Shown piece after piece: positions 1 to 44,558 of a stretch of 44,558 nt of DNA (the stretch's first letter is position 1; every line of letters starts with the position of its first letter). The notes under the pieces are model-generated. The model had not been told where the DNA came from. It worked only from the letters and a program-made list of their open reading frames with translations, and did no database searches. The stretch is from Verrucomicrobium sp. (GTDB lineage: Bacteria; Verrucomicrobiota; Verrucomicrobiia; Methylacidiphilales; GAS474): positions 1 to 44,558 of the forward strand of contig JAPWJX010000008.1 of NCBI GenBank assembly GCA_028283855.1, read 5' to 3'. The position numbers were made by a program, and so were the translations under genes.

Positions 1-2
1 AA

Positions 3-86
3 CTGATCGACGACCAGCCCTGGCGGCGTGCCTACGTCACTTTCCGGGAAGGGACCGATACCGGCTTCCAGGCTGACGCGGCCTGA
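3..86 (+). CDS. C-terminal end of an unidentified protein (partial)
   Basis: An open frame enters from the left edge and ends with TGA at 84-86, leaving 27 residues that finish in GFQADAA. The fragment is too short to assign to a family. A stem-loop begins directly at the stop codon, which supports this being a real gene end rather than a chance frame. It may belong to the same sugar-use locus as the LacI-type regulator downstream, but that is a guess from position only. Confidence 0.4.
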   Translation: MIDDQPWRRAYVTFREGTDTGFQADAA

Positions 87-122
87 ATCCAATTATAACC
101 TCCTGCGAGGTTGGCTTGGATT
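86..122 (+). terminator. two-tier stem-loop after the first gene
   Basis: Outer arms AATCCAA (86-92) and TTGGATT (116-122) pair perfectly; inside them AACCTC (97-102) pairs with GAGGTT (107-112) around a CTGC loop. It directly follows the stop codon at 84-86. The downstream side (GCAATTATTTCG) is AT-rich but not a clean T run, so termination is likely but not certain. It could instead be a leader structure for the regulator that starts at 197. Confidence 0.5.
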
Positions 123-196
123 GCAATTATTTCGATATGAATTAGGATAGGGAGCGTCGGCCCGCGCCGTGCGGCCGATTGAGAGTGAGTCGTCCC

Positions 197-1282
197 ATGG
201 AAGCCTCCCCCTTCTCCAACCCGGGCCGTCCCACCATCCGGGACATCGCGCAGGCGGCGGGCTGCCATTACTCCACGGTTTCCCTGGCCCTGCACGACCA
301 TCCCCGCATTCCCAGCGAGACGCGGGTCCGCATCCGCAAGATCGCCGAGGACCTGGGCTACGCGCCGGACGCCGCCCTTTCCGCCCTCTGCGCCTACCGG
401 GAGCGAAAGCGCCCCCGGCCGGAGCAGGCCGTCCTGGCCTGGCTGACCAACTACCACACGGAGGACGGCTGGCGCGGCTCCCCCTGCAACGTCGATTACT
501 TCGAGGGCGCCTCCCGCCGCGCCGCGGAGCGCGGCTACCGGCTGGAGCCTTTCTGGCTGGCCGCCCCCAGCATGACGCCCCGCCGCATGAGCAAGATCCT
601 CTGGACGCGCGGCATTCCCGGCATCCTCCTGCCGCCGCAGGAGGAGCGGACCAGCCTGAACCTGGCCTGGGAGCACTTCGCCGCCGTCACCTTCGGCCAC
701 TCCCTCGTCCATCCCCGGCTCCACTTGGCCGCCAATCACGAATACCGCAGCATGGGCATCCTCTTCGAGGAACTGGTCCGGCGCCGCTACGGGCGCATCG
801 GCCTGGTCGACCTGCGCGCGCATGACGAGCGCGTCGACCACAACTGGCTGGCCGCCTACCTCATCAAGCAGCAGGACCTGGCGGGCCAGGACCGGCTTCC
901 GCCCCTCCTGCTGGAGGGATGGGACGAGGGGGAATTCCTGGGCTGGGTCCGGCAGCATCGGCCCGACGTGATTGTCACCAAGCTGCCCGCCGTCCTTCAC
1001 GCCGTGCGCAAGGCCGGCTACCGCGTGCCGCGGGATCTCGGCGTCGCCTTCCATTCCATGGAGGAAAACGCCCCCGGCATCTCCGGGATGAAGAAGAATT
1101 CCTTCCAGGTCGGCGTCATGGCCGTCGACCTCCTCGTCGACATGCTCCATCGGGGCGAGCGCGGCGTGCCGGAGCGCCCCTCCCTCTTCATGGTGGAGGG
1201 CTCCTGGGCGGAAGGGGAGACGCTGCGGTCCGCCGCGCCGTCCCGGGCGAAAAAGTCGTCATCGCTCTTGTCAACAGTTTGA
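197..1282 (+). CDS. LacI/GalR-family transcriptional regulator
   Basis: A 361-residue DNA-binding regulator, probably ligand-responsive and controlling the sugar operon that follows. The N-terminus carries the LacI helix-turn-helix (TIRDIAQAAGCHYSTVSLAL at about residues 13-32) followed by the hinge-type segment RVRIRKIAEDLGY. The rest matches a periplasmic-binding-protein-like effector domain. I chose ATG 197 rather than the in-frame TTG at 179 because only a few residues precede the HTH and ATG is the stronger start; neither has a clear ribosome binding site. The next gene begins 115 bases downstream on the same strand. The sugar effector cannot be told from sequence. Confidence 0.85.
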   Translation: MEASPFSNPGRPTIRDIAQAAGCHYSTVSLALHDHPRIPSETRVRIRKIAEDLGYAPDAALSALCAYRERKRPRPEQAVLAWLTNYHTEDGWRGSPCNVDYFEGASRRAAERGYRLEPFWLAAPSMTPRRMSKILWTRGIPGILLPPQEERTSLNLAWEHFAAVTFGHSLVHPRLHLAANHEYRSMGILFEELVRRRYGRIGLVDLRAHDERVDHNWLAAYLIKQQDLAGQDRLPPLLLEGWDEGEFLGWVRQHRPDVIVTKLPAVLHAVRKAGYRVPRDLGVAFHSMEENAPGISGMKKNSFQVGVMAVDLLVDMLHRGERGVPERPSLFMVEGSWAEGETLRSAAPSRAKKSSSLLSTV

Positions 1283-1397
1283 CCGACGCCCGCGGTTTCC
1301 GCGGCGCCCCGGGAGGAGTAGGGTTCATCATGCAGGCCGGGCCGGAGTCCTCCGGTCGCGGCGGATCGAAGAAACAACCCCTCACCTTCCCCTTCCT

Positions 1398-2264
1398 ATG
1401 CCCCTCCTGAGCATGAAACGGGTCCTGGCGGTCGCCCGGCAAGGCGGCTGGGCCGTGGCCGCCTTCAACCCCGTCGACTACGCCTCCATGAAGGCCATCA
1501 TCCAGGCCGCCGCGGAGGCCGAGGCCCCCGTCATCGTCCAGACCTCCGCCAAGACCGTGAAATACTACGGGCACGAGGCGATCGTCGGCTGGGCCCGCGA
1601 GCTGGCCGGGGCGGTCTCCGTCCCCGTCTCCCTCCACCTGGACCACGGCAAGGACCTGAAGCTGCTGGAGCGGTGCATCGAGACCGGCTGGACCGACGTA
1701 ATGATCGACGCCTCCGACAAGCCCTTCATCGAGAACCTCACCCTCACCAAGCAGGTGCTGGAAAAGGCCGCCCGCCGCGACGTGGGGGTGGAGGCGGAGG
1801 TCGGCGAGATCGGCGGCGTGGAGGAGGACATCGTGGCCGACCACGGCCGCCACGCCGACGCGGCCCAGGCGCTCGAGTTCTGCCGGGAGGCCCCCGGCCT
1901 GGCCGTCTTCGCCCCCGCCATCGGGACCGCCCACGGCGTGTACAAGAGCGAGCCGAGCATCGAATGGGACGTCCTCACCCAGATCAACGCCGGCACGCCC
2001 CTCCCCTTCGCCCTGCACGGCGGCACCGGCCTGCCGGACGTCATCATCCAGCGCGCCATCCGCCTGGGCTGCTCCAAGGTGAACATCTCCACCAACCTGA
2101 AGCACGTCTTCATCGACAGCTTCGTGGAGCACCACCAAAGGCACCCGGAGGAATACGAGCCGCTCAAGGTCCTGGAGGCCCAATACGCCGCCATGAAGGA
2201 GCTGGTGCTGGAAAAGATCCGCCAGTTCGGCGGCGCCGGGCGCGCGGCGGAGGTCAAGGCCTGA
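1398..2264 (+). CDS. class II (zinc) ketose-bisphosphate aldolase
   Basis: A 288-residue metal-dependent aldolase of the FbaA/GatY/KbaY superfamily, which cleaves a ketose (bis)phosphate to dihydroxyacetone phosphate and an aldehyde. The catalytic Asp and zinc His lie in HLDHGKD (Asp82, His83); other zinc and phosphate motifs are VEAEVGEIGG (131-140), GTAHGVYK (His179) and LHGGTG (His207). Length is normal for the family. It heads a tight operon with a HAD phosphatase, DhaL and DhaK, so the true substrate may be a less common ketose rather than fructose 1,6-bisphosphate. The ATG at 1398 lacks a good Shine-Dalgarno sequence; an in-frame ATG at 1413 is an alternative. Confidence 0.88.
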   Translation: MPLLSMKRVLAVARQGGWAVAAFNPVDYASMKAIIQAAAEAEAPVIVQTSAKTVKYYGHEAIVGWARELAGAVSVPVSLHLDHGKDLKLLERCIETGWTDVMIDASDKPFIENLTLTKQVLEKAARRDVGVEAEVGEIGGVEEDIVADHGRHADAAQALEFCREAPGLAVFAPAIGTAHGVYKSEPSIEWDVLTQINAGTPLPFALHGGTGLPDVIIQRAIRLGCSKVNISTNLKHVFIDSFVEHHQRHPEEYEPLKVLEAQYAAMKELVLEKIRQFGGAGRAAEVKA

Positions 2265-2279
2265 ACCCAGGGAGACCCC

Positions 2280-3008
2280 ATGGAAGCCCTCATTTTCGAC
2301 TGCGACGGCGTCCTGGCCGACACGGAGCGCGACGGCCACCGCGTGGCCTTCAACCGCGCCTTCGCCGCGGAAGGCCTCGCCGTGACGTGGGACACGGCCC
2401 TCTACGGGCGGCTCCTCCTCATCGGCGGGGGCAAGGAACGGATGCGCGCCTACTTCGACGAGGCGGGCTGGCCCGTCCCCCCCGCGGAGCGGGACGCCTT
2501 CATCGGCCGCCTCCACGCGCTGAAGACCGACTTCTTCATGCAGACCATCTCCTCCGGCGAGCTGCCCGTGCGCCCCGGCATCTGCCGCATCGTGGACGAG
2601 GCCTACGCCGCCGGCGTCGTCCTGGCCGTCTGCTCCACCTCCGCGGAGCGGGCCGTGCGGGAGGTGGTCCGCCGGCTCCTGGGCCCCCAGCGGGAGGCGC
2701 GCTTCGCCGGCATCTTCGCCGGGGACATCGTGGCTAAGAAAAAGCCCGACCCCGCCATCTACCAATACGCCGCGCGGGAGCTTTCCCTCGACCCGCAGCG
2801 CTGCCTCGTCGTGGAGGACAGCCGCAACGGCCTCCTGGCCGCCCTGGGCGCGGGCATGAAATGCGTCGTCACCCAGAGCGCCTACACGGCGGAGGAGGAC
2901 TTCACCGGCGCGGCCGCCGTCTACCCGGACCTGGGCGATCCCCCCGGCCGCCGCGTCTCCCTGGCCGACCTGGAACGCCACTTCACCCCAACCCCCATCC
3001 ATTCATGA
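2280..3008 (+). CDS. cbbY: CbbY-like HAD-family sugar phosphatase
   Basis: A 242-residue haloacid-dehalogenase hydrolase of subfamily IA. Motif I is DCDGVLADT (nucleophile Asp7, acid Asp9), motif II the Ser in VCSTS (about 119), motif III the Lys in KKKPDP (about 155), and motif IV VVEDSRNG (Glu179-Asp180). The segment WDTALYGRLL followed by GGKERM is typical of CbbY, which dephosphorylates xylulose 1,5-bisphosphate and related dead-end sugar bisphosphates; beta-phosphoglucomutases are relatives. It starts 15 bases after the aldolase, and its stop overlaps the dhaL start as ATGA, so it is translationally coupled. Clearing an inhibitory bisphosphate by-product is a plausible role here, by inference. 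Confidence 0.8.
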   Translation: MEALIFDCDGVLADTERDGHRVAFNRAFAAEGLAVTWDTALYGRLLLIGGGKERMRAYFDEAGWPVPPAERDAFIGRLHALKTDFFMQTISSGELPVRPGICRIVDEAYAAGVVLAVCSTSAERAVREVVRRLLGPQREARFAGIFAGDIVAKKKPDPAIYQYAARELSLDPQRCLVVEDSRNGLLAALGAGMKCVVTQSAYTAEEDFTGAAAVYPDLGDPPGRRVSLADLERHFTPTPIHS

Positions 3009-3652
3009 AAACCATCCCCCTCTCCGACGTGGAACGGGCCGTGCAGGTCATCGCCGAGACGGCCATCGCCAACGAAAGCTACTTCTCCGAACTCGACGGC
3101 CTCTGCGGCGACGGCGACTTCGGCACCTCCCTGGCCACCGGCTTCCGCGTGGTGCTCAAGGAGTGGCCGAACCTCGACCGCTCCACCGTGGGCGCCTTCC
3201 TGGGGCGCGTCGGCGTCCTCATCACCAGCAACGTGGGCGGCTGCTCCGGCCCCATCTGGGGCACCGCCTTCATCCGCGCCTCCGCCGTGGCGCGGGAGAA
3301 GAAGGAGCTCTCCCTGGAGGACGCCGCCCTCATGCTCCGCCGCGCCATCGAGGGCATCATGGCGCGCGGCGGCGCCTCCCTGGGGGACAAGACCATCCTC
3401 GACGCCCTGGAGCCCGTGGCCCAGCTGCTGGAATCCGAGGCCGCCAACCCGGACGCCGACACCGCCGGCCTCCTGGCCCGGGCCGCCGAAGCCGCCCAGT
3501 CCATGGCGGAAAAGAGCCGCCCCTGGACCGCCAAGCGCGGCCGCCAGTCCTTCACCGGCGACCGCAGCAGCGGCACCCTCGACCCCGGCATCGTCGCCGT
3601 CGGCACCGTCCTCAAAGCCCTCACCGAAGCCTTCACACCCGCAACCCGATAA
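3005..3652 (+). CDS. dhaL: dihydroxyacetone kinase ADP/ATP-binding subunit DhaL
   Basis: A 215-residue nucleotide-binding subunit of a two-component dihydroxyacetone (or related triose/tetrose) kinase. The magnesium-binding aspartates are in DGLCGDGDFG (Asp31, Asp36, Asp38). Other family blocks are GGCSGPIWGT, GGASLGDKTILDAL and GDRSSGTLDPG. The start ATG overlaps the stop of the HAD gene (ATGA at 3005-3008), and dhaK begins 22 bases after its stop. No DhaM or PTS gene is nearby, so the enzyme could be the ATP-dependent form rather than the PEP-dependent one, or be served by a PTS elsewhere. The gene order L then K is also seen in some erythrulose-kinase clusters. Confidence 0.88.
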   Translation: MKTIPLSDVERAVQVIAETAIANESYFSELDGLCGDGDFGTSLATGFRVVLKEWPNLDRSTVGAFLGRVGVLITSNVGGCSGPIWGTAFIRASAVAREKKELSLEDAALMLRRAIEGIMARGGASLGDKTILDALEPVAQLLESEAANPDADTAGLLARAAEAAQSMAEKSRPWTAKRGRQSFTGDRSSGTLDPGIVAVGTVLKALTEAFTPATR

Positions 3653-3674
3653 ACCCCGTAACCCCAAAAAAACT

Positions 3675-4718
3675 ATGACCGCCAACGCCCCCACGTCCGT
3701 CCAGGCCTCCGCCTCCCACGGCATGAAGAAATTCGTCAACGATCCCGCCAACTTCGTCCGCGAGATGCTGGAAGGCCTGGCCCTGGCCAACCCCAAGACC
3801 CTGAAGTGGGTTCCCGAGCACAACATCATCTACCGCGCCGACGCCCCCGATCCCAAGCGCGTCTCCGTCATCCAGGGCTCCGGCAGCGGGCACGAGCCCG
3901 CCCACGTCATGGTCGTCGGCAAGGGGATGCTCGACGGCGCGTGCCCGGGCAACGTCTTCGCCGCGCCGCCCATGGAATACGTGCTGGCCTGCACCCGCCT
4001 GCTGAACTCCCCCAAGGGCGTCCTCCACCTCATCAACAACTACCAGGGCGACCGCATGTGCTGGGACATGGCCCGGGAAATGGCGGAGGCGGAGGGGATC
4101 AAGATCTCGACCGTCTTCGTCAACGACGACGTCTCCGTGGAAAACAGCACCTACACCGTGGGCCGCCGCGGCGTGGCGGGGAACTTCTTTGTCATCAAGG
4201 CCTGCGGCGCCGCCTCCGAGCAGGGCCGTTCCCTGGAGCAGATCACGGAGATCGGCAAGAAGGTCAACGATTCCGTCCGCAGCATGGGCATGGCCCTGAC
4301 CGGCTGCACCCCGCCGGCCAAGGGGAAGCCGATCTTCGAGCTGGCCGACGACGAGGTGGAGATCGGCGTGGGCATCCACGGCGAGCCCGGACGGCGCCGG
4401 GAAAAGCTGCGGCCCGCCGACCAGTTCGTCGACGAGATCTTCGAGGCGGTCTCCTCCGACCTTCCCTTCAAGTCCGGCGACAAGGTGGGCCTCATGATCA
4501 ACGGCCTGGGGGGCACCCCCCTGAGCGAGCTCTACGTCCTTTACCGGCGCGCGGCACAGCTCTGCCAGAAGAAGGGCTTCACCGTGGTCCGCAACTACGT
4601 GGGCAACTACTGCACGGCCCTGGAAATGGCGGGCATGTCCCTGACCCTCATCCGTCTGGACGACGAGATCGAGTCCCTCCTGGCCGCCCCGGCGGAAGTG
4701 GGCCTGCGCATCTTCTAA
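3675..4718 (+). CDS. dhaK: dihydroxyacetone kinase substrate-binding subunit DhaK
   Basis: A 347-residue protein that binds the keto-triose covalently as a hemiaminal. The substrate His is seen in EIGVGIHGEPG (His235); the second active-site His is in GSGSGHEPAH (His73); NYQGD (Asp126) and NDDVSVENS are the other family motifs. The first 16 residues (to the Met before KKFVNDPANFV) look like an extension, and ATG 3723 is an alternative start. With DhaL it would phosphorylate dihydroxyacetone or a relative such as erythrulose. The pairing with a class II aldolase suggests a route that yields both free and phosphorylated dihydroxyacetone. A strong terminator follows at 4737-4767. Confidence 0.9.
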   Translation: MTANAPTSVQASASHGMKKFVNDPANFVREMLEGLALANPKTLKWVPEHNIIYRADAPDPKRVSVIQGSGSGHEPAHVMVVGKGMLDGACPGNVFAAPPMEYVLACTRLLNSPKGVLHLINNYQGDRMCWDMAREMAEAEGIKISTVFVNDDVSVENSTYTVGRRGVAGNFFVIKACGAASEQGRSLEQITEIGKKVNDSVRSMGMALTGCTPPAKGKPIFELADDEVEIGVGIHGEPGRRREKLRPADQFVDEIFEAVSSDLPFKSGDKVGLMINGLGGTPLSELYVLYRRAAQLCQKKGFTVVRNYVGNYCTALEMAGMSLTLIRLDDEIESLLAAPAEVGLRIF

Positions 4719-4736
4719 GCCGCAGGCGCGGAAAAC

Positions 4737-4767
4737 AAAAAAGCCCGGCGTTAAGCCGGGCTTTTTT
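4737..4767 (+). terminator. intrinsic terminator after dhaK
   Basis: Perfect stem GCCCGGC (4743-4749) / GCCGGGC (4755-4761) with a GTTAA loop, preceded by six A and followed by six T, so it can act in both directions. It closes the aldolase-HAD-dhaLK operon and separates it from the repeat and acyltransferase that follow. Confidence 0.95.
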
Positions 4768-4773
4768 CGTACG

Positions 4774-4807
4774 ATCGGAAATGGGTTGCGGGGCTAGGAT
4801 TTGAACC
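4774..4807 (-). repeat. 34-bp tRNA 3'-end-like repeat, copy 1
   Basis: Identical over 34 bases to 6052-6085 and in the same orientation. Read on the minus strand it contains GGTTCAAATCC followed by TAGCCCCGCAACC, which closely resembles the T-arm and acceptor end of an initiator-type tRNA-Met. No matching 5' half of a tRNA is present: the bases beyond 4807 diverge between the two copies. It sits immediately after a terminator hairpin, as copy 2 also does. Best read as a truncated tRNA end left by integration (an att-like site). It could instead be a conserved non-coding element of unknown role. Confidence 0.6.
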
Positions 4808-4828
4808 TACTCCTTATCAAAGCGCCCC

Positions 4829-5854
4829 ATGCAAAGCGGCCATCCCTCCAAGAGCCATCTTCCCGCAATCGACGCCCTGCGCGCAGCCGCCTCGCTGGCC
4901 GTGGTGGCGGTGCACTGCGTGGCGGCGACCGGATGGTTTTACACCGGAGGCGCGGGTCCCTTCGCCGTCGACGTCTTCGTCGTCATCTCCGGGTTCCTCA
5001 TGGCTTTCCTGCACGATTTCAAAAAGGCCTCTCTGCCACGGGATGTGGGCCGCTTCTACGTCCGGCGCTTCTTCCGCATCGTCCCCCTCTATTACGCGGC
5101 GCTCCTGCTCTGCCTGCTCCTATTTCCCTTTAGCGCCGCCGACCTCCTGCTGCGCCTGTCCTTCCTCTTCGGCCTTTCCCCCGCGCACTGCGACAGCATC
5201 ACCCTTTTGGACTGGAGCCTGGGACTGGAGATGCAGTTCTACCTCGTCTTTCCGCTCCTCTTCCTCACCGCCTGGTCGGGAGGCGGCTTTTTCGCCATGG
5301 CCCTCCTCACCTGCATGGCGAACCTCCTGATCGGCGCTTATCCGCACCTGCCCGGCAAGCCTTGGGGCCACTTCAACATGCCCTCCTTCCTTCCCCTCAT
5401 GCTAGCCCTTTTCGGCGGCGGCATGTTCCTTGCGCGCGTGATAAAGGGAAAGGCGGCGGGAAAAGAATACGTTTGGTTTTATGCGGGAGGAATCGCCTGC
5501 CTCGTCGCCCTTCCCTTCCTTCATCTCCGTCTGGCGATGGGGCTCGTCCTCTTGCTGGCGGCGCTTTTCCGGCTACGTCCACACCTTTCCGTGTATGCAA
5601 AGATCGAAAACGCCTGCGCCAACCGGCTAACGCGCTCCCTCGCGGACTGGTCATACGCGCTTTACCTGATCCATCCGGTCACCCTGCGGCTTTTGGAAAA
5701 GAGCGGCCTGGCCCTGAAGGGATGCGTGGGGACTCTGGAGCTTTTTGCGCTGGTCCTGGCCGTGACCTATCCCGTCTGCCACCTTCTCTTCCGCTTCCTG
5801 GAACGCCCCGGCATCCGCCTGGGCCGCCGCATCGAAGCACGGATCGGCGCGTAA
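4829..5854 (+). CDS. membrane acyltransferase, acyltransferase-3 (OafA/YrhL) family
   Basis: A 341-residue polytopic inner-membrane protein likely to O-acylate a cell-surface sugar or lipid-linked glycan. The N-terminus has the family signature with the charged pair and His (PAIDALRAAASLAVVAVHC, about residues 12-30), then FAVDVFVVISGFL, the FYVRRFFRIVPLYY loop, and LGLEMQFYLVFPLL; about ten hydrophobic segments follow. The C-terminal SYALYLIHP block is also typical. It stands alone between the two copies of the 34-bp repeat, with no glycan gene around it, so it may be cargo of a small mobile unit. The acceptor is unknown. Confidence 0.85.
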   Translation: MQSGHPSKSHLPAIDALRAAASLAVVAVHCVAATGWFYTGGAGPFAVDVFVVISGFLMAFLHDFKKASLPRDVGRFYVRRFFRIVPLYYAALLLCLLLFPFSAADLLLRLSFLFGLSPAHCDSITLLDWSLGLEMQFYLVFPLLFLTAWSGGGFFAMALLTCMANLLIGAYPHLPGKPWGHFNMPSFLPLMLALFGGGMFLARVIKGKAAGKEYVWFYAGGIACLVALPFLHLRLAMGLVLLLAALFRLRPHLSVYAKIENACANRLTRSLADWSYALYLIHPVTLRLLEKSGLALKGCVGTLELFALVLAVTYPVCHLLFRFLERPGIRLGRRIEARIGA

Positions 5855-6010
5855 TCGCCACGTTCATAAGATCAAAATCAGGGAAAGCGCCTAATGAAAT
5901 CAAAGGCCAACTCAAATGCGCCTATGACGAGCCCTTCCGCCTGATTCAAGACGAAGATATTCCCGAGCCCTTCGCTCTCGCGGGCAGACCATGCCATCCA
6001 AGCACGAAAA

Positions 6011-6042
6011 AGCCGCCGGGCCTTTCCTTGGCTCCGGCGGCT
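6011..6042. terminator. hairpin next to repeat copy 2
   Basis: AGCCGCCGG (6011-6019) pairs perfectly with CCGGCGGCT (6034-6042) around a 14-base loop, with A-rich sequence before it and GTTT after it. It lies just beyond the 3' side of the tRNA-like repeat on the minus strand, the place expected for a terminator of a former tRNA transcript. It mirrors the layout at copy 1. Confidence 0.65.
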
Positions 6043-6051
6043 GTTTCGACT

Positions 6052-6085
6052 ATCGGAAATGGGTTGCGGGGCTAGGATTTGAACC
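6052..6085 (-). repeat. 34-bp tRNA 3'-end-like repeat, copy 2
   Basis: Exact copy of 4774-4807. Beyond 6085 the minus-strand 5' side does not fold into the rest of a tRNA, so only the T-arm/acceptor portion is present. On the plus strand an open frame reads through it as VAGLGFEPATKPLS, the typical appearance of a recombinase gene whose 3' end overlaps an att site in a tRNA. Confidence 0.6.
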
Positions 6086-6266
6086 GGCAACAAAACCGTT
6101 GTCGTTCCAAGCACTTACGACGCCAGACACCCGCATAGACACCCCTCTTCCGAACGATGCCAACCTTCACGTCTTGGCCGTCGCGTGGCCCCGCTTGTCC
6201 CCTGCCCTTCGCGAGGCGATTCTAGCGGTTGCCAGCCATTGTTTGATCGCTTATTCAAAGGCATAG
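6060..6266 (+). pseudogene. remnant resembling a tyrosine-recombinase C-terminal tail
   Basis: The frame ending at 6266 reads W-V-A-G-L-G-F-E-P through the repeat and then, after a linker, AWPRLSPALREAILAVA. A tail with the pattern WPxLPxxxRxxIxAxV is common at the extreme C-terminus of integrases and integrase-linked frames in Planctomycetes and Verrucomicrobia; this is from memory of the families and was not searched. No catalytic Arg/His/Tyr core is present upstream, so if this was an integrase the body has been lost. It is weak but consistent evidence for a past integration event here. Confidence 0.45.
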
Positions 6267-6305
6267 TCAAGCACACTCTTCCCTAGGACTCGAACCTTGC
6301 TGCTC

Positions 6306-9300
6306 TCAGGATAACTTTCCATTTTCCGGTTTTTTGGGCGCTTTTTGGGTCTCGTTTGAGCGTCGCTGAAGATAATCCGAAGAAAAGCCCTTTCCCTTCC
6401 ACATAACGTAAATGACGGGGTAGAGAAGAAGGTTGAGGATCGCCGAGGTGAGGACGCCGCCGACCATGGGAACGGCGATCCGCTTCATCACGTCGGCACC
6501 GGTCCCGGTGCTCCACAGGATCGGGAGGAGGCCGAAGAGAATGGCACAGACCGTCATCATCTTGGGCCGAATGCGCTGGACCGCCCCTTCCTTGACGGCC
6601 GCGAAGAGGTCAGCCATCGAGTTCATCTGCCCGCGCGTCTTCCGCTCGTCATAGGCCTGGTCCAGATAGAGGAGCATCACCACGCCGGTCTCGGCGTCGA
6701 TACCCGCCAGGGCGATCAGGCCGACCCAGACCGCTACGCTCAGGTTGTAGCCCAGGAGGTAGATCAGCCAGAAGGCCCCGATCAGCGAGAACGGCACCGA
6801 GAGCATGACGATGCTCGTCTGGACCGCCGACCGGGTGTTCAGGTAGATGAGGACGAAGATGATGAGCAGGGTCATCGGGACGACGAAGAGCAGCGTCTGC
6901 TTGGCCTGCTGGAGGGACTGGAACGACCCGGCCCATTCGATGTAGGTGCCGGGCGGAAACGTCACCCTCTCGCCGATCCGCTGCTCGGCGGCCTTGACGT
7001 AGCCATCGATGTCGCTGGCCGTCGTGTCGACGAAGACAAAGCCGACGAGCTGCCCGTTCTCGCTTCGCACCTCCGGGGGGCCGCTTTCAAAGCCGACGCT
7101 GGCGACCGCCGACAAAGGAACTTGGGCACCGGACGGGGTTGGCACGGGGATCTGCTTGATCGCCTCGACGCTGTCCCGGAAATCTCGCGCGAAACGGACG
7201 CTGATCGGATACCGCTCCCGCCCTTCGACGGTCTGGGAGATCGTGTTTCCGCCGATCGCCGACTCGATCACGGTGTTCACGTCGTCGATCTTTAACCCGT
7301 ACCGGGCGATGGCGTCCCGGTCGGCCGCAATGTCGAGGTAGCGGCCCCCGGTGGTTCTTTCGGCAAAGGCGCTGCGGGTCTGCGGAAGGTCGCTGAGGGC
7401 TTTCTCGATGCTGGTGGCGACGCCGTTGATCCCATCCAGGTCCTTCCCGAAGACCTTGATCCCCAGATTGGAGCGGAATCCGGTCGTCAGCATCTGCGTC
7501 CGGGTCTGGATCGGCATCCAGAAGACATTCGCCATGCCGGGGGTCTTCGTCTTCTGGTTGATCTCCTCGACGAGCTTGTCCCAGGTCATTCCCTTGGGCC
7601 ACTCCTCCTTTGGCTTGAGCTGAACCGTCGTTTCGAACATCGAGAGGGGCGCGGGATCGGTCGAGGTTTCGGCTTGTCCCGCCTTCCCAAAGACCGTCTC
7701 GACCTCGGGAAAGCTCTTCAGGATGCGGTCCTGGCCCTGCAATACCTTGACCGCCTCGTCGATGGCGATGCCGGGGATGGCCGTCGGCATGTAGAGGAGA
7801 TCCCCCTCATTGAGGGGAGGCATGAACTCGGAGCCCAGCTTCACGACCGGGACAGCCGTCAGGGCTAGGGCCAGCACCGACAACGCGATCGTCGTCTTGG
7901 GGAAACGGAGCACCCAGTCGACCAACGGCCGGTAGATCCAGATCAGGAACCGGTTCACCGGGTTCTCCGACTCGGGAGTGATCCGTCCGCGGATGAACCA
8001 GACCATCAGGACCGGGACCAGCGTGATGGAAAGGAGCGCCGCGAAGAACATGGCGAACGTCTTCGTGTAGGCCAGCGGCTTGAAGAGACGTCCCGCCTGC
8101 TCCTCCAGCGAGAAGACCGGCACGAACGAGACGGTGATGACCAGCAGCGAGAAGAAGAGGGGCCGCCCCACCAGCCGGGCGGCGGCGAGGATGGCCTCGA
8201 CCCGCTGGCTGTTTGTCAGTTCCTTTCCGTGGTTCTCCTCCCGTGCCCGCTCCAGGAACTTGTGGGCGTTCTCGATCATGATGATCGCCGCGTCGACCAT
8301 CGCGCCGATGGCGATGGCGATGCCGCCCAGCGACATGATGTTCGCGGTGAGGTGGAGGTGCTGGAACGGAATGAACGACAGGAGGATCGCCAACGGCAGC
8401 ATGACGATCGCCACCAAGGCGCTGCGGAAGTGCCAGAGGAAGACGATGCAGACCAGGCTGACGATGAGGCTTTCCTCGATCAGCTTCTCCCGCAGGGTGT
8501 CGACCGAGCGATGGATCAGCTTGGAGCGGTCATAGACCGGGATGACCTTGACGCCCGGAGGGAACGACGGCGCCAGCTGCTTCAATTTCTGCTTCACCCC
8601 GTCGATCACCCGCAAGGCATTCTCCCCGTAGCGCATCACGATCACGCCGCCCACGGTTTCTCCCTTCCCATCCAGCTCGGCGGCGCCGTACCGCAGGTCG
8701 GGTCCCAGGGTGACCGTCCCCAGCTGGTTGACCAGGATGGGAGTGCCTCCGGCATCAGTCTTCACCGCGATCTTTTCGATGTCCTGGGTCGATTTGAGGT
8801 AGCCCCGGCCCCGGACATAGTACTCGGTCGTCGAGACTTCGAGAGTCTTGCCGCCTACGTCCTGGTTGCTCTTGCGGACGGCGTCGGTGACATCGTTGAG
8901 GGTGACGTGGTAGGAGAGAAGCTTGTTTGGGTCAAGGTTGACCTGATACTGCTTCACGAAGCCGCCCACGGTGGCGACCTCCGATACCCCCTTCACGCTG
9001 GCGAGCGCGTAACGGAGGGTCCAATCCTGGAAGCTGCGGAGCTGCGCCAGGTTGTTTTGCCCGGTTTCATCGACCAGGGCGTACTCGTAGACCCAGCCGA
9101 CGCCGGTGGCGTCGGGACCGATGGTCGGGTTCACCCCGTCCGGCAGCGAACCGCGCACCGAGTTCAAGTATTCGATGACCCGGGAACGCGCCCAGTAGAT
9201 GTCGGTGCCGTCCTCGAAGATGACGTAGACGAACGACTTTCCGAACATCGACTCGCCGCGCACGAACTTGACCTTCGGCGCCGAGATGAACTTGCTCGAG

Positions 9301-9506
9301 ATCGGATAGGTGATCTGGTCCTCGACCAGCGAGGGGCTGCGGCCCTCCCAATCGGTGTAGATGATGACCTGGACGTCGGAGAGGTCGGGGATCGCGTCGA
9401 GGGCGGTCTGGCGGAGAGCCGTGACGCCCCAGACCGCTCCGAGGAAGATCAGGATGATGACCAGGAAACGGTTCTTGCCGCTCCAGTCGGTAATTTTCTC
9501 GATCAT
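6306..9506 (-). CDS. cusA: copper/silver RND efflux pump inner-membrane subunit CusA
   Basis: A 1066-residue proton-driven heavy-metal RND pump of the inner membrane that exports Cu(I)/Ag(I). The three methionines that bind metal in E. coli CusA fall at identical numbers here: Met573 (in GDLLYMP), Met623 (in PAPLSMF) and Met672 (in TRTQMLTTGF). The proton-relay Asp405 lies in GAMVDAAIIMIENAH. Twelve transmembrane segments and two periplasmic loops are in the expected places. It starts 11 bases after cusB and is the last gene of a long minus-strand operon that begins with a cnrYXH-like cassette. No outer-membrane partner follows; the CusC-like protein is at 28350-29789. Confidence 0.95.
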   Translation of the reverse strand: MIEKITDWSGKNRFLVIILIFLGAVWGVTALRQTALDAIPDLSDVQVIIYTDWEGRSPSLVEDQITYPISSKFISAPKVKFVRGESMFGKSFVYVIFEDGTDIYWARSRVIEYLNSVRGSLPDGVNPTIGPDATGVGWVYEYALVDETGQNNLAQLRSFQDWTLRYALASVKGVSEVATVGGFVKQYQVNLDPNKLLSYHVTLNDVTDAVRKSNQDVGGKTLEVSTTEYYVRGRGYLKSTQDIEKIAVKTDAGGTPILVNQLGTVTLGPDLRYGAAELDGKGETVGGVIVMRYGENALRVIDGVKQKLKQLAPSFPPGVKVIPVYDRSKLIHRSVDTLREKLIEESLIVSLVCIVFLWHFRSALVAIVMLPLAILLSFIPFQHLHLTANIMSLGGIAIAIGAMVDAAIIMIENAHKFLERAREENHGKELTNSQRVEAILAAARLVGRPLFFSLLVITVSFVPVFSLEEQAGRLFKPLAYTKTFAMFFAALLSITLVPVLMVWFIRGRITPESENPVNRFLIWIYRPLVDWVLRFPKTTIALSVLALALTAVPVVKLGSEFMPPLNEGDLLYMPTAIPGIAIDEAVKVLQGQDRILKSFPEVETVFGKAGQAETSTDPAPLSMFETTVQLKPKEEWPKGMTWDKLVEEINQKTKTPGMANVFWMPIQTRTQMLTTGFRSNLGIKVFGKDLDGINGVATSIEKALSDLPQTRSAFAERTTGGRYLDIAADRDAIARYGLKIDDVNTVIESAIGGNTISQTVEGRERYPISVRFARDFRDSVEAIKQIPVPTPSGAQVPLSAVASVGFESGPPEVRSENGQLVGFVFVDTTASDIDGYVKAAEQRIGERVTFPPGTYIEWAGSFQSLQQAKQTLLFVVPMTLLIIFVLIYLNTRSAVQTSIVMLSVPFSLIGAFWLIYLLGYNLSVAVWVGLIALAGIDAETGVVMLLYLDQAYDERKTRGQMNSMADLFAAVKEGAVQRIRPKMMTVCAILFGLLPILWSTGTGADVMKRIAVPMVGGVLTSAILNLLLYPVIYVMWKGKGFSSDYLQRRSNETQKAPKKPENGKLS

Positions 9507-9517
9507 GACAGCCTTTT

Positions 9518-10900
9518 CTAATGCTGTGCCGCGTCGGATGTCTGGCTCTCGCCCCAGGTCTTCAGAGCGCCCTGGACCCGGCTCTCCGCGTCGATCAGGA
9601 AGTTGGCGCTGGTGATGACCCGGTCGTTCTCGGCCAAGCCGGAAAGGACTTCATAAAAGTCGCCGTATTTCTCGCCGAGATCGACGAACTTGGGTTCCAG
9701 CTTCCCGCCGCCGTGGTCGAGGAAGACGACGTAGCGCCGGCCCGTGGGGATGACCGCGCTGGCGGGGACCGCCAGCTTGGTGCCGATCATCTGGTTTCCT
9801 TCCACCGAGGCGTACATGCCGGGACTCAACTGATGTCCCGGATTGGACACGACGAAGCGAACGGTCTGCCGCCGGGTCTCTTCCATGAGATGGGGATTGA
9901 TGAAATCGACCTGAGCCGTCAACGACTGGCCGGGACGAGACGGGAAGCGGATCTGGAACTCCTGGCCGGGGCTCACGTACCGCGCCTGGTCTTCGGGGAA
10001 GTCGGCCTGCACCCAGACGGTCGAAAGATCGACCACTTTCAGGAGGGACTGCCCTGCTTCGAAGCGCATCCCCTCGATGGCGGTCTTTTCCATGACGTGG
10101 CCGCTGACGGGCGAGAGGACGTCGAAGGTTCCCTTCAGGCCCTTTCCGCTCCGCAAATCGGTCTCGTTCATTTCCAGGGCGAATTTCTCCAAGTCGGCGA
10201 TCTGGGCGTCCGACATGTCCCAGACCCGGAGCCGCTTCCGCATCCGGTCGATGGCATCGAACGCCAGGAGGCTGTTGCGGTTCATTCCCCCCTCAGAGGT
10301 CCGGGCGTAGGAGCGGTAGGCTTTGATGTAGTCCAGCTGGGCGTCGATCCAGCCCTCAACCAGGACCGTCATCAGGGGCTGCCCTTCGGTGACCGGCTTG
10401 CCGACGTAGTCGGCGTACAGCTTCACGATGTAGCCGCCCGACTTCACGTTGATGTCCCGCAGGCCCGATTCGGCAATGACGACCGTGGCAGGAGCGTTGA
10501 GGGGACGCTGCATTTCGCGTCGCTCGACGACCCCGGAGCTGGCCCCGATCGCCTGGAGCCGTTCCGGCGGGATGTCGAAGGCATTCGTTTCCGGTGCTAC
10601 CGCGGTGGCGGCGGCGGTCGCCGCGGTTGCCGTTCCCGCCGCGTCGGTCCCCTGCTTCATGACCGGCACCAGGTCCATGCCGCAGATGGGACACTTGCCC
10701 TTGGGGTCTTGCGACCGGACGCTCGGGTGCATCGTGCAGGTGTAGTAATCGACGTTCGAGGCCTTCGAGTCCGACGTGACGGCGGCCTTCGAACAGCCGG
10801 CCAGAAGCAAGGCTCCCGCCATGCCGGCGATGAAGCGGCGCCTCCCGAGGGGCTGGGGTGTTTCCGGGTTAGTGTGCTGGATCGAAAATGGATGATTCAT
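9518..10900 (-). CDS. cusB: periplasmic adaptor CusB with N-terminal metal-binding domain
   Basis: A 460-residue membrane-fusion adaptor linking CusA to an outer-membrane channel. The N-terminus has GRRRFIAG followed by a lipobox LLLAGC (Cys36), so it could be a lipoprotein with Tat-like features. Residues 52-79 form a heavy-metal-binding domain (YTCTMHP ... CPICGMDLVPV), which is thought to capture Cu(I). The lipoyl, hairpin and beta-barrel regions follow (for example GGYIVKLYADYVGKPVTEGQ and the VWVQADFPED block). It is followed by cusA with an 11-base gap and preceded by a small Cys-rich membrane or secreted protein. Confidence 0.92.
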   Translation of the reverse strand: MNHPFSIQHTNPETPQPLGRRRFIAGMAGALLLAGCSKAAVTSDSKASNVDYYTCTMHPSVRSQDPKGKCPICGMDLVPVMKQGTDAAGTATAATAAATAVAPETNAFDIPPERLQAIGASSGVVERREMQRPLNAPATVVIAESGLRDINVKSGGYIVKLYADYVGKPVTEGQPLMTVLVEGWIDAQLDYIKAYRSYARTSEGGMNRNSLLAFDAIDRMRKRLRVWDMSDAQIADLEKFALEMNETDLRSGKGLKGTFDVLSPVSGHVMEKTAIEGMRFEAGQSLLKVVDLSTVWVQADFPEDQARYVSPGQEFQIRFPSRPGQSLTAQVDFINPHLMEETRRQTVRFVVSNPGHQLSPGMYASVEGNQMIGTKLAVPASAVIPTGRRYVVFLDHGGGKLEPKFVDLGEKYGDFYEVLSGLAENDRVITSANFLIDAESRVQGALKTWGESQTSDAAQH

Positions 10901-11018
10901 GGGGGTACCGAGCGGTTGAAGTGAAGGGAGGAGGCTAGACCTTCTCCGTGCAGGGGATTTCGGCGCCGGTTGAGGCGTCGAAAGCCGGGGGACGCTCCCT
11001 TAGCGAGAGCAAAAGGGC

Positions 11019-11420
11019 TCAAATGAGCCAGACGCTCAGTACGGAACGGGAAGGCCCTGGCGGGATTCTTCCGGGGTCGGAACGGAGCGCGGCGAAGCGA
11101 AGCGCCGGGAAACCCGCCGCCGCGACGGAAGGATGCCAGGGCACCGCGAGGAAAGGAGCCAGGGCAATCGAACGGAACGAAGGGACTGCGCCCGGTGCGG
11201 CGACGACATCGTGATGCGTTGTGTCGGCGACGCACATGCCCTGCGGGCAGGGACAGCAATCCCCGTGGCACTCTTTCCCCATGGAACACACCCCGGCGGA
11301 GTAGCCCGAGGTCAGGGTGACCAACAGGAGGACGAACGCGGCGGAAAGCGTCAGCCCCTTGGCCCAGCCGGAGGAGAGGGAGGAGCGCCACGACATCGGG
11401 GGTTTTATAGCAGCTTTCAT
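11019..11420 (-). CDS. small Cys/His-rich exported protein, unknown family
   Basis: A 133-residue protein with one hydrophobic segment near the N-terminus (LTLSAAFVLLLVTLTSGYSA) followed by a cluster CSMGKECHGDCCPCPQGMC and then a HHD, which looks made to bind soft metals in the periplasm. The C-terminal half is hydrophobic/proline-rich and not recognised. I chose ATG 11420, just after the sigma-factor stop at 11429; a longer frame to 11528 would overlap the sigma gene. It lies between the ECF sigma and cusB in the same direction, so it is most likely a co-regulated metal-binding accessory protein. I know of no confident homolog. Confidence 0.6.
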   Translation of the reverse strand: MKAAIKPPMSWRSSLSSGWAKGLTLSAAFVLLLVTLTSGYSAGVCSMGKECHGDCCPCPQGMCVADTTHHDVVAAPGAVPSFRSIALAPFLAVPWHPSVAAAGFPALRFAALRSDPGRIPPGPSRSVLSVWLI

Positions 11421-11428
11421 CCCCTTGC

Positions 11429-12007
11429 TCAACCGCTCTTCTCGCCCGCCGTCAAAAAGGAAGTCAGCCGTTCCCGTAAAAGCTGCCTTGCCCGGTAAAG
11501 CCTCGTCTCCACGGCCTTGGCGCTGCACCGCTCGATGCGGGCGATTTCCTCATAGCCGAGGTTTTCGTACTCGAACAGCAGCACGGCGGTCCGCAGATCG
11601 TCGGGCAGCGAGGAGATCGCCGCTTGGACTGCCGCCGCCCTTTCGCGGGCGACGGTGGCTTCGGCGGGGTTCATCCCGGGCTCAACCGGCTCCACGCGCC
11701 CCGGTCCCGATTCCTCCCCTTCGACCTCGGCATCCGGGGAGACGAGAGGAACGGTCGGGTGCCGGACCAGCCAACGGACGTGGTTGCGGTAGAGGTTGGT
11801 CGCAATCGTGAAGAGCCAGGTGGAGAACTTGCCCGTGGGGCGATACCGCCCGCGCTGTTCGTAGACCTTCACGAACGCCTCCTGGGCGAGGGAAACAGCA
11901 TCGTGCTCCCGTCCCAGTTGCCGGAAGAGGTAATGGACGAGCGGACGCTGCCAGCGGTCCATGATCTCCTTCAACGCCAGGTCGTCGCCTGCCTCCAGGC
12001 GCCGCAT
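11429..12007 (-). CDS. ECF sigma factor of cnrYXH-like cassette 1 (CnrH-like)
   Basis: A 192-residue ECF RNA-polymerase sigma factor. Region 2 includes LAQEAFVKVYEQ and FSTWLFTIATNLYRNHVR (-10 recognition); region 4 includes LPDDLRTAVLLFEYENLGYEEIA and SAKAVETRLYRARQLLRERL (-35 recognition). ATG 12007 is the only start available: the frame is closed upstream by TAA at 12047-12049, which is also the stop of the sensor gene. It is third in an anti-sigma, sensor, sigma order identical to cnrYXH. Candidate target promoters with a shared sequence lie at 12870-12894, 13391-13415 and 13896-13920. Metal ligand and sigma specificity are inferred from context. Confidence 0.88.
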   Translation of the reverse strand: MRRLEAGDDLALKEIMDRWQRPLVHYLFRQLGREHDAVSLAQEAFVKVYEQRGRYRPTGKFSTWLFTIATNLYRNHVRWLVRHPTVPLVSPDAEVEGEESGPGRVEPVEPGMNPAEATVARERAAAVQAAISSLPDDLRTAVLLFEYENLGYEEIARIERCSAKAVETRLYRARQLLRERLTSFLTAGEKSG

Positions 12008-12046
12008 TGCCGCGTTGTCGGCCTCTTCGCGTTCCCCGGCATGGCT

Positions 12047-12517
12047 TTAGCGGGAAGGCGCCGCTTCCGCATTCCGCATTTCCGGGCGCAGGACGTGCGG
12101 CTCCATCTTCTCCAGGTAGCGTTGCCGCTGGTCCGGGCTCATGACTTGGCCCACTCGGTAGATCTGCTGAAGCATCGCCGCCTGGCACTCCTGCCTTAAG
12201 GAGGAAACGTCTTGGAGGGCCTGGATGACCTCCGGGGTCACGGATTGGCTCTTGGCGATCTGGACGCGGAGGTTGGTCTGCGCCGTCATCATCCGAGTAC
12301 AGAGGCGATCGCAGACAGGGTCGTATTCCTCGTGCAGACGCTGGACCTCGGCGAACTGCCGGTCGTCCAGTCGGAATTCGTGGCGCAGCCACTCCAGCTC
12401 CGCGTCTTGGGACGAGGCCAGGGCATGGGTCGCGTGCATCCCAGCCCGGTAGCTGACGGCCCACGTCGCCAGGACGGCGGCCAAGAGCAGAAGGAGAAGG
12501 ACCAAGGGCCGTCTCAT
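12047..12517 (-). CDS. periplasmic heavy-metal sensor, cassette 1 (CnrX-like)
   Basis: A 156-residue membrane-anchored periplasmic protein of the CnrX/CpxP-like metal-resist fold. An N-terminal hydrophobic anchor (LVLLLLLLAAVLATWAVSY) precedes an all-helical domain with potential ligands in MHATH, LRHEF, LHEEY and two Cys (VCDRLC). In the CnrYXH system the sensor binds metal in the periplasm and releases the sigma factor from the membrane anti-sigma. Its start overlaps the stop of the upstream TM protein by ATGA (12514-12517), and the sigma gene follows 39 bases later. The metal is unknown; linkage to cusBA makes copper or silver plausible. Confidence 0.8.
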   Translation of the reverse strand: MRRPLVLLLLLLAAVLATWAVSYRAGMHATHALASSQDAELEWLRHEFRLDDRQFAEVQRLHEEYDPVCDRLCTRMMTAQTNLRVQIAKSQSVTPEVIQALQDVSSLRQECQAAMLQQIYRVGQVMSPDQRQRYLEKMEPHVLRPEMRNAEAAPSR

Positions 12518-12849
12518 GGACCTTGGCGCATCTGGGCTTTGGCGACGGGGTCAATGGAGAAGGCATACCGGGTACCCAGGCGGTCCATCTCGCGGGAACT
12601 CGCGACCTCGGACTGGATTTGGCCCGCGACCACGGCGACGAGGAGCAGCCCCGCCGCCGCCGGAACGGCGACACGGGGGCGAACCCCTCCCTCCATCAGC
12701 CAGCGGACGGCCTTCCTCCACCAGAGGGATTGGCGGTTGTCCTCCTCTGCCGCGATCCGGTCCCAGACTTCCGATTGGAAGTTCTTGGGCAGATCGACGG
12801 GGGGCTGCCACGCCTTCAGGAGGTCGTTGAGGTTATCGTCGTGTTTCAT
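12514..12849 (-). CDS. single-pass membrane protein, putative anti-sigma (CnrY-like), cassette 1
   Basis: A 111-residue protein with a soluble N-terminal part of about 50 residues (DDLLKAW-type helices and FQSEVWDRIAAEED) and one transmembrane segment (VAVPAAAGLLLVAVVAG). Position and topology match CnrY, the membrane anti-sigma that holds CnrH. Sequence similarity to CnrY itself cannot be claimed. ATG 12849 has GGAG eight bases upstream; a longer frame to 12888 would start inside the promoter. It is the first gene of the operon, about 20 bases below the -10 element of the candidate ECF promoter 12870-12894, and overlaps the sensor gene by four bases. Its counterpart in cassette 2 is 23822-24160. 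Confidence 0.7.
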   Translation of the reverse strand: MKHDDNLNDLLKAWQPPVDLPKNFQSEVWDRIAAEEDNRQSLWWRKAVRWLMEGGVRPRVAVPAAAGLLLVAVVAGQIQSEVASSREMDRLGTRYAFSIDPVAKAQMRQGP

Positions 12850-12869
12850 ATTGAGTCTCCATTCCGACG

Positions 12870-12894
12870 AACACCGCGCCACGGCCAAACCCTT
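12870..12894 (-). promoter_or_regulatory. candidate ECF promoter P1 (cassette 1 autoregulation)
   Basis: Minus-strand -35-like AAGGGTTT, ten bases, then -10-like CGGTGTT. The same two blocks at exactly the same spacing occur at 13391-13415 and 13896-13920, each upstream of a minus-strand gene with secretion signal or metal context. The start codon of the putative anti-sigma lies 20 bases below the -10 block. Sharing by three unrelated upstream regions argues for a specific sigma, most simply the one encoded at 11429-12007. Confidence 0.7.
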
Positions 12895-12933
12895 TTCTTA
12901 GCAGGGACATCGGGGACGGGCGAGCGCGGTTCC

Positions 12934-13332
12934 CTACATGGAACAGCCCGCGCCCATCGAGCACCCCGATGTCGAGGTGGCCGCTGGCTTGGCAGCGGCG
13001 ACCGGCGAATGATTCTTCGCGGCGGCATCGATGATCGACAGATACTTCTGGGGATCGGCGTTGAACTTGGCGGGGCAGGCCGGGCAACAGAAGCGGACCA
13101 GTCGGACACTGTCCTTCCCGTCCACCTTGGTCTTGTAGAGATAGTCGATGGGCTTCCCCATCTCACCCAGCTTGCTTCCCGAGACCGGGCAGGTGTCTAG
13201 GGGGTAGGTCTTCACCAACTGGTCGATGGTTTTCTGGTCTTCGGGGCTGTTGGCGGCCTGGGCGGTCAGGGGGGTGAAAGCGATGGCTCCCAGGGCCAGG
13301 AACCAGGTGGTCAATGCGATCCAATTTTTCAT
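12934..13332 (-). CDS. secreted YHS-like metal-binding protein (paralog 1)
   Basis: A 132-residue exported protein: signal peptide ending near TAQAA, then a domain with TCPVSGSKL and VRFCCPACPAKF, Cys pairs resembling YHS/TRASH metal-binding domains, and a C-terminal GCSMGAGCSM tail that could bind Cu(I). ATG 13332 has GGAG about eight bases upstream; the longer frame to 13386 would overlap the promoter leader. A clear paralog lies at 27432-27833 with the same YPL-x-TCPVSG and VRFCCP blocks but without the Cys/Met tail. This copy carries promoter type P1; the other carries type P2. A periplasmic copper carrier or scavenger is likely but unproven. Confidence 0.72.
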   Translation of the reverse strand: MKNWIALTTWFLALGAIAFTPLTAQAANSPEDQKTIDQLVKTYPLDTCPVSGSKLGEMGKPIDYLYKTKVDGKDSVRLVRFCCPACPAKFNADPQKYLSIIDAAAKNHSPVAAAKPAATSTSGCSMGAGCSM

Positions 13333-13390
13333 GATGTCGTCTCTCCAGGGGTGGCACGGGGGGTTGAAAACGTGCCTGTTCAGCATCTAA

Positions 13391-13415
13391 AACACCGTAG
13401 AGGGCCGAAACCCTC
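13391..13415 (-). promoter_or_regulatory. candidate ECF promoter P1 for the YHS-like gene
   Basis: Minus-strand GAGGGTTT, ten bases, CGGTGTT, the same pattern and spacing as at 12870-12894 and 13896-13920. It is 58 bases upstream of the ATG at 13332. Confidence 0.7.
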
Positions 13416-13424
13416 GAAAATTTT

Positions 13425-13463
13425 TAAAAAAAGAAACCGCCCGGATTTTTCAGATCCGGGCGG
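13425..13463 (-). terminator. intrinsic terminator after the CPSMAL protein gene
   Basis: CCGCCCGGAT (13437-13446) and ATCCGGGCGG (13454-13463) form a perfect 10-bp stem around a 7-base loop. On the minus strand it is followed by TTTCTTTTTTT. It ends the 13487-13840 transcript and lies directly upstream of promoter 13391-13415. Confidence 0.93.
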
Positions 13464-13486
13464 CTTGTCTTGGGCTCCGGGAGGGA

Positions 13487-13840
13487 TTACCGGGCGTTGC
13501 AGTCAGCGAGGGCCATGCTGGGGCAGCTCGACACCGTCGAGACCTGCTTGCCGCTGTCGCGCTGGAGGTGGGTCACGCAGTTCTTGCCCGCGTAGGCGAA
13601 GCCCGGCTGCGTGATCGTCGCATGTCCCTTGCTGTCAAGGTCGTGGGTCTGCTCCACCGAGACCAGCGCCATAGAGGGGCAGCGGAGGGCCGCTTCCTGC
13701 CGGGGCGCCGAGGCCACGGCTTCCGGAATGCTCCCGATGCGGGGGCCTTTGCTCGTGTCGGCGGCGGACGCCTGCATCTGGGAAAATCCGACGACCGCGA
13801 CGGCCATCACTGCCAGGGTCCACTTGTGAATCTGCTTCAT
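13487..13840 (-). CDS. small secreted protein with two CPSMAL motifs, unknown
   Basis: A 117-residue protein with a signal peptide (VMAVAVVGFSQMQASA) and a mature part that contains the motif CPSMAL twice (CPSMALVSVEQ and SCPSMALADC) plus a central Cys (KNCVTH). Cys-Pro-x-Met repeats near copper pumps suggest soft-metal binding. I do not recognise the family. ATG 13840 has AGGAA eight bases upstream. It is a single-gene transcript, with candidate promoter 13896-13920 before it and a strong terminator after it, so it can be highly expressed on its own under the cassette-1 sigma. Confidence 0.65.
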   Translation of the reverse strand: MKQIHKWTLAVMAVAVVGFSQMQASAADTSKGPRIGSIPEAVASAPRQEAALRCPSMALVSVEQTHDLDSKGHATITQPGFAYAGKNCVTHLQRDSGKQVSTVSSCPSMALADCNAR

Positions 13841-13895
13841 GTTTTTAGTTCCTATATGGAGGCGGGGGTTATTCCAATCGCCTCTCATAGGGAGA

Positions 13896-13920
13896 AACAC
13901 CGGAGATGAGGGAAACCCTT
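13896..13920 (-). promoter_or_regulatory. candidate ECF promoter P1 for the CPSMAL gene
   Basis: Minus-strand AAGGGTTT, ten bases, CGGTGTT, identical in both blocks to 12870-12894. It lies in the short gap between the end of czcA (13929) and the ATG at 13840. Confidence 0.72.
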
Positions 13921-13928
13921 GCCGGAAA

Positions 13929-16900
13929 TCATCCCTCCGGTGGGACGGCCTCTTTTTCCCTCCTCACGATTCGTTGCGATGCTTCCTCCACCCAGGCGTA
14001 GAGGGTGGGAAGCAGAACCAGGGTCAAGAACGTCGCCATCACGATGCCCCCGATGACCACGGTCGCCAGGGGACGCTGAACCTCGGCCCCGGCGCCGTGG
14101 GCCAACGCCATCGGCACGAAACCCAGGCCCGCGACCAAGGAGGTCATCAGGACGGGGCGCAGCCGGGTCAGGGAGCCTTCCTGGACGGCGTCGCGAATGG
14201 AACGGCCCTCTTCCCGGAGTTGGTTGAAGAAGCTGAGCAGCACCACGCCGTTGAGAACGGCTACGCCGGACAAGGCGATAAAGCCCACCCCTGCCGAGAC
14301 CGAGAACGGCAGGCCGGTGGCCCAGAGGGCGAAGATGCCCCCCGACGCCGCCAACGGGATGCCGGTGTAGATGATCGCAGCCTGGCGCAGGCTGCGGAAC
14401 GACAGAAAGATGATAAGGAAGATCAACAACAGGGCCGTGGGGACCACTACCGCAAGCCGGGCCTTCGCCGCCTGGAGGTTCTGGAACGCCCCCCCGAACT
14501 CGACGAAGTAGCCCTCGGGCACCTGGACCTGCTCCTTGATCTTCCGCCGGGCCTCGTTCACGAAGCTCTCCACGTCCCGTCCTCGGAGGTTGATCACGAT
14601 GGCCATGCGCCGCTGGGACGCCTCCCTGGTGATCGTGTTGACGCTCTCGGTCATGCCGGTCCTGGCGATCTGTCCCAGGCCGACGAGGCCGCCGTCCTGG
14701 GTCCGCACCGGCATCTGGGCCACGGCGTCGAACTTCTGGCGTTCCGCCTCGGGCAGGCGCACGACGATGGGATAGCGGCGGTTGCCGTCCACGATGACGC
14801 CCGCCTCCTCCCCGGCGAAGGCGGTGCCGATCAGCTTGTTCACCTCGTCGGCGTGGACGTTGTAACGCTTCATGGCGTCCCGGTTCATGGAAACCTCGAA
14901 GACCGGCGCCTTGCCGACCGCGTCGAACTCCACGTCCTCCGCCCCGGGAATCTTCTCCACGATCTCCCGGATTTGCCCGGACACCTTCTCCAGCACGTCG
15001 TAGTCGTCGCCGAAGACCTTGATCGCGATGTCGGCGCGGCTGCCGGAGAGCAGTTCGTTGAACCGCAGTTCGATGGGCTGCGAGAAGAGATACGCCTGGC
15101 CGGGAAAGTTCTGGTTCACCTCCTTGCTGATCGCCTCGATCAGCCCGTCCTTGGTGAGCCGGTGGCCGTCTACCTTCCGCCATTGGTCCTCCGGCTTGAG
15201 CATGACGTACGAGTCCCCGGTGTTCACCCCCATGGGGTCGGTCGCCACCTCCGACGTGCCGACGCGGGAGAAGATGTGCGTCACCTCGGGGAACTTCTCC
15301 AGGATGCGCTTCTCCGTCGCCTTCTCCATGTCGAGCGAAGCGGACAACCCGATACTGGTGGTCCGCACCATCTGGAGGGCAATGGACCCCTCGTCCAGCC
15401 GGGGAACGAACACCGCGCCCAGCCGGGTGAAGACCCAGACCGAAAGGACGAAGATCGCCAGCGTCGTCCCCACCAGCGGCCAGCGCCACCGAAGCGCCTT
15501 ATCCAGTACCGGGGCATGGGCCCGCTTGGCCCATCCGATGAGGCGATTGTCCTTTTCCGTAATCTTGCCGGTCAGGAAGAACGAACCGAAGGCGGGCACC
15601 AGGGTCAGCGCCAGCAACAGGCCGCCGATCAGCGCGAAGATGACCGTCATCGCCATCGGGACGAACATCTTTCCCTCGGTCCCCGTCAGGGTCAGGAGAG
15701 GGATATAGACGATAGTGATGATCGCCACTCCGATCACGGTGGGGGTTCCGACCTGCTTGCAGGCGGCGAGAATGATATGCAGGCGTTCCTCCTTGGTGAG
15801 CAGGCGCCCCAACTGGTGCTGCCGATGGGCCAGAAGGCGGACGATATTCTCGGCCATGAAGACGGCCCCGTCGACGATCAGACCGAAATCGACCGCTCCC
15901 AGACTCATCAGGTTCCCCGAGACGCCGAACCGGACCATTCCCGTGATGGCGAAGAGCAGCGACAGCGGGATCGCCAGGGCGACGATGAGCGCCGCCCGCC
16001 AGTTGCCCAGCATCCCGATGAGGACGGCGACCACCAGCACCGCGCCCTCGAAGAGGTTCCGTTCCACCGTCGAGATGGTTCGGTTGACCAGGTCGGTGCG
16101 GTCGTAGAGTTTCGCGACCTCGATGCCGGGGGGGAGCTTGGCGCCGACCTCCCGGATCTTCGCGTCCACCCTCTGCGAAACCAACCGGCTGTTCTCCCCG
16201 ATCAGCATCAGGGCCGATCCCAGCACCGCCTCCTCGCCGTCGAGGGTGGCCGAGCCGGTACGGACCCCGGACCCGATGGCGACCTCGGCCACGTCGCCCA
16301 CGGTCATGGCCATGGGTCCGGCGCGGAACTTCAGGGGGATGTCGGCGATCTCTCCAGCCGACTGCACCCGGCCCACCGAGCGCACGGTGATGCTCTCGCC
16401 TCCCTTCTCGACGACTCCTCCCCCCGCGTTCTGAGTGTTCTCCGCGACCAACGCGGCCAGCTCGTTCATCGTCATGCCGACGCTCGCCAGCTTCCGGGGA
16501 TCGGGCATGACGACGATCTGCTTCTCGTAGCCGCCCGAGGTGTTCACTTCCGTGACGCCGGGAACGCTGCGGAGCGCGGGCTTCACCAGATAGTCCTGGG
16601 CCAGCTTCAGTTGGAGCAGCCGCTCGTAGGCGGCCGCGGGGGTCTCCTTGGCGTCGGCCTGGTAGCGGACGGCGTAGTGGTAGATTTCCCCGAGACCGGT
16701 GGTGATCGGGGCCAGCTTGGGGGACACGCCGGGGGGCAGGTCCCCCAGGTTCTGCAACCGCTCCGAGACAAGCTGGCGGGCGCGATAGAGGTCGGTGCCC
16801 TCCTGGAAGATCAGCGTGACCTGGGACAAACCGAACTTGGAGAGAGACCGCACTTCCTCCAGGCCCTGGATGCCTCCCATCTCGATCTCGATGGGGTAGG

Positions 16901-17096
16901 TCACGAGCTTTTCCACTTCCTCGGGGGCGAGGGACGTGACCGCCGTGTTGACCTGCACCTGGACGTTGGTGATGTCCGGCACCGCGTCGATGGGAAGATG
17001 GGCGGCGGACCAGCAGCCCACCGCCACCAACCCGAGCGTCCCCAGGACGACGAAAATGCGTTGCCGCAGGGAGAATTCGAGAATCTTATCGATCAT
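13929..17096 (-). CDS. czcA: CzcA-type heavy-metal RND efflux pump
   Basis: A 1055-residue proton-coupled RND pump, inner-membrane part of a tripartite divalent-cation exporter. The relay motif DFGLIVDGAVFMAEN places Asp403, Asp409 and Glu416 as in CzcA, the signature of the Zn/Co/Cd/Ni group, and distinguishes it from CusA (GAMVDAAIIMIEN). The methionine triad of CusA is not conserved. It follows czcC and czcB on the minus strand with a five-base gap after czcB. Exact metal range cannot be read from sequence; nickel/cobalt is possible given the cnr-like regulators nearby. Confidence 0.92.
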   Translation of the reverse strand: MIDKILEFSLRQRIFVVLGTLGLVAVGCWSAAHLPIDAVPDITNVQVQVNTAVTSLAPEEVEKLVTYPIEIEMGGIQGLEEVRSLSKFGLSQVTLIFQEGTDLYRARQLVSERLQNLGDLPPGVSPKLAPITTGLGEIYHYAVRYQADAKETPAAAYERLLQLKLAQDYLVKPALRSVPGVTEVNTSGGYEKQIVVMPDPRKLASVGMTMNELAALVAENTQNAGGGVVEKGGESITVRSVGRVQSAGEIADIPLKFRAGPMAMTVGDVAEVAIGSGVRTGSATLDGEEAVLGSALMLIGENSRLVSQRVDAKIREVGAKLPPGIEVAKLYDRTDLVNRTISTVERNLFEGAVLVVAVLIGMLGNWRAALIVALAIPLSLLFAITGMVRFGVSGNLMSLGAVDFGLIVDGAVFMAENIVRLLAHRQHQLGRLLTKEERLHIILAACKQVGTPTVIGVAIITIVYIPLLTLTGTEGKMFVPMAMTVIFALIGGLLLALTLVPAFGSFFLTGKITEKDNRLIGWAKRAHAPVLDKALRWRWPLVGTTLAIFVLSVWVFTRLGAVFVPRLDEGSIALQMVRTTSIGLSASLDMEKATEKRILEKFPEVTHIFSRVGTSEVATDPMGVNTGDSYVMLKPEDQWRKVDGHRLTKDGLIEAISKEVNQNFPGQAYLFSQPIELRFNELLSGSRADIAIKVFGDDYDVLEKVSGQIREIVEKIPGAEDVEFDAVGKAPVFEVSMNRDAMKRYNVHADEVNKLIGTAFAGEEAGVIVDGNRRYPIVVRLPEAERQKFDAVAQMPVRTQDGGLVGLGQIARTGMTESVNTITREASQRRMAIVINLRGRDVESFVNEARRKIKEQVQVPEGYFVEFGGAFQNLQAAKARLAVVVPTALLLIFLIIFLSFRSLRQAAIIYTGIPLAASGGIFALWATGLPFSVSAGVGFIALSGVAVLNGVVLLSFFNQLREEGRSIRDAVQEGSLTRLRPVLMTSLVAGLGFVPMALAHGAGAEVQRPLATVVIGGIVMATFLTLVLLPTLYAWVEEASQRIVRREKEAVPPEG

Positions 17097-17101
17097 AATT
17101 T

Positions 17102-17878
17102 TCAGTCGGCGTGTCCGCCGCCTTTCGTGAACCGCAGTTCGATGAGGTAAAGGGAATCGACCCCGGCGGAGGCGACCTTGTCACCCTCCGCGAGGCCGTC
17201 CTTGATTTCGATCCAGCCGTCGGCCTCGTTGCCGACGACGACAGGGACGCGCAGGAGCCGCCCGTCCCGTTCGAGGTAGGCCGACGTTCCGGCAGCGGCA
17301 TGAAGCACCGCCGACCGGGGGACGGTCACGACCGGCTTGGACGCCTCACCCGGCTCGATCCGCACCGGAAGGAAGTCCCCCACGGCGAGGCGGCCTGCCG
17401 GGTCGGGAATCTCCAGCAGCAACTCCTCCTTCCCCGTGGCGGCAAGGGAGGCGTTGGCGATCCGCCAGATCGTCCCCCCGGCTTCACCTTCCGCTTCGGC
17501 AAGGCCAACCCGGATGCGCTGCCCAGCCTTGGCCGGGACGGACGCGGGATCGACCCAGACAGTGGCGTAGGCGTTGCCCGGCTTCTCCTTTCCGAAGTGG
17601 CGGAGCGGTTCCGAGGCGGCCCGATAGACTTGGGCAGTCACCGTGGTTTCCGCCCGGACGGGGCGCAATTCGGCGGTGGCAAAGGCGACTCCCAAGCTCT
17701 GACGGGACGCCTCGCTCAGCGAAAGGCCCTTCTCCTCCTCATAGGCGGCGCCTTCCTCGGCGGCGGGGGCCTTGTCCTCGGTAGTCGCGGTTTCTTGCAG
17801 ACCGGCGGGCTTGCCGCAGGCCGCCAGGGCCAACGCCGCTAGCGCCGATAAAGTACGTTTCCAGATCACGTTTCTCAT
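17102..17878 (-). CDS. czcB: unusually short periplasmic adaptor (CzcB-like lipoprotein)
   Basis: A 258-residue adaptor for the CzcA pump. The N-terminus has a lipobox (LALAACG, Cys20 region). Normal CzcB/HlyD adaptors are roughly 350-500 residues and contain a lipoyl domain split by a long coiled-coil hairpin. Here the chain passes from TVTAQVYRA almost straight to barrel-like sequence (YATVWVDPASVPAKAGQRIRV in shape) and then the membrane-proximal domain (VPRSAVLHAAAGTSAYLERDGR, GWIEIKDGLAEGDKVASAG in shape). I see no hairpin. ATG 17878 overlaps the czcC stop (ATGA), so it is a deliberate coupled start, not a truncated call. Function as a working adaptor is inferred from its place in the operon. 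Confidence 0.75.
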   Translation of the reverse strand: MRNVIWKRTLSALAALALAACGKPAGLQETATTEDKAPAAEEGAAYEEEKGLSLSEASRQSLGVAFATAELRPVRAETTVTAQVYRAASEPLRHFGKEKPGNAYATVWVDPASVPAKAGQRIRVGLAEAEGEAGGTIWRIANASLAATGKEELLLEIPDPAGRLAVGDFLPVRIEPGEASKPVVTVPRSAVLHAAAGTSAYLERDGRLLRVPVVVGNEADGWIEIKDGLAEGDKVASAGVDSLYLIELRFTKGGGHAD

Positions 17879-19137
17879 TTGGCCTCCATCGTTCCGCCCG
17901 TGAGCAGCTCCAGATCGAGCAGGTCGCGCCATGCCTGCACCATTGCCTCCTGCCGAGTTTGTTGGGCGGCCAGGAATCCCCGTTGGGAATCCAAGAACAA
18001 CTGCACCCCGATGGCGCCGGTACGGTATTGCCGATCCGCCAGGTCGGACGCCTCGCGCAGGTCGGCAAGGGTCCGCTCCGTCGTTCCGTCGAGTTGGGCC
18101 TGCGTTCGCTGGTAGGACCGGATGCGGCGGAGGATTTCGGCCTCCACCTTGCGCCGGGCGTCGGCGAGGAGGGCGTCCGTTTGATCCCTGCGAGCCTTGG
18201 CGGCGGCGACATTGCCCTGGTTCCAGTTCCATAGGGGAAGGGTCATCGACAGGCTGACACCGAGGTTTTCCTCGTTGTCCCCCGCCTTATCCTGGCTGAA
18301 GAACGGCCCGACCGAGAAGTCCGGAGCGGCGTCGAGCTTGGCGGCGGAGACGGTCCGCACCGCCTTTTCCAGTTCAGCAGTCCGGGAACGGAGTTGGAGG
18401 TTGCCCGCCAGCCCGGCCAGGACCCACTTGTCGGCGTCGACCTTTGCCTCCGGGAATGCGAGGACCGACGCGATCCGCACCGGCTGGCTCGCGGGAAAAC
18501 CCAAGAGCCGGTTCAGCTCGATGGCGGCCTCGTCGCGGCTCTGGGCGAATTCCCGGGCCGACTTCCGCAGGTCGATCAGGCCCGCCTCGATGACCCGCAA
18601 TTCCAGCAACTGCGGCACCCCCGCCGTCGCCCGCTGGCCCAGGAGCTTCACCAGGCCGTCGGAGCGTTCCCGGATTTCCTCCGCCGCGTCGGCTTCGGCG
18701 GAGGCCGCCAGGTATTGATAGGCCAAGCTGCGGATTTGCCCGGCCAGGGAACTGCGAAACTGCCGCAGCCCCAGGTCGGCCAGCTCCACGTCCTTGTCGG
18801 CAATCGCCTTCCGCAGCGATCCCTTCCCGGGGAACTCGAAGGTTTGCGTGACGGTGACACTGCGGGTGAATCCCTCGGCGAGATTCCCGCCATCGCCGGT
18901 GACGCGGCGACTGCCGTATTCTCCCGTGAACTCGGGATTCTTCCAGAGTCCGGCCTGGGTGCGTTTCCCCTTGGCGGCGGCGACCTCGGCCTCGAAGGAG
19001 CGAAGCTCGGCGTTGGCCGCCATGCCCCGGGCCGCCAACTGGTCGATGGTCCAGGCGCCCGGCGGCTCCGCGCGGGCGGTCCAGGAAGTCAGGACCAGGA
19101 CGGTCCCGGCGATCCAATACAATTTCATGGCTTTCAT
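17875..19137 (-). CDS. czcC: TolC-family outer-membrane channel CzcC
   Basis: A 420-residue outer-membrane efflux protein. A signal peptide (YWIAGTVLVLTSWTARA) precedes two OEP repeats with long amphipathic helices (ELRSFEAEVAAAKGKRTQAG; AELEKAVRTVSAAKLDAAPD). It would form the exit duct for CzcA. ATG 19137 overlaps the stop of the upstream HVHV-motif gene (19134-19137, ATGA); the much longer frame to 19518 only runs antiframe through that gene. The order HVHV protein, czcC, czcB, czcA is tight, with four-base overlaps or short gaps throughout. Confidence 0.88.
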   Translation of the reverse strand: MKAMKLYWIAGTVLVLTSWTARAEPPGAWTIDQLAARGMAANAELRSFEAEVAAAKGKRTQAGLWKNPEFTGEYGSRRVTGDGGNLAEGFTRSVTVTQTFEFPGKGSLRKAIADKDVELADLGLRQFRSSLAGQIRSLAYQYLAASAEADAAEEIRERSDGLVKLLGQRATAGVPQLLELRVIEAGLIDLRKSAREFAQSRDEAAIELNRLLGFPASQPVRIASVLAFPEAKVDADKWVLAGLAGNLQLRSRTAELEKAVRTVSAAKLDAAPDFSVGPFFSQDKAGDNEENLGVSLSMTLPLWNWNQGNVAAAKARRDQTDALLADARRKVEAEILRRIRSYQRTQAQLDGTTERTLADLREASDLADRQYRTGAIGVQLFLDSQRGFLAAQQTRQEAMVQAWRDLLDLELLTGGTMEAK

Positions 19138-19541
19138 TTGGAACAGAAGACGTGGGGGCTGCTCGAATAGGAGACCTGCACCGCCTTCGCGCCCAAGAGT
19201 CGGGAGGCCGGAAACCCCACCGTGAAGGGAATGGTGTTCATCTGGAACGGGCGTCCCGTGACGTTCACCCCTTCCGTTTTCGCGGCGAGGATGCTCCCCC
19301 TCCGGTCGTGCCACTCGACGTGGACATGGGCGCCGGTCGCGGGATTGCCGTCCCAATAAACCAATCCGGTGACGTAGACCTGTTCCCCGTACCGCTTCAC
19401 GGTGGCAGAGGCGACCTTTCCAGCGTTCGACTCGATCAGCTTGACCGACAGCGGCGCGGCCCGTAGCGGGACAGCGAGGGCGGCCAGCGCGACCGCGAGG
19501 AGCCATCCCCTTCTCCAACTCTTTTCAAAACGACTCTTCAT
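19134..19541 (-). CDS. secreted HVHV-motif protein (paralog 1), unknown family
   Basis: A 135-residue exported protein (signal peptide ending near AVPLRAAPL) with a probable beta-sandwich. It shares with 24175-24624 the pattern YW-x(n)-HVHV-x4-D-x-RG-x-IL, seen here as GAHVHVEWHDRRGSILAA. The His pairs could bind metal. It is the first gene of the czcCBA operon and is translationally coupled to czcC. The paralog is first gene of the cassette-2 regulatory operon. A periplasmic metal-binding or sensing accessory role is inferred from these two positions; I know no named family for it. Confidence 0.65.
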   Translation of the reverse strand: MKSRFEKSWRRGWLLAVALAALAVPLRAAPLSVKLIESNAGKVASATVKRYGEQVYVTGLVYWDGNPATGAHVHVEWHDRRGSILAAKTEGVNVTGRPFQMNTIPFTVGFPASRLLGAKAVQVSYSSSPHVFCSK

Positions 19542-19627
19542 GCCTGATTCCTGGTAGACCGCGACGCAAGGCGTGCGGCAGCTAAGTGCAAGGCCCGCCC
19601 TTTTCAGGAACGGGACCGATGGAGGAA

Positions 19628-19646
19628 CGAGGGAGGAACTCCCTCG
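19628..19646. repeat. short perfect inverted repeat
   Basis: CGAGGGAG (19628-19635) and CTCCCTCG (19639-19646) around three bases, just below the stop of the 19651 gene and above the HVHV gene. It may be a weak terminator for the former, though no T run follows, or an operator for the czc operon. Confidence 0.35.
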
Positions 19647-19650
19647 CGAA

Positions 19651-19968
19651 TCAGGCGATCTTGGGCGGCTGGTCGATGGCCTGGAAAAGCTCTTCCGGCA
19701 TCGCCAAATCGCTTAGTCGGAAAGATTGCTCGCCGGACAGAGGGGCGCCCTCGACAAGAACCGACGTCGAAACGTGGACGGGAGCCGGATGGAGGTGGCA
19801 GCAGCAGTGGCCGTCCCCGTCATCCCCTTGAACGGGAGAATCGCCGGAATGCTCGCCGCACGTCACCCAGCCCATCTGCTCGGCGTAGCCGACCTCAAGC
19901 TGGCAAGCGAAGGCCGCCAGGATGAGCAGCGCCAGCGCGGGCGCGAAACGGGCGAAGAGACGGCGCAT
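19651..19968 (-). CDS. small secreted Cys/His-rich protein, unknown
   Basis: A 105-residue protein with a signal peptide (FAPALALLILAAFACQL) and a mature part holding a metal-type cluster HCCCHLHPAPVH after an acidic GDDGDGHCC stretch. Not recognised as a family. ATG 19968 gives a signal peptide of normal length; the frame to 20004 adds 12 residues. It lies 54 bases after the ZntA-like ATPase on the same strand, with a candidate -35 TTGACA and a small inverted repeat in the gap, so it may have its own promoter. A role in binding zinc, cadmium or copper outside the membrane is plausible. Confidence 0.55.
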   Translation of the reverse strand: MRRLFARFAPALALLILAAFACQLEVGYAEQMGWVTCGEHSGDSPVQGDDGDGHCCCHLHPAPVHVSTSVLVEGAPLSGEQSFRLSDLAMPEELFQAIDQPPKIA

Positions 19969-19989
19969 GGTAGGTACGGTTAGGCCGGG

Positions 19990-20002
19990 GACATCAAATG
20001 TC
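19990..20002 (-). promoter_or_regulatory. possible promoter and operator before the Cys/His protein
   Basis: The inverted repeat GACAT-CAA-ATGTC overlaps a minus-strand TTGACA that could be a -35 box; a -10 candidate (TAACCG) sits about 16 bases below and is poor. Only one copy is seen, so this is weak. Confidence 0.25.
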
Positions 20003-20022
20003 AATTCGGTCGGCTCTCTCGG

Positions 20023-22281
20023 TCACGGCCTCAAGAGCCGCATCGCGTTCATCACGACCAGCAGCGTCGCCCCGGTATCGGCCAGGATCGCCAGCCAGAG
20101 GCTGGTGTAGCCCAGGACGGCCAGGACGAGGAAGACCGCTTTCAAAGCGAGGGCGAAGCCGATGTTGAACTGGATGACTCGGACGGTGCGGCGTCCCAAC
20201 CGGATCGCCTCGGCCACCTTGGTCAGGTCGTCCTGCATCAGGGCCATGTCGGCGGTTTCGATGGCGGTGTCGGTCCCCGCGGCTCCCATCGCGATGCCGA
20301 CCGTGGCGGCGGCCATGGCGGGGGCATCGTTTACCCCGTCGCCCACCATCCCGACGAACTGATGGGCGGCGATGAGTTTTTTGACGTATTCGATCTTCTG
20401 ATCGGGCAGGAGGTCGCCGTGGGCCTCGTCGATGCCCGCCTGCCGGGCAATGGCCGACGCGGTGCGCTGGTTGTCGCCGCTCAGCATGACCACTGGGTTG
20501 ACGCCTGCCCGGTGCAGGATGTCGATGGCTTCTCGGGCGTTTTCACGGATGGCGTCGCCCACCGCCAGGATGCCCAAGATTTCCCCCTGGCAACCGTCGT
20601 GAGGCCGATGGCCGACGATAACGACCGACTGGGCCTCCCCCTCGATCTCCGCGAGCTTCTCTTCCAGGTCGGGAGAGCAGACGCCCAGCTCATGGGTAAA
20701 GCGGTGGTTTCCCACGAAATAGCGGTGTCCCTCCACCACGGCCTCGGCGCCGCGCCCGCTCTGGGCTTGGTACTGCTCCGCCCGAGGGAACGCGATCTTT
20801 TGTTCGGTGGCGTAGGCGACGACCGCCTGGGCCAAGGGATGCTCCGAGTGGGTGTCGATGGCGGCGGCGATCCGAACGACCTGCGCGTCGTCTTCGGCCT
20901 TCCAGCGGACGATCCGGGTCACGCGGGGCTTTCCTTCCGTGATCGTGCCGGTCTTATCGACCGCCAGGGCGCGGATCTTGCCGACTGCTTCCAGGACGGC
21001 CCCGCCCTTGATGAGGACGCCGCGCCGCGCCATCGCCGTCAGGCCGGAAACGACCGAGACGGGGGTGGAGATGACCAGGGCGCACGGGCAGGCAATCACC
21101 AGGAGGACCAGCCCGCGATAGAACCACGTCAGCCACTCCCCGCCGAAGGCGAGCGGGGGAATCAGGATCACCAGCAGCGCCGCCACCATGACGGCAGGGG
21201 TGTAGATGCGGGCGAACCGGTCCACGAAACGCTGAGAGGGGGCCTTCTGGGATTGGGCCTCCTCGACCAGATGGATGATCTTGGCGATGGTCGTGTCGCG
21301 GTACGCCTTGGTGGTCTCGATGTCTAGGGAGCCGGACCCGTTGATTGTCCCCGCGTAGACCTCGTCCCCCGCCTTCTTGGCAACCGGCATCGACTCCCCG
21401 GTAATGGGGGCCTGGTCCACGGACGAGTCCCCGGCGACGATCTTGCCGTCGAGGGGAATGCGCTGACCCGACTTGACGGTGATGGTCGCCCCCACCGGCA
21501 CCTCCTCGACGGGCACCTCCTCGAAGGCGTCCCCATTCTTGAGCAGGGCGACCTCCGGGGTCAGTTTCATCAACGACTGGACCGCCCTCCGGGCGCGGGT
21601 AAGGCTGAACGCCTCCAAAAGCTCGGAGAGGGCGAAGAGGAAGGTGACTGCCGCACCTTCCGACCACTGGTGGATCGCCAGCGCCCCCGCGACGGCGACG
21701 GTCATGAGGACGTTCATGTCCAGGGAGAGGCGGCCCAGGACGCGGATCGCCTTGGGGACGACGAACCAACCGCCCGCGACGATGGCGACCCCGAAGGCGA
21801 TGTCCGCCGACCACTCGGGCGTCACCTTGGTCCAATGGATGAGAAGACCGACGCCGGTGAAGAGGCCGGAAACCGCCACGGCGATCTGGTGGTAACGCTT
21901 CAGGCTGTCCACGTCGCCCGCCTCGGCGTCGTCCCGGCTTCCCTTCAGGCCCGCCTTGGCGACGAGCTTGATCAGATCGTCCGAGGTGACCGACTCGTCG
22001 TGGCGCAAGGTCACCTTGCCGCCCATCAGGTTCACCCGGACCTCTCGGATGCCCTTCACAGGGCGGAAGACCTGTTCCAGGGCCTCGACCTCGTCGGCGC
22101 AGTCCATCCCCGCCACGCGTAGGGTCGTCTCCAGGTTGCCCTCGGATTCCGCATTCAGGGCGATGCTCTGGGGGGCCGCCGCCTTCTCGTGGGCATGGTC
22201 GTGGCCGCAGCCGCAGGCGTCCGGCTCCGCGTGGGCGTGGTCGCCGTGGTCATGGTCGTGATCGTGGGAATGGGGCTTCAT
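20023..22281 (-). CDS. zntA: Zn/Cd/Pb-exporting P1B-type ATPase (ZntA/CadA group)
   Basis: A 752-residue metal-export ATPase. A His-rich N-terminus (HSHDHDHDHGDHAH) and CGCGHDHAH precede one HMA-like domain whose motif reads GMDCADEVEAL, with one Cys and acidic residues in place of the second Cys. The core has TGES, ACPCALVISTP (transmembrane metal site), DKTGTITEGKP (phosphorylated Asp), GDGVND and the final-helix Asp in LADTGATLLVVMNAMRLL, which is diagnostic of the zinc/cadmium/lead subgroup. ATG 22281 is preferred over an in-frame TTG at 22296. Transcription likely starts from the MerR-type promoter at 22320-22350. Confidence 0.93.
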   Translation of the reverse strand: MKPHSHDHDHDHGDHAHAEPDACGCGHDHAHEKAAAPQSIALNAESEGNLETTLRVAGMDCADEVEALEQVFRPVKGIREVRVNLMGGKVTLRHDESVTSDDLIKLVAKAGLKGSRDDAEAGDVDSLKRYHQIAVAVSGLFTGVGLLIHWTKVTPEWSADIAFGVAIVAGGWFVVPKAIRVLGRLSLDMNVLMTVAVAGALAIHQWSEGAAVTFLFALSELLEAFSLTRARRAVQSLMKLTPEVALLKNGDAFEEVPVEEVPVGATITVKSGQRIPLDGKIVAGDSSVDQAPITGESMPVAKKAGDEVYAGTINGSGSLDIETTKAYRDTTIAKIIHLVEEAQSQKAPSQRFVDRFARIYTPAVMVAALLVILIPPLAFGGEWLTWFYRGLVLLVIACPCALVISTPVSVVSGLTAMARRGVLIKGGAVLEAVGKIRALAVDKTGTITEGKPRVTRIVRWKAEDDAQVVRIAAAIDTHSEHPLAQAVVAYATEQKIAFPRAEQYQAQSGRGAEAVVEGHRYFVGNHRFTHELGVCSPDLEEKLAEIEGEAQSVVIVGHRPHDGCQGEILGILAVGDAIRENAREAIDILHRAGVNPVVMLSGDNQRTASAIARQAGIDEAHGDLLPDQKIEYVKKLIAAHQFVGMVGDGVNDAPAMAAATVGIAMGAAGTDTAIETADMALMQDDLTKVAEAIRLGRRTVRVIQFNIGFALALKAVFLVLAVLGYTSLWLAILADTGATLLVVMNAMRLLRP

Positions 22282-22319
22282 GGAAAGGGGGTGCAAAGGT
22301 TCGGTTTCCGACTACCTTA

Positions 22320-22350
22320 AGGGAACACCCTGAAGCCACTTCAGGGTCAA
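22320..22350 (-). promoter_or_regulatory. MerR-type operator/promoter for zntA
   Basis: A 21-bp dyad with arms ACCCTGAAG (22327-22335) and CTTCAGGGT (22339-22347) lies between a minus-strand -35 TTGACC (22345-22350) and a -10 position (22320-22325, TTCCCT) separated by 19 bases. An over-long spacer filled with such a dyad is the hallmark of CadR/PbrR/ZntR promoters, where metal-bound MerR protein twists the DNA. The -10 hexamer is poor, in line with dependence on an activator. It is in the divergent gap between zntA and the MerR gene. Confidence 0.85.
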
Positions 22351-22364
22351 GCCCTCCCCACGCC

Positions 22365-22796
22365 ATGAAGATCGGAGAACTCGCCGAAGCCGCCCAATGC
22401 ACGGTCGAAACCGTCCGCTACTACGAAAAGGCAGGCCTGCTTCCGAAGTCGGACCGCTCCGGTAACAACTACCGCGTCTACGGACAGCGGCACCTGGACC
22501 GGCTGCGCTTCGTCCGCAACTGCCGCGCCCTGGATATGTCGCAGGAGGAGGTCCACGCCCTTCTCCGCCTGATGGATAAGCCCGCCTCGGATTGCGACTC
22601 GGTCAATCTTCTCCTCGACGAGCACATCTCCCACGTCGATGCCCGGATCGAGGAGCTACAGAAGCTAAAGGGACAGTTGACCGGCTTGAGAAAGAAATGC
22701 CGCACGCGCCGCCAAGTGAAGGAGTGTGGCATTCTGCATGGCCTTTCCGCCATGCGCCCGAAGGGGAAGAAATTGGCTTCCAGCCACCTCGGATAG
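22365..22796 (+). CDS. cadR: MerR-family Cd/Pb/Zn-responsive activator (CadR/PbrR-like)
   Basis: A 143-residue regulator. The N-terminal winged helix is typical (MKIGELAEAAQCTVETVRYYEKAGLL in character), with a dimerisation helix (DEHISHVDARIEELQKLKGQ in character) near residues 85-105. Metal-binding cysteines are at Cys77 (ASDCDSVN), Cys112 (KKCRTRR) and Cys121 (KECGILHG), matching the Cys77/112/119 set of CadR and PbrR. It is divergent from zntA, with an operator of the right form between them. Its 3' end stops four bases from the convergent end of the cassette-2 sigma gene. Confidence 0.9.
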   Translation: MKIGELAEAAQCTVETVRYYEKAGLLPKSDRSGNNYRVYGQRHLDRLRFVRNCRALDMSQEEVHALLRLMDKPASDCDSVNLLLDEHISHVDARIEELQKLKGQLTGLRKKCRTRRQVKECGILHGLSAMRPKGKKLASSHLG

Positions 22797-22799
22797 CCT

Positions 22800-23375
22800 C
22801 TAACGGTCCAACCGCTTCGATAAGACCTTCCGGGCCCGGTAGACCTTCATCTCGACTGCCTTGGCGCTCAGTCCGAGAAGACGTCCTGCCTCCTCCTGCG
22901 TCAGGCCCTCGACGGCAGTCAGGATCAAGGGGGACTTCAAGTCGGGGGGAAGACCAGCGATCTCCCGCTCCACGATCGCCAAGTTTTCTCTCTGCACGGC
23001 AGCGGCGGCGGGATCGGGTCCGGGGGAGGGAAACTCCCGGTCGCGAGGCTCGTCGGGACTGGATCGGCTCGCCGATACCGATTCGGTCCGGAGCACCCGG
23101 GACGATCCCTGTCGGCGCAGGTGATCCCGGCACAGGTTCACGGCGATGCGGAAGAGCCAGGTCGAGAAGAGGGCGTCCGGCCGAAACGTGGCAAGGTGGA
23201 AATAGGCGCGGACGAACGCCTCCTGGGCGATCTCCTCGGCGTCGGAGCGATTCGCCACGGAACGGCAGACGAAATGAAAAATCCGCTCCTGGTATCGCTC
23301 GACCAGCGCGTCGAAAGCCCGCTCGGTGCCGGCTTGCACAGCCTGAACCAGAGGGAGGTCTGGATCCTGCCCCAT
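22800..23375 (-). CDS. ECF sigma factor of cnrYXH-like cassette 2 (CnrH-like)
   Basis: A 191-residue ECF sigma factor. Region 2 shows AEEIAQEAFVRAYFHLATF and FSTWLFRIAVNLCRDHLRR; region 4 shows LPPDLKSPLILTAVEGLTQEEA and SAKAVEMKVYRARKVLSKRL. It is clearly different from the cassette-1 sigma (11429-12007) outside conserved blocks, including in the region-4 recognition helix neighbourhood, which fits the two distinct promoter motifs. It is the last gene of the operon HVHV protein, TM protein, sensor, sigma, 12 bases after the sensor. Candidate targets are the three promoters of pattern GTGAGGG-RT-N14-CGTTTAA at 24630, 24749 and 27361. Confidence 0.88.
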   Translation of the reverse strand: MGQDPDLPLVQAVQAGTERAFDALVERYQERIFHFVCRSVANRSDAEEIAQEAFVRAYFHLATFRPDALFSTWLFRIAVNLCRDHLRRQGSSRVLRTESVSASRSSPDEPRDREFPSPGPDPAAAAVQRENLAIVEREIAGLPPDLKSPLILTAVEGLTQEEAGRLLGLSAKAVEMKVYRARKVLSKRLDR

Positions 23376-23387
23376 GACGTTCCTCGA

Positions 23388-23825
23388 TCAGGGTTGGCGG
23401 CGCAGCCCCTCGGACGTGAGGCGGATCAGCTTGTCATATTGCTCGGGCGTCAGGACGGCCTTCATCTCGAAGACATGGTCCAGGGTAGCATTTTGCAAGC
23501 CCCCCATCGCGTCGTGGATTTTTTCGACGGCAACCTGAACGCGGGGGGAGTCGGCCTGATCGTCGGCGACCGCCTGGGCCAGCTCCAGGTTGGCGAGGCG
23601 GATCAGCTCGGCATAGTGCCGGCGCTTCTCGGTGAAGGCCGCCTCGATCGGCCCGAGCTTCCGGTCCTGGTCGGGGGTGATGGCCAGTTGGTGGTGAATC
23701 CAGGCATGGCTGAACTCCGGCGCCGCCTGCCGGTGCTTCAGGTATTGGCCGGTGAGAAGACAGCTCCCCGACGCCACCAATGCCACGGCCAGCAGCAGGA
23801 TGCCGAATGCCCAGGCGCGATTCAT
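23388..23825 (-). CDS. periplasmic heavy-metal sensor, cassette 2 (CnrX-like)
   Basis: A 145-residue membrane-anchored helical protein of the CnrX/CpxP metal-resist group. The anchor is WAFGILLLAVALVASGSCLL; the soluble part has a His-rich first helix (FSHAWIHHQL), the LTPDQ/LTPEQ-type turn seen in the family (ITPDQDRKL and LTPEQYDKL) and KRRHYAEL. The start overlaps the TM-protein stop as ATGA (23822-23825), exactly the arrangement in cassette 1. It would sense metal outside the membrane and trigger release of the sigma factor. The metal is unknown; the targets include a Cu(I) ATPase and multicopper oxidase, so copper or silver is favoured. Confidence 0.78.
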   Translation of the reverse strand: MNRAWAFGILLLAVALVASGSCLLTGQYLKHRQAAPEFSHAWIHHQLAITPDQDRKLGPIEAAFTEKRRHYAELIRLANLELAQAVADDQADSPRVQVAVEKIHDAMGGLQNATLDHVFEMKAVLTPEQYDKLIRLTSEGLRRQP

Positions 23826-24160
23826 CGCCCCTCCAGCAACGTTGTCGGCAGGCCGGGCGCGTGAAGGCCGAAGACATCCAGTTCCATCGCCCGGGTGGCT
23901 CCCGAGACCCGGATCCCGGAGCCGGTCGCGATGCCCAAGAAGAGGCCGACCATCAGGGAGAACGCCAGGGCGGCGAAAATCGGCTGGGGCCTCACCAGCG
24001 GGGCCAACGCCCAGTCCAGCCAGGAGCCGAACGAACGGGGCGGCGCGGCCTGCCGGTGGCGAATCTGCCTCCAAATGCCATCCCGGAAGCCGGACGGCAG
24101 GGCGGGCTTCGGCTGCGCAGCCAATTCCTGGAGGAGGCGGTCGAGATCGTGGTCTTGCAT
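23822..24160 (-). CDS. single-pass membrane protein, putative anti-sigma (CnrY-like), cassette 2
   Basis: A 112-residue protein with a soluble N-terminal part (DLDRLLQELAAQ, FRDGIWRQIRHRQ), one transmembrane segment (PIFAALAFSLMVGLFLGIAT) and a short periplasmic tail. The N-terminal layout resembles its counterpart in cassette 1 (DLLKAW... FQSEVWDRIAAEE against LLQEL... FRDGIWRQIRHR), with a shared F-x3-W-x-R/Q-I spacing. Gene order and topology point to a CnrY-type membrane anti-sigma. It starts 14 bases after the HVHV gene and overlaps the sensor by four bases. Confidence 0.68.
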   Translation of the reverse strand: MQDHDLDRLLQELAAQPKPALPSGFRDGIWRQIRHRQAAPPRSFGSWLDWALAPLVRPQPIFAALAFSLMVGLFLGIATGSGIRVSGATRAMELDVFGLHAPGLPTTLLEGR

Positions 24161-24174
24161 AAGCGTGGCGCCGA

Positions 24175-24624
24175 TTATCTCGCGGCGGGGTGGGTGTGTC
24201 CATCGGTATGGGAGATCACTTCGACCTCCGCCGCCCCGGGCGGCAGCGCGTCAAACCGGGCGACGTACTCGACGGCGCTTGCTCCTCCCTTCGTCGGAGG
24301 CACGGAAAGCCGGTAAATGGTCCCGATCCTGTCAATGTCCTCAGCCAGAATCTTTCCCCGGGAGTCGAGGATGCGGACATGGACGTGGGAATTCGGGCGG
24401 GGATCGGGGGTTCCCCAGTAGCCGGGGACGCCCGACAGGGATCCCGAAACCCAGAGTTCTTTTCCTTCTCGCCGGAGATCGACGGTCGATACCTTCAAGG
24501 GAGCGCTGTCGATCCCCCGGATCGCCAGGGGAGCCGCGAACAAGGTCAGTGGCAGCCCCAGGCCGAGCGCCGGGAGAAGAATGCTCCTGGCGCTCTTTCC
24601 CGTTCGGAAGGTCGAGGCGTTCAC
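24175..24624 (-). CDS. secreted HVHV-motif protein (paralog 2), unknown family
   Basis: A 149-residue exported protein (signal peptide through LGLGLPLTLFAAPLA) with the block NSHVHVRILDSRGKILAED, matching the HVHVEWHDRRGSILAA block of 19134-19541, and a C-terminal His cluster (SHTDGHTHPAA). The only reasonable start is GTG 24624, which lies only six bases below the -10 element of promoter 24630-24660, so the message may be leaderless. It is the first gene of the cassette-2 operon. A periplasmic metal-binding partner of the sensor is a reasonable hypothesis, not a known function. Confidence 0.62.
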   Translation of the reverse strand: MNASTFRTGKSARSILLPALGLGLPLTLFAAPLAIRGIDSAPLKVSTVDLRREGKELWVSGSLSGVPGYWGTPDPRPNSHVHVRILDSRGKILAEDIDRIGTIYRLSVPPTKGGASAVEYVARFDALPPGAAEVEVISHTDGHTHPAAR

Positions 24625-24629
24625 ATCCA

Positions 24630-24660
24630 GTTAAACGTGATTTTTGAAACCATCCCTCAC
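24630..24660 (-). promoter_or_regulatory. candidate ECF promoter P2 (cassette 2 autoregulation)
   Basis: Minus-strand GTGAGGGAT, exactly 14 bases, then CGTTTAAC. The same blocks and spacing recur on the plus strand at 24749-24779 and 27361-27391. It drives the operon that ends in the cassette-2 sigma gene. Confidence 0.75.
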
Positions 24661-24748
24661 GAAATCCCGCCGATTCATCGGACGGAAGCGTCCCTCATAG
24701 CCGCTTCCCGGGGACTTCTCGGGATTCGTCTCCTTGCAGGTCGAATTT

Positions 24749-24779
24749 GTGAGGGGTCGATCCTGGTAGCCCGTTTAAT
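24749..24779 (+). promoter_or_regulatory. candidate ECF promoter P2 for the copper ATPase operon
   Basis: GTGAGGGGT, 14 bases, CGTTTAAT, preceded by ATTT. It is divergent from promoter 24630-24660 and lies 25 bases upstream of the ATG at 24804, which has an AAAGGAG ribosome binding site. Confidence 0.78.
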
Positions 24780-24803
24780 TGGATGCTCGAAAGGAGCAAA
24801 CCC

Positions 24804-25007
24804 ATGAAACGCCATAGCCTGATGATGCTCGGCTGCATCGTGCCGCTGCTGGCGATCGCCTTCGTCCCCGCCATCGGGAAGAGCGCGATCGCGCCCTTTC
24901 TCATTGCCGTTCCCATGCTAGTTTGCTGTCTCGGCATGATGGGCGGGCACGGCCACGGGGAGAACAAAAAGAAAGACGGCGGGAAGGAATCCAGGAACTG
25001 CCACTGA
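24804..25007 (+). CDS. small membrane protein preceding copA, unknown
   Basis: A 67-residue protein with two hydrophobic segments (LMMLGCIVPLLAIAFVPAIG and IAPFLIAVPMLVCCLGMM) and a C-terminal tail GGHGHGENKKKDGG ending in NCH. It could contribute Cys, Met and His ligands at the membrane. Small proteins of this style often sit next to copper genes, but I do not recognise a named family. The start is fixed by AAAGGAG seven bases before ATG 24804. The copper ATPase starts ten bases after its stop, so they form one operon. Confidence 0.68.
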   Translation: MKRHSLMMLGCIVPLLAIAFVPAIGKSAIAPFLIAVPMLVCCLGMMGGHGHGENKKKDGGKESRNCH

Positions 25008-25016
25008 GCGACTACC

Positions 25017-27341
25017 ATGAGCCATCCCTCCCCTTCCGATTCATCCCATGAGGCGCATGCCTGCTGCCATCGCCACCCCAAGACGCCGGGTTCGCCCCCT
25101 CCCGCGGTGACGAAGGCCTATTTTTGCCCGATGTGCCCCGGAGTGGAGTCCGACTCTCCCGGCACCTGCCCGAAATGCGGCATGGCCCTGGAGCGCAACC
25201 CGGCCCACCGCCCCGCCGGGAAGGCGATCTATACCTGCCCGATGCATCCCGAGGTCCGACAGGACCATCCCGGCAGTTGTCCCAAGTGCGGAATGGCCCT
25301 GGAATCGGTCGTGTCGGAACCGGAGGAACCCGAGGAGAACGCCGAACTCCAAAACATGACTCGGCGGTTCTGGATCGCGGCGGGCCTGACCGTCCCGCTC
25401 CTCGTCTTGACGATGGGAGCCATACTTCCGGGGATCAGCTCGATTCCCCCTCTGGTATCGGGATGGTTCCAGTGGGCGCTCGGCACCCCGGTGGCTCTCT
25501 GGGCCGGCGCGCCGTTCTTCGTCCGGGCGTACCACTCGATCCTCCACCGTAGCCTCAACATGTTCACCCTGATCGCCCTGGGGACCGGGGCGGCCTACGC
25601 CTTCAGCCTCGTCGCCTTGGCGGCGCCCGGCCTCCTGCCCCGATCACTCGCGACAGGGGGCGCCCCTCCGCTCTACTTCGAGGCCGCGGCCGTGATCACC
25701 ACCCTGGTGCTCTTGGGACAGGTCATCGAATTTAAGGCGCGGGCCGGAACCGGCGCCGCCATTCGGGCGCTCTTGAACCTGGCCCCGAAGACCGCCCGGC
25801 GCCTTCGCAACGGCACCGAAGAAGAGGTGTCCCTCGACGCCGTCGAGGCGGGCGACATCCTTCGTGTCCGGCCGGGGGAAAAGGTTCCCGTCGACGGCCG
25901 CGTCACCGAGGGAGGCTCCTCGGTCGACGAATCGATGCTGACCGGCGAGCCGGTCCCCGTCGCCAAGGGGCCGGAGGGAACCGTCGCCGCCGGGACGATC
26001 AACGGCAGCGGCAGCTTCCTGATGCGGGCCGAGAAGGTCGGCGGGGAGACCCTGCTCGCCCAGATCGTCCAGATGGTCGCGCAGGCCCAACGAAGCCGGG
26101 CGCCGATCCAGCGGCTCGCCGACGCGGTCTCGGCGTGGTTCGTCCCCGCTGTGATCGCCGTCGCCGTCCTCACCTTCTTCGTCTGGCTCCGGTTCGGCCC
26201 GGCGCCCGCCCTCGGCTACGCCCTGATGAATGCCGTCGCCGTCCTCATCATCGCTTGCCCCTGCGCTCTGGGGCTGGCCACTCCCATGGCGGTGATGGTC
26301 GGCGTCGGGCGCGGCGCCTTGTCGGGCGTCCTCATCAAGGATGCCGAGGCCCTGGAGATCCTGGAGAAGGTCGATACCCTGGTCATCGATAAGACCGGGA
26401 CGCTGACGGAGGGGCGGCCCATGGTCGCCACCATCCAGGCCTCCCCTGGTTTCAGCGAGGACCAGGTGCTCGCCACCGCCGCCTCGCTGGAGGCCTCCAG
26501 CGAGCATCCCCTCGCCGGGGCGGTCGTCCGGGCCGCCCGAGACCGGGCGCTGGCGCTCCAGCCCGTCGAGCGATTCGAGGCCATTTCCGGAATGGGCGTC
26601 CGCGGCGCGGCGGACGGGCGCCCCATGCTGGTGGGGCGGGCGGCGCTGCTGAAGGGGGCGGGGATCACTCTCGACCAACCCTTTCTCGATGAGGCCGAAC
26701 GGCTGGAGCAGGAAGGCCACACCGTCATCTGGATCGGGGCGGGGAACTCTCTCGCCGGGTTCGTCGCCCTGACGGATCCCGTCAAGAAGACGACGCCTGA
26801 CGCCGTCGCCTCCCTCCACCGCCTGGGCCTGCGCCTGGTCATGCTCAGCGGCGACAATCGCGGCGCTGCCGAGCGTGTGGGGAAGACGGTGGGCATCGAC
26901 GAGGTGGTCGCCCAGGTCAGCCCCAAGGACAAGCAGGACCGCATCGCCGCCCTGCGGAGCCAGGGCCGCGTCGTGGCGATGGCCGGCGACGGAGTGAACG
27001 ACGCCCCCGCCCTCGCCGCCGCCGATGTCGGCATCGCGATGGGGACCGGGACCGATGTCGCCATGCACAGCGCGGGGATCACCCTGGTCAAGGGCGACCT
27101 CCGGGCCATTGCGACCGCGATTGCCCTGAGCCGGGCGACGATGCGGGCGATCCGCCAGAACCTCCTCTTCGCCTTCCTCTACAACGGCCTGGGGGTGCCG
27201 ATCGCCGCCGGGGCGCTCTACCCCGCCTTTGGTCTCCTGCTCAGTCCCATGATCGCCAGTGCCGCGATGGCCCTCAGCAGCCTTTCGGTCGTGGGGAACA
27301 GCCTTCGCCTGCGGAGGGCGGGGAAGCCCTCCGCCACATGA
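25017..27341 (+). CDS. copA: Cu(I)/Ag(I)-exporting P1B-type ATPase (CopA/SilP-like)
   Basis: A 774-residue copper-export ATPase. Instead of CxxC-type HMA domains the N-terminus has two heavy-metal-binding domains in tandem (35-59, FCPMCPG ... CPKCGMALE; 72-95, TCPMHPE ... CPKCGMALE), preceded by HACCHRH. The core has [32 protein letters not shown]. The last helices contain YNGLGVP and [15 protein letters not shown], the Tyr-Asn and Met-Ser-Ser residues that define Cu(I) transport. It removes Cu(I) from the cytoplasm, feeding the periplasmic oxidase and adaptor functions encoded nearby. It is transcribed from promoter P2 at 24749. Confidence 0.95.
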
Positions 27342-27360
27342 CGAAACCACGAAAGATTTT

Positions 27361-27391
27361 GTGAGGGGTGGGCGACCTTCTTTCGTTTAAT
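27361..27391 (+). promoter_or_regulatory. candidate ECF promoter P2 for the YHS/channel/oxidase operon
   Basis: GTGAGGGGT, 14 bases, CGTTTAAT, identical in both blocks to 24749-24779. It is 40 bases upstream of ATG 27432, just after the end of copA. Confidence 0.78.
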
Positions 27392-27431
27392 CCCCTACAC
27401 CAGCTCGAACCCCCTGGTGCCCTGGAGACTT

Positions 27432-27833
27432 ATGTTTACGAAGATGAAGAAAACCCTGCTCGGATCGACCCTCGGCCTGCTCGCCACGCTGGTGGTCAGC
27501 CTCTGGACTCCCTCCGTCCAGGCCGAAACCTATACGCCGGAGCAGAAGCAGCAGATCGAGGAACTCAAGAAGACCTATCCCCTGACGACCTGCCCGGTCT
27601 CCGGCGAGAAGCTGGACGGCGACATGGGTCCCGCCATCGACTACCTCTACACGGCGAAAGGGACCGACGGGAAGGAGACCACCCGGCTGGTCCGCTTCTG
27701 CTGCCCCTCGTGCCTGCGGAAGTTCAAGAAGGACCCCGCTCCGACGCTGAAGGTTCTCGATGACGCCGCCGCGAAGAAGGGCGGAGCCGCCGCGCCGACT
27801 CCGTCCGCCATGGACGGAATGAAGGGAGTGTAA
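27432..27833 (+). CDS. secreted YHS-like metal-binding protein (paralog 2)
   Basis: A 133-residue exported protein: signal peptide ending near SVQAE, then TCPVSGEKL and VRFCCPSCLRKF, which carry Cys pairs as in YHS/TRASH metal-binding domains, and a charged Ala/Pro tail. It is a paralog of 12934-13332, with shared YPL-x-TCPVSG, IDYLY and RLVRFCCP blocks. ATG 27432 has GGAG four bases upstream; 27444 and 27417 are alternatives. First gene after a P2 promoter and head of an operon with a DUF2231 protein, a CusC-like channel and a multicopper oxidase, so a periplasmic copper role is likely. Confidence 0.72.
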   Translation: MFTKMKKTLLGSTLGLLATLVVSLWTPSVQAETYTPEQKQQIEELKKTYPLTTCPVSGEKLDGDMGPAIDYLYTAKGTDGKETTRLVRFCCPSCLRKFKKDPAPTLKVLDDAAAKKGGAAAPTPSAMDGMKGV

Positions 27834-27852
27834 CGGCGGAACGTCGTTTGCT

Positions 27853-28353
27853 ATGCCCTTCCTGGCCCACATGGCCGACACTGCCTCCTCGGGCGGAGGA
27901 CATACCCACGCCTCTGGAGAAGTCCTCCGGTGGCTGGGCGCGTTCCATCCCGTCGTCATCCATTTCCCGATTGCCCTGCTCCTCCTGGCGGCGTTCCTCG
28001 AAGGGATCGTCGCCTGGCGGGGACCTTCCGAGAAGCTCTCCTTCGCCGCCGGCCTTTCGCTGGGGCTGGGCGCCGTCGCGGCGGTAATCGCCGCCGGTCT
28101 CGGCTGGGCCGACGCCGCCACCATGAGCATCGAGCCGGATCTCAAGCCGATCCTGACGTGGCATCGCTGGCTGGGCACCGGCGTCGCCGTCGGCTCCTGC
28201 CTCGCCGGGCTGCTTCAGCTTCGCGTTCTGCCGACGGGCCGCGGCGTCTGGGCCTATCGGATCGTCCTATGGCTCGTGGCTCTCGCGACGGCGGTCGCGG
28301 GTCATCTGGGCGGAACCCTCGTCTACGGACTCGACTATTATCCATGGCAATGA
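27853..28353 (+). CDS. DUF2231-type membrane protein
   Basis: A 166-residue protein with four transmembrane segments and the family features: FHPVVIHFPIALLLLAAF near residue 30, conserved Trp-Arg/His around WHRWLG, and the final GG-x-LVYG-x-DYYP. Relatives occur next to cytochromes and metal-resistance genes and are suspected to bind heme or metals, but their function is not established. The N-terminal GGGHTHASGE could add His ligands. Its stop overlaps the start of the outer-membrane protein (ATGA at 28350-28353). No clear ribosome binding site; ATG 27871 is an alternative start. Confidence 0.7.
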   Translation: MPFLAHMADTASSGGGHTHASGEVLRWLGAFHPVVIHFPIALLLLAAFLEGIVAWRGPSEKLSFAAGLSLGLGAVAAVIAAGLGWADAATMSIEPDLKPILTWHRWLGTGVAVGSCLAGLLQLRVLPTGRGVWAYRIVLWLVALATAVAGHLGGTLVYGLDYYPWQ

Positions 28354-29789
28354 TCTTTCCCCGCCTCCTGGCCCTTTCCCTTCCCGCCCTCGCCCTCGCG
28401 GGCTGCGCCTCGGTCGATCCTTCGGCCTCGTTCGGCAACGCCCAGGGCACCATCCGGGACCGCACCGGCCACCGCGTCGAATGGAGCCGAGGCACCCAGG
28501 AAGACCGGCAAGCCGAGCAGGCGGTGCGCGATCTCCTCAGCCGTCCCCTGACCGCCGACGCGGCGGTGCAGGTTGCCCTGCTGGGCAATCCCTCCCTCCA
28601 GGCCACCTTCGAGGAGATCGGCATCTCCCAGGCTGACTTCGTTCAGGCGGGGCTGCTGACGAACCCGAGCTTCAGCGCAATCGTCCGCTTCCCGAACGTC
28701 TCGCCGCTGGGAGCCGACCAGGAATTCTCCGTGACAGGCGACTTCCTGCAACTGTTCATCCTTCCCCTGCGGAAGAAGATGGCCGCGCTCCAACTGGAGG
28801 CGACCGAATTGGAGGTCGGGAACGAGGTTCTTTCCCTCGCCGCCGAGGTGAAGGAGGCATTTTACGCCGTCCAGGCCGACGAGCAACTCCAGACCCGGCT
28901 GGAACTGGTCAACGACATCGACAAGACGGCCGCCGAACTGGCCGAGAAGCAGCACGAGGCAGGCAACATTAACGACCTCGACCTGGTGAACCAAAAGTCG
29001 GTCTATACTGAGAGCCAAGCCGACGTGACGCAGACCCGGATCGATCTCGTCCGCGACCGGGAGAAACTGAACCGGCTCCTGGGTTGGACCGAGGAACTGC
29101 CCCGCTGGACCGTCTCCCCCCAACTTCCCGCCATTCCTGCCGATCCCCTGTCGGCCGCCGACCTGGAGAAGCGGGCCTTGGTTCAGCGGCTCGACGTCGC
29201 CGCCGCCCGGAAGCGGATCGAGGCGCTGCAAAAGTCGCTCGGAATCACCGAAGGAACCCGCCTCTTTCCCGGCGGAATCGATATCGGCGTGGACACGGAG
29301 AAGAATCCCGACCGCTCCCGCGTCACCGGCCCCTCGATCGACGTCGAGCTTCCGATCTTCGATCAGGGACAGGCCCGGGTGGCCACGCTTCAGGCCCAGC
29401 TCCGGCAAGCCCAAGACCGTTTGGCCGCGCTGGCCATCGATGTCCGCTCCGAGATCCGTGAAAACCGGGAAATCCTGGAGGGCCGCCGGCAGCTCGCCGA
29501 CACCTATCGCCAGACCTTGCTCCCCCAGCGGGTCAGCATCCTCAAGCTGTCCCAGGAGCAATACAACTTCATGCTGAAAGGCAGCTACGACCTCCTGCTT
29601 GCCAAGCAGCAGGAAATCGGCGCCGAGCGCGCCTACATCCAGACGTGGCGCGACTATTGGACGGCCCGAGCCGAGTTGGAGAAGGCGGTCGGCGGCTTCC
29701 TGCCTGTCCCCGCCGCCGCCGAGGCGAAACAAACCGATCCGGTCGCCGCCGCCTCCGCCGCCCCGGCGCCGATGAACATGAAACCCTAG
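28350..29789 (+). CDS. TolC-family outer-membrane lipoprotein channel (CusC-like)
   Basis: A 479-residue outer-membrane efflux protein with lipobox LALAGC (mature Cys about residue 20) followed by two OEP repeats rich in long helices (AADAAVQ-type start LTADAAVQVALLGNPSLQAT in character; the second at AARKRIEALQKSLGI). It is the kind of channel that pairs with CusBA, yet cusBA lies 18 kb away on the other strand under another candidate promoter class. I chose ATG 28350 because it is coupled to the DUF2231 stop; ATG 28344 adds two residues. The Pro/Ala-rich C-terminus ends in MNMKP. Confidence 0.85.
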   Translation: MIFPRLLALSLPALALAGCASVDPSASFGNAQGTIRDRTGHRVEWSRGTQEDRQAEQAVRDLLSRPLTADAAVQVALLGNPSLQATFEEIGISQADFVQAGLLTNPSFSAIVRFPNVSPLGADQEFSVTGDFLQLFILPLRKKMAALQLEATELEVGNEVLSLAAEVKEAFYAVQADEQLQTRLELVNDIDKTAAELAEKQHEAGNINDLDLVNQKSVYTESQADVTQTRIDLVRDREKLNRLLGWTEELPRWTVSPQLPAIPADPLSAADLEKRALVQRLDVAAARKRIEALQKSLGITEGTRLFPGGIDIGVDTEKNPDRSRVTGPSIDVELPIFDQGQARVATLQAQLRQAQDRLAALAIDVRSEIRENREILEGRRQLADTYRQTLLPQRVSILKLSQEQYNFMLKGSYDLLLAKQQEIGAERAYIQTWRDYWTARAELEKAVGGFLPVPAAAEAKQTDPVAAASAAPAPMNMKP

Positions 29790-29794
29790 ACCCC

Positions 29795-31060
29795 ATGAGC
29801 CTATCCCGCCGCCAGCTTCTCGCCCGCACCGGAATCGCCGCTGCCGGAACCGCCTTCTTCGGGCGCGTCCAGTCGGCCCTCGCCGCGATCTCCGGCACCG
29901 CCGACACGCCTGGGACCGTCGCCGGGGACGGCTCCTACACGCCGGTCGTCACCCCCAACGGCTCGACCCTACCCTGGGTGATGAAGGACGGCGTGAAGGA
30001 ATTCCACCTCGTCGCCGAACCGGTGAAGCGGGAGTTCGCTCCCGGCATGATGGTGAATTGCTGGGGCTACAATGGCTCGACGCCCGGCCCGACCATCGAG
30101 GCGGTCGAGGGCGATCGGGTCCGCATCCTGGTCACGAACAAGCTGCCCGAATCGACATCGGTCCATTGGCACGGCATCCTCACCCCGAACGGCATGGATG
30201 GCGTCGGCGGCCTGACCCAGAAGCACATCGAGCCGGACGAGACCTATGCCTACGAGTTCACCCTCCGGCAGCACGGCACTTACATGTACCATCCCCATTC
30301 GGACGAGATGGTGCAGATGGCGCTGGGGATGATGGGCTTCTTCATCATCCATCCCAAGGGAGGGCCGAAGGTGGACCGGGACTTCGCGATCTTCCTCATG
30401 GAGTGGGCGGTCAATCCGGGGACCTTCACGCCGAATCCCAGCATCATGACCGATTTCAACAACTTCACCTTCAACAGCCGCGTCTACCCTGGAACCGCCC
30501 CCCTGATCGTGAAGCTGAACCAGAAAGTCCGCGTCCGGATCGCCAACCTGAGCATGGACAACCATCCCATCCACATCCATGGCCACCGCTGGTGGGTGAC
30601 GGAGACCGATGGGGGACAGATCCCGAAGTCGGCGTGGTGGCCGGAGACCAGCGTCGACGTCGCCCCCGGCACCACGCGCACGATGGAATTCGTCGCCGAC
30701 AACCCCGGCGACTGGGCGCTCCACTGCCACAAGACCCACCACGCGATGAACGCGATGAGCCACGACATTCCCAATCTGCTGGGGGTCGATCAGGATGCCG
30801 TGACGAAGAAGATCAAGAAGCTCGTTCCCGGCTACATGGACATGGGCAGCGATGGCATGGGTGACATGGCCGAAATGCAGATGAAGGGACCGAAAAACAC
30901 TCTGCCCATGATGACCGGCACCGGACCGTTCGGGCCCATCGAGATGGGGGGCATGTTCACTGTCCTCAAGGTCCGTGAAAGCCTGGCTAGCTACGACGAT
31001 CCCGGGTGGTACCAGCACCCAGCCGGAACGGTCGCTCAGGCCGTGAAAAGCGTTAGCTGA
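29795..31060 (+). CDS. Tat-exported multicopper oxidase (copper detoxification)
   Basis: A 421-residue periplasmic cupredoxin-type oxidase. The Tat signal is SRRQLLARTG. All four copper-ligand blocks are present: HWHG (His124, His126), HPHS (His166, His168), HPIHIHGH and HCHKTHHAMNAM, the last with the type-1 Cys, His and axial Met at canonical spacing. Met-rich loops near the C-terminus (DMGSDGMGDMAEMQM) suggest Cu(I) oxidation as in CueO/CopA-type enzymes. Shorter than CueO (about 516), closer to two-domain-plus or compact oxidases. It is last in the operon from the P2 promoter at 27361 and converges with the ArsR-type gene. Confidence 0.92.
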   Translation: MSLSRRQLLARTGIAAAGTAFFGRVQSALAAISGTADTPGTVAGDGSYTPVVTPNGSTLPWVMKDGVKEFHLVAEPVKREFAPGMMVNCWGYNGSTPGPTIEAVEGDRVRILVTNKLPESTSVHWHGILTPNGMDGVGGLTQKHIEPDETYAYEFTLRQHGTYMYHPHSDEMVQMALGMMGFFIIHPKGGPKVDRDFAIFLMEWAVNPGTFTPNPSIMTDFNNFTFNSRVYPGTAPLIVKLNQKVRVRIANLSMDNHPIHIHGHRWWVTETDGGQIPKSAWWPETSVDVAPGTTRTMEFVADNPGDWALHCHKTHHAMNAMSHDIPNLLGVDQDAVTKKIKKLVPGYMDMGSDGMGDMAEMQMKGPKNTLPMMTGTGPFGPIEMGGMFTVLKVRESLASYDDPGWYQHPAGTVAQAVKSVS

Positions 31061-31068
31061 CGGGGTTC

Positions 31069-31091
31069 AATCTTCCTTCCCCCGAAAGATT
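31069..31091 (+). terminator. weak stem-loop after the multicopper oxidase
   Basis: AATCTT (31069-31074) pairs with AAGATT (31086-31091) across 11 bases, followed by AAAAGG on plus and lying over the stop codon of the convergent ArsR-type gene. Too short and lacking a T run on the plus strand to be a confident terminator. Confidence 0.25.
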
Positions 31092-31512
31092 AAAAGGTTG
31101 TCGCTCTAGGACGATCTCCCTTTTTCAGAGCTTGGATCGGACGGATTCCGTAGCCGTTGGCGATATCGGTCAGCCAGCCGTTCTTCGCGAGGAAGCGGTA
31201 GAGCTTCTCCTTGTCCTTGATGAACATGGGGATCGCCCGGACGCAATCGCGGAGGCAGACTAGGTTTTGCTCCACCTCGGGCTCGGCGGTCAGGGGGAGG
31301 TGGTAGATCATCATGTTCCGGTGGCGCTTGGCCTCCACCATGCCCCGGGTGCGGAGGTAGCCCAGGTGCTTGGAGATCTGGACCTGGGGGACCCCCATGA
31401 TCTCCTGGAGATGGTTGACGCAGAGGGGGCCGTCGTTGAGGAGGCTGAGGATGCGCAGCCGCGTCTCGTCGGTGAGGCAGGCGTAGATCTGGGTGAGGCG
31501 GCGGCTTTGCAA
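31090..31512 (-). CDS. ArsR-family transcriptional regulator
   Basis: A 140-residue winged-helix repressor. The core is DETRLRILSLLNDGPLCVNHL followed by the recognition region QVQISKHLGYLRTRGMV and the wing RHRNMMIYHL. Cys residues in PLCVNHL and in NLVCLRDC could form a metal or redox site, but the classical ELCVCDL motif of ArsR/SmtB is reduced to one Cys. The start is TTG 31512, supported by AGGAG five bases upstream; no ATG fits. Its target is not obvious: it is convergent to the copper operon and downstream of the Sia/PIN genes. Confidence 0.82.
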   Translation of the reverse strand: MQSRRLTQIYACLTDETRLRILSLLNDGPLCVNHLQEIMGVPQVQISKHLGYLRTRGMVEAKRHRNMMIYHLPLTAEPEVEQNLVCLRDCVRAIPMFIKDKEKLYRFLAKNGWLTDIANGYGIRPIQALKKGDRPRATTF

Positions 31513-31536
31513 AATGGCTCCTGCGCGGGGCAGAAT

Positions 31537-31552
31537 ATGCCCGGGGGGGCAT
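31537..31552 (-). terminator. short GC hairpin between PIN-like and ArsR genes
   Basis: ATGCCC and GGGCAT enclose a four-base loop, about 17 bases below the stop of the PIN-like gene on the minus strand. ATATTCTG follows instead of a T run, so it is at best a weak terminator; it may also act on ArsR-gene expression. Confidence 0.3.
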
Positions 31553-31568
31553 GGAGCAACGAAAATCC

Positions 31569-32153
31569 TCAGACGAACGTCTCGATCTCGTGCTGGAGTT
31601 CCCGCAGGAGATAGAGGTGGAGGTCGGGCTGGCGGGTGTCGGGGCGGCCGAAGCGGCGGCAGATCGTCTCGAAGTGCTGGCGGGTGAAGAGGAGCAACTG
31701 GCGGTGGCTGGTGCAGAGGGCGACCGAGCCGCTGTCCCGCAATCCCACATAGGCGAGGTGTCCGACGACCTCGGCGTCGGTCGGGGAGAGGTCCCCCACC
31801 CCGAGGGCGCGCTGGTCCCGCAGGCGCCGCGCCATTTTGAGGTAGGGCTCGTAGCCGGGCCAGTTTCCGGGGCGAAGGAGGGCCGCCGCGCGGGACACGT
31901 CGTAGATTTTCTGCCGGAGCGGTTCCAGCCGGCGCCCGAGGATGTGGTCGTCGATCCCGCCCGCGATCTCCCCATGGACCGCCTCGGTGAGGGTGATGTT
32001 CGGGTGACGGCGGACCAGCCCTTCCAGGAACGACAGGTAGGCCGTGTCCCTCTCCAAGATCTCGGTACGGTGCCGGAAGATCGATGTGTCGATCAGGACA
32101 TGGTCGTGGCTGGAGGCGATCTCCTCCAACTGACCCTCCATCTTGAGGACCAC
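31569..32153 (-). CDS. PIN-like domain protein linked to the Sia switch
   Basis: A 194-residue soluble protein. PIN-fold acids appear in VLIDTSIF (first Asp), LTEAVHGEI (Glu) and LSPTDAEVVGHLAYV (Asp); the usual fourth position, T-x-D in the last strand, reads CTSHRQLL instead, so the metal site may be altered. PIN domains are mostly Mg-dependent ribonucleases; here activity is uncertain. It is the last gene of the siaA-siaB-siaC series, 29 bases after siaC, where Pseudomonas has the diguanylate cyclase siaD. GTG 32153 is the first possible start; ATG 32141 is an alternative. Assignment to PIN is by motif reading only. Confidence 0.55.
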   Translation of the reverse strand: MVLKMEGQLEEIASSHDHVLIDTSIFRHRTEILERDTAYLSFLEGLVRRHPNITLTEAVHGEIAGGIDDHILGRRLEPLRQKIYDVSRAAALLRPGNWPGYEPYLKMARRLRDQRALGVGDLSPTDAEVVGHLAYVGLRDSGSVALCTSHRQLLLFTRQHFETICRRFGRPDTRQPDLHLYLLRELQHEIETFV

Positions 32154-32182
32154 GTCTTCGGCGCTCGTGGCATCCCCCTTCT

Positions 32183-32563
32183 TCAGCGGCTCTCCGGCAG
32201 GACCTCGAACGGAACGGTGAGGTCGGTGCGGTAGTCGAGGCCGTTGTCCCGCATGTCCTCGTCGTCCTCGGCGTAGAGCCAGTTCACCTTCACGTTCTTG
32301 TAGTGCTGATGGTGCCGATCGAGGATCTCCAGAAGTTCCAGGATGCTCTTCGACGAACTGGTGTTGAAGTAGTCGAGACGGAAGTTCGCGGTGAAGGGGC
32401 CGTCCGACATCGCCAGCATCTCCAGAAGACGCTTCTTCACAGGCAGGAAGAACGCCACCGAGTTCTCCGGGTAGGACAGCCCCGACAACTCGAAAAGCCC
32501 CTTCTCGGGGACAAACGTGACTTTCGGCGTCGTGGCGGACGGATCAATGCACACTGCTTCCAT
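32183..32563 (-). CDS. siaC: SiaC-family regulatory phosphoprotein (DUF1987)
   Basis: A 126-residue protein of the SiaC family. The motif DYFNTSSSKSILELLEIL puts the phosphorylatable Thr at residue 68, the same position as Thr68 of Pseudomonas aeruginosa SiaC, which SiaB phosphorylates and SiaA dephosphorylates. The N-terminal block GLFELSGLSYPENSVAFF is also typical. In Pseudomonas, unphosphorylated SiaC activates SiaD to make c-di-GMP. No SiaD is present here, so its output partner must differ. It has a strong AGGAGG ribosome site, and its first 20 bases overlap the end of siaB. Confidence 0.9.
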   Translation of the reverse strand: MEAVCIDPSATTPKVTFVPEKGLFELSGLSYPENSVAFFLPVKKRLLEMLAMSDGPFTANFRLDYFNTSSSKSILELLEILDRHHQHYKNVKVNWLYAEDDEDMRDNGLDYRTDLTVPFEVLPESR

Positions 32564-33200
32564 CGGGAACCTCCTTGGGATTGAATTTGTTGATCTTGGC
32601 GGACAGGGAGAAAAATGAGGCGTCGGCGTCGACGGGAACGAAGGCGAACGTCAGCGGGTTCTGGGACTTCTTCGCAATGTCGATGAAGCCCAGACCGGCC
32701 CCCTTCGAGTCGGCCGGGCGGTCCTTCTTCCGCTCCTGGCTGTAGTAGGCTCGCAGCCCGTCGGGGCCGAGGGTGTTGACGTACCGGCAGCGCTCCTCGA
32801 TGACCGGCACGCGGTCGTTCCGAATCATGTTCCCGGAACTGACGATGAACTGGTCGTCGGTCTGCTGGACCACGATCATCCCCACCCCCACATCCCGACC
32901 CTGCTGGGGCAGGAACTCCCGCTCGTGGGAGTAGTTGAGGACGTTCTGGGTCATCTCGATGACGATGGCGAAGAGCCGCCTCATCGCGCCGCCGTCCGCC
33001 CCCTCGGCGGCGGCGATAGGGCCGCGAACCAGGTCGCCGATCTCGACGAGCGTCTCCTGGAGCATCGCCCCCTTGAAGGCGAAGACGATCCGGCTGTCCC
33101 GGACCTTCTGGTAGTAGCGGAACATGCTCTCCCCTTGGATCAGAACGTCCTGCTCCTCCGCGAGGGTCTCGGCTTGGGCCCCGAAGGCGAAGCGGCTCAT
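32544..33200 (-). CDS. siaB: SiaB-family protein kinase (DUF6272)
   Basis: A 218-residue GHKL-type ATP-binding protein that should phosphorylate SiaC. The N-box is IEMTQNVLNYSHE and the glycine box SKGAGLGFIDIAKKS; FAFKGAMLQETLVEIGDL precedes them as in the family. It overlaps siaA by four bases (ATGA, 33197-33200) and siaC by 20 bases, so the three proteins are made together. It is related to anti-sigma kinases of the RsbW type but belongs to the SiaB branch by neighbours and by family features. Confidence 0.88.
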   Translation of the reverse strand: MSRFAFGAQAETLAEEQDVLIQGESMFRYYQKVRDSRIVFAFKGAMLQETLVEIGDLVRGPIAAAEGADGGAMRRLFAIVIEMTQNVLNYSHEREFLPQQGRDVGVGMIVVQQTDDQFIVSSGNMIRNDRVPVIEERCRYVNTLGPDGLRAYYSQERKKDRPADSKGAGLGFIDIAKKSQNPLTFAFVPVDADASFFSLSAKINKFNPKEVPDGSSVH

Positions 33201-34453
33201 TTTCGACTTCCCTTGAGATGGAACCCCAGGAGGGCGATGTCGTCCCGCTGCGGCGCCCCGGCCTGGTGGTCGTCGAGGACCTTCTCGAAGGCGGCCTTCT
33301 GCTCGCCGAGGCTGCGGCTCGCCAACTGATACAGCGCCTCGCGGACGCGGCGCGACCCGAGCTTCTTCCCCTCAGGGTTCGGCTGGTCGCCCACGCCGTC
33401 GGAGCAGAGGTAGTAGGTCGTCCCGTCCTCGATTCGGAGGGAGAGGGTGGCGAACTCGCGCTTGGCCTCCTTCTGGGTTCCGCCGATCGGCTTCCGGTCC
33501 CCCTTGTGCTCGTGGAACTGGCCCGCAGCGTCGACACTGTAGAGCGGGCGGTTCGCCCCGGCGAAGAGGAGTTCCCCGGAGGCGGGATTGACCACGCAGA
33601 GGCCGACCTCCATGCCGTCGTGGGCCGAGTCGTTCCCGGTTTCCTGGCACAGGCTGTCGCGGACCCCCTTGTGCAGCTCCTCCAGGATGATTCCGGGATC
33701 GGTGTAGCCGCGCTGGGAGACGATGTCGTTGAGGTGGCCGTGCCCGATCAGCGACATGAAGGCGCCGGGGACGCCGTGGCCGGTGCAGTCGGCGACCGCC
33801 ACGTAGATGCGGTCGTTCGCCTCCCGAATCCAATAGAAGTCGCCCGAGACGATGTCCCGAGGCCGGAAGACAACGAAGTGCTCCAGGTGGATCGGCAAGG
33901 GGCGGTCGGGGTTGTAGAGCATCGAGCGCTGGATGCGCTCGGCGTAGAGGATGCTGTCGTGGACCTGCTTGTTCTTCTCCTCGACCTCGACCATCGCCAT
34001 CCCGAGGAGTTCCGACTGGGCCTGCATCAGCTCGTGGAAGTCGACGATCCGGTAGCCGGCGACGGGATGCCGGTAGACCACGGGGTCGTAGGAGACGTGG
34101 AGGGGCCGCTCCAGCCCCTTCCGCACCACCTCGGCGACCGAGGCGTCGGGCGCGACCACGAACGGCGGCAGGTTGATGTGCTTCAGCATCCGTTCCACGG
34201 GGCGGACGCCATAGATCTCCTGCCCCATCCGTCCGCTCAGGACCTGGTAGTAGCTCGACCGGGAGATCGTCCCCACCAGCTCCCCATCATGCAGGACCAG
34301 GATGCCCGGAAGCTTCGCATTCTTCTTGAACTCCCCGTTGAGCCGGTCGCCCGGCGTCTTGTCGGAAACCGCCACGTCAAAGAACGGGAGATCGGCGATA
34401 CTGCGGGAGACCGAACTATGGGAGGCGGCGGGGATCGGGGCGAGGGCGGTCAT
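33197..34453 (-). CDS. siaA: SiaA-like PP2C phosphatase with N-terminal CBS-like domains
   Basis: A 418-residue cytoplasmic SpoIIE/PP2C-type phosphatase. Metal-binding Asp residues lie in IVSGDFYW, VAVADCTGHGVPGAFMS, LCSDGVGDQPN and QRDDIALLGF. Residues about 20-150 resemble a CBS pair (LPGILVLHDGELVGTISR; PPFVVAPDASVAEVVRKGL), followed by a coiled linker (VEEKNKQVHDSILYAERIQR). Pseudomonas SiaA instead has a membrane sensor with a HAMP domain, so the input here is probably a cytoplasmic ligand. It should dephosphorylate SiaC. The 107-base gap from phoU is AT-rich with TATATA and TACAAT-like hexamers and may hold its promoter. Confidence 0.88.
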   Translation of the reverse strand: MTALAPIPAASHSSVSRSIADLPFFDVAVSDKTPGDRLNGEFKKNAKLPGILVLHDGELVGTISRSSYYQVLSGRMGQEIYGVRPVERMLKHINLPPFVVAPDASVAEVVRKGLERPLHVSYDPVVYRHPVAGYRIVDFHELMQAQSELLGMAMVEVEEKNKQVHDSILYAERIQRSMLYNPDRPLPIHLEHFVVFRPRDIVSGDFYWIREANDRIYVAVADCTGHGVPGAFMSLIGHGHLNDIVSQRGYTDPGIILEELHKGVRDSLCQETGNDSAHDGMEVGLCVVNPASGELLFAGANRPLYSVDAAGQFHEHKGDRKPIGGTQKEAKREFATLSLRIEDGTTYYLCSDGVGDQPNPEGKKLGSRRVREALYQLASRSLGEQKAAFEKVLDDHQAGAPQRDDIALLGFHLKGSRK

Positions 34454-34560
34454 GGATTTCTATATGCGCGGGTTATTGTATTCCCTTATGCGTATATACA
34501 CTCTCCGACGATCCGGTTGCCCTTCTGCGTCGAATGCGTAAAGAATCGGCCCGTGCCGCC

Positions 34561-35244
34561 TCAGAGCTTGCCGCCCTGGTGTCGCACGTCCTCGCCCGCC
34601 GCCGCGTAGATCGCGTCTTCCGCGATGTTCTTGGCGTGGTCGCCGACCCGCTCCAGGTGCCGGGCGATGAAGATCAGGTCCAGGTAATCCCGGACCTTGT
34701 CCGTCTCCTTGGAGATGCGGTCGGTGAACCGCTCCGCCAAGCTGGCGTTGAGTTCGTCGATGAGCTTGTCCCGCGCCTTCAGGGAGCGCGCCAGGTCGAC
34801 ATCGGCCTCGGCGTACGCCTTCACGCTGTCGTCGAAGAGCTCGACGGCGTCGGAGAAGAGCTTCGAAAGCAAGGTCCGGTCCTCTCCGGTTGGGATCGAA
34901 GAGAGCTTCCGTGCCCGCTTGGCGATGTTCACCGCGGCGTCGGCGACGCGCTCGATGTTGTTCCCCAGCTTCATGGCGCTGACGACCTGCCGCAGGTCGG
35001 ACGCGAACGGGTGGAAGCGGATCAGGATGTCGGTCCCTTTGGCGTCGATCTGCCGCTCCAGTTGGTCGATCTCGTCGTCGTCGGCGATCGCGACGCCGCA
35101 GAGGCCGGCATCCCCCTTGAACAGGCCCTGCATGGCGTTGTGGAGGCTCCGGTCGGTCAGGCTGGCCATCATGAGGACGTCCCGGCGGAGGGCCGCCAGG
35201 GCGTCGTCGAACGTCGCCAGGATGTGCTGTCTGTTGTCGGGCAT
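34561..35244 (-). CDS. phoU: phosphate-uptake regulator PhoU
   Basis: A 227-residue all-helical protein with two PhoU repeats, each with the family's metal-cluster motif (DDDEIDQLERQID in the first half, RDKLIDELNASLAERF in the second) and the helices HPFASDLRQVVSAMKLGNNIERVADAAVN and FIARHLERVGDHAKNIAEDA in character. It links the Pst transporter to the PhoR/PhoB sensor pathway and limits phosphate uptake. It follows pstB with a 19-base gap. PhoR/PhoB are not in this window. Confidence 0.95.
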   Translation of the reverse strand: MPDNRQHILATFDDALAALRRDVLMMASLTDRSLHNAMQGLFKGDAGLCGVAIADDDEIDQLERQIDAKGTDILIRFHPFASDLRQVVSAMKLGNNIERVADAAVNIAKRARKLSSIPTGEDRTLLSKLFSDAVELFDDSVKAYAEADVDLARSLKARDKLIDELNASLAERFTDRISKETDKVRDYLDLIFIARHLERVGDHAKNIAEDAIYAAAGEDVRHQGGKL

Positions 35245-35263
35245 AAACTCGTCGGGGTGCGGC

Positions 35264-36112
35264 TCAACCGAAGCGGCCGGAGATGTAGTCCTCGGTCTGC
35301 TGGACCTTCGGTTCCTTGAAGACCTTCTCCGTGTCGTCCATCTCGATCAGCTTCCCCATGTACATGAAGGCGGTGTAATCGGAACAGCGGGCCGCCTGCT
35401 GCATGTTGTGGGTGACGATCACGATGGTGAACTTCTCCTTCAACTCGTGGATCAGGTCCTCAACCTTGGCGGTCGCGATGGGGTCGAGCGCGGAACACGG
35501 CTCATCCATGAGAAGAATCTCCGGCTGGTTGGCGATCGCCCGGGCGATGCAGAGGCGCTGCATCTGACCGCCGGAGAGGCCCAGGGCGCTCTCGTGGAGC
35601 CGGTCCTTCACCTCGTCCCAGAGCGCCGCCGAGCGGAGGCTCCGCTCCACGACCTCGTCGAGGCTCTGCTTCCTCCCCTGGTCGGCGATGCGGAGGCTGT
35701 AGACGATGTTCTCGTAGATCGACTTCGGGAACGGGTTCGACTTCTGGAAGACCATCCCGATCCGCTTCCGCAGGGAGATAACCTCCTGGCGCGGGTCATA
35801 GATGCTCTTCCCGTTGAGGAGGATGTCCCCGGTGTGGTGGACCCCGTCGATGAGGTCGTTCATCCGGTTCAAGTTCCGCAGGAGGGTCGATTTTCCGCAG
35901 CCGGACGGCCCGATGAAGGCAGTGATCTTCTGGCTGGCGATCTCCATGTTGATGTCGAAGAGGGCCTGCTTCTTGTTGTAGAAGAAGCCGAAGTTCCGGA
36001 TCGAGATGAACGGCGTGCTCACGGCGTCAGGGCTTTCTACGGCCGGATGGCCGGCCCCGATGGGGCGGCTATGGGACGTTTCGAGGGGTTTCACGAGGGT
36101 GGGAGAGGTCAC
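35264..36112 (-). CDS. pstB: phosphate ABC transporter ATPase PstB
   Basis: A 282-residue ATP-binding subunit. Walker A is GPSGCGKST, the signature LSGGQMQR, Walker [15 protein letters not shown], and the switch His in [11 protein letters not shown]. The PstB-specific [19 protein letters not shown] block is present. Start is GTG 36112; the first 34 residues are a non-conserved extension, and a GTG closer to [13 protein letters not shown] may be used. It is co-directional with pstA (13-base gap) and phoU. Confidence 0.95.
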
Positions 36113-36125
36113 GGGTGGAGGAGGC

Positions 36126-37787
36126 TTAGAAGGCGCCCAGGCGATATTTGCGGCGGATGCGCTCCCGGAGGAGGATCGCCCCCAGGTTCAGCGCGACGAC
36201 CAGGATGATGAGGAGCAGGGTGGTGGCGAAGACCATCGGCTTGGCCGCTTCCGAGTCGGGCGACTGGAAGCCGAGGTCGTAGATGTGGAAGCCCAGGTGC
36301 ATGAACTTCCGCTCCAGGTGGACGTAGGGGAACGTGGCGTCGATCGGGAGGCTGGGGGCCAGCTTGACCACGCCCACCATCATCAGCGGGGCCACCTCGC
36401 CCGCCCCGCGCGCCATCGCCAGGATGAGGCCGGTCAGAATGCCCGGAAGGGCGCTAGGGAGGACGATATGCTGGATCGTCTGCCACTTGGAGGCGCCGCA
36501 GGCCAGCGACCCCTCGCGCATTCCGCGCGGGACGGCGGCGAGGGCCTCCTCGGTCGCCACGATCACGACGGGAACGGTCATGAGGGCGAGGGTCAGCGCC
36601 GCCCAGAGGACGCCGCCCGTCCCGAACGTCGGCGTCGGCAGCGACTTGCTGAAGAAGATCTGGTCCATGGTGCCCCCGACCATGTAGACGAAGAATCCCA
36701 GGCCGAAGACGCCGAAGACGATGGAGGGCACGCCGGCGAGGTTGTTGACCGCGACCCGGACCGCGCGGACGAAGAAGCCCTGCCGGGCGTATTCCCGGAG
36801 GTAGATCGCCGCCAGGACGCCGAACGGCATCACCGCGACGCTCATGAGGACGGTCATGACGCAGGTGCCGAAGATCGCGGGGAAGACGCCGCCCTCGGTG
36901 TTCGCCTCCCGGGGCTCGTCGACGAGGAAGTGCCAGATCCGGTAGAAGAACCACCCCAGCCGGTCGAGGAGGCCAAGCTGGTTCGGGTAGTAGAAGCTGA
37001 CCAACTGGCCTAGGGGCATCGTCTTCTCGGCCCCGGTCGGCAGCCGATAGGTCAACCGGTCCTGGCCCTGGCGCTGCCGCAGGTCGCCCGCCTGCTTGGC
37101 GAGGATCTCGTACTTCGCCTGGAGCTTGTCCATCTTAGCCTGGAGCGCCTGGAATTGGGGGGAGTCGGAGGCCAGCCCCTTCTCGTCGAGCTTCAGGCCG
37201 CCCATCCGGGCGTTGACCTTCCCGATCTCGTCGCGCTCGATGTGGGCGATCTGGTGGCGCCGGGAGTTCGCCTCCCGGTTCAGCGCCGCCAGGCGGGAGC
37301 GGAAGGCCGGGTCGTTCGCCTCGATCGTTGCCCCATCGGCGGTCTGGAGCCGAAGGGGGTAACCCAGAGCGTTCCCATACTCGACCCGCTCCATCTTGAG
37401 GAGATCCTTCGGATAGGCGGTCCCGGTGATCGCGTCCCGGTTCAGATAAAGGAAGCTGAGGCCGTAGGCATCCTTGTTCCCGACGTAGAGTTGCCACTCG
37501 GTCGGGGCCGGGCCGCCGCCAGGCTTTGCCTCATGGGTCTTCTCCTGCTGCTTGGTGATCTCCCCAGCCACCGTCTTCGCGTGGGCGAGTTGGGCGCCGC
37601 TCGCGTCGGAGATCTGGACCTGGACCACCCGCTTCGGCCAGAAGACCTCCAGGCCGTTGACCACGATGATCGTCAGGAGCGTGGCGATCATGAGGAGGCC
37701 GATGGAGAGGCCCACCGAACTGAGCCAGACCATCGGTTCCCCCTCGGATAGGGTTTGCTTGAGCGTACGTTTCTGGGGAGCGTGCAT
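36126..37787 (-). CDS. pstA: phosphate ABC transporter permease PstA (long form)
   Basis: A 553-residue permease, about twice the length of E. coli PstA (296). After the first transmembrane helix ([22 protein letters not shown]) comes a periplasmic insertion of roughly 200 residues including a coiled-coil stretch ([20 protein letters not shown]), followed by the conserved permease core with the EAA loop [15 protein letters not shown][15 protein letters not shown]. Such long PstA proteins pair with long PstC proteins in some Gram-negative groups. ATG 37787 is three bases from the pstC stop. The much longer open frame upstream is only an antiframe within pstC. Confidence 0.92.
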
Positions 37788-37789
37788 GG

Positions 37790-40123
37790 TCAGACGGTCC
37801 GGTATTTTTCGCGCAGGTGCTGGCGCAGGATTTCGGCCCCGGTGTTCACCAGGAAGGTCATGAGGAAGAGGAGCATCGCCCCGAGGAAGAGCGTCCGGTA
37901 GAGCGTCCCGTGGAACGGCGCCTCGGGCAGCTCGACCGCGATATTGGCGGAGAGGGTCCGCATCCCGGAGAAGATGTTGAAGTCCATGATCGGCGTGTTG
38001 CCGGTCGCCATCACCACGATCATCGTCTCGCCCACCGCGCGGCCCAGGCCGATCATGAGCGCCGAGAAGATGCCGGGGGAAGCGGTCGGGACGACGATCC
38101 GCATCGTCGTCTGCCAGCGGCTGGCCCCCAGCGCCAGCGAGCCGGAGCGCAGGGTGTCGGGAACGTTCGTCAGGGAGTCCTCGGCGATGGTGAAGATCAG
38201 GGGGATGACGGCGAAGCCCATCATGAGGCCGACGACCAGCGAGTTCCGCTGCTCGTAGCTCGCCCCCGTGAACTGGGGCCACCAGAGGCGGAAGTCGGCG
38301 ACCTTCTGGCCCGTCGCGGGATCGGCGACGACGAAGAAGTGGCGCTCGATCACCGGGCCGAGACTCCAGCCGACCCAAAGGAGAAGGAGCAGGACCGGGA
38401 ACACTAGGACGAACTCATGCCCTTCCCTTACCAGCCGGCGAACCTGGAACGGCAGCGAGTTCCATCCGCATCCCAGGGCGATCATCCCCAGGGGGACGAC
38501 CAGCAGGACGGCGATCACCGAGGGGACGCGCTGTTCCAGGATCGGCGCCAGCCAGAGCGCCGCCAAGAAGCCGAGGACGACCGACGGGAGCGAGGCCATC
38601 ACCTCCATGGTGGGCTTGACGAAGGCCTTGTATTTCGGGTGCAGGAACTGGGAGGTGTAGATCGCGGCGAACAGGGCGATCGGCACCGCGAAGATCATGG
38701 CGTAGAGCGTCCCCTTAAGGGTGCCGATGATGAGCGGCACGAGGGAGAACTTCGGCTCGAACTCGTCGGAGCCGCCGGTCGACTGCCACTGGTAGGACGG
38801 CTCGGAATACCCCTCGTACCAGATCTTCCCAAAGAGGGCCTCGTAGCTGATCTCGGGATGCGGATCAACCAGGCTGTAGCTGTGGAGCTTCGCGTCGGCG
38901 TCGAGGAAGAGGATGCGGTTGAACTTCCCGTCGATGGCGGCGTCGGCGACCTGGAAGGGCAGCTTCGCCTCCCAGCGGATGTTCTGGGTGGTGGCGTACC
39001 GGAGCGAGGCGGTCGACCCGCTGCCGGTGAGGAACGCCTTGTTCCGGATGCTCGCGCTGTAGAAGCTCGCCGCCCCCGGCAGGGCGCGGAACCACTTCGT
39101 CTCGACGAACTGCCGCACGTCGGCGCCCTTGGGGCGCATCAGGCTGTAGACCCGATTCTCCCCGGTGGTGCTGGTGACGACGATCGACACGTCGCCGAAG
39201 AGGAAATTCAGCGAGGCGACGGTCGGGTCCTTCAGGTCCTTGAAGGGACGGAACTGCTGGCGGAGGACGAACTGGTCGCCCTGGTAGAAGAAGTACTCGA
39301 CCTCGCCCTGGGAACCGAGAACGAGGAGGCTGTCGGCGTTCGTCGAAACCAGGATCTTGGCGGGCTTCTCCTTCAGGAGCGGCGTCAGGTCGTAGGTCTT
39401 GTCGACCTTCAACTCCCCCTCTCCCATCAGAGAGCTTTGACGGGTCATGCGGACGACCCGCAGTTCCGACACGTCGCCCACGTCCTGGACGCCCGCGATG
39501 ATGAGGGTGTCGCCCGAGTTCCCGAAGCCGATGTCCCGGATCGGGACGCCCGGCTTGTCGAGGAGGGCGAACGCCTCGGCCTTCGCCGCCTGGACGGTCT
39601 TCGAGTCGCCCGACGCCCAATCGGTCGAGTAGTTGATCGGGATGATCCCGAAACGGCCGTCGGAGGTGCCAACGATCACCTCCTGGCGCAGGAGGCTGTA
39701 GAACGACGCCGTGATCGTGGGACGGGCGGCGGGAGCGGAGGCGCCGGAAGCCGGCGCAGGGGAAACCGACGCCGTCGCGGCGAGGACCTCGGCCAGGGGA
39801 TCGACCTGGGTGACCTTGTTGTGATCCTCGACGTCAATGAACGACATCTGCCCATCGTCGCGCATGACGAAGGGCAGCTCCCCGCCCTCGTCGACGCCGA
39901 GGATGAGATACTTGCCGGCGGGAAGGTCGACCGTCTGGAGCGGCCCCACCTTCGCGCCCTGGAAGAGCGGAATGATCTGGGACAGGATGAAAACGAAGAT
40001 CCCCAGCACGGCGGTGATGACGACCAGGCCGCCGGTCTTGATGAACCGGGTCATGAACCCATCGACGAAGAGGGTCCATTTCGACGACTGGAAGCGGTCG
40101 GGCGAGAGATGGGGAGAGGACAT
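37790..40123 (-). CDS. pstC: phosphate ABC transporter permease PstC (long form)
   Basis: A 777-residue permease. Residues from about 60 to 440 form a large periplasmic domain inserted after the first transmembrane helix, with repeated beta-strand blocks (DGRFGIIPINY, DTLIIAGVQDVG, DSLLVLGSQGEVEYF) that suggest a propeller-like fold. The core follows, with the family loop RSGSLALGASRWQTTMRIVVPTASPGIF in character and GRAVGETMIVVMATGN. The role of the extra domain is unknown; it could bind envelope polymer or gate access of PstS. It directly abuts the 62-residue membrane protein upstream. Confidence 0.92.
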   Translation of the reverse strand: MSSPHLSPDRFQSSKWTLFVDGFMTRFIKTGGLVVITAVLGIFVFILSQIIPLFQGAKVGPLQTVDLPAGKYLILGVDEGGELPFVMRDDGQMSFIDVEDHNKVTQVDPLAEVLAATASVSPAPASGASAPAARPTITASFYSLLRQEVIVGTSDGRFGIIPINYSTDWASGDSKTVQAAKAEAFALLDKPGVPIRDIGFGNSGDTLIIAGVQDVGDVSELRVVRMTRQSSLMGEGELKVDKTYDLTPLLKEKPAKILVSTNADSLLVLGSQGEVEYFFYQGDQFVLRQQFRPFKDLKDPTVASLNFLFGDVSIVVTSTTGENRVYSLMRPKGADVRQFVETKWFRALPGAASFYSASIRNKAFLTGSGSTASLRYATTQNIRWEAKLPFQVADAAIDGKFNRILFLDADAKLHSYSLVDPHPEISYEALFGKIWYEGYSEPSYQWQSTGGSDEFEPKFSLVPLIIGTLKGTLYAMIFAVPIALFAAIYTSQFLHPKYKAFVKPTMEVMASLPSVVLGFLAALWLAPILEQRVPSVIAVLLVVPLGMIALGCGWNSLPFQVRRLVREGHEFVLVFPVLLLLLWVGWSLGPVIERHFFVVADPATGQKVADFRLWWPQFTGASYEQRNSLVVGLMMGFAVIPLIFTIAEDSLTNVPDTLRSGSLALGASRWQTTMRIVVPTASPGIFSALMIGLGRAVGETMIVVMATGNTPIMDFNIFSGMRTLSANIAVELPEAPFHGTLYRTLFLGAMLLFLMTFLVNTGAEILRQHLREKYRTV

Positions 40124-40312
40124 TTAGCGGCCGCGGTAGAGGATTCGGCTGGCGATGGTGGCGGAGGTGGCGATGCCGATGAGAAGCCAGGCGACCGTGT
40201 TGTGGTGGTAGTAGATGAAGACGGTGGCGACCGTGAGTGGAACGATCTGCATGAGACCGATCACCAGCCGCATCCATCCCCAGTACCAGGTGTATTGGCG
40301 TCGCGAGTACAT
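40124..40312 (-). CDS. 62-residue membrane protein between pstS and pstC
   Basis: A small protein with two hydrophobic segments (MRLVIGLMQIVPLTVATVFI and VAWLLIGIATSATIASRILY), preceded by YSRRQYTWYWGW. It ends one base before the pstC start codon region, which suggests tight coupling with the transporter. I know no named family. ATG 40312 is preferred; the frame continues to 40372 but the added residues are Arg/Pro-rich and low-complexity. It might be a small accessory subunit of the permease, by position only. Confidence 0.6.
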   Translation of the reverse strand: MYSRRQYTWYWGWMRLVIGLMQIVPLTVATVFIYYHHNTVAWLLIGIATSATIASRILYRGR

Positions 40313-40379
40313 GCCTTGGGAAGAGGAAGGCGGGGGCGCGCTATGACGGCGACGCCCCCGCCTTGGATTCATGTCGGGA

Positions 40380-41360
40380 TTACTGGCCGTTCCAGGTCGC
40401 CTCGGCGATCTGGTCCGGCAGCGGGAAGAAGCCGGCCTTCACCACCACGTCCTGCCCCTCCTTGGAGAGGACATACTTGATGAACTCGGCGGTCAGCTTG
40501 TCGAGGGGCTGGCCGGGTTTCTTGTTCACGTAGACGTAGAGGAAGCGGGCCAGCGGATAGCTGCCGTTGAGGCAGTTGTCGTAGGTCGCCTCGACCAGCT
40601 TGTCGGGGGAGTCGCCCAGCGGCAGGGCGCGGACCTCGGAGGTCTTGTAGCCGATGCCGGAGTAGCCGATGCCCGCGAGGTCGCTGCCGACGCCCTGGAC
40701 CACCGCCGACGAGCCGGGCTGCTCCTTGACGGTCGCCTTGTAATCGCCCTTCTGGAGCGCGTGCTCCTTGAAGTAGCCGTAGGTACCGGAGGCGCTGTTG
40801 CGGCCGTAGAGCGAGATCGCCTTGTAGGCCCACGAGCCGGTCATGCCCAGGTTGCCCCAGGTCTCGATCGACGGGCCGCCCCGCTTCAGCGTGCTGGAGA
40901 AGACGCTGTCGACCTGCTGCATGGTCATCCCCTTGATGGGGTTGTCCTTGTTCACGTAGACGGCGAGCGAGTCGATCGCCACCTTGTAGGCGGTCGGCTT
41001 GTAGCCGTACTTCTTCTCGAAGGGGTCGATCTCCTCCGCCTTCATCGAGCGGCTCATCGGCCCAAGCTGGGAGGTGCCTTCAATGAGCGCCGGGGGCGCC
41101 GTCGAGGAACCCTTGCCCTCGATCTGGATGTTGACGTTCGGGTACTGCGCCTTGAACCCCTCGGCCCAGAGGGTCATGAGGTCGTTCAGGGTATCGGAGC
41201 CGATCGAGTTCAGGTTGCCGGTCACGCCGCTGGTCTTGGCGTAGGGCTTCAGCTTGGGATCGACAGGGACGGTCTGCGCGTTCGACAGGATGGGCGCCAG
41301 CAGCGCCGCACCGGCCGCGACGGCGAGGATCGCCCGGCGGGGAAGGGTGTGGAGGGTCAT
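40380..41360 (-). CDS. pstS: periplasmic phosphate-binding protein PstS
   Basis: A 326-residue solute-binding protein with a signal peptide ([21 protein letters not shown]). Family blocks: [40 protein letters not shown] in character (phosphate loop), [17 protein letters not shown], and [17 protein letters not shown]. It captures periplasmic phosphate for PstCAB. ATG 41360 has AAGGAA four bases upstream. It heads the minus-strand series pstS, small membrane protein, pstC, pstA, pstB, phoU and probably siaABC. Confidence 0.95.
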
Positions 41361-41721
41361 TGGTTCCTTGAGGGGGTTAGTGTTCTTATCGGAATATACC
41401 GATAGGCGCTTATTCCCATGTAAGCATATTCCTCTCAAGCCCTCAATTGTAACGTTTGTGCGTCGGGCCGATTCTCCCTGAGAGGAGAGACGTCGGTCGT
41501 CGACTGATCCGACCTCCATGATGCCGCAAAAAGGCAGTGGCGACCGCGAATCTGTGGGTCGCGGCTGGATTCACCCATCGCCTCAAAGAGCACTGTGCTG
41601 ACAACCAAAGCGCGGCCCCCTTATGTCACTTTTAGAAGCGGCGACAGATTAAGAATGCTACAACTCCACAGCGCACCCGAAGTTCGGCTTGTCTTCCCTC
41701 TCCACCTGCTGTTTATTGAAT
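41361..41721. other. non-coding region upstream of pstS and of the fluoride riboswitch
   Basis: About 360 bases without a credible gene. Next to pstS is an inverted repeat TATCGG-AATATA-CCGATA (41387-41404), then GCTTA-N8-TAAGC (about 41408-41425); either could be a regulatory site for the pst operon, but no textbook Pho box is evident. The rest shows only a minor GC hairpin near 41540 and a short frame (41595-41783) that runs into the riboswitch and is not believable as a gene. Confidence 0.5.
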
Positions 41722-41793
41722 CCGGCAATGGTGTCTGCCCTCCCGCCCCACGGGAAAACCGCCTGAACTGGTTTCAGTGCTGATGACTCCTAC
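41722..41793 (+). ncRNA. fluoride riboswitch (crcB motif)
   Basis: The stretch begins CCGGCAATGGTGTCTGCC and ends with the near-invariant GCTGATGACTCCTAC, the 3' hallmark of the crcB-motif aptamer, with AAAACCGCC between. The aptamer binds fluoride through magnesium ions and turns on downstream genes. It lies 38 bases before crcB, the classic target, which makes the assignment very secure. Confidence 0.93.
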
Positions 41794-41797
41794 CGAA

Positions 41798-41819
41798 CGG
41801 CCCCCCGCACGAGGGGCCG
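41798..41819 (+). promoter_or_regulatory. likely expression-platform hairpin of the fluoride riboswitch
   Basis: CGGCCCC (41798-41804) pairs with GGGGCCG (41813-41819) around eight bases, immediately before the GGAGGAG ribosome site (41821-41827) of crcB. There is no T run, so control is probably by access to the ribosome site rather than by termination; this is inference. Confidence 0.5.
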
Positions 41820-41831
41820 CGGAGGAGCTTT

Positions 41832-42227
41832 ATGGCGACATTGACAACGTATCTGTGGGTCGCCCTCGGCGGCGCGATGGGAACCGTGGGCCGCTTCTGG
41901 CTCTCCGGCTGGATCGCCCAAAAGGTTCCGACCTTCCCCCTCGGCACCCTGGTCATCAACGTCACCGGCTCGTTCGTCATCGGCCTCTTCGCCGCGCTGA
42001 CCGAACCGGGGGGTGGCTTTATCGTCTCCCCCACCTTCCGCACGTTCTTCATGATCGGCATTTGCGGTGGCTACACCACGTTCTCCTCGTTCAGCCTTCA
42101 GACGCTCACGTTGGCGCAGGACGGGGAATGGCTCTATGCTGGGTTAAACTGCGTCCTCTCGCTCGCCCTCTGCCTCTTCGCGGTCTGGCTGGGCCACACC
42201 GCCGGTCTGTTCCTTCAACCGAAATAA
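41832..42227 (+). CDS. crcB: fluoride channel/exporter CrcB (Fluc)
   Basis: A 131-residue membrane protein with four transmembrane helices that forms a dual-topology dimer and lets fluoride leave the cell. The family motifs are GTLVINVTGSFVIG and GICGGYTTFSSFSLQ, including the conserved Asn and the Phe pair that line the pore. The start has GGAGGAG five bases upstream and is preceded by a fluoride riboswitch. It forms a probable operon with the DUF190 gene six bases downstream. Confidence 0.95.
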   Translation: MATLTTYLWVALGGAMGTVGRFWLSGWIAQKVPTFPLGTLVINVTGSFVIGLFAALTEPGGGFIVSPTFRTFFMIGICGGYTTFSSFSLQTLTLAQDGEWLYAGLNCVLSLALCLFAVWLGHTAGLFLQPK

Positions 42228-42232
42228 AACCT

Positions 42233-42579
42233 ATGGAAATCCCCCAAGACTCGTCCTGCTTCGCATCTTCGTCGGCGAGGCCGACAAATGGCACCATAAG
42301 CCCCTCTACGAGGCCATCGTCGTGAAAGCGCGGGAGACGGGCCTCGCCGGGGCGACCGTCCTGCGCGGCCCGATGGGCTTCGGCGCGTCGAGCCACGTCC
42401 ATACGGCGAAAATCCTGCAACTGTCGATGGACCTTCCCTTCGTCATTGAGATCGTGGATAGCCAGGAGAAGATCGACGCCTTCCTGCCGCAGCTCGACGA
42501 GATGATCGACGGCGCCCTCGTCACCCTGGAAAAGGTCAAGGTGGTCCACTACCGGCCCAAGAAGCAACCCGCCTCCTAG
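42233..42579 (+). pseudogene. DUF190-family gene with an apparent frameshift near its start
   Basis: DUF190 proteins are small soluble PII-like proteins commonly found next to crcB. From base 42247 the frame reads RLVLLRIFVGEADKW then HHKPLYEAIVVKAR and GLAGATVLRGPMGFGA to the end, a full match to the family in order and length. But no start codon exists in that frame: ATG 42233 is in another frame and ends early, at a TGA just before 42322. One extra C in the CCCCC run (42241-42245) would join ATG-Glu-Ile-Pro-Pro to the conserved frame. Either the gene is mutated or the base is missing from the assembly. A truncated product from ATG 42322 (85 residues) would lack the first strand and helix. 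Confidence 0.8.
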
Positions 42580-43235
42580 CGCGGCTCGGGGCGTCGCAGC
42601 TTGCGCTGGGCGGCGTCCCAGGCGGTCTTCTCCGCGCCCATCTCCTGCCGGTTGTCGTAGCGGGACTTGTCGAGGTAGAGGTCGAGTTGTTGGGCCAGGG
42701 CCGCGAATTTCTCCCGCTCGACCTCGCGCAGCCGCTCCTTGGCCTCGCCTTCCGCCATGCGGTGGAGAACCTGCGCCAGGTGCCCCGCGCACAGGCCGAA
42801 GCTCTGGGCGTGGCGCTCCTGGAAATCGGTGGCGACGTAATGGAGGGCGAACTCGTCGCAGACCCGCTCCTCGTCCCGGCGCTCGGCCTCCAGAACGAGA
42901 CACGGCTCCTCCGGTTTGAGATGGGGATGGGCCTGGGCCAACCGCTCGACCACGTCCTGGCACAGGGAACGATAGATGATGCTGATGCCGAGGGCGTCTT
43001 GGCTCCCTCCTATCTGTTCCGCCACGCCGGGGCTGAAGCCGAGAGAGCGGTGCAGGTGCATCCGGGTGCCGACATCGTTCACGTTCTCCTCGAACAGCGT
43101 GGCGATCATCTGGGCGCGGTGCGTGGCGACGAGATGGCAAACCGGGCACTCGCCCGGCACGAAGGCGTCCCACAACTTGAAGAACGGCAGGTGCCGTTCG
43201 GGTTCGGGCGGCGGAGAATGATGGAAGAGGGACAT
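42576..43235 (-). CDS. DUF6062-like Cys-containing protein
   Basis: A 219-residue helical, probably cytoplasmic protein. It has a CPVC pair near residue 31 (GECPVCHL) and a second GLCAGHL-type motif in SFGLCAGHLAQVLHRM, which together recall the DUF6062 family; function unknown. The pair could bind zinc or act in redox. It is the last gene of the minus-strand operon eno, small protein, COG4280-like protein, this. Its stop codon shares the CTAG at 42576-42579 with the stop of the convergent DUF190 gene. Confidence 0.6.
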   Translation of the reverse strand: MSLFHHSPPPEPERHLPFFKLWDAFVPGECPVCHLVATHRAQMIATLFEENVNDVGTRMHLHRSLGFSPGVAEQIGGSQDALGISIIYRSLCQDVVERLAQAHPHLKPEEPCLVLEAERRDEERVCDEFALHYVATDFQERHAQSFGLCAGHLAQVLHRMAEGEAKERLREVEREKFAALAQQLDLYLDKSRYDNRQEMGAEKTAWDAAQRKLRRPEPR

Positions 43236-43238
43236 GGC

Positions 43239-43841
43239 TCAACCCCGGATGGCCTCGGTCAGAAAATAGATGCCGTAGGCGGTCACGCAGAGCGCCGCCA
43301 GCCCGTCGAGAACGACAGCGGGCACCTTGCGGAACACCCCCGTCCTGCCGAGGAAAAGGGCGAGCAAGAGGACGCAGCCGAGTCCGCCGCCCACTCCCAT
43401 CGTCGCGGTAACATATCCCTGCTTGAGCGCCACCGCCAACCAGACCACCAAAACCTCCACCCCTTCAGCGAAGACGGCCCAGGCGGCCACGCCGACCCCG
43501 GAGGGATGGAGCCGCCGCCGCAGACAGTCGGCCTCGGTCTGGGGTGCATCCGATCCCGGCTTCCGCAGGCCGGTCAGGAACTCCCAGGCCAAATACGCGC
43601 CGAAGCCGAGGAGCAGAAGCGCCGAAACCCAATCGAGGGCGTGAAAGGGAATGCGGGACAGCGATGCCCCCAGCACGGCCCCCAGCAGCACAATCCCGCC
43701 CGCACCCAGGCACGCCCCCAGCGCAGCGCTGCGCCATCCCTGCTGCTGCGCCACCGAGGCGAAGACGGTGGCGGCGATAAAAAACTCGGTGAACGTCACC
43801 TGGAAGGTGATCCAGCTTCCGGCCCAGGCAATAGGCATCAT
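43239..43841 (-). CDS. COG4280-like integral membrane protein
   Basis: A 200-residue protein with six to seven hydrophobic segments in two halves. The first half starts ITFQVTFTEFFIAATVF and the second contains AVFAEGVEVLVVWLAV; each has an acidic residue in a helix (Glu in FTEFF, Glu in FAEGVE), as in the COG4280 membrane proteins and distantly in FTR1/cation exporters of the two-repeat type. A transport role for an ion is plausible; the substrate is unknown. It begins ten bases after the small membrane protein and ends three bases before the DUF6062-like gene. Confidence 0.6.
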   Translation of the reverse strand: MMPIAWAGSWITFQVTFTEFFIAATVFASVAQQQGWRSAALGACLGAGGIVLLGAVLGASLSRIPFHALDWVSALLLLGFGAYLAWEFLTGLRKPGSDAPQTEADCLRRRLHPSGVGVAAWAVFAEGVEVLVVWLAVALKQGYVTATMGVGGGLGCVLLLALFLGRTGVFRKVPAVVLDGLAALCVTAYGIYFLTEAIRG

Positions 43842-43851
43842 CGGGGTTCGT

Positions 43852-44061
43852 TCAGGGGGTTCCGTGGTGGAGAGCGGCGACCATCAGGCGGATACCCAAG
43901 ATCATGCAATAATAGGGAAAAGCGTAACGCACGAAGAACCAGGAAAAACGCCGCCCGAACGGTTGGCACTCGGGCCGGAAGCCGGGGAAGGCCGCCAGGG
44001 TCAACGCGATCAGCGCCGTGATGAGGAGCGCCCGCAGGAAGGCCAGCGCCGGTTCCTCCAT
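43852..44061 (-). CDS. small membrane protein after enolase, unknown
   Basis: A 69-residue protein with two hydrophobic segments (AFLRALLITALIALTLAAF and FFVRYAFPYYCMILGIRLMV) around a short Arg-rich loop. The ATG follows the enolase TAG without a gap, so it is translationally coupled. Not recognised as a known family. Between eno and a COG4280-like transporter it may be a membrane partner of the latter. Confidence 0.5.
   Translation of the reverse strand: MEEPALAFLRALLITALIALTLAAFPGFRPECQPFGRRFSWFFVRYAFPYYCMILGIRLMVAALHHGTP

Positions 44062-44558
<497 letters not shown>

Follow-up and report, generated by a model that had tools for sequence, protein, structure and literature searches.

Two CnrYXH-type transmembrane cassettes with different sensor sites and predicted promoters in one metal region of Verrucomicrobium sp.

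The window analysed here is a stretch of 44,558 nucleotides from Verrucomicrobium sp. that carries two gene trios resembling cnrYXH of Cupriavidus metallidurans, and the question raised is whether these are parallel signalling lines or copies of a single one. CnrX is the best-studied periplasmic metal sensor linked to an ECF sigma factor. Judging by the computed gene arrangement, the predicted fold of X1, its exchanged ligands, and the distinct clades and promoter motifs of the two cassettes, the locus probably holds two anciently separated CnrYXH-type transmembrane cassettes side by side, each with its own sensor site, promoter and predicted targets.

Re-examination confirmed the coordinates, the gene order, the shared ATGA overlap and the close sigma gene that had been claimed for both cassettes, which lie on the reverse strand. 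Cassette 1 contained Y1 (12849-12514, 111 aa), a small single-pass membrane protein of type A with a C-terminal YxxSIDP motif and a proposed anti-sigma factor; X1 (12517-12047, 156 aa), a membrane-anchored sensor of predicted CnrX fold with C69-x3-C73...C111 replacing the CnrX ligands; and H1 (12007-11429, 192 aa), the ECF sigma factor. Cassette 2 contained Y2 (24160-23822, 112 aa), a small single-pass membrane protein of type B, also a proposed anti-sigma factor; X2 (23825-23388, 145 aa), a sensor of CnrX type in which the five CnrX ligands are all present; and H2 (23375-22800, 191 aa), an ECF sigma factor with a predicted CnrH-like promoter code. The Y/X junction was the same 4-base ATGA overlap in both, the X-to-H gap was 39 nt in cassette 1 and 12 nt in cassette 2, and both cassettes are translationally coupled Y-X-H units. 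The two sensors passed PF13801 Metal_resist (39.1 bits for X1 and 47.6 bits for X2, with a curated cut-off of 29.2 bits), H1 and H2 were ECF sigmas by domain matches, and Y1 and Y2 each had a single strong hydrophobic stretch. The cnrYXH-like architecture was borne out by the order, the PF13801 sensors and the ECF sigmas. The arrangement is not chance, because 48 of the 105 surveyed PF13801 loci share the Y-X-H order and the sole complete genome from the same genus (G002) also carries both cassettes, beside the same neighbours as in the own genome. A third Y-X-H cassette was found elsewhere in the own genome (G000:C3, about 903 kb); therefore, the claim of two cassettes holds for the window and not for the organism.

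The sensors X1 and X2 were 19% identical. X2 gave an ungapped sequence match to CnrX (E about 1e-14) and keeps all five CnrX ligands (H42, H46, E63, H119, M123) as its own H40, H44, E61, H117 and M121; Met123 is conserved among CnrX homologues according to a review (PMC7689651). X1 has L, R, H, Q and V at these five positions, so that the CnrX ligand set is absent, and carries C69/C73/C111, a C-x3-C...C set at CnrX positions 70/74/112 that is conserved across its clade. The best Foldseek matches of the AF2 model of X1 (pLDDT 83) were all CnrX/NccX, mostly with a target-normalised TM of 0.70-0.78, and by this model X1 is of the CnrX fold. X1 is by prediction a CnrX-fold sensor with a relocated cysteine site, the CnrX site having been lost. 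Its nearest solved relative by sequence was NccX (PDB 4clv, E 6.6e-5) from NccYXH of Cupriavidus; unlike X1, NccX retains the CnrX-type residues where the sequences align. The periplasmic proteins ZraP, Spy and CpxP, which also belong to the LTXXQ/Metal_resist group, are distant relatives in fold, with a weaker fold match to X1. None of the three is known to work alongside a Y protein and an ECF sigma factor.

Sensors with CxxxC...C at CnrX positions 70/74/112 and an H1-type sigma were defined here as type A, to which cassette 1 belongs (15 sigma-linked loci in the survey). The CCC set occurred in 15 sigma-linked sensors, with the CnrX ligand set in none of the 15 and with a His at position 63, often also at 119, alongside the cysteines. 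The CCC sensors and one Cys-less row formed one clade (support 99/99), and X1 and X2 belonged to separate sensor lineages across the phylum, each having a closer counterpart in the congeneric genome. H1 and H2 were 39% identical, and in PDB searches both were closer to sigma-E-like proteins (P. aeruginosa sigma-H, E. coli sigma-E) than to CnrH. Every CCC sensor in the survey was paired with an H1-like sigma, while the CnrX-ligand sensors were paired with an H2- or CnrH-like sigma in 25 of 28 loci by best hit, and in the sigma tree the three exceptions (L103, L106, L108) fell among loci whose best hit was H2; there is no partner shuffling between sensors and sigmas across the phylum. The two cassettes are old parallel lines and not a recent duplication, as the original prediction had held from the clear difference between the sensors and between the sigmas; metal-site residues, promoters and predicted regulons all differ between them.

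For the membrane proteins, hhalign showed that Y1 is homologous to Y2-type proteins (98.3%) and that Y2-type (type B) proteins match alphaproteobacterial Y proteins (95.9%). Kinship of Y1 and Y2 with CnrY, which the gene order had suggested, was not detected in the hhalign comparison with a Cupriavidus CnrY profile of only two sequences, and searches of NCBIfam and PDB gave no usable anti-sigma match for either protein. As no CnrY homology was detectable, anti-sigma action is a role that we infer for both.

The two lines had different predicted promoter motifs, TGAGGG-N16-CGTT for H2 and RAGGGTTT-N11-GGTGTT for H1, each strongly enriched relative to shuffled sequence. The H2 motif came to light ahead of cassettes from other genomes before it was sought in the window, where 3 sites were found against 0.10 expected; motif enumeration gave GAGGG..CGTT in 15 of 27 upstreams (shuffled maximum 4). 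The H1 motif was derived by aligning the congeneric regions of two genomes, one gene further up than the Y-proximal upstream, and enumeration for it within 300-700 nt of Y produced nothing above shuffles. Only two H1 sites exist in the entire own genome, and the motif recurred in 6 of the 14 other type-A loci (7 sites, compared with 0.0 in shuffles). The independent type-A loci with the H1 motif are fewer than half. The Cupriavidus cnrYp and cnrCp promoters, whose transcription start sites have been mapped (PMC9045368), read AAGGG/GAGGG-N17-CGTAT, and alphaproteobacterial copper cassettes carry TGAGGG-N16-CGTAT; judged from these sequences, the sigma of cassette 2 is predicted to use the CnrH promoter code. 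Cassette 1 departs from this code, having a similar -35 core but a -10 of GGTGTT and not CGT.

One predicted H1-line promoter (AGGGTTT-N11-GGTGTTT, 13390..13414, reverse strand) precedes the YHS-Y1-X1-H1-CusBA run, all on the same strand. The run is headed by a YHS-like secreted protein (12934..13386, likely start ATG 13332), followed after H1 by a small Cys-rich secreted protein (11019..11420) and by two predicted H1 targets, a CusB-like adaptor with a heavy-metal-binding domain (9518..10900) and a CusA-like RND pump (6306..9506) with the HME4 motif AIGAMVDAAIIMIEN. The second predicted H1-line promoter (13895..13919, reverse strand) precedes a predicted target that encodes a small secreted protein carrying the CPSMAL motif twice (13487..13840, reverse strand). 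Of the three predicted H2 promoters, the first (TGAGGG-N16-CGTT, 24634..24659, reverse strand) would serve the 24624-22800 operon, headed by a secreted protein with no family assigned (24175..24624, reverse strand; homologue at 19134-19541). The second (24750..24775, forward strand) lies before the divergent operon of a small His-rich membrane protein (24804..25009, forward) and a predicted target, the CopA-type ATPase, a P1B-1 type copper ATPase with CPC, YN, MxxSS and two HMBD (25017..27341, forward). The third (27362..27387, forward strand) precedes the predicted targets YHS-like protein, small membrane protein, outer-membrane efflux protein (OEP) and multicopper oxidase (27417..31060, forward).

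Because the predicted H1 and H2 sites precede copper-type genes, both lines appear to be wired to copper modules, and therefore they need not sense different metals; the distinction between them may lie in the form of copper, in the threshold or in the set of genes targeted. The earlier claim of non-redundant metal lines was thus retained for the separate promoters and predicted regulons, and not for a need of different metals. We infer metal binding, sequestration of H by Y and induction by copper: a metal ion bound by periplasmic X would change the contact with membrane protein Y, Y would let go of H, and the released sigma would take RNA polymerase to the cassette-specific promoter. Cassette 2, with its CnrX His/Glu/Met site and CnrH code, would thereby activate its own operon, the ATPase operon and the YHS/OEP/multicopper-oxidase operon, and cassette 1, with its relocated cysteine site and diverged -10, the small secreted protein and the YHS-YXH-CusBA run. 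Quite tentatively, periplasmic copper signalling might be split by chemical form, the Cys-site sensor answering Cu(I)/Ag(I) for CusBA and the His/Glu/Met-site sensor Cu(II) for the ATPase and multicopper oxidase, with the -10 change (TGTT vs CGTT) insulating the paralogous ECF sigmas.

The original prediction had implied different metals, with divalent Ni/Co/Zn sensed by cassette 2 through the CnrX site and monovalent Cu/Ag by cassette 1 through the cysteines. X2 does keep the exact CnrX Ni/Co ligand set and has CzcCBA and a ZntA-type ATPase in its vicinity, and X1 shares its run with a CusA of HME4 (Cu/Ag) class; this reading is nevertheless doubtful, as a motif scan of the window found neither the H1 nor the H2 motif in the CzcCBA/ZntA block between the cassettes, the three H2 sites preceding copper genes and the cassette itself, and a divergent MerR gene adjoins the ZntA-type ATPase gene. 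Alphaproteobacterial cassettes with the HHEHM site of X2 stand immediately before multicopper oxidase and copB genes, and a copper-bound CnrX structure has been solved (3epv). A link from sensor type to pump class was considered and rejected: type A is mostly near CusA, but CnrX-site sensors are near CzcA, CusA and multicopper-oxidase genes, and therefore the metal cannot be read from the class of pump.

Redundant or cross-talking lines, in which H1 and H2 fire both gene sets from similar promoters, are unlikely. The promoters have the GAGGG...GTTT core and spacing in common and the sigmas their 39% identity, and with a shared -35 core and GTT cross-recognition is possible; sites of CGTTT type are present at two type-A loci (L044, L046). 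However, each cassette keeps its own -10 type (GGTGTT or CGTT) in both genus genomes and in a genome of another family carrying both lines (G024), and sensors and sigmas keep their partners. A role of X1 in sensing redox or thiol stress, with its three cysteines making and breaking disulfides and binding no metal, is very improbable, for although periplasmic cysteines are oxidisable and strict conservation falls on the CxxxC...C set, three cysteines are odd for a disulfide switch, type-A cassettes adjoin CusBA in many genomes, and the His at 63, often 119, goes with the cysteines.

That a Cys-site clade shares fold and cassette with CnrX means that the scaffold can be retuned, and a Cys-type and a canonical sensor that coexist in a single copper region under separate promoters offer a natural test of how paralogous ECF lines come to be specific for metal and promoter. 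The conserved promoter code makes regulon prediction possible in unannotated genomes.

Compared with known systems, CnrYXH of C. metallidurans (pMOL28) agrees with both cassettes in gene order, in the coupling of Y to X, and in having a sensor of CnrX fold and an ECF sigma. Cassette 2 shares its five ligands and the RAGGG-N16/17-CGT promoter code, while cassette 1 has Cys residues and the GGTGTT -10 instead; both differ from CnrYXH in predicted targets that are copper genes, not cnrCBA, and their Y proteins have no detectable homology to CnrY. The YXH cassettes before copA/copB on alphaproteobacterial plasmids (Sphingomonadales, Caulobacter) resemble cassette 2 in the HHEHM sensor, TGAGGG-N16-CGT promoters, copper-gene targets and a Y homologous to type-B Y. 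They differ in the single line seen per locus and, in Sphingomonadales, in targets immediately 3' of H; no Cys-type sensor was found among plasmids at the sensitivity used. A literature search whose reach did not extend to the main ECF reclassification paper found no paper on Cys-type sensors. A contig scan of genomes yielded only three named relatives, all of them Verrucomicrobia.

Annotation of the window, which comprises contig C8 in full, confirmed all six cassette genes and both ATGA overlaps between Y and X genes at the positions originally predicted, with Y1-X1-H1 at 12849-11429 and Y2-X2-H2 at 24160-22800 (Y, small membrane protein; X, sensor; H, ECF sigma). X1 and X2 belonged to the PF13801 Metal_resist family and H1 and H2 to the ECF sigma family. 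The original prediction that these are parallel lines and not a recent duplication was borne out, as identity between the cassettes was 19% for X1/X2 and 39% for H1/H2, and each line was nearer to its counterpart in the congeneric genome G002 (X1, 63%; H1, 77%; X2, 63%). Both cassettes were present in G002, about 11 kb apart, with neighbours unchanged from the window (CusBA with line 1; CzcCBA, ZntA and MerR with line 2).

The survey covered 105 PF13801 loci, sampled within the order, more widely in the phylum and on plasmids; gene order was Y-X-H in 48, H-Y-X in 8 and X-H without a detected Y in 10. The sigma-first order H-Y-X was seen in L072, L101, L130, L131, L104, L064, L068 and L088. A third Y-X-H cassette was found in the same genome on contig C3 (903200-904200; L001, L052), with the CnrX ligand set and its own TGAGGG..CGTT site, near a divergent TonB-receptor-like gene (read from the sequence) and multicopper-oxidase/OEP genes.

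X2 aligned with CnrX without gaps and kept all five ligands (H42, H46, E63, H119 and M123), where X1 has L, R, H, Q and V; X1 C69, C73 and C111 fall at CnrX positions 70, 74 and 112. The two ligand sets were mutually exclusive across the surveyed loci, and the cysteine-type sensors formed a 99/99 clade, with one member row (L051) lacking these cysteines. The confident structure prediction of X1 was a CnrX-like bundle whose top structural matches were CnrX structures; judging from the helix boundaries of this model (52-89 and 95-125), C73 and C111 should be opposed on the two arms of the hairpin, and C69 should lie one turn from them. A separate type-B (cassette 2-like) subgroup in the order (L035, L036, L037, L038, L039 and L041) had lost all CnrX ligands; most of these sensors carried a C-terminal CC[HR] motif, and at least three lay near CusB/CusA genes.

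The motif TGAGGG-N16-CGTT, derived from upstream regions of other type-B cassettes, was sought in the window and gave 3 matches against 0.10 expected, located before the 24624-22800 operon, the divergent CopA-type ATPase operon and the YHS/OEP/multicopper-oxidase operon. The whole genome contained six matches, the fourth preceding the third cassette, and motif enumeration recovered this H2-type motif upstream of 15 of the 27 loci compared (shuffled maximum, 4). The same code is used by mapped CnrH promoters of Cupriavidus (start sites: PMC9045368) and by promoters of alphaproteobacterial copper cassettes. In many loci the motif ended about 10 nt before the Y start codon, which suggests that many Y mRNAs and that of the 24624 gene are leaderless or nearly so. 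Phylum-wide, the CGTT element of type-B loci usually ended about 10 nt 5' of the start codon, the window case being 24634-24624. The secreted protein heading the cassette 2 operon (24175-24624, minus strand) was homologous (E 5e-11) to that heading the CzcCBA operon (19134-19541, minus strand); both occur in G002 and neither has a Pfam family.

The predicted H1-line motif was different: alignment of the window with the congeneric region of G002 revealed two copies of AGGGTTT-N11-GGTGTTT, before a small secreted-protein gene and before the YHS-Y1X1H1-CusBA run, and no further sites were found in either genome. A slightly looser motif occurred in 6 of 14 other type-A (cassette 1-like) loci (7 sites against 0.0 in shuffles). 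Among these was the locus of G024, a genome belonging to a different family of the order; it carries both lines, no more than 8 kb apart and each with its own motif. The -10 difference between the lines is not universal, since type-A loci L044 and L046 also contain CGTTT-type sites.

By promoter code and sensor ligands, cassette 2 is classed as a CnrYXH-type system, a sequence-based assignment. Cassette 1 is CnrYXH-like in its predicted working but lacks the ligands and promoter of CnrYXH, and is a member of a cysteine-site variant, for which a literature search found no description.

The Y proteins had a common N-terminal LDxLL...LPxxFxxxVWxRI pattern and a single hydrophobic stretch. Type-A and type-B Y proteins were homologous (hhalign 98.3%), as were type-B and alphaproteobacterial Y proteins (95.9%). 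Neither type matched CnrY in hhalign with a CnrY profile built from two sequences. A hydrophobic i, i+3, i+4 pattern close to the N-terminus was commoner than in shuffles, and is similar to the knob by which CnrY reportedly grips CnrH. Gene position, topology and this pattern point to the Y proteins as putative anti-sigmas, which would pair with H and release it.

RND1, the CusA-like pump of the cassette 1 run, carried an HME4 motif, RND2 an HME1 motif and the 25017 ATPase the CPC/YN/MxxSS signature of copper ATPases; the metal assignment of HME4 and HME1 is likewise established. The RND1 motif and ATPase signature argue that the predicted H1 and H2 regulons would both be copper-type. Read-through into CusBA is likely but less than certain, because a weak terminator-like hairpin separates the Cys-rich gene from CusB. 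Neither promoter motif was present in the divalent-metal block between the cassettes (13929-22296), whose ZntA-type ATPase is divergent from a MerR-family gene (22365-22796, plus strand). The C-terminal cysteines of this regulator appeared CadR/PbrR-like by eye. Positions 41715-41799 on the plus strand matched the Rfam model of the fluoride riboswitch aptamer (RF01734) with 44.1 bits.

Follow-up and report, generated by a model that had tools for sequence, protein, structure and literature searches.

The 44,558-nucleotide stretch of Verrucomicrobium sp. DNA analysed here (contig JAPWJX010000008.1, hereafter the window) encodes a real Sia phosphoswitch, complete in its genes and catalytic residues. 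We think it probable that this is a soluble Sia partner switch with a CBS-like input, that its client is not encoded beside the switch, and that the PIN-like gene downstream of siaC is a lineage-specific neighbour. The features concerned are as follows.

33197-34453, minus strand: siaA, plausible CBS-like N-terminal region (about residues 17-150) and PP2C/SpoIIE phosphatase domain (214-412), without a membrane domain
32544-33200, minus strand: siaB, SiaB family protein kinase (DUF6272)
32183-32563, minus strand: siaC, STAS-like phosphoprotein with Thr68 within FNTSSSK
31569-32153, minus strand: PIN-like ORF, orphan protein of 194 aa with a GTG start, 29 bp downstream of siaC
31090-31512, minus strand: ArsR/SmtB-family regulator (HTH_5, 1.8e-10; NCBIfam HTH_metalloreg above its cut-off), the next gene downstream of the PIN-like ORF

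The siaA, siaB and siaC genes are intact and overlap (siaA and siaB by 4 bases, siaB and siaC by 20 bases), and both the open reading frames and the family searches against Pfam and NCBIfam agree in this with the original prediction, as does the presence of the catalytic boxes of SiaA and SiaB. SiaA is recognised by Pfam SpoIIE/PP2C (E 3.1e-19), and it scores 215 bits against the PP2C portion of the NCBIfam SiaA model. Its acidic PP2C residues are kept (SGD205, D222, SDG352, RDD405) and are invariant with the homologues of two other genomes of the order, G010 and G039; they correspond to the acidic active-site residues that PMC7647112 describes. The metal-binding acids of the phosphatase, as expected of a Sia partner switch, are intact. 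SiaB matches DUF6272 (1.6e-39), scores 167 bits (cut-off 85) against SiaB_fam_kinase, the NCBIfam subfamily model of SiaB family kinases, and retains the N-box (EMTQN) and the G-box (KGAGLG). SiaC belongs to the Pfam family SiaC/DUF1987 (E 1.5e-35) and matches the P. aeruginosa SiaC structures at 1.4e-13; the threonine of its FNTSSSK motif aligns with the phospho-acceptor T68 of the P. aeruginosa protein, and the conservation of Thr68 claimed beforehand is therefore upheld by the alignment. The phospho-acceptor may be a serine in some members of the family, as SiaC proteins encoded at two other surveyed loci (L012:9621-10022, genome G202, and L108:4977-5387) have Ser in place of Thr68 (FNSSSSK and FNSSSAK).

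The window shares with the SiaABCD system of P. aeruginosa (PMC7647112, PMC8457831) the gene order A-B-C, a PP2C phosphatase, a SiaB-family kinase and Thr68 in NTSS. It differs in the CBS-like soluble N-terminus of SiaA, which stands where P. aeruginosa has its sensor region, in the lack of siaD, and in that SiaA, SiaB and SiaC all fall below the strict P. aeruginosa-type equivalog cut-offs of NCBIfam. No siaD adjoins siaABC, and the gene after siaC does not encode a GGDEF protein. The assembly (2.56 Mb, 95.6% complete) contains one SiaC and one detected GGDEF, which sits on another contig. The reported absence of siaD from the locus stands.

The proposal that SiaA has CBS-like domains instead of a membrane sensor fared less evenly. 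A membrane domain is indeed missing, but the CBS call is weak: one Pfam CBS match was found in the N-terminus and it is sub-threshold (E 0.0016, 19.2 vs 24 bits), a profile search against the PDB gave a non-significant CBS match (E 1.3), and no CBS match was obtained at E 0.01 in the homologues of G010 and G039. A soluble, CBS-like input region is plausible from these comparisons. The N-terminal region as such is common to the window, G010 and G039 (phmmer 3.3e-24 and 3.9e-17), and the CBS-like soluble SiaA is accordingly a variant common to three genomes of the order. SiaC itself is confined to these three among the 62 genomes of the order, and was found in 4 of the 387 sampled genomes of the phylum, the window genome included. 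The three SiaC proteins form one clade (100/85), with long branches that make this support rough. The modules of G010 and G039 resemble that of the window in gene order, SiaA architecture and a SiaC about 44% identical, and differ from it in having no PIN-like gene; the operon of G010 ends with siaC, beyond which lies a peptidase gene in convergent orientation.

Another type of module occurs in two genomes of the same class (G185 and G102). It shares the siaABC core with the window and differs in that its SiaA-type PP2C (L011:10801-12960 and L013:10743-12887) is fused to a complete ammonium transporter domain (Pfam Ammonium_transp, E about 1e-114), and in that the fused gene is followed by siaB, siaC and a histidine kinase bearing the docking helix described below. 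This is likely an ammonium-sensing Sia module.

In the preferred reading of the window, SiaA, as a soluble protein, would sense a signal through its CBS-like region, and its PP2C domain would take the phosphate off SiaC Thr68, while SiaB would phosphorylate SiaC. By analogy with P. aeruginosa, unphosphorylated SiaC alone should bind the client, via the face formed by Y65, N67, T68 and S69. The client would be non-canonical and act in trans, or would have escaped the searches.

In the nearest loci, in Verrucomicrobiota and on plasmids, the likely effectors encoded after siaC comprise GGDEF proteins, histidine kinases, GAF-class III cyclases and small membrane proteins. Several same-strand neighbours of siaC are plainly unrelated, such as a CoaE-like kinase in Crocinitomix. 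The 80 genome_contigs loci closest to the window SiaC form a sample that is mostly Bacteroidota and hence biased. Of these, 77 were classified by an automatic choice of ORFs, in which L018 at least was overlooked: siaC was last or faced a convergent gene in 53, had a same-strand neighbour in 21 and ran off the contig end in 3. None of the 77 had the PIN-like gene. The siaBC pair without siaD is common, above all in Bacteroidota, and in this Bacteroidota-dominated sample the most frequent layout is a siaC with no effector gene beside it. The Bacteroidota pairs are like the window in that most sampled loci lack an adjacent docking-helix effector; unlike the window, they often have a non-adjacent SiaA, and their SiaC belongs to a different clade.

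Adjacent effectors of different classes have a common N-terminal helix, with a core that is mostly [IVL][SGA]Dxx[QE]. Helix-bearing effectors just after siaC include those at L016:6382-7863, L037:1840-3294, L041:6434-7255, L104:5396-7107, L105:5398-6123 and L153:3399-4112, among others. The core of the helix is in register with I81-S82-D83-R84-Y85-Q86 of SiaD, in which S82 and Q86 contact T68 of SiaC in the crystal structure (PMC8457831). A helix profile of six effectors compared with the PDB recovered SiaD 59-100 in the expected register with a non-significant E of 0.25, so that the register, not the score, carries the argument. A further profile (A3), built from eleven helices with SiaD included, was run on the 4164 ORFs of the siaC-survey loci. 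Its members scored 25-72 bits, and it matched held-out proteins at L018, L041 (second gene), L067, L073, L087, L088, L107, L114 and L151-L154; nearly all matches lie within about 1.5 kb downstream of a siaC. From these sequences we infer that the effector helices may be homologous to the SiaC-binding stalk of SiaD; SiaC binding has been shown for SiaD only. SiaC-type switches are widespread, and among the papers found P. aeruginosa is the only case with an established output. From the survey a simple rule for finding outputs may be proposed, namely the docking helix shared across very different effector types. It also delimits a group of switches without an adjacent docking-helix effector, that of the window included, whose clients are to be sought elsewhere.

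Four small proteins with the docking helix (L067:6882-7355, L087:4477-4956, L088:6847-7323 and L073:6383-6865) have a hydrophobic C-terminal segment and no known catalytic domain. Their genes lie downstream of siaC, and at three of the four loci the siaB-siaC pair ahead of them is duplicated; they are possibly membrane-anchored SiaC clients. Another docking-helix protein, L115 (G446:C332:6849-6965, in an open frame of 548 aa), has no siaC in its short locus; its genome belongs to the Leptospiraceae and has a siaC elsewhere, which makes the protein a candidate client in trans.

The PIN-like protein of the window lacks the docking helix (1.0 bit against A3). Searches of whole genomes with the helix profiles gave strong matches in control genomes but nothing in the window genome or in G039, and in G010 the matches did not exceed chance; these searches begin with a loose first look, which could miss a divergent helix. 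The window switch thus falls into the group without a recognisable adjacent client. No recognisable client stands beside the switch, and the assembly, 95.6% complete, yielded no docking-helix protein; this is why a non-canonical client in trans, or a missed one, is proposed. A client could also lack the stalk and bind SiaC by another surface.

An output in c-di-GMP through the single REC-GGDEF protein encoded elsewhere in the genome appears very improbable. The protein keeps its GGDEF motif and is the only GGDEF protein found in the assembly, but it has an input of its own in the receiver domain and lies on a different contig from the switch. It also lacks the docking helix (-0.7 bit against A3), and is for this reason not an obvious output either.

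A docking-helix effector would not be needed if the locus worked as a classical anti-sigma partner switch, in which SiaB would sequester a sigma factor or other regulator and non-phosphorylated SiaC would free it. SiaC is similar to antagonists of anti-sigma factors, and the literature treats the Sia proteins as a partner switch in which SiaB takes the part of the anti-sigma kinase (PMC7647112). The frequency of siaC without an adjacent effector in the sample above also fits this scheme. The operon, however, contains no sigma factor gene, and we regard the scheme as unlikely.

The PIN-like ORF was the basis of the original prediction that SiaC controls a PIN-like protein, described as having three of four expected acids, in the place of SiaD. 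The ORF is very probably a real gene, its GC3 of 0.91 being similar to that of neighbouring genes, and three candidate acids are present among PIN-type motifs picked out by eye only: D22 (VLIDTS), E57/E62 (TEAVHGEI) and D126 (PTDAEVV). Its identity as a PIN protein, on the other hand, stays at the level of motifs. The fourth acid site is Ser/His (CTSHRQ). Comparison with Pfam, NCBIfam, PHROGs, PADLOC and the PDB gave no match, and no PIN family appeared in Pfam, NCBIfam, PHROGs or the PDB up to E 10 or 1; the single-sequence AlphaFold2 model has a pLDDT of 39. The protein is an orphan, possibly of PIN type. A VapC-type PIN profile built from PINs of relatives scored 6.2 bits, above 200 shuffles, and was rejected: the alignment is out of register with the catalytic acids, and the score was therefore not counted as support.

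Protein comparison with 60 genomes of the order, 387 of the phylum, 55 SiaC-bearing genomes, plasmids and phages yielded no credible homologue, G010 and G039 having none. One weak match, in the phylum genome G298 (E 5e-4), sits in a Wzc-type exopolysaccharide protein, and the best of three matches in the SiaC-bearing genomes (E 0.03-0.06) falls at a peroxiredoxin-like gene. Exact-short-peptide scans of genome and viral contigs are blind to distant relatives and carry little weight. Beside siaABC, the PIN-like gene was found in no relative by the neighbourhood survey, a result that goes against the original prediction.

What connects the PIN-like gene with the switch is its position: it is close to siaC and co-directional with it, a point against the preferred reading. 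The ORF is likely co-transcribed with siaC, given its 29-bp spacing on the same strand, and neither a promoter nor a terminator was detected between the two. The two congeners searched have neither the gene nor SiaC, a joint absence that fits a shared gain or loss. If the switch acted through the PIN-like protein, one phospho-form of SiaC would bind it and so control RNA cleavage or binding; besides the spacing, strand and joint absence, this draws on D22, E57 and D126 and on the fact that effectors, where present, normally come directly after siaC. Against it stand the absence of the gene from the sister modules of G010 and G039 and from the 55 SiaC-bearing genomes, the missing docking helix, the failure of every profile library to detect a PIN fold together with the low pLDDT, and the Ser/His at the fourth site. 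We hold this output to be unlikely. A further idea is that SiaC has gained a new kind of client, an orphan PIN-like protein with nuclease or RNA-binding function to which it would bind in spite of the missing docking helix, and that a c-di-GMP-type phosphoswitch has thereby been turned to RNA control; this is quite unlikely. A literature search that fell mostly short of subscription papers found no description of a Sia-PIN module or of a shared SiaC-docking helix. A single locus is insufficient to show a functional link between siaC and the PIN-like gene, for which the role of client is improbable.

On its PIN-like side the switch adjoins a copper/metal block (window 25017-31512) with a P-type ATPase, an outer-membrane efflux-like protein, a multicopper-oxidase-like protein and the ArsR regulator. 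The ArsR/SmtB-family regulator is probably part of this block and not of the Sia switch. The opposite flank of the switch is occupied by phoU and pst genes.
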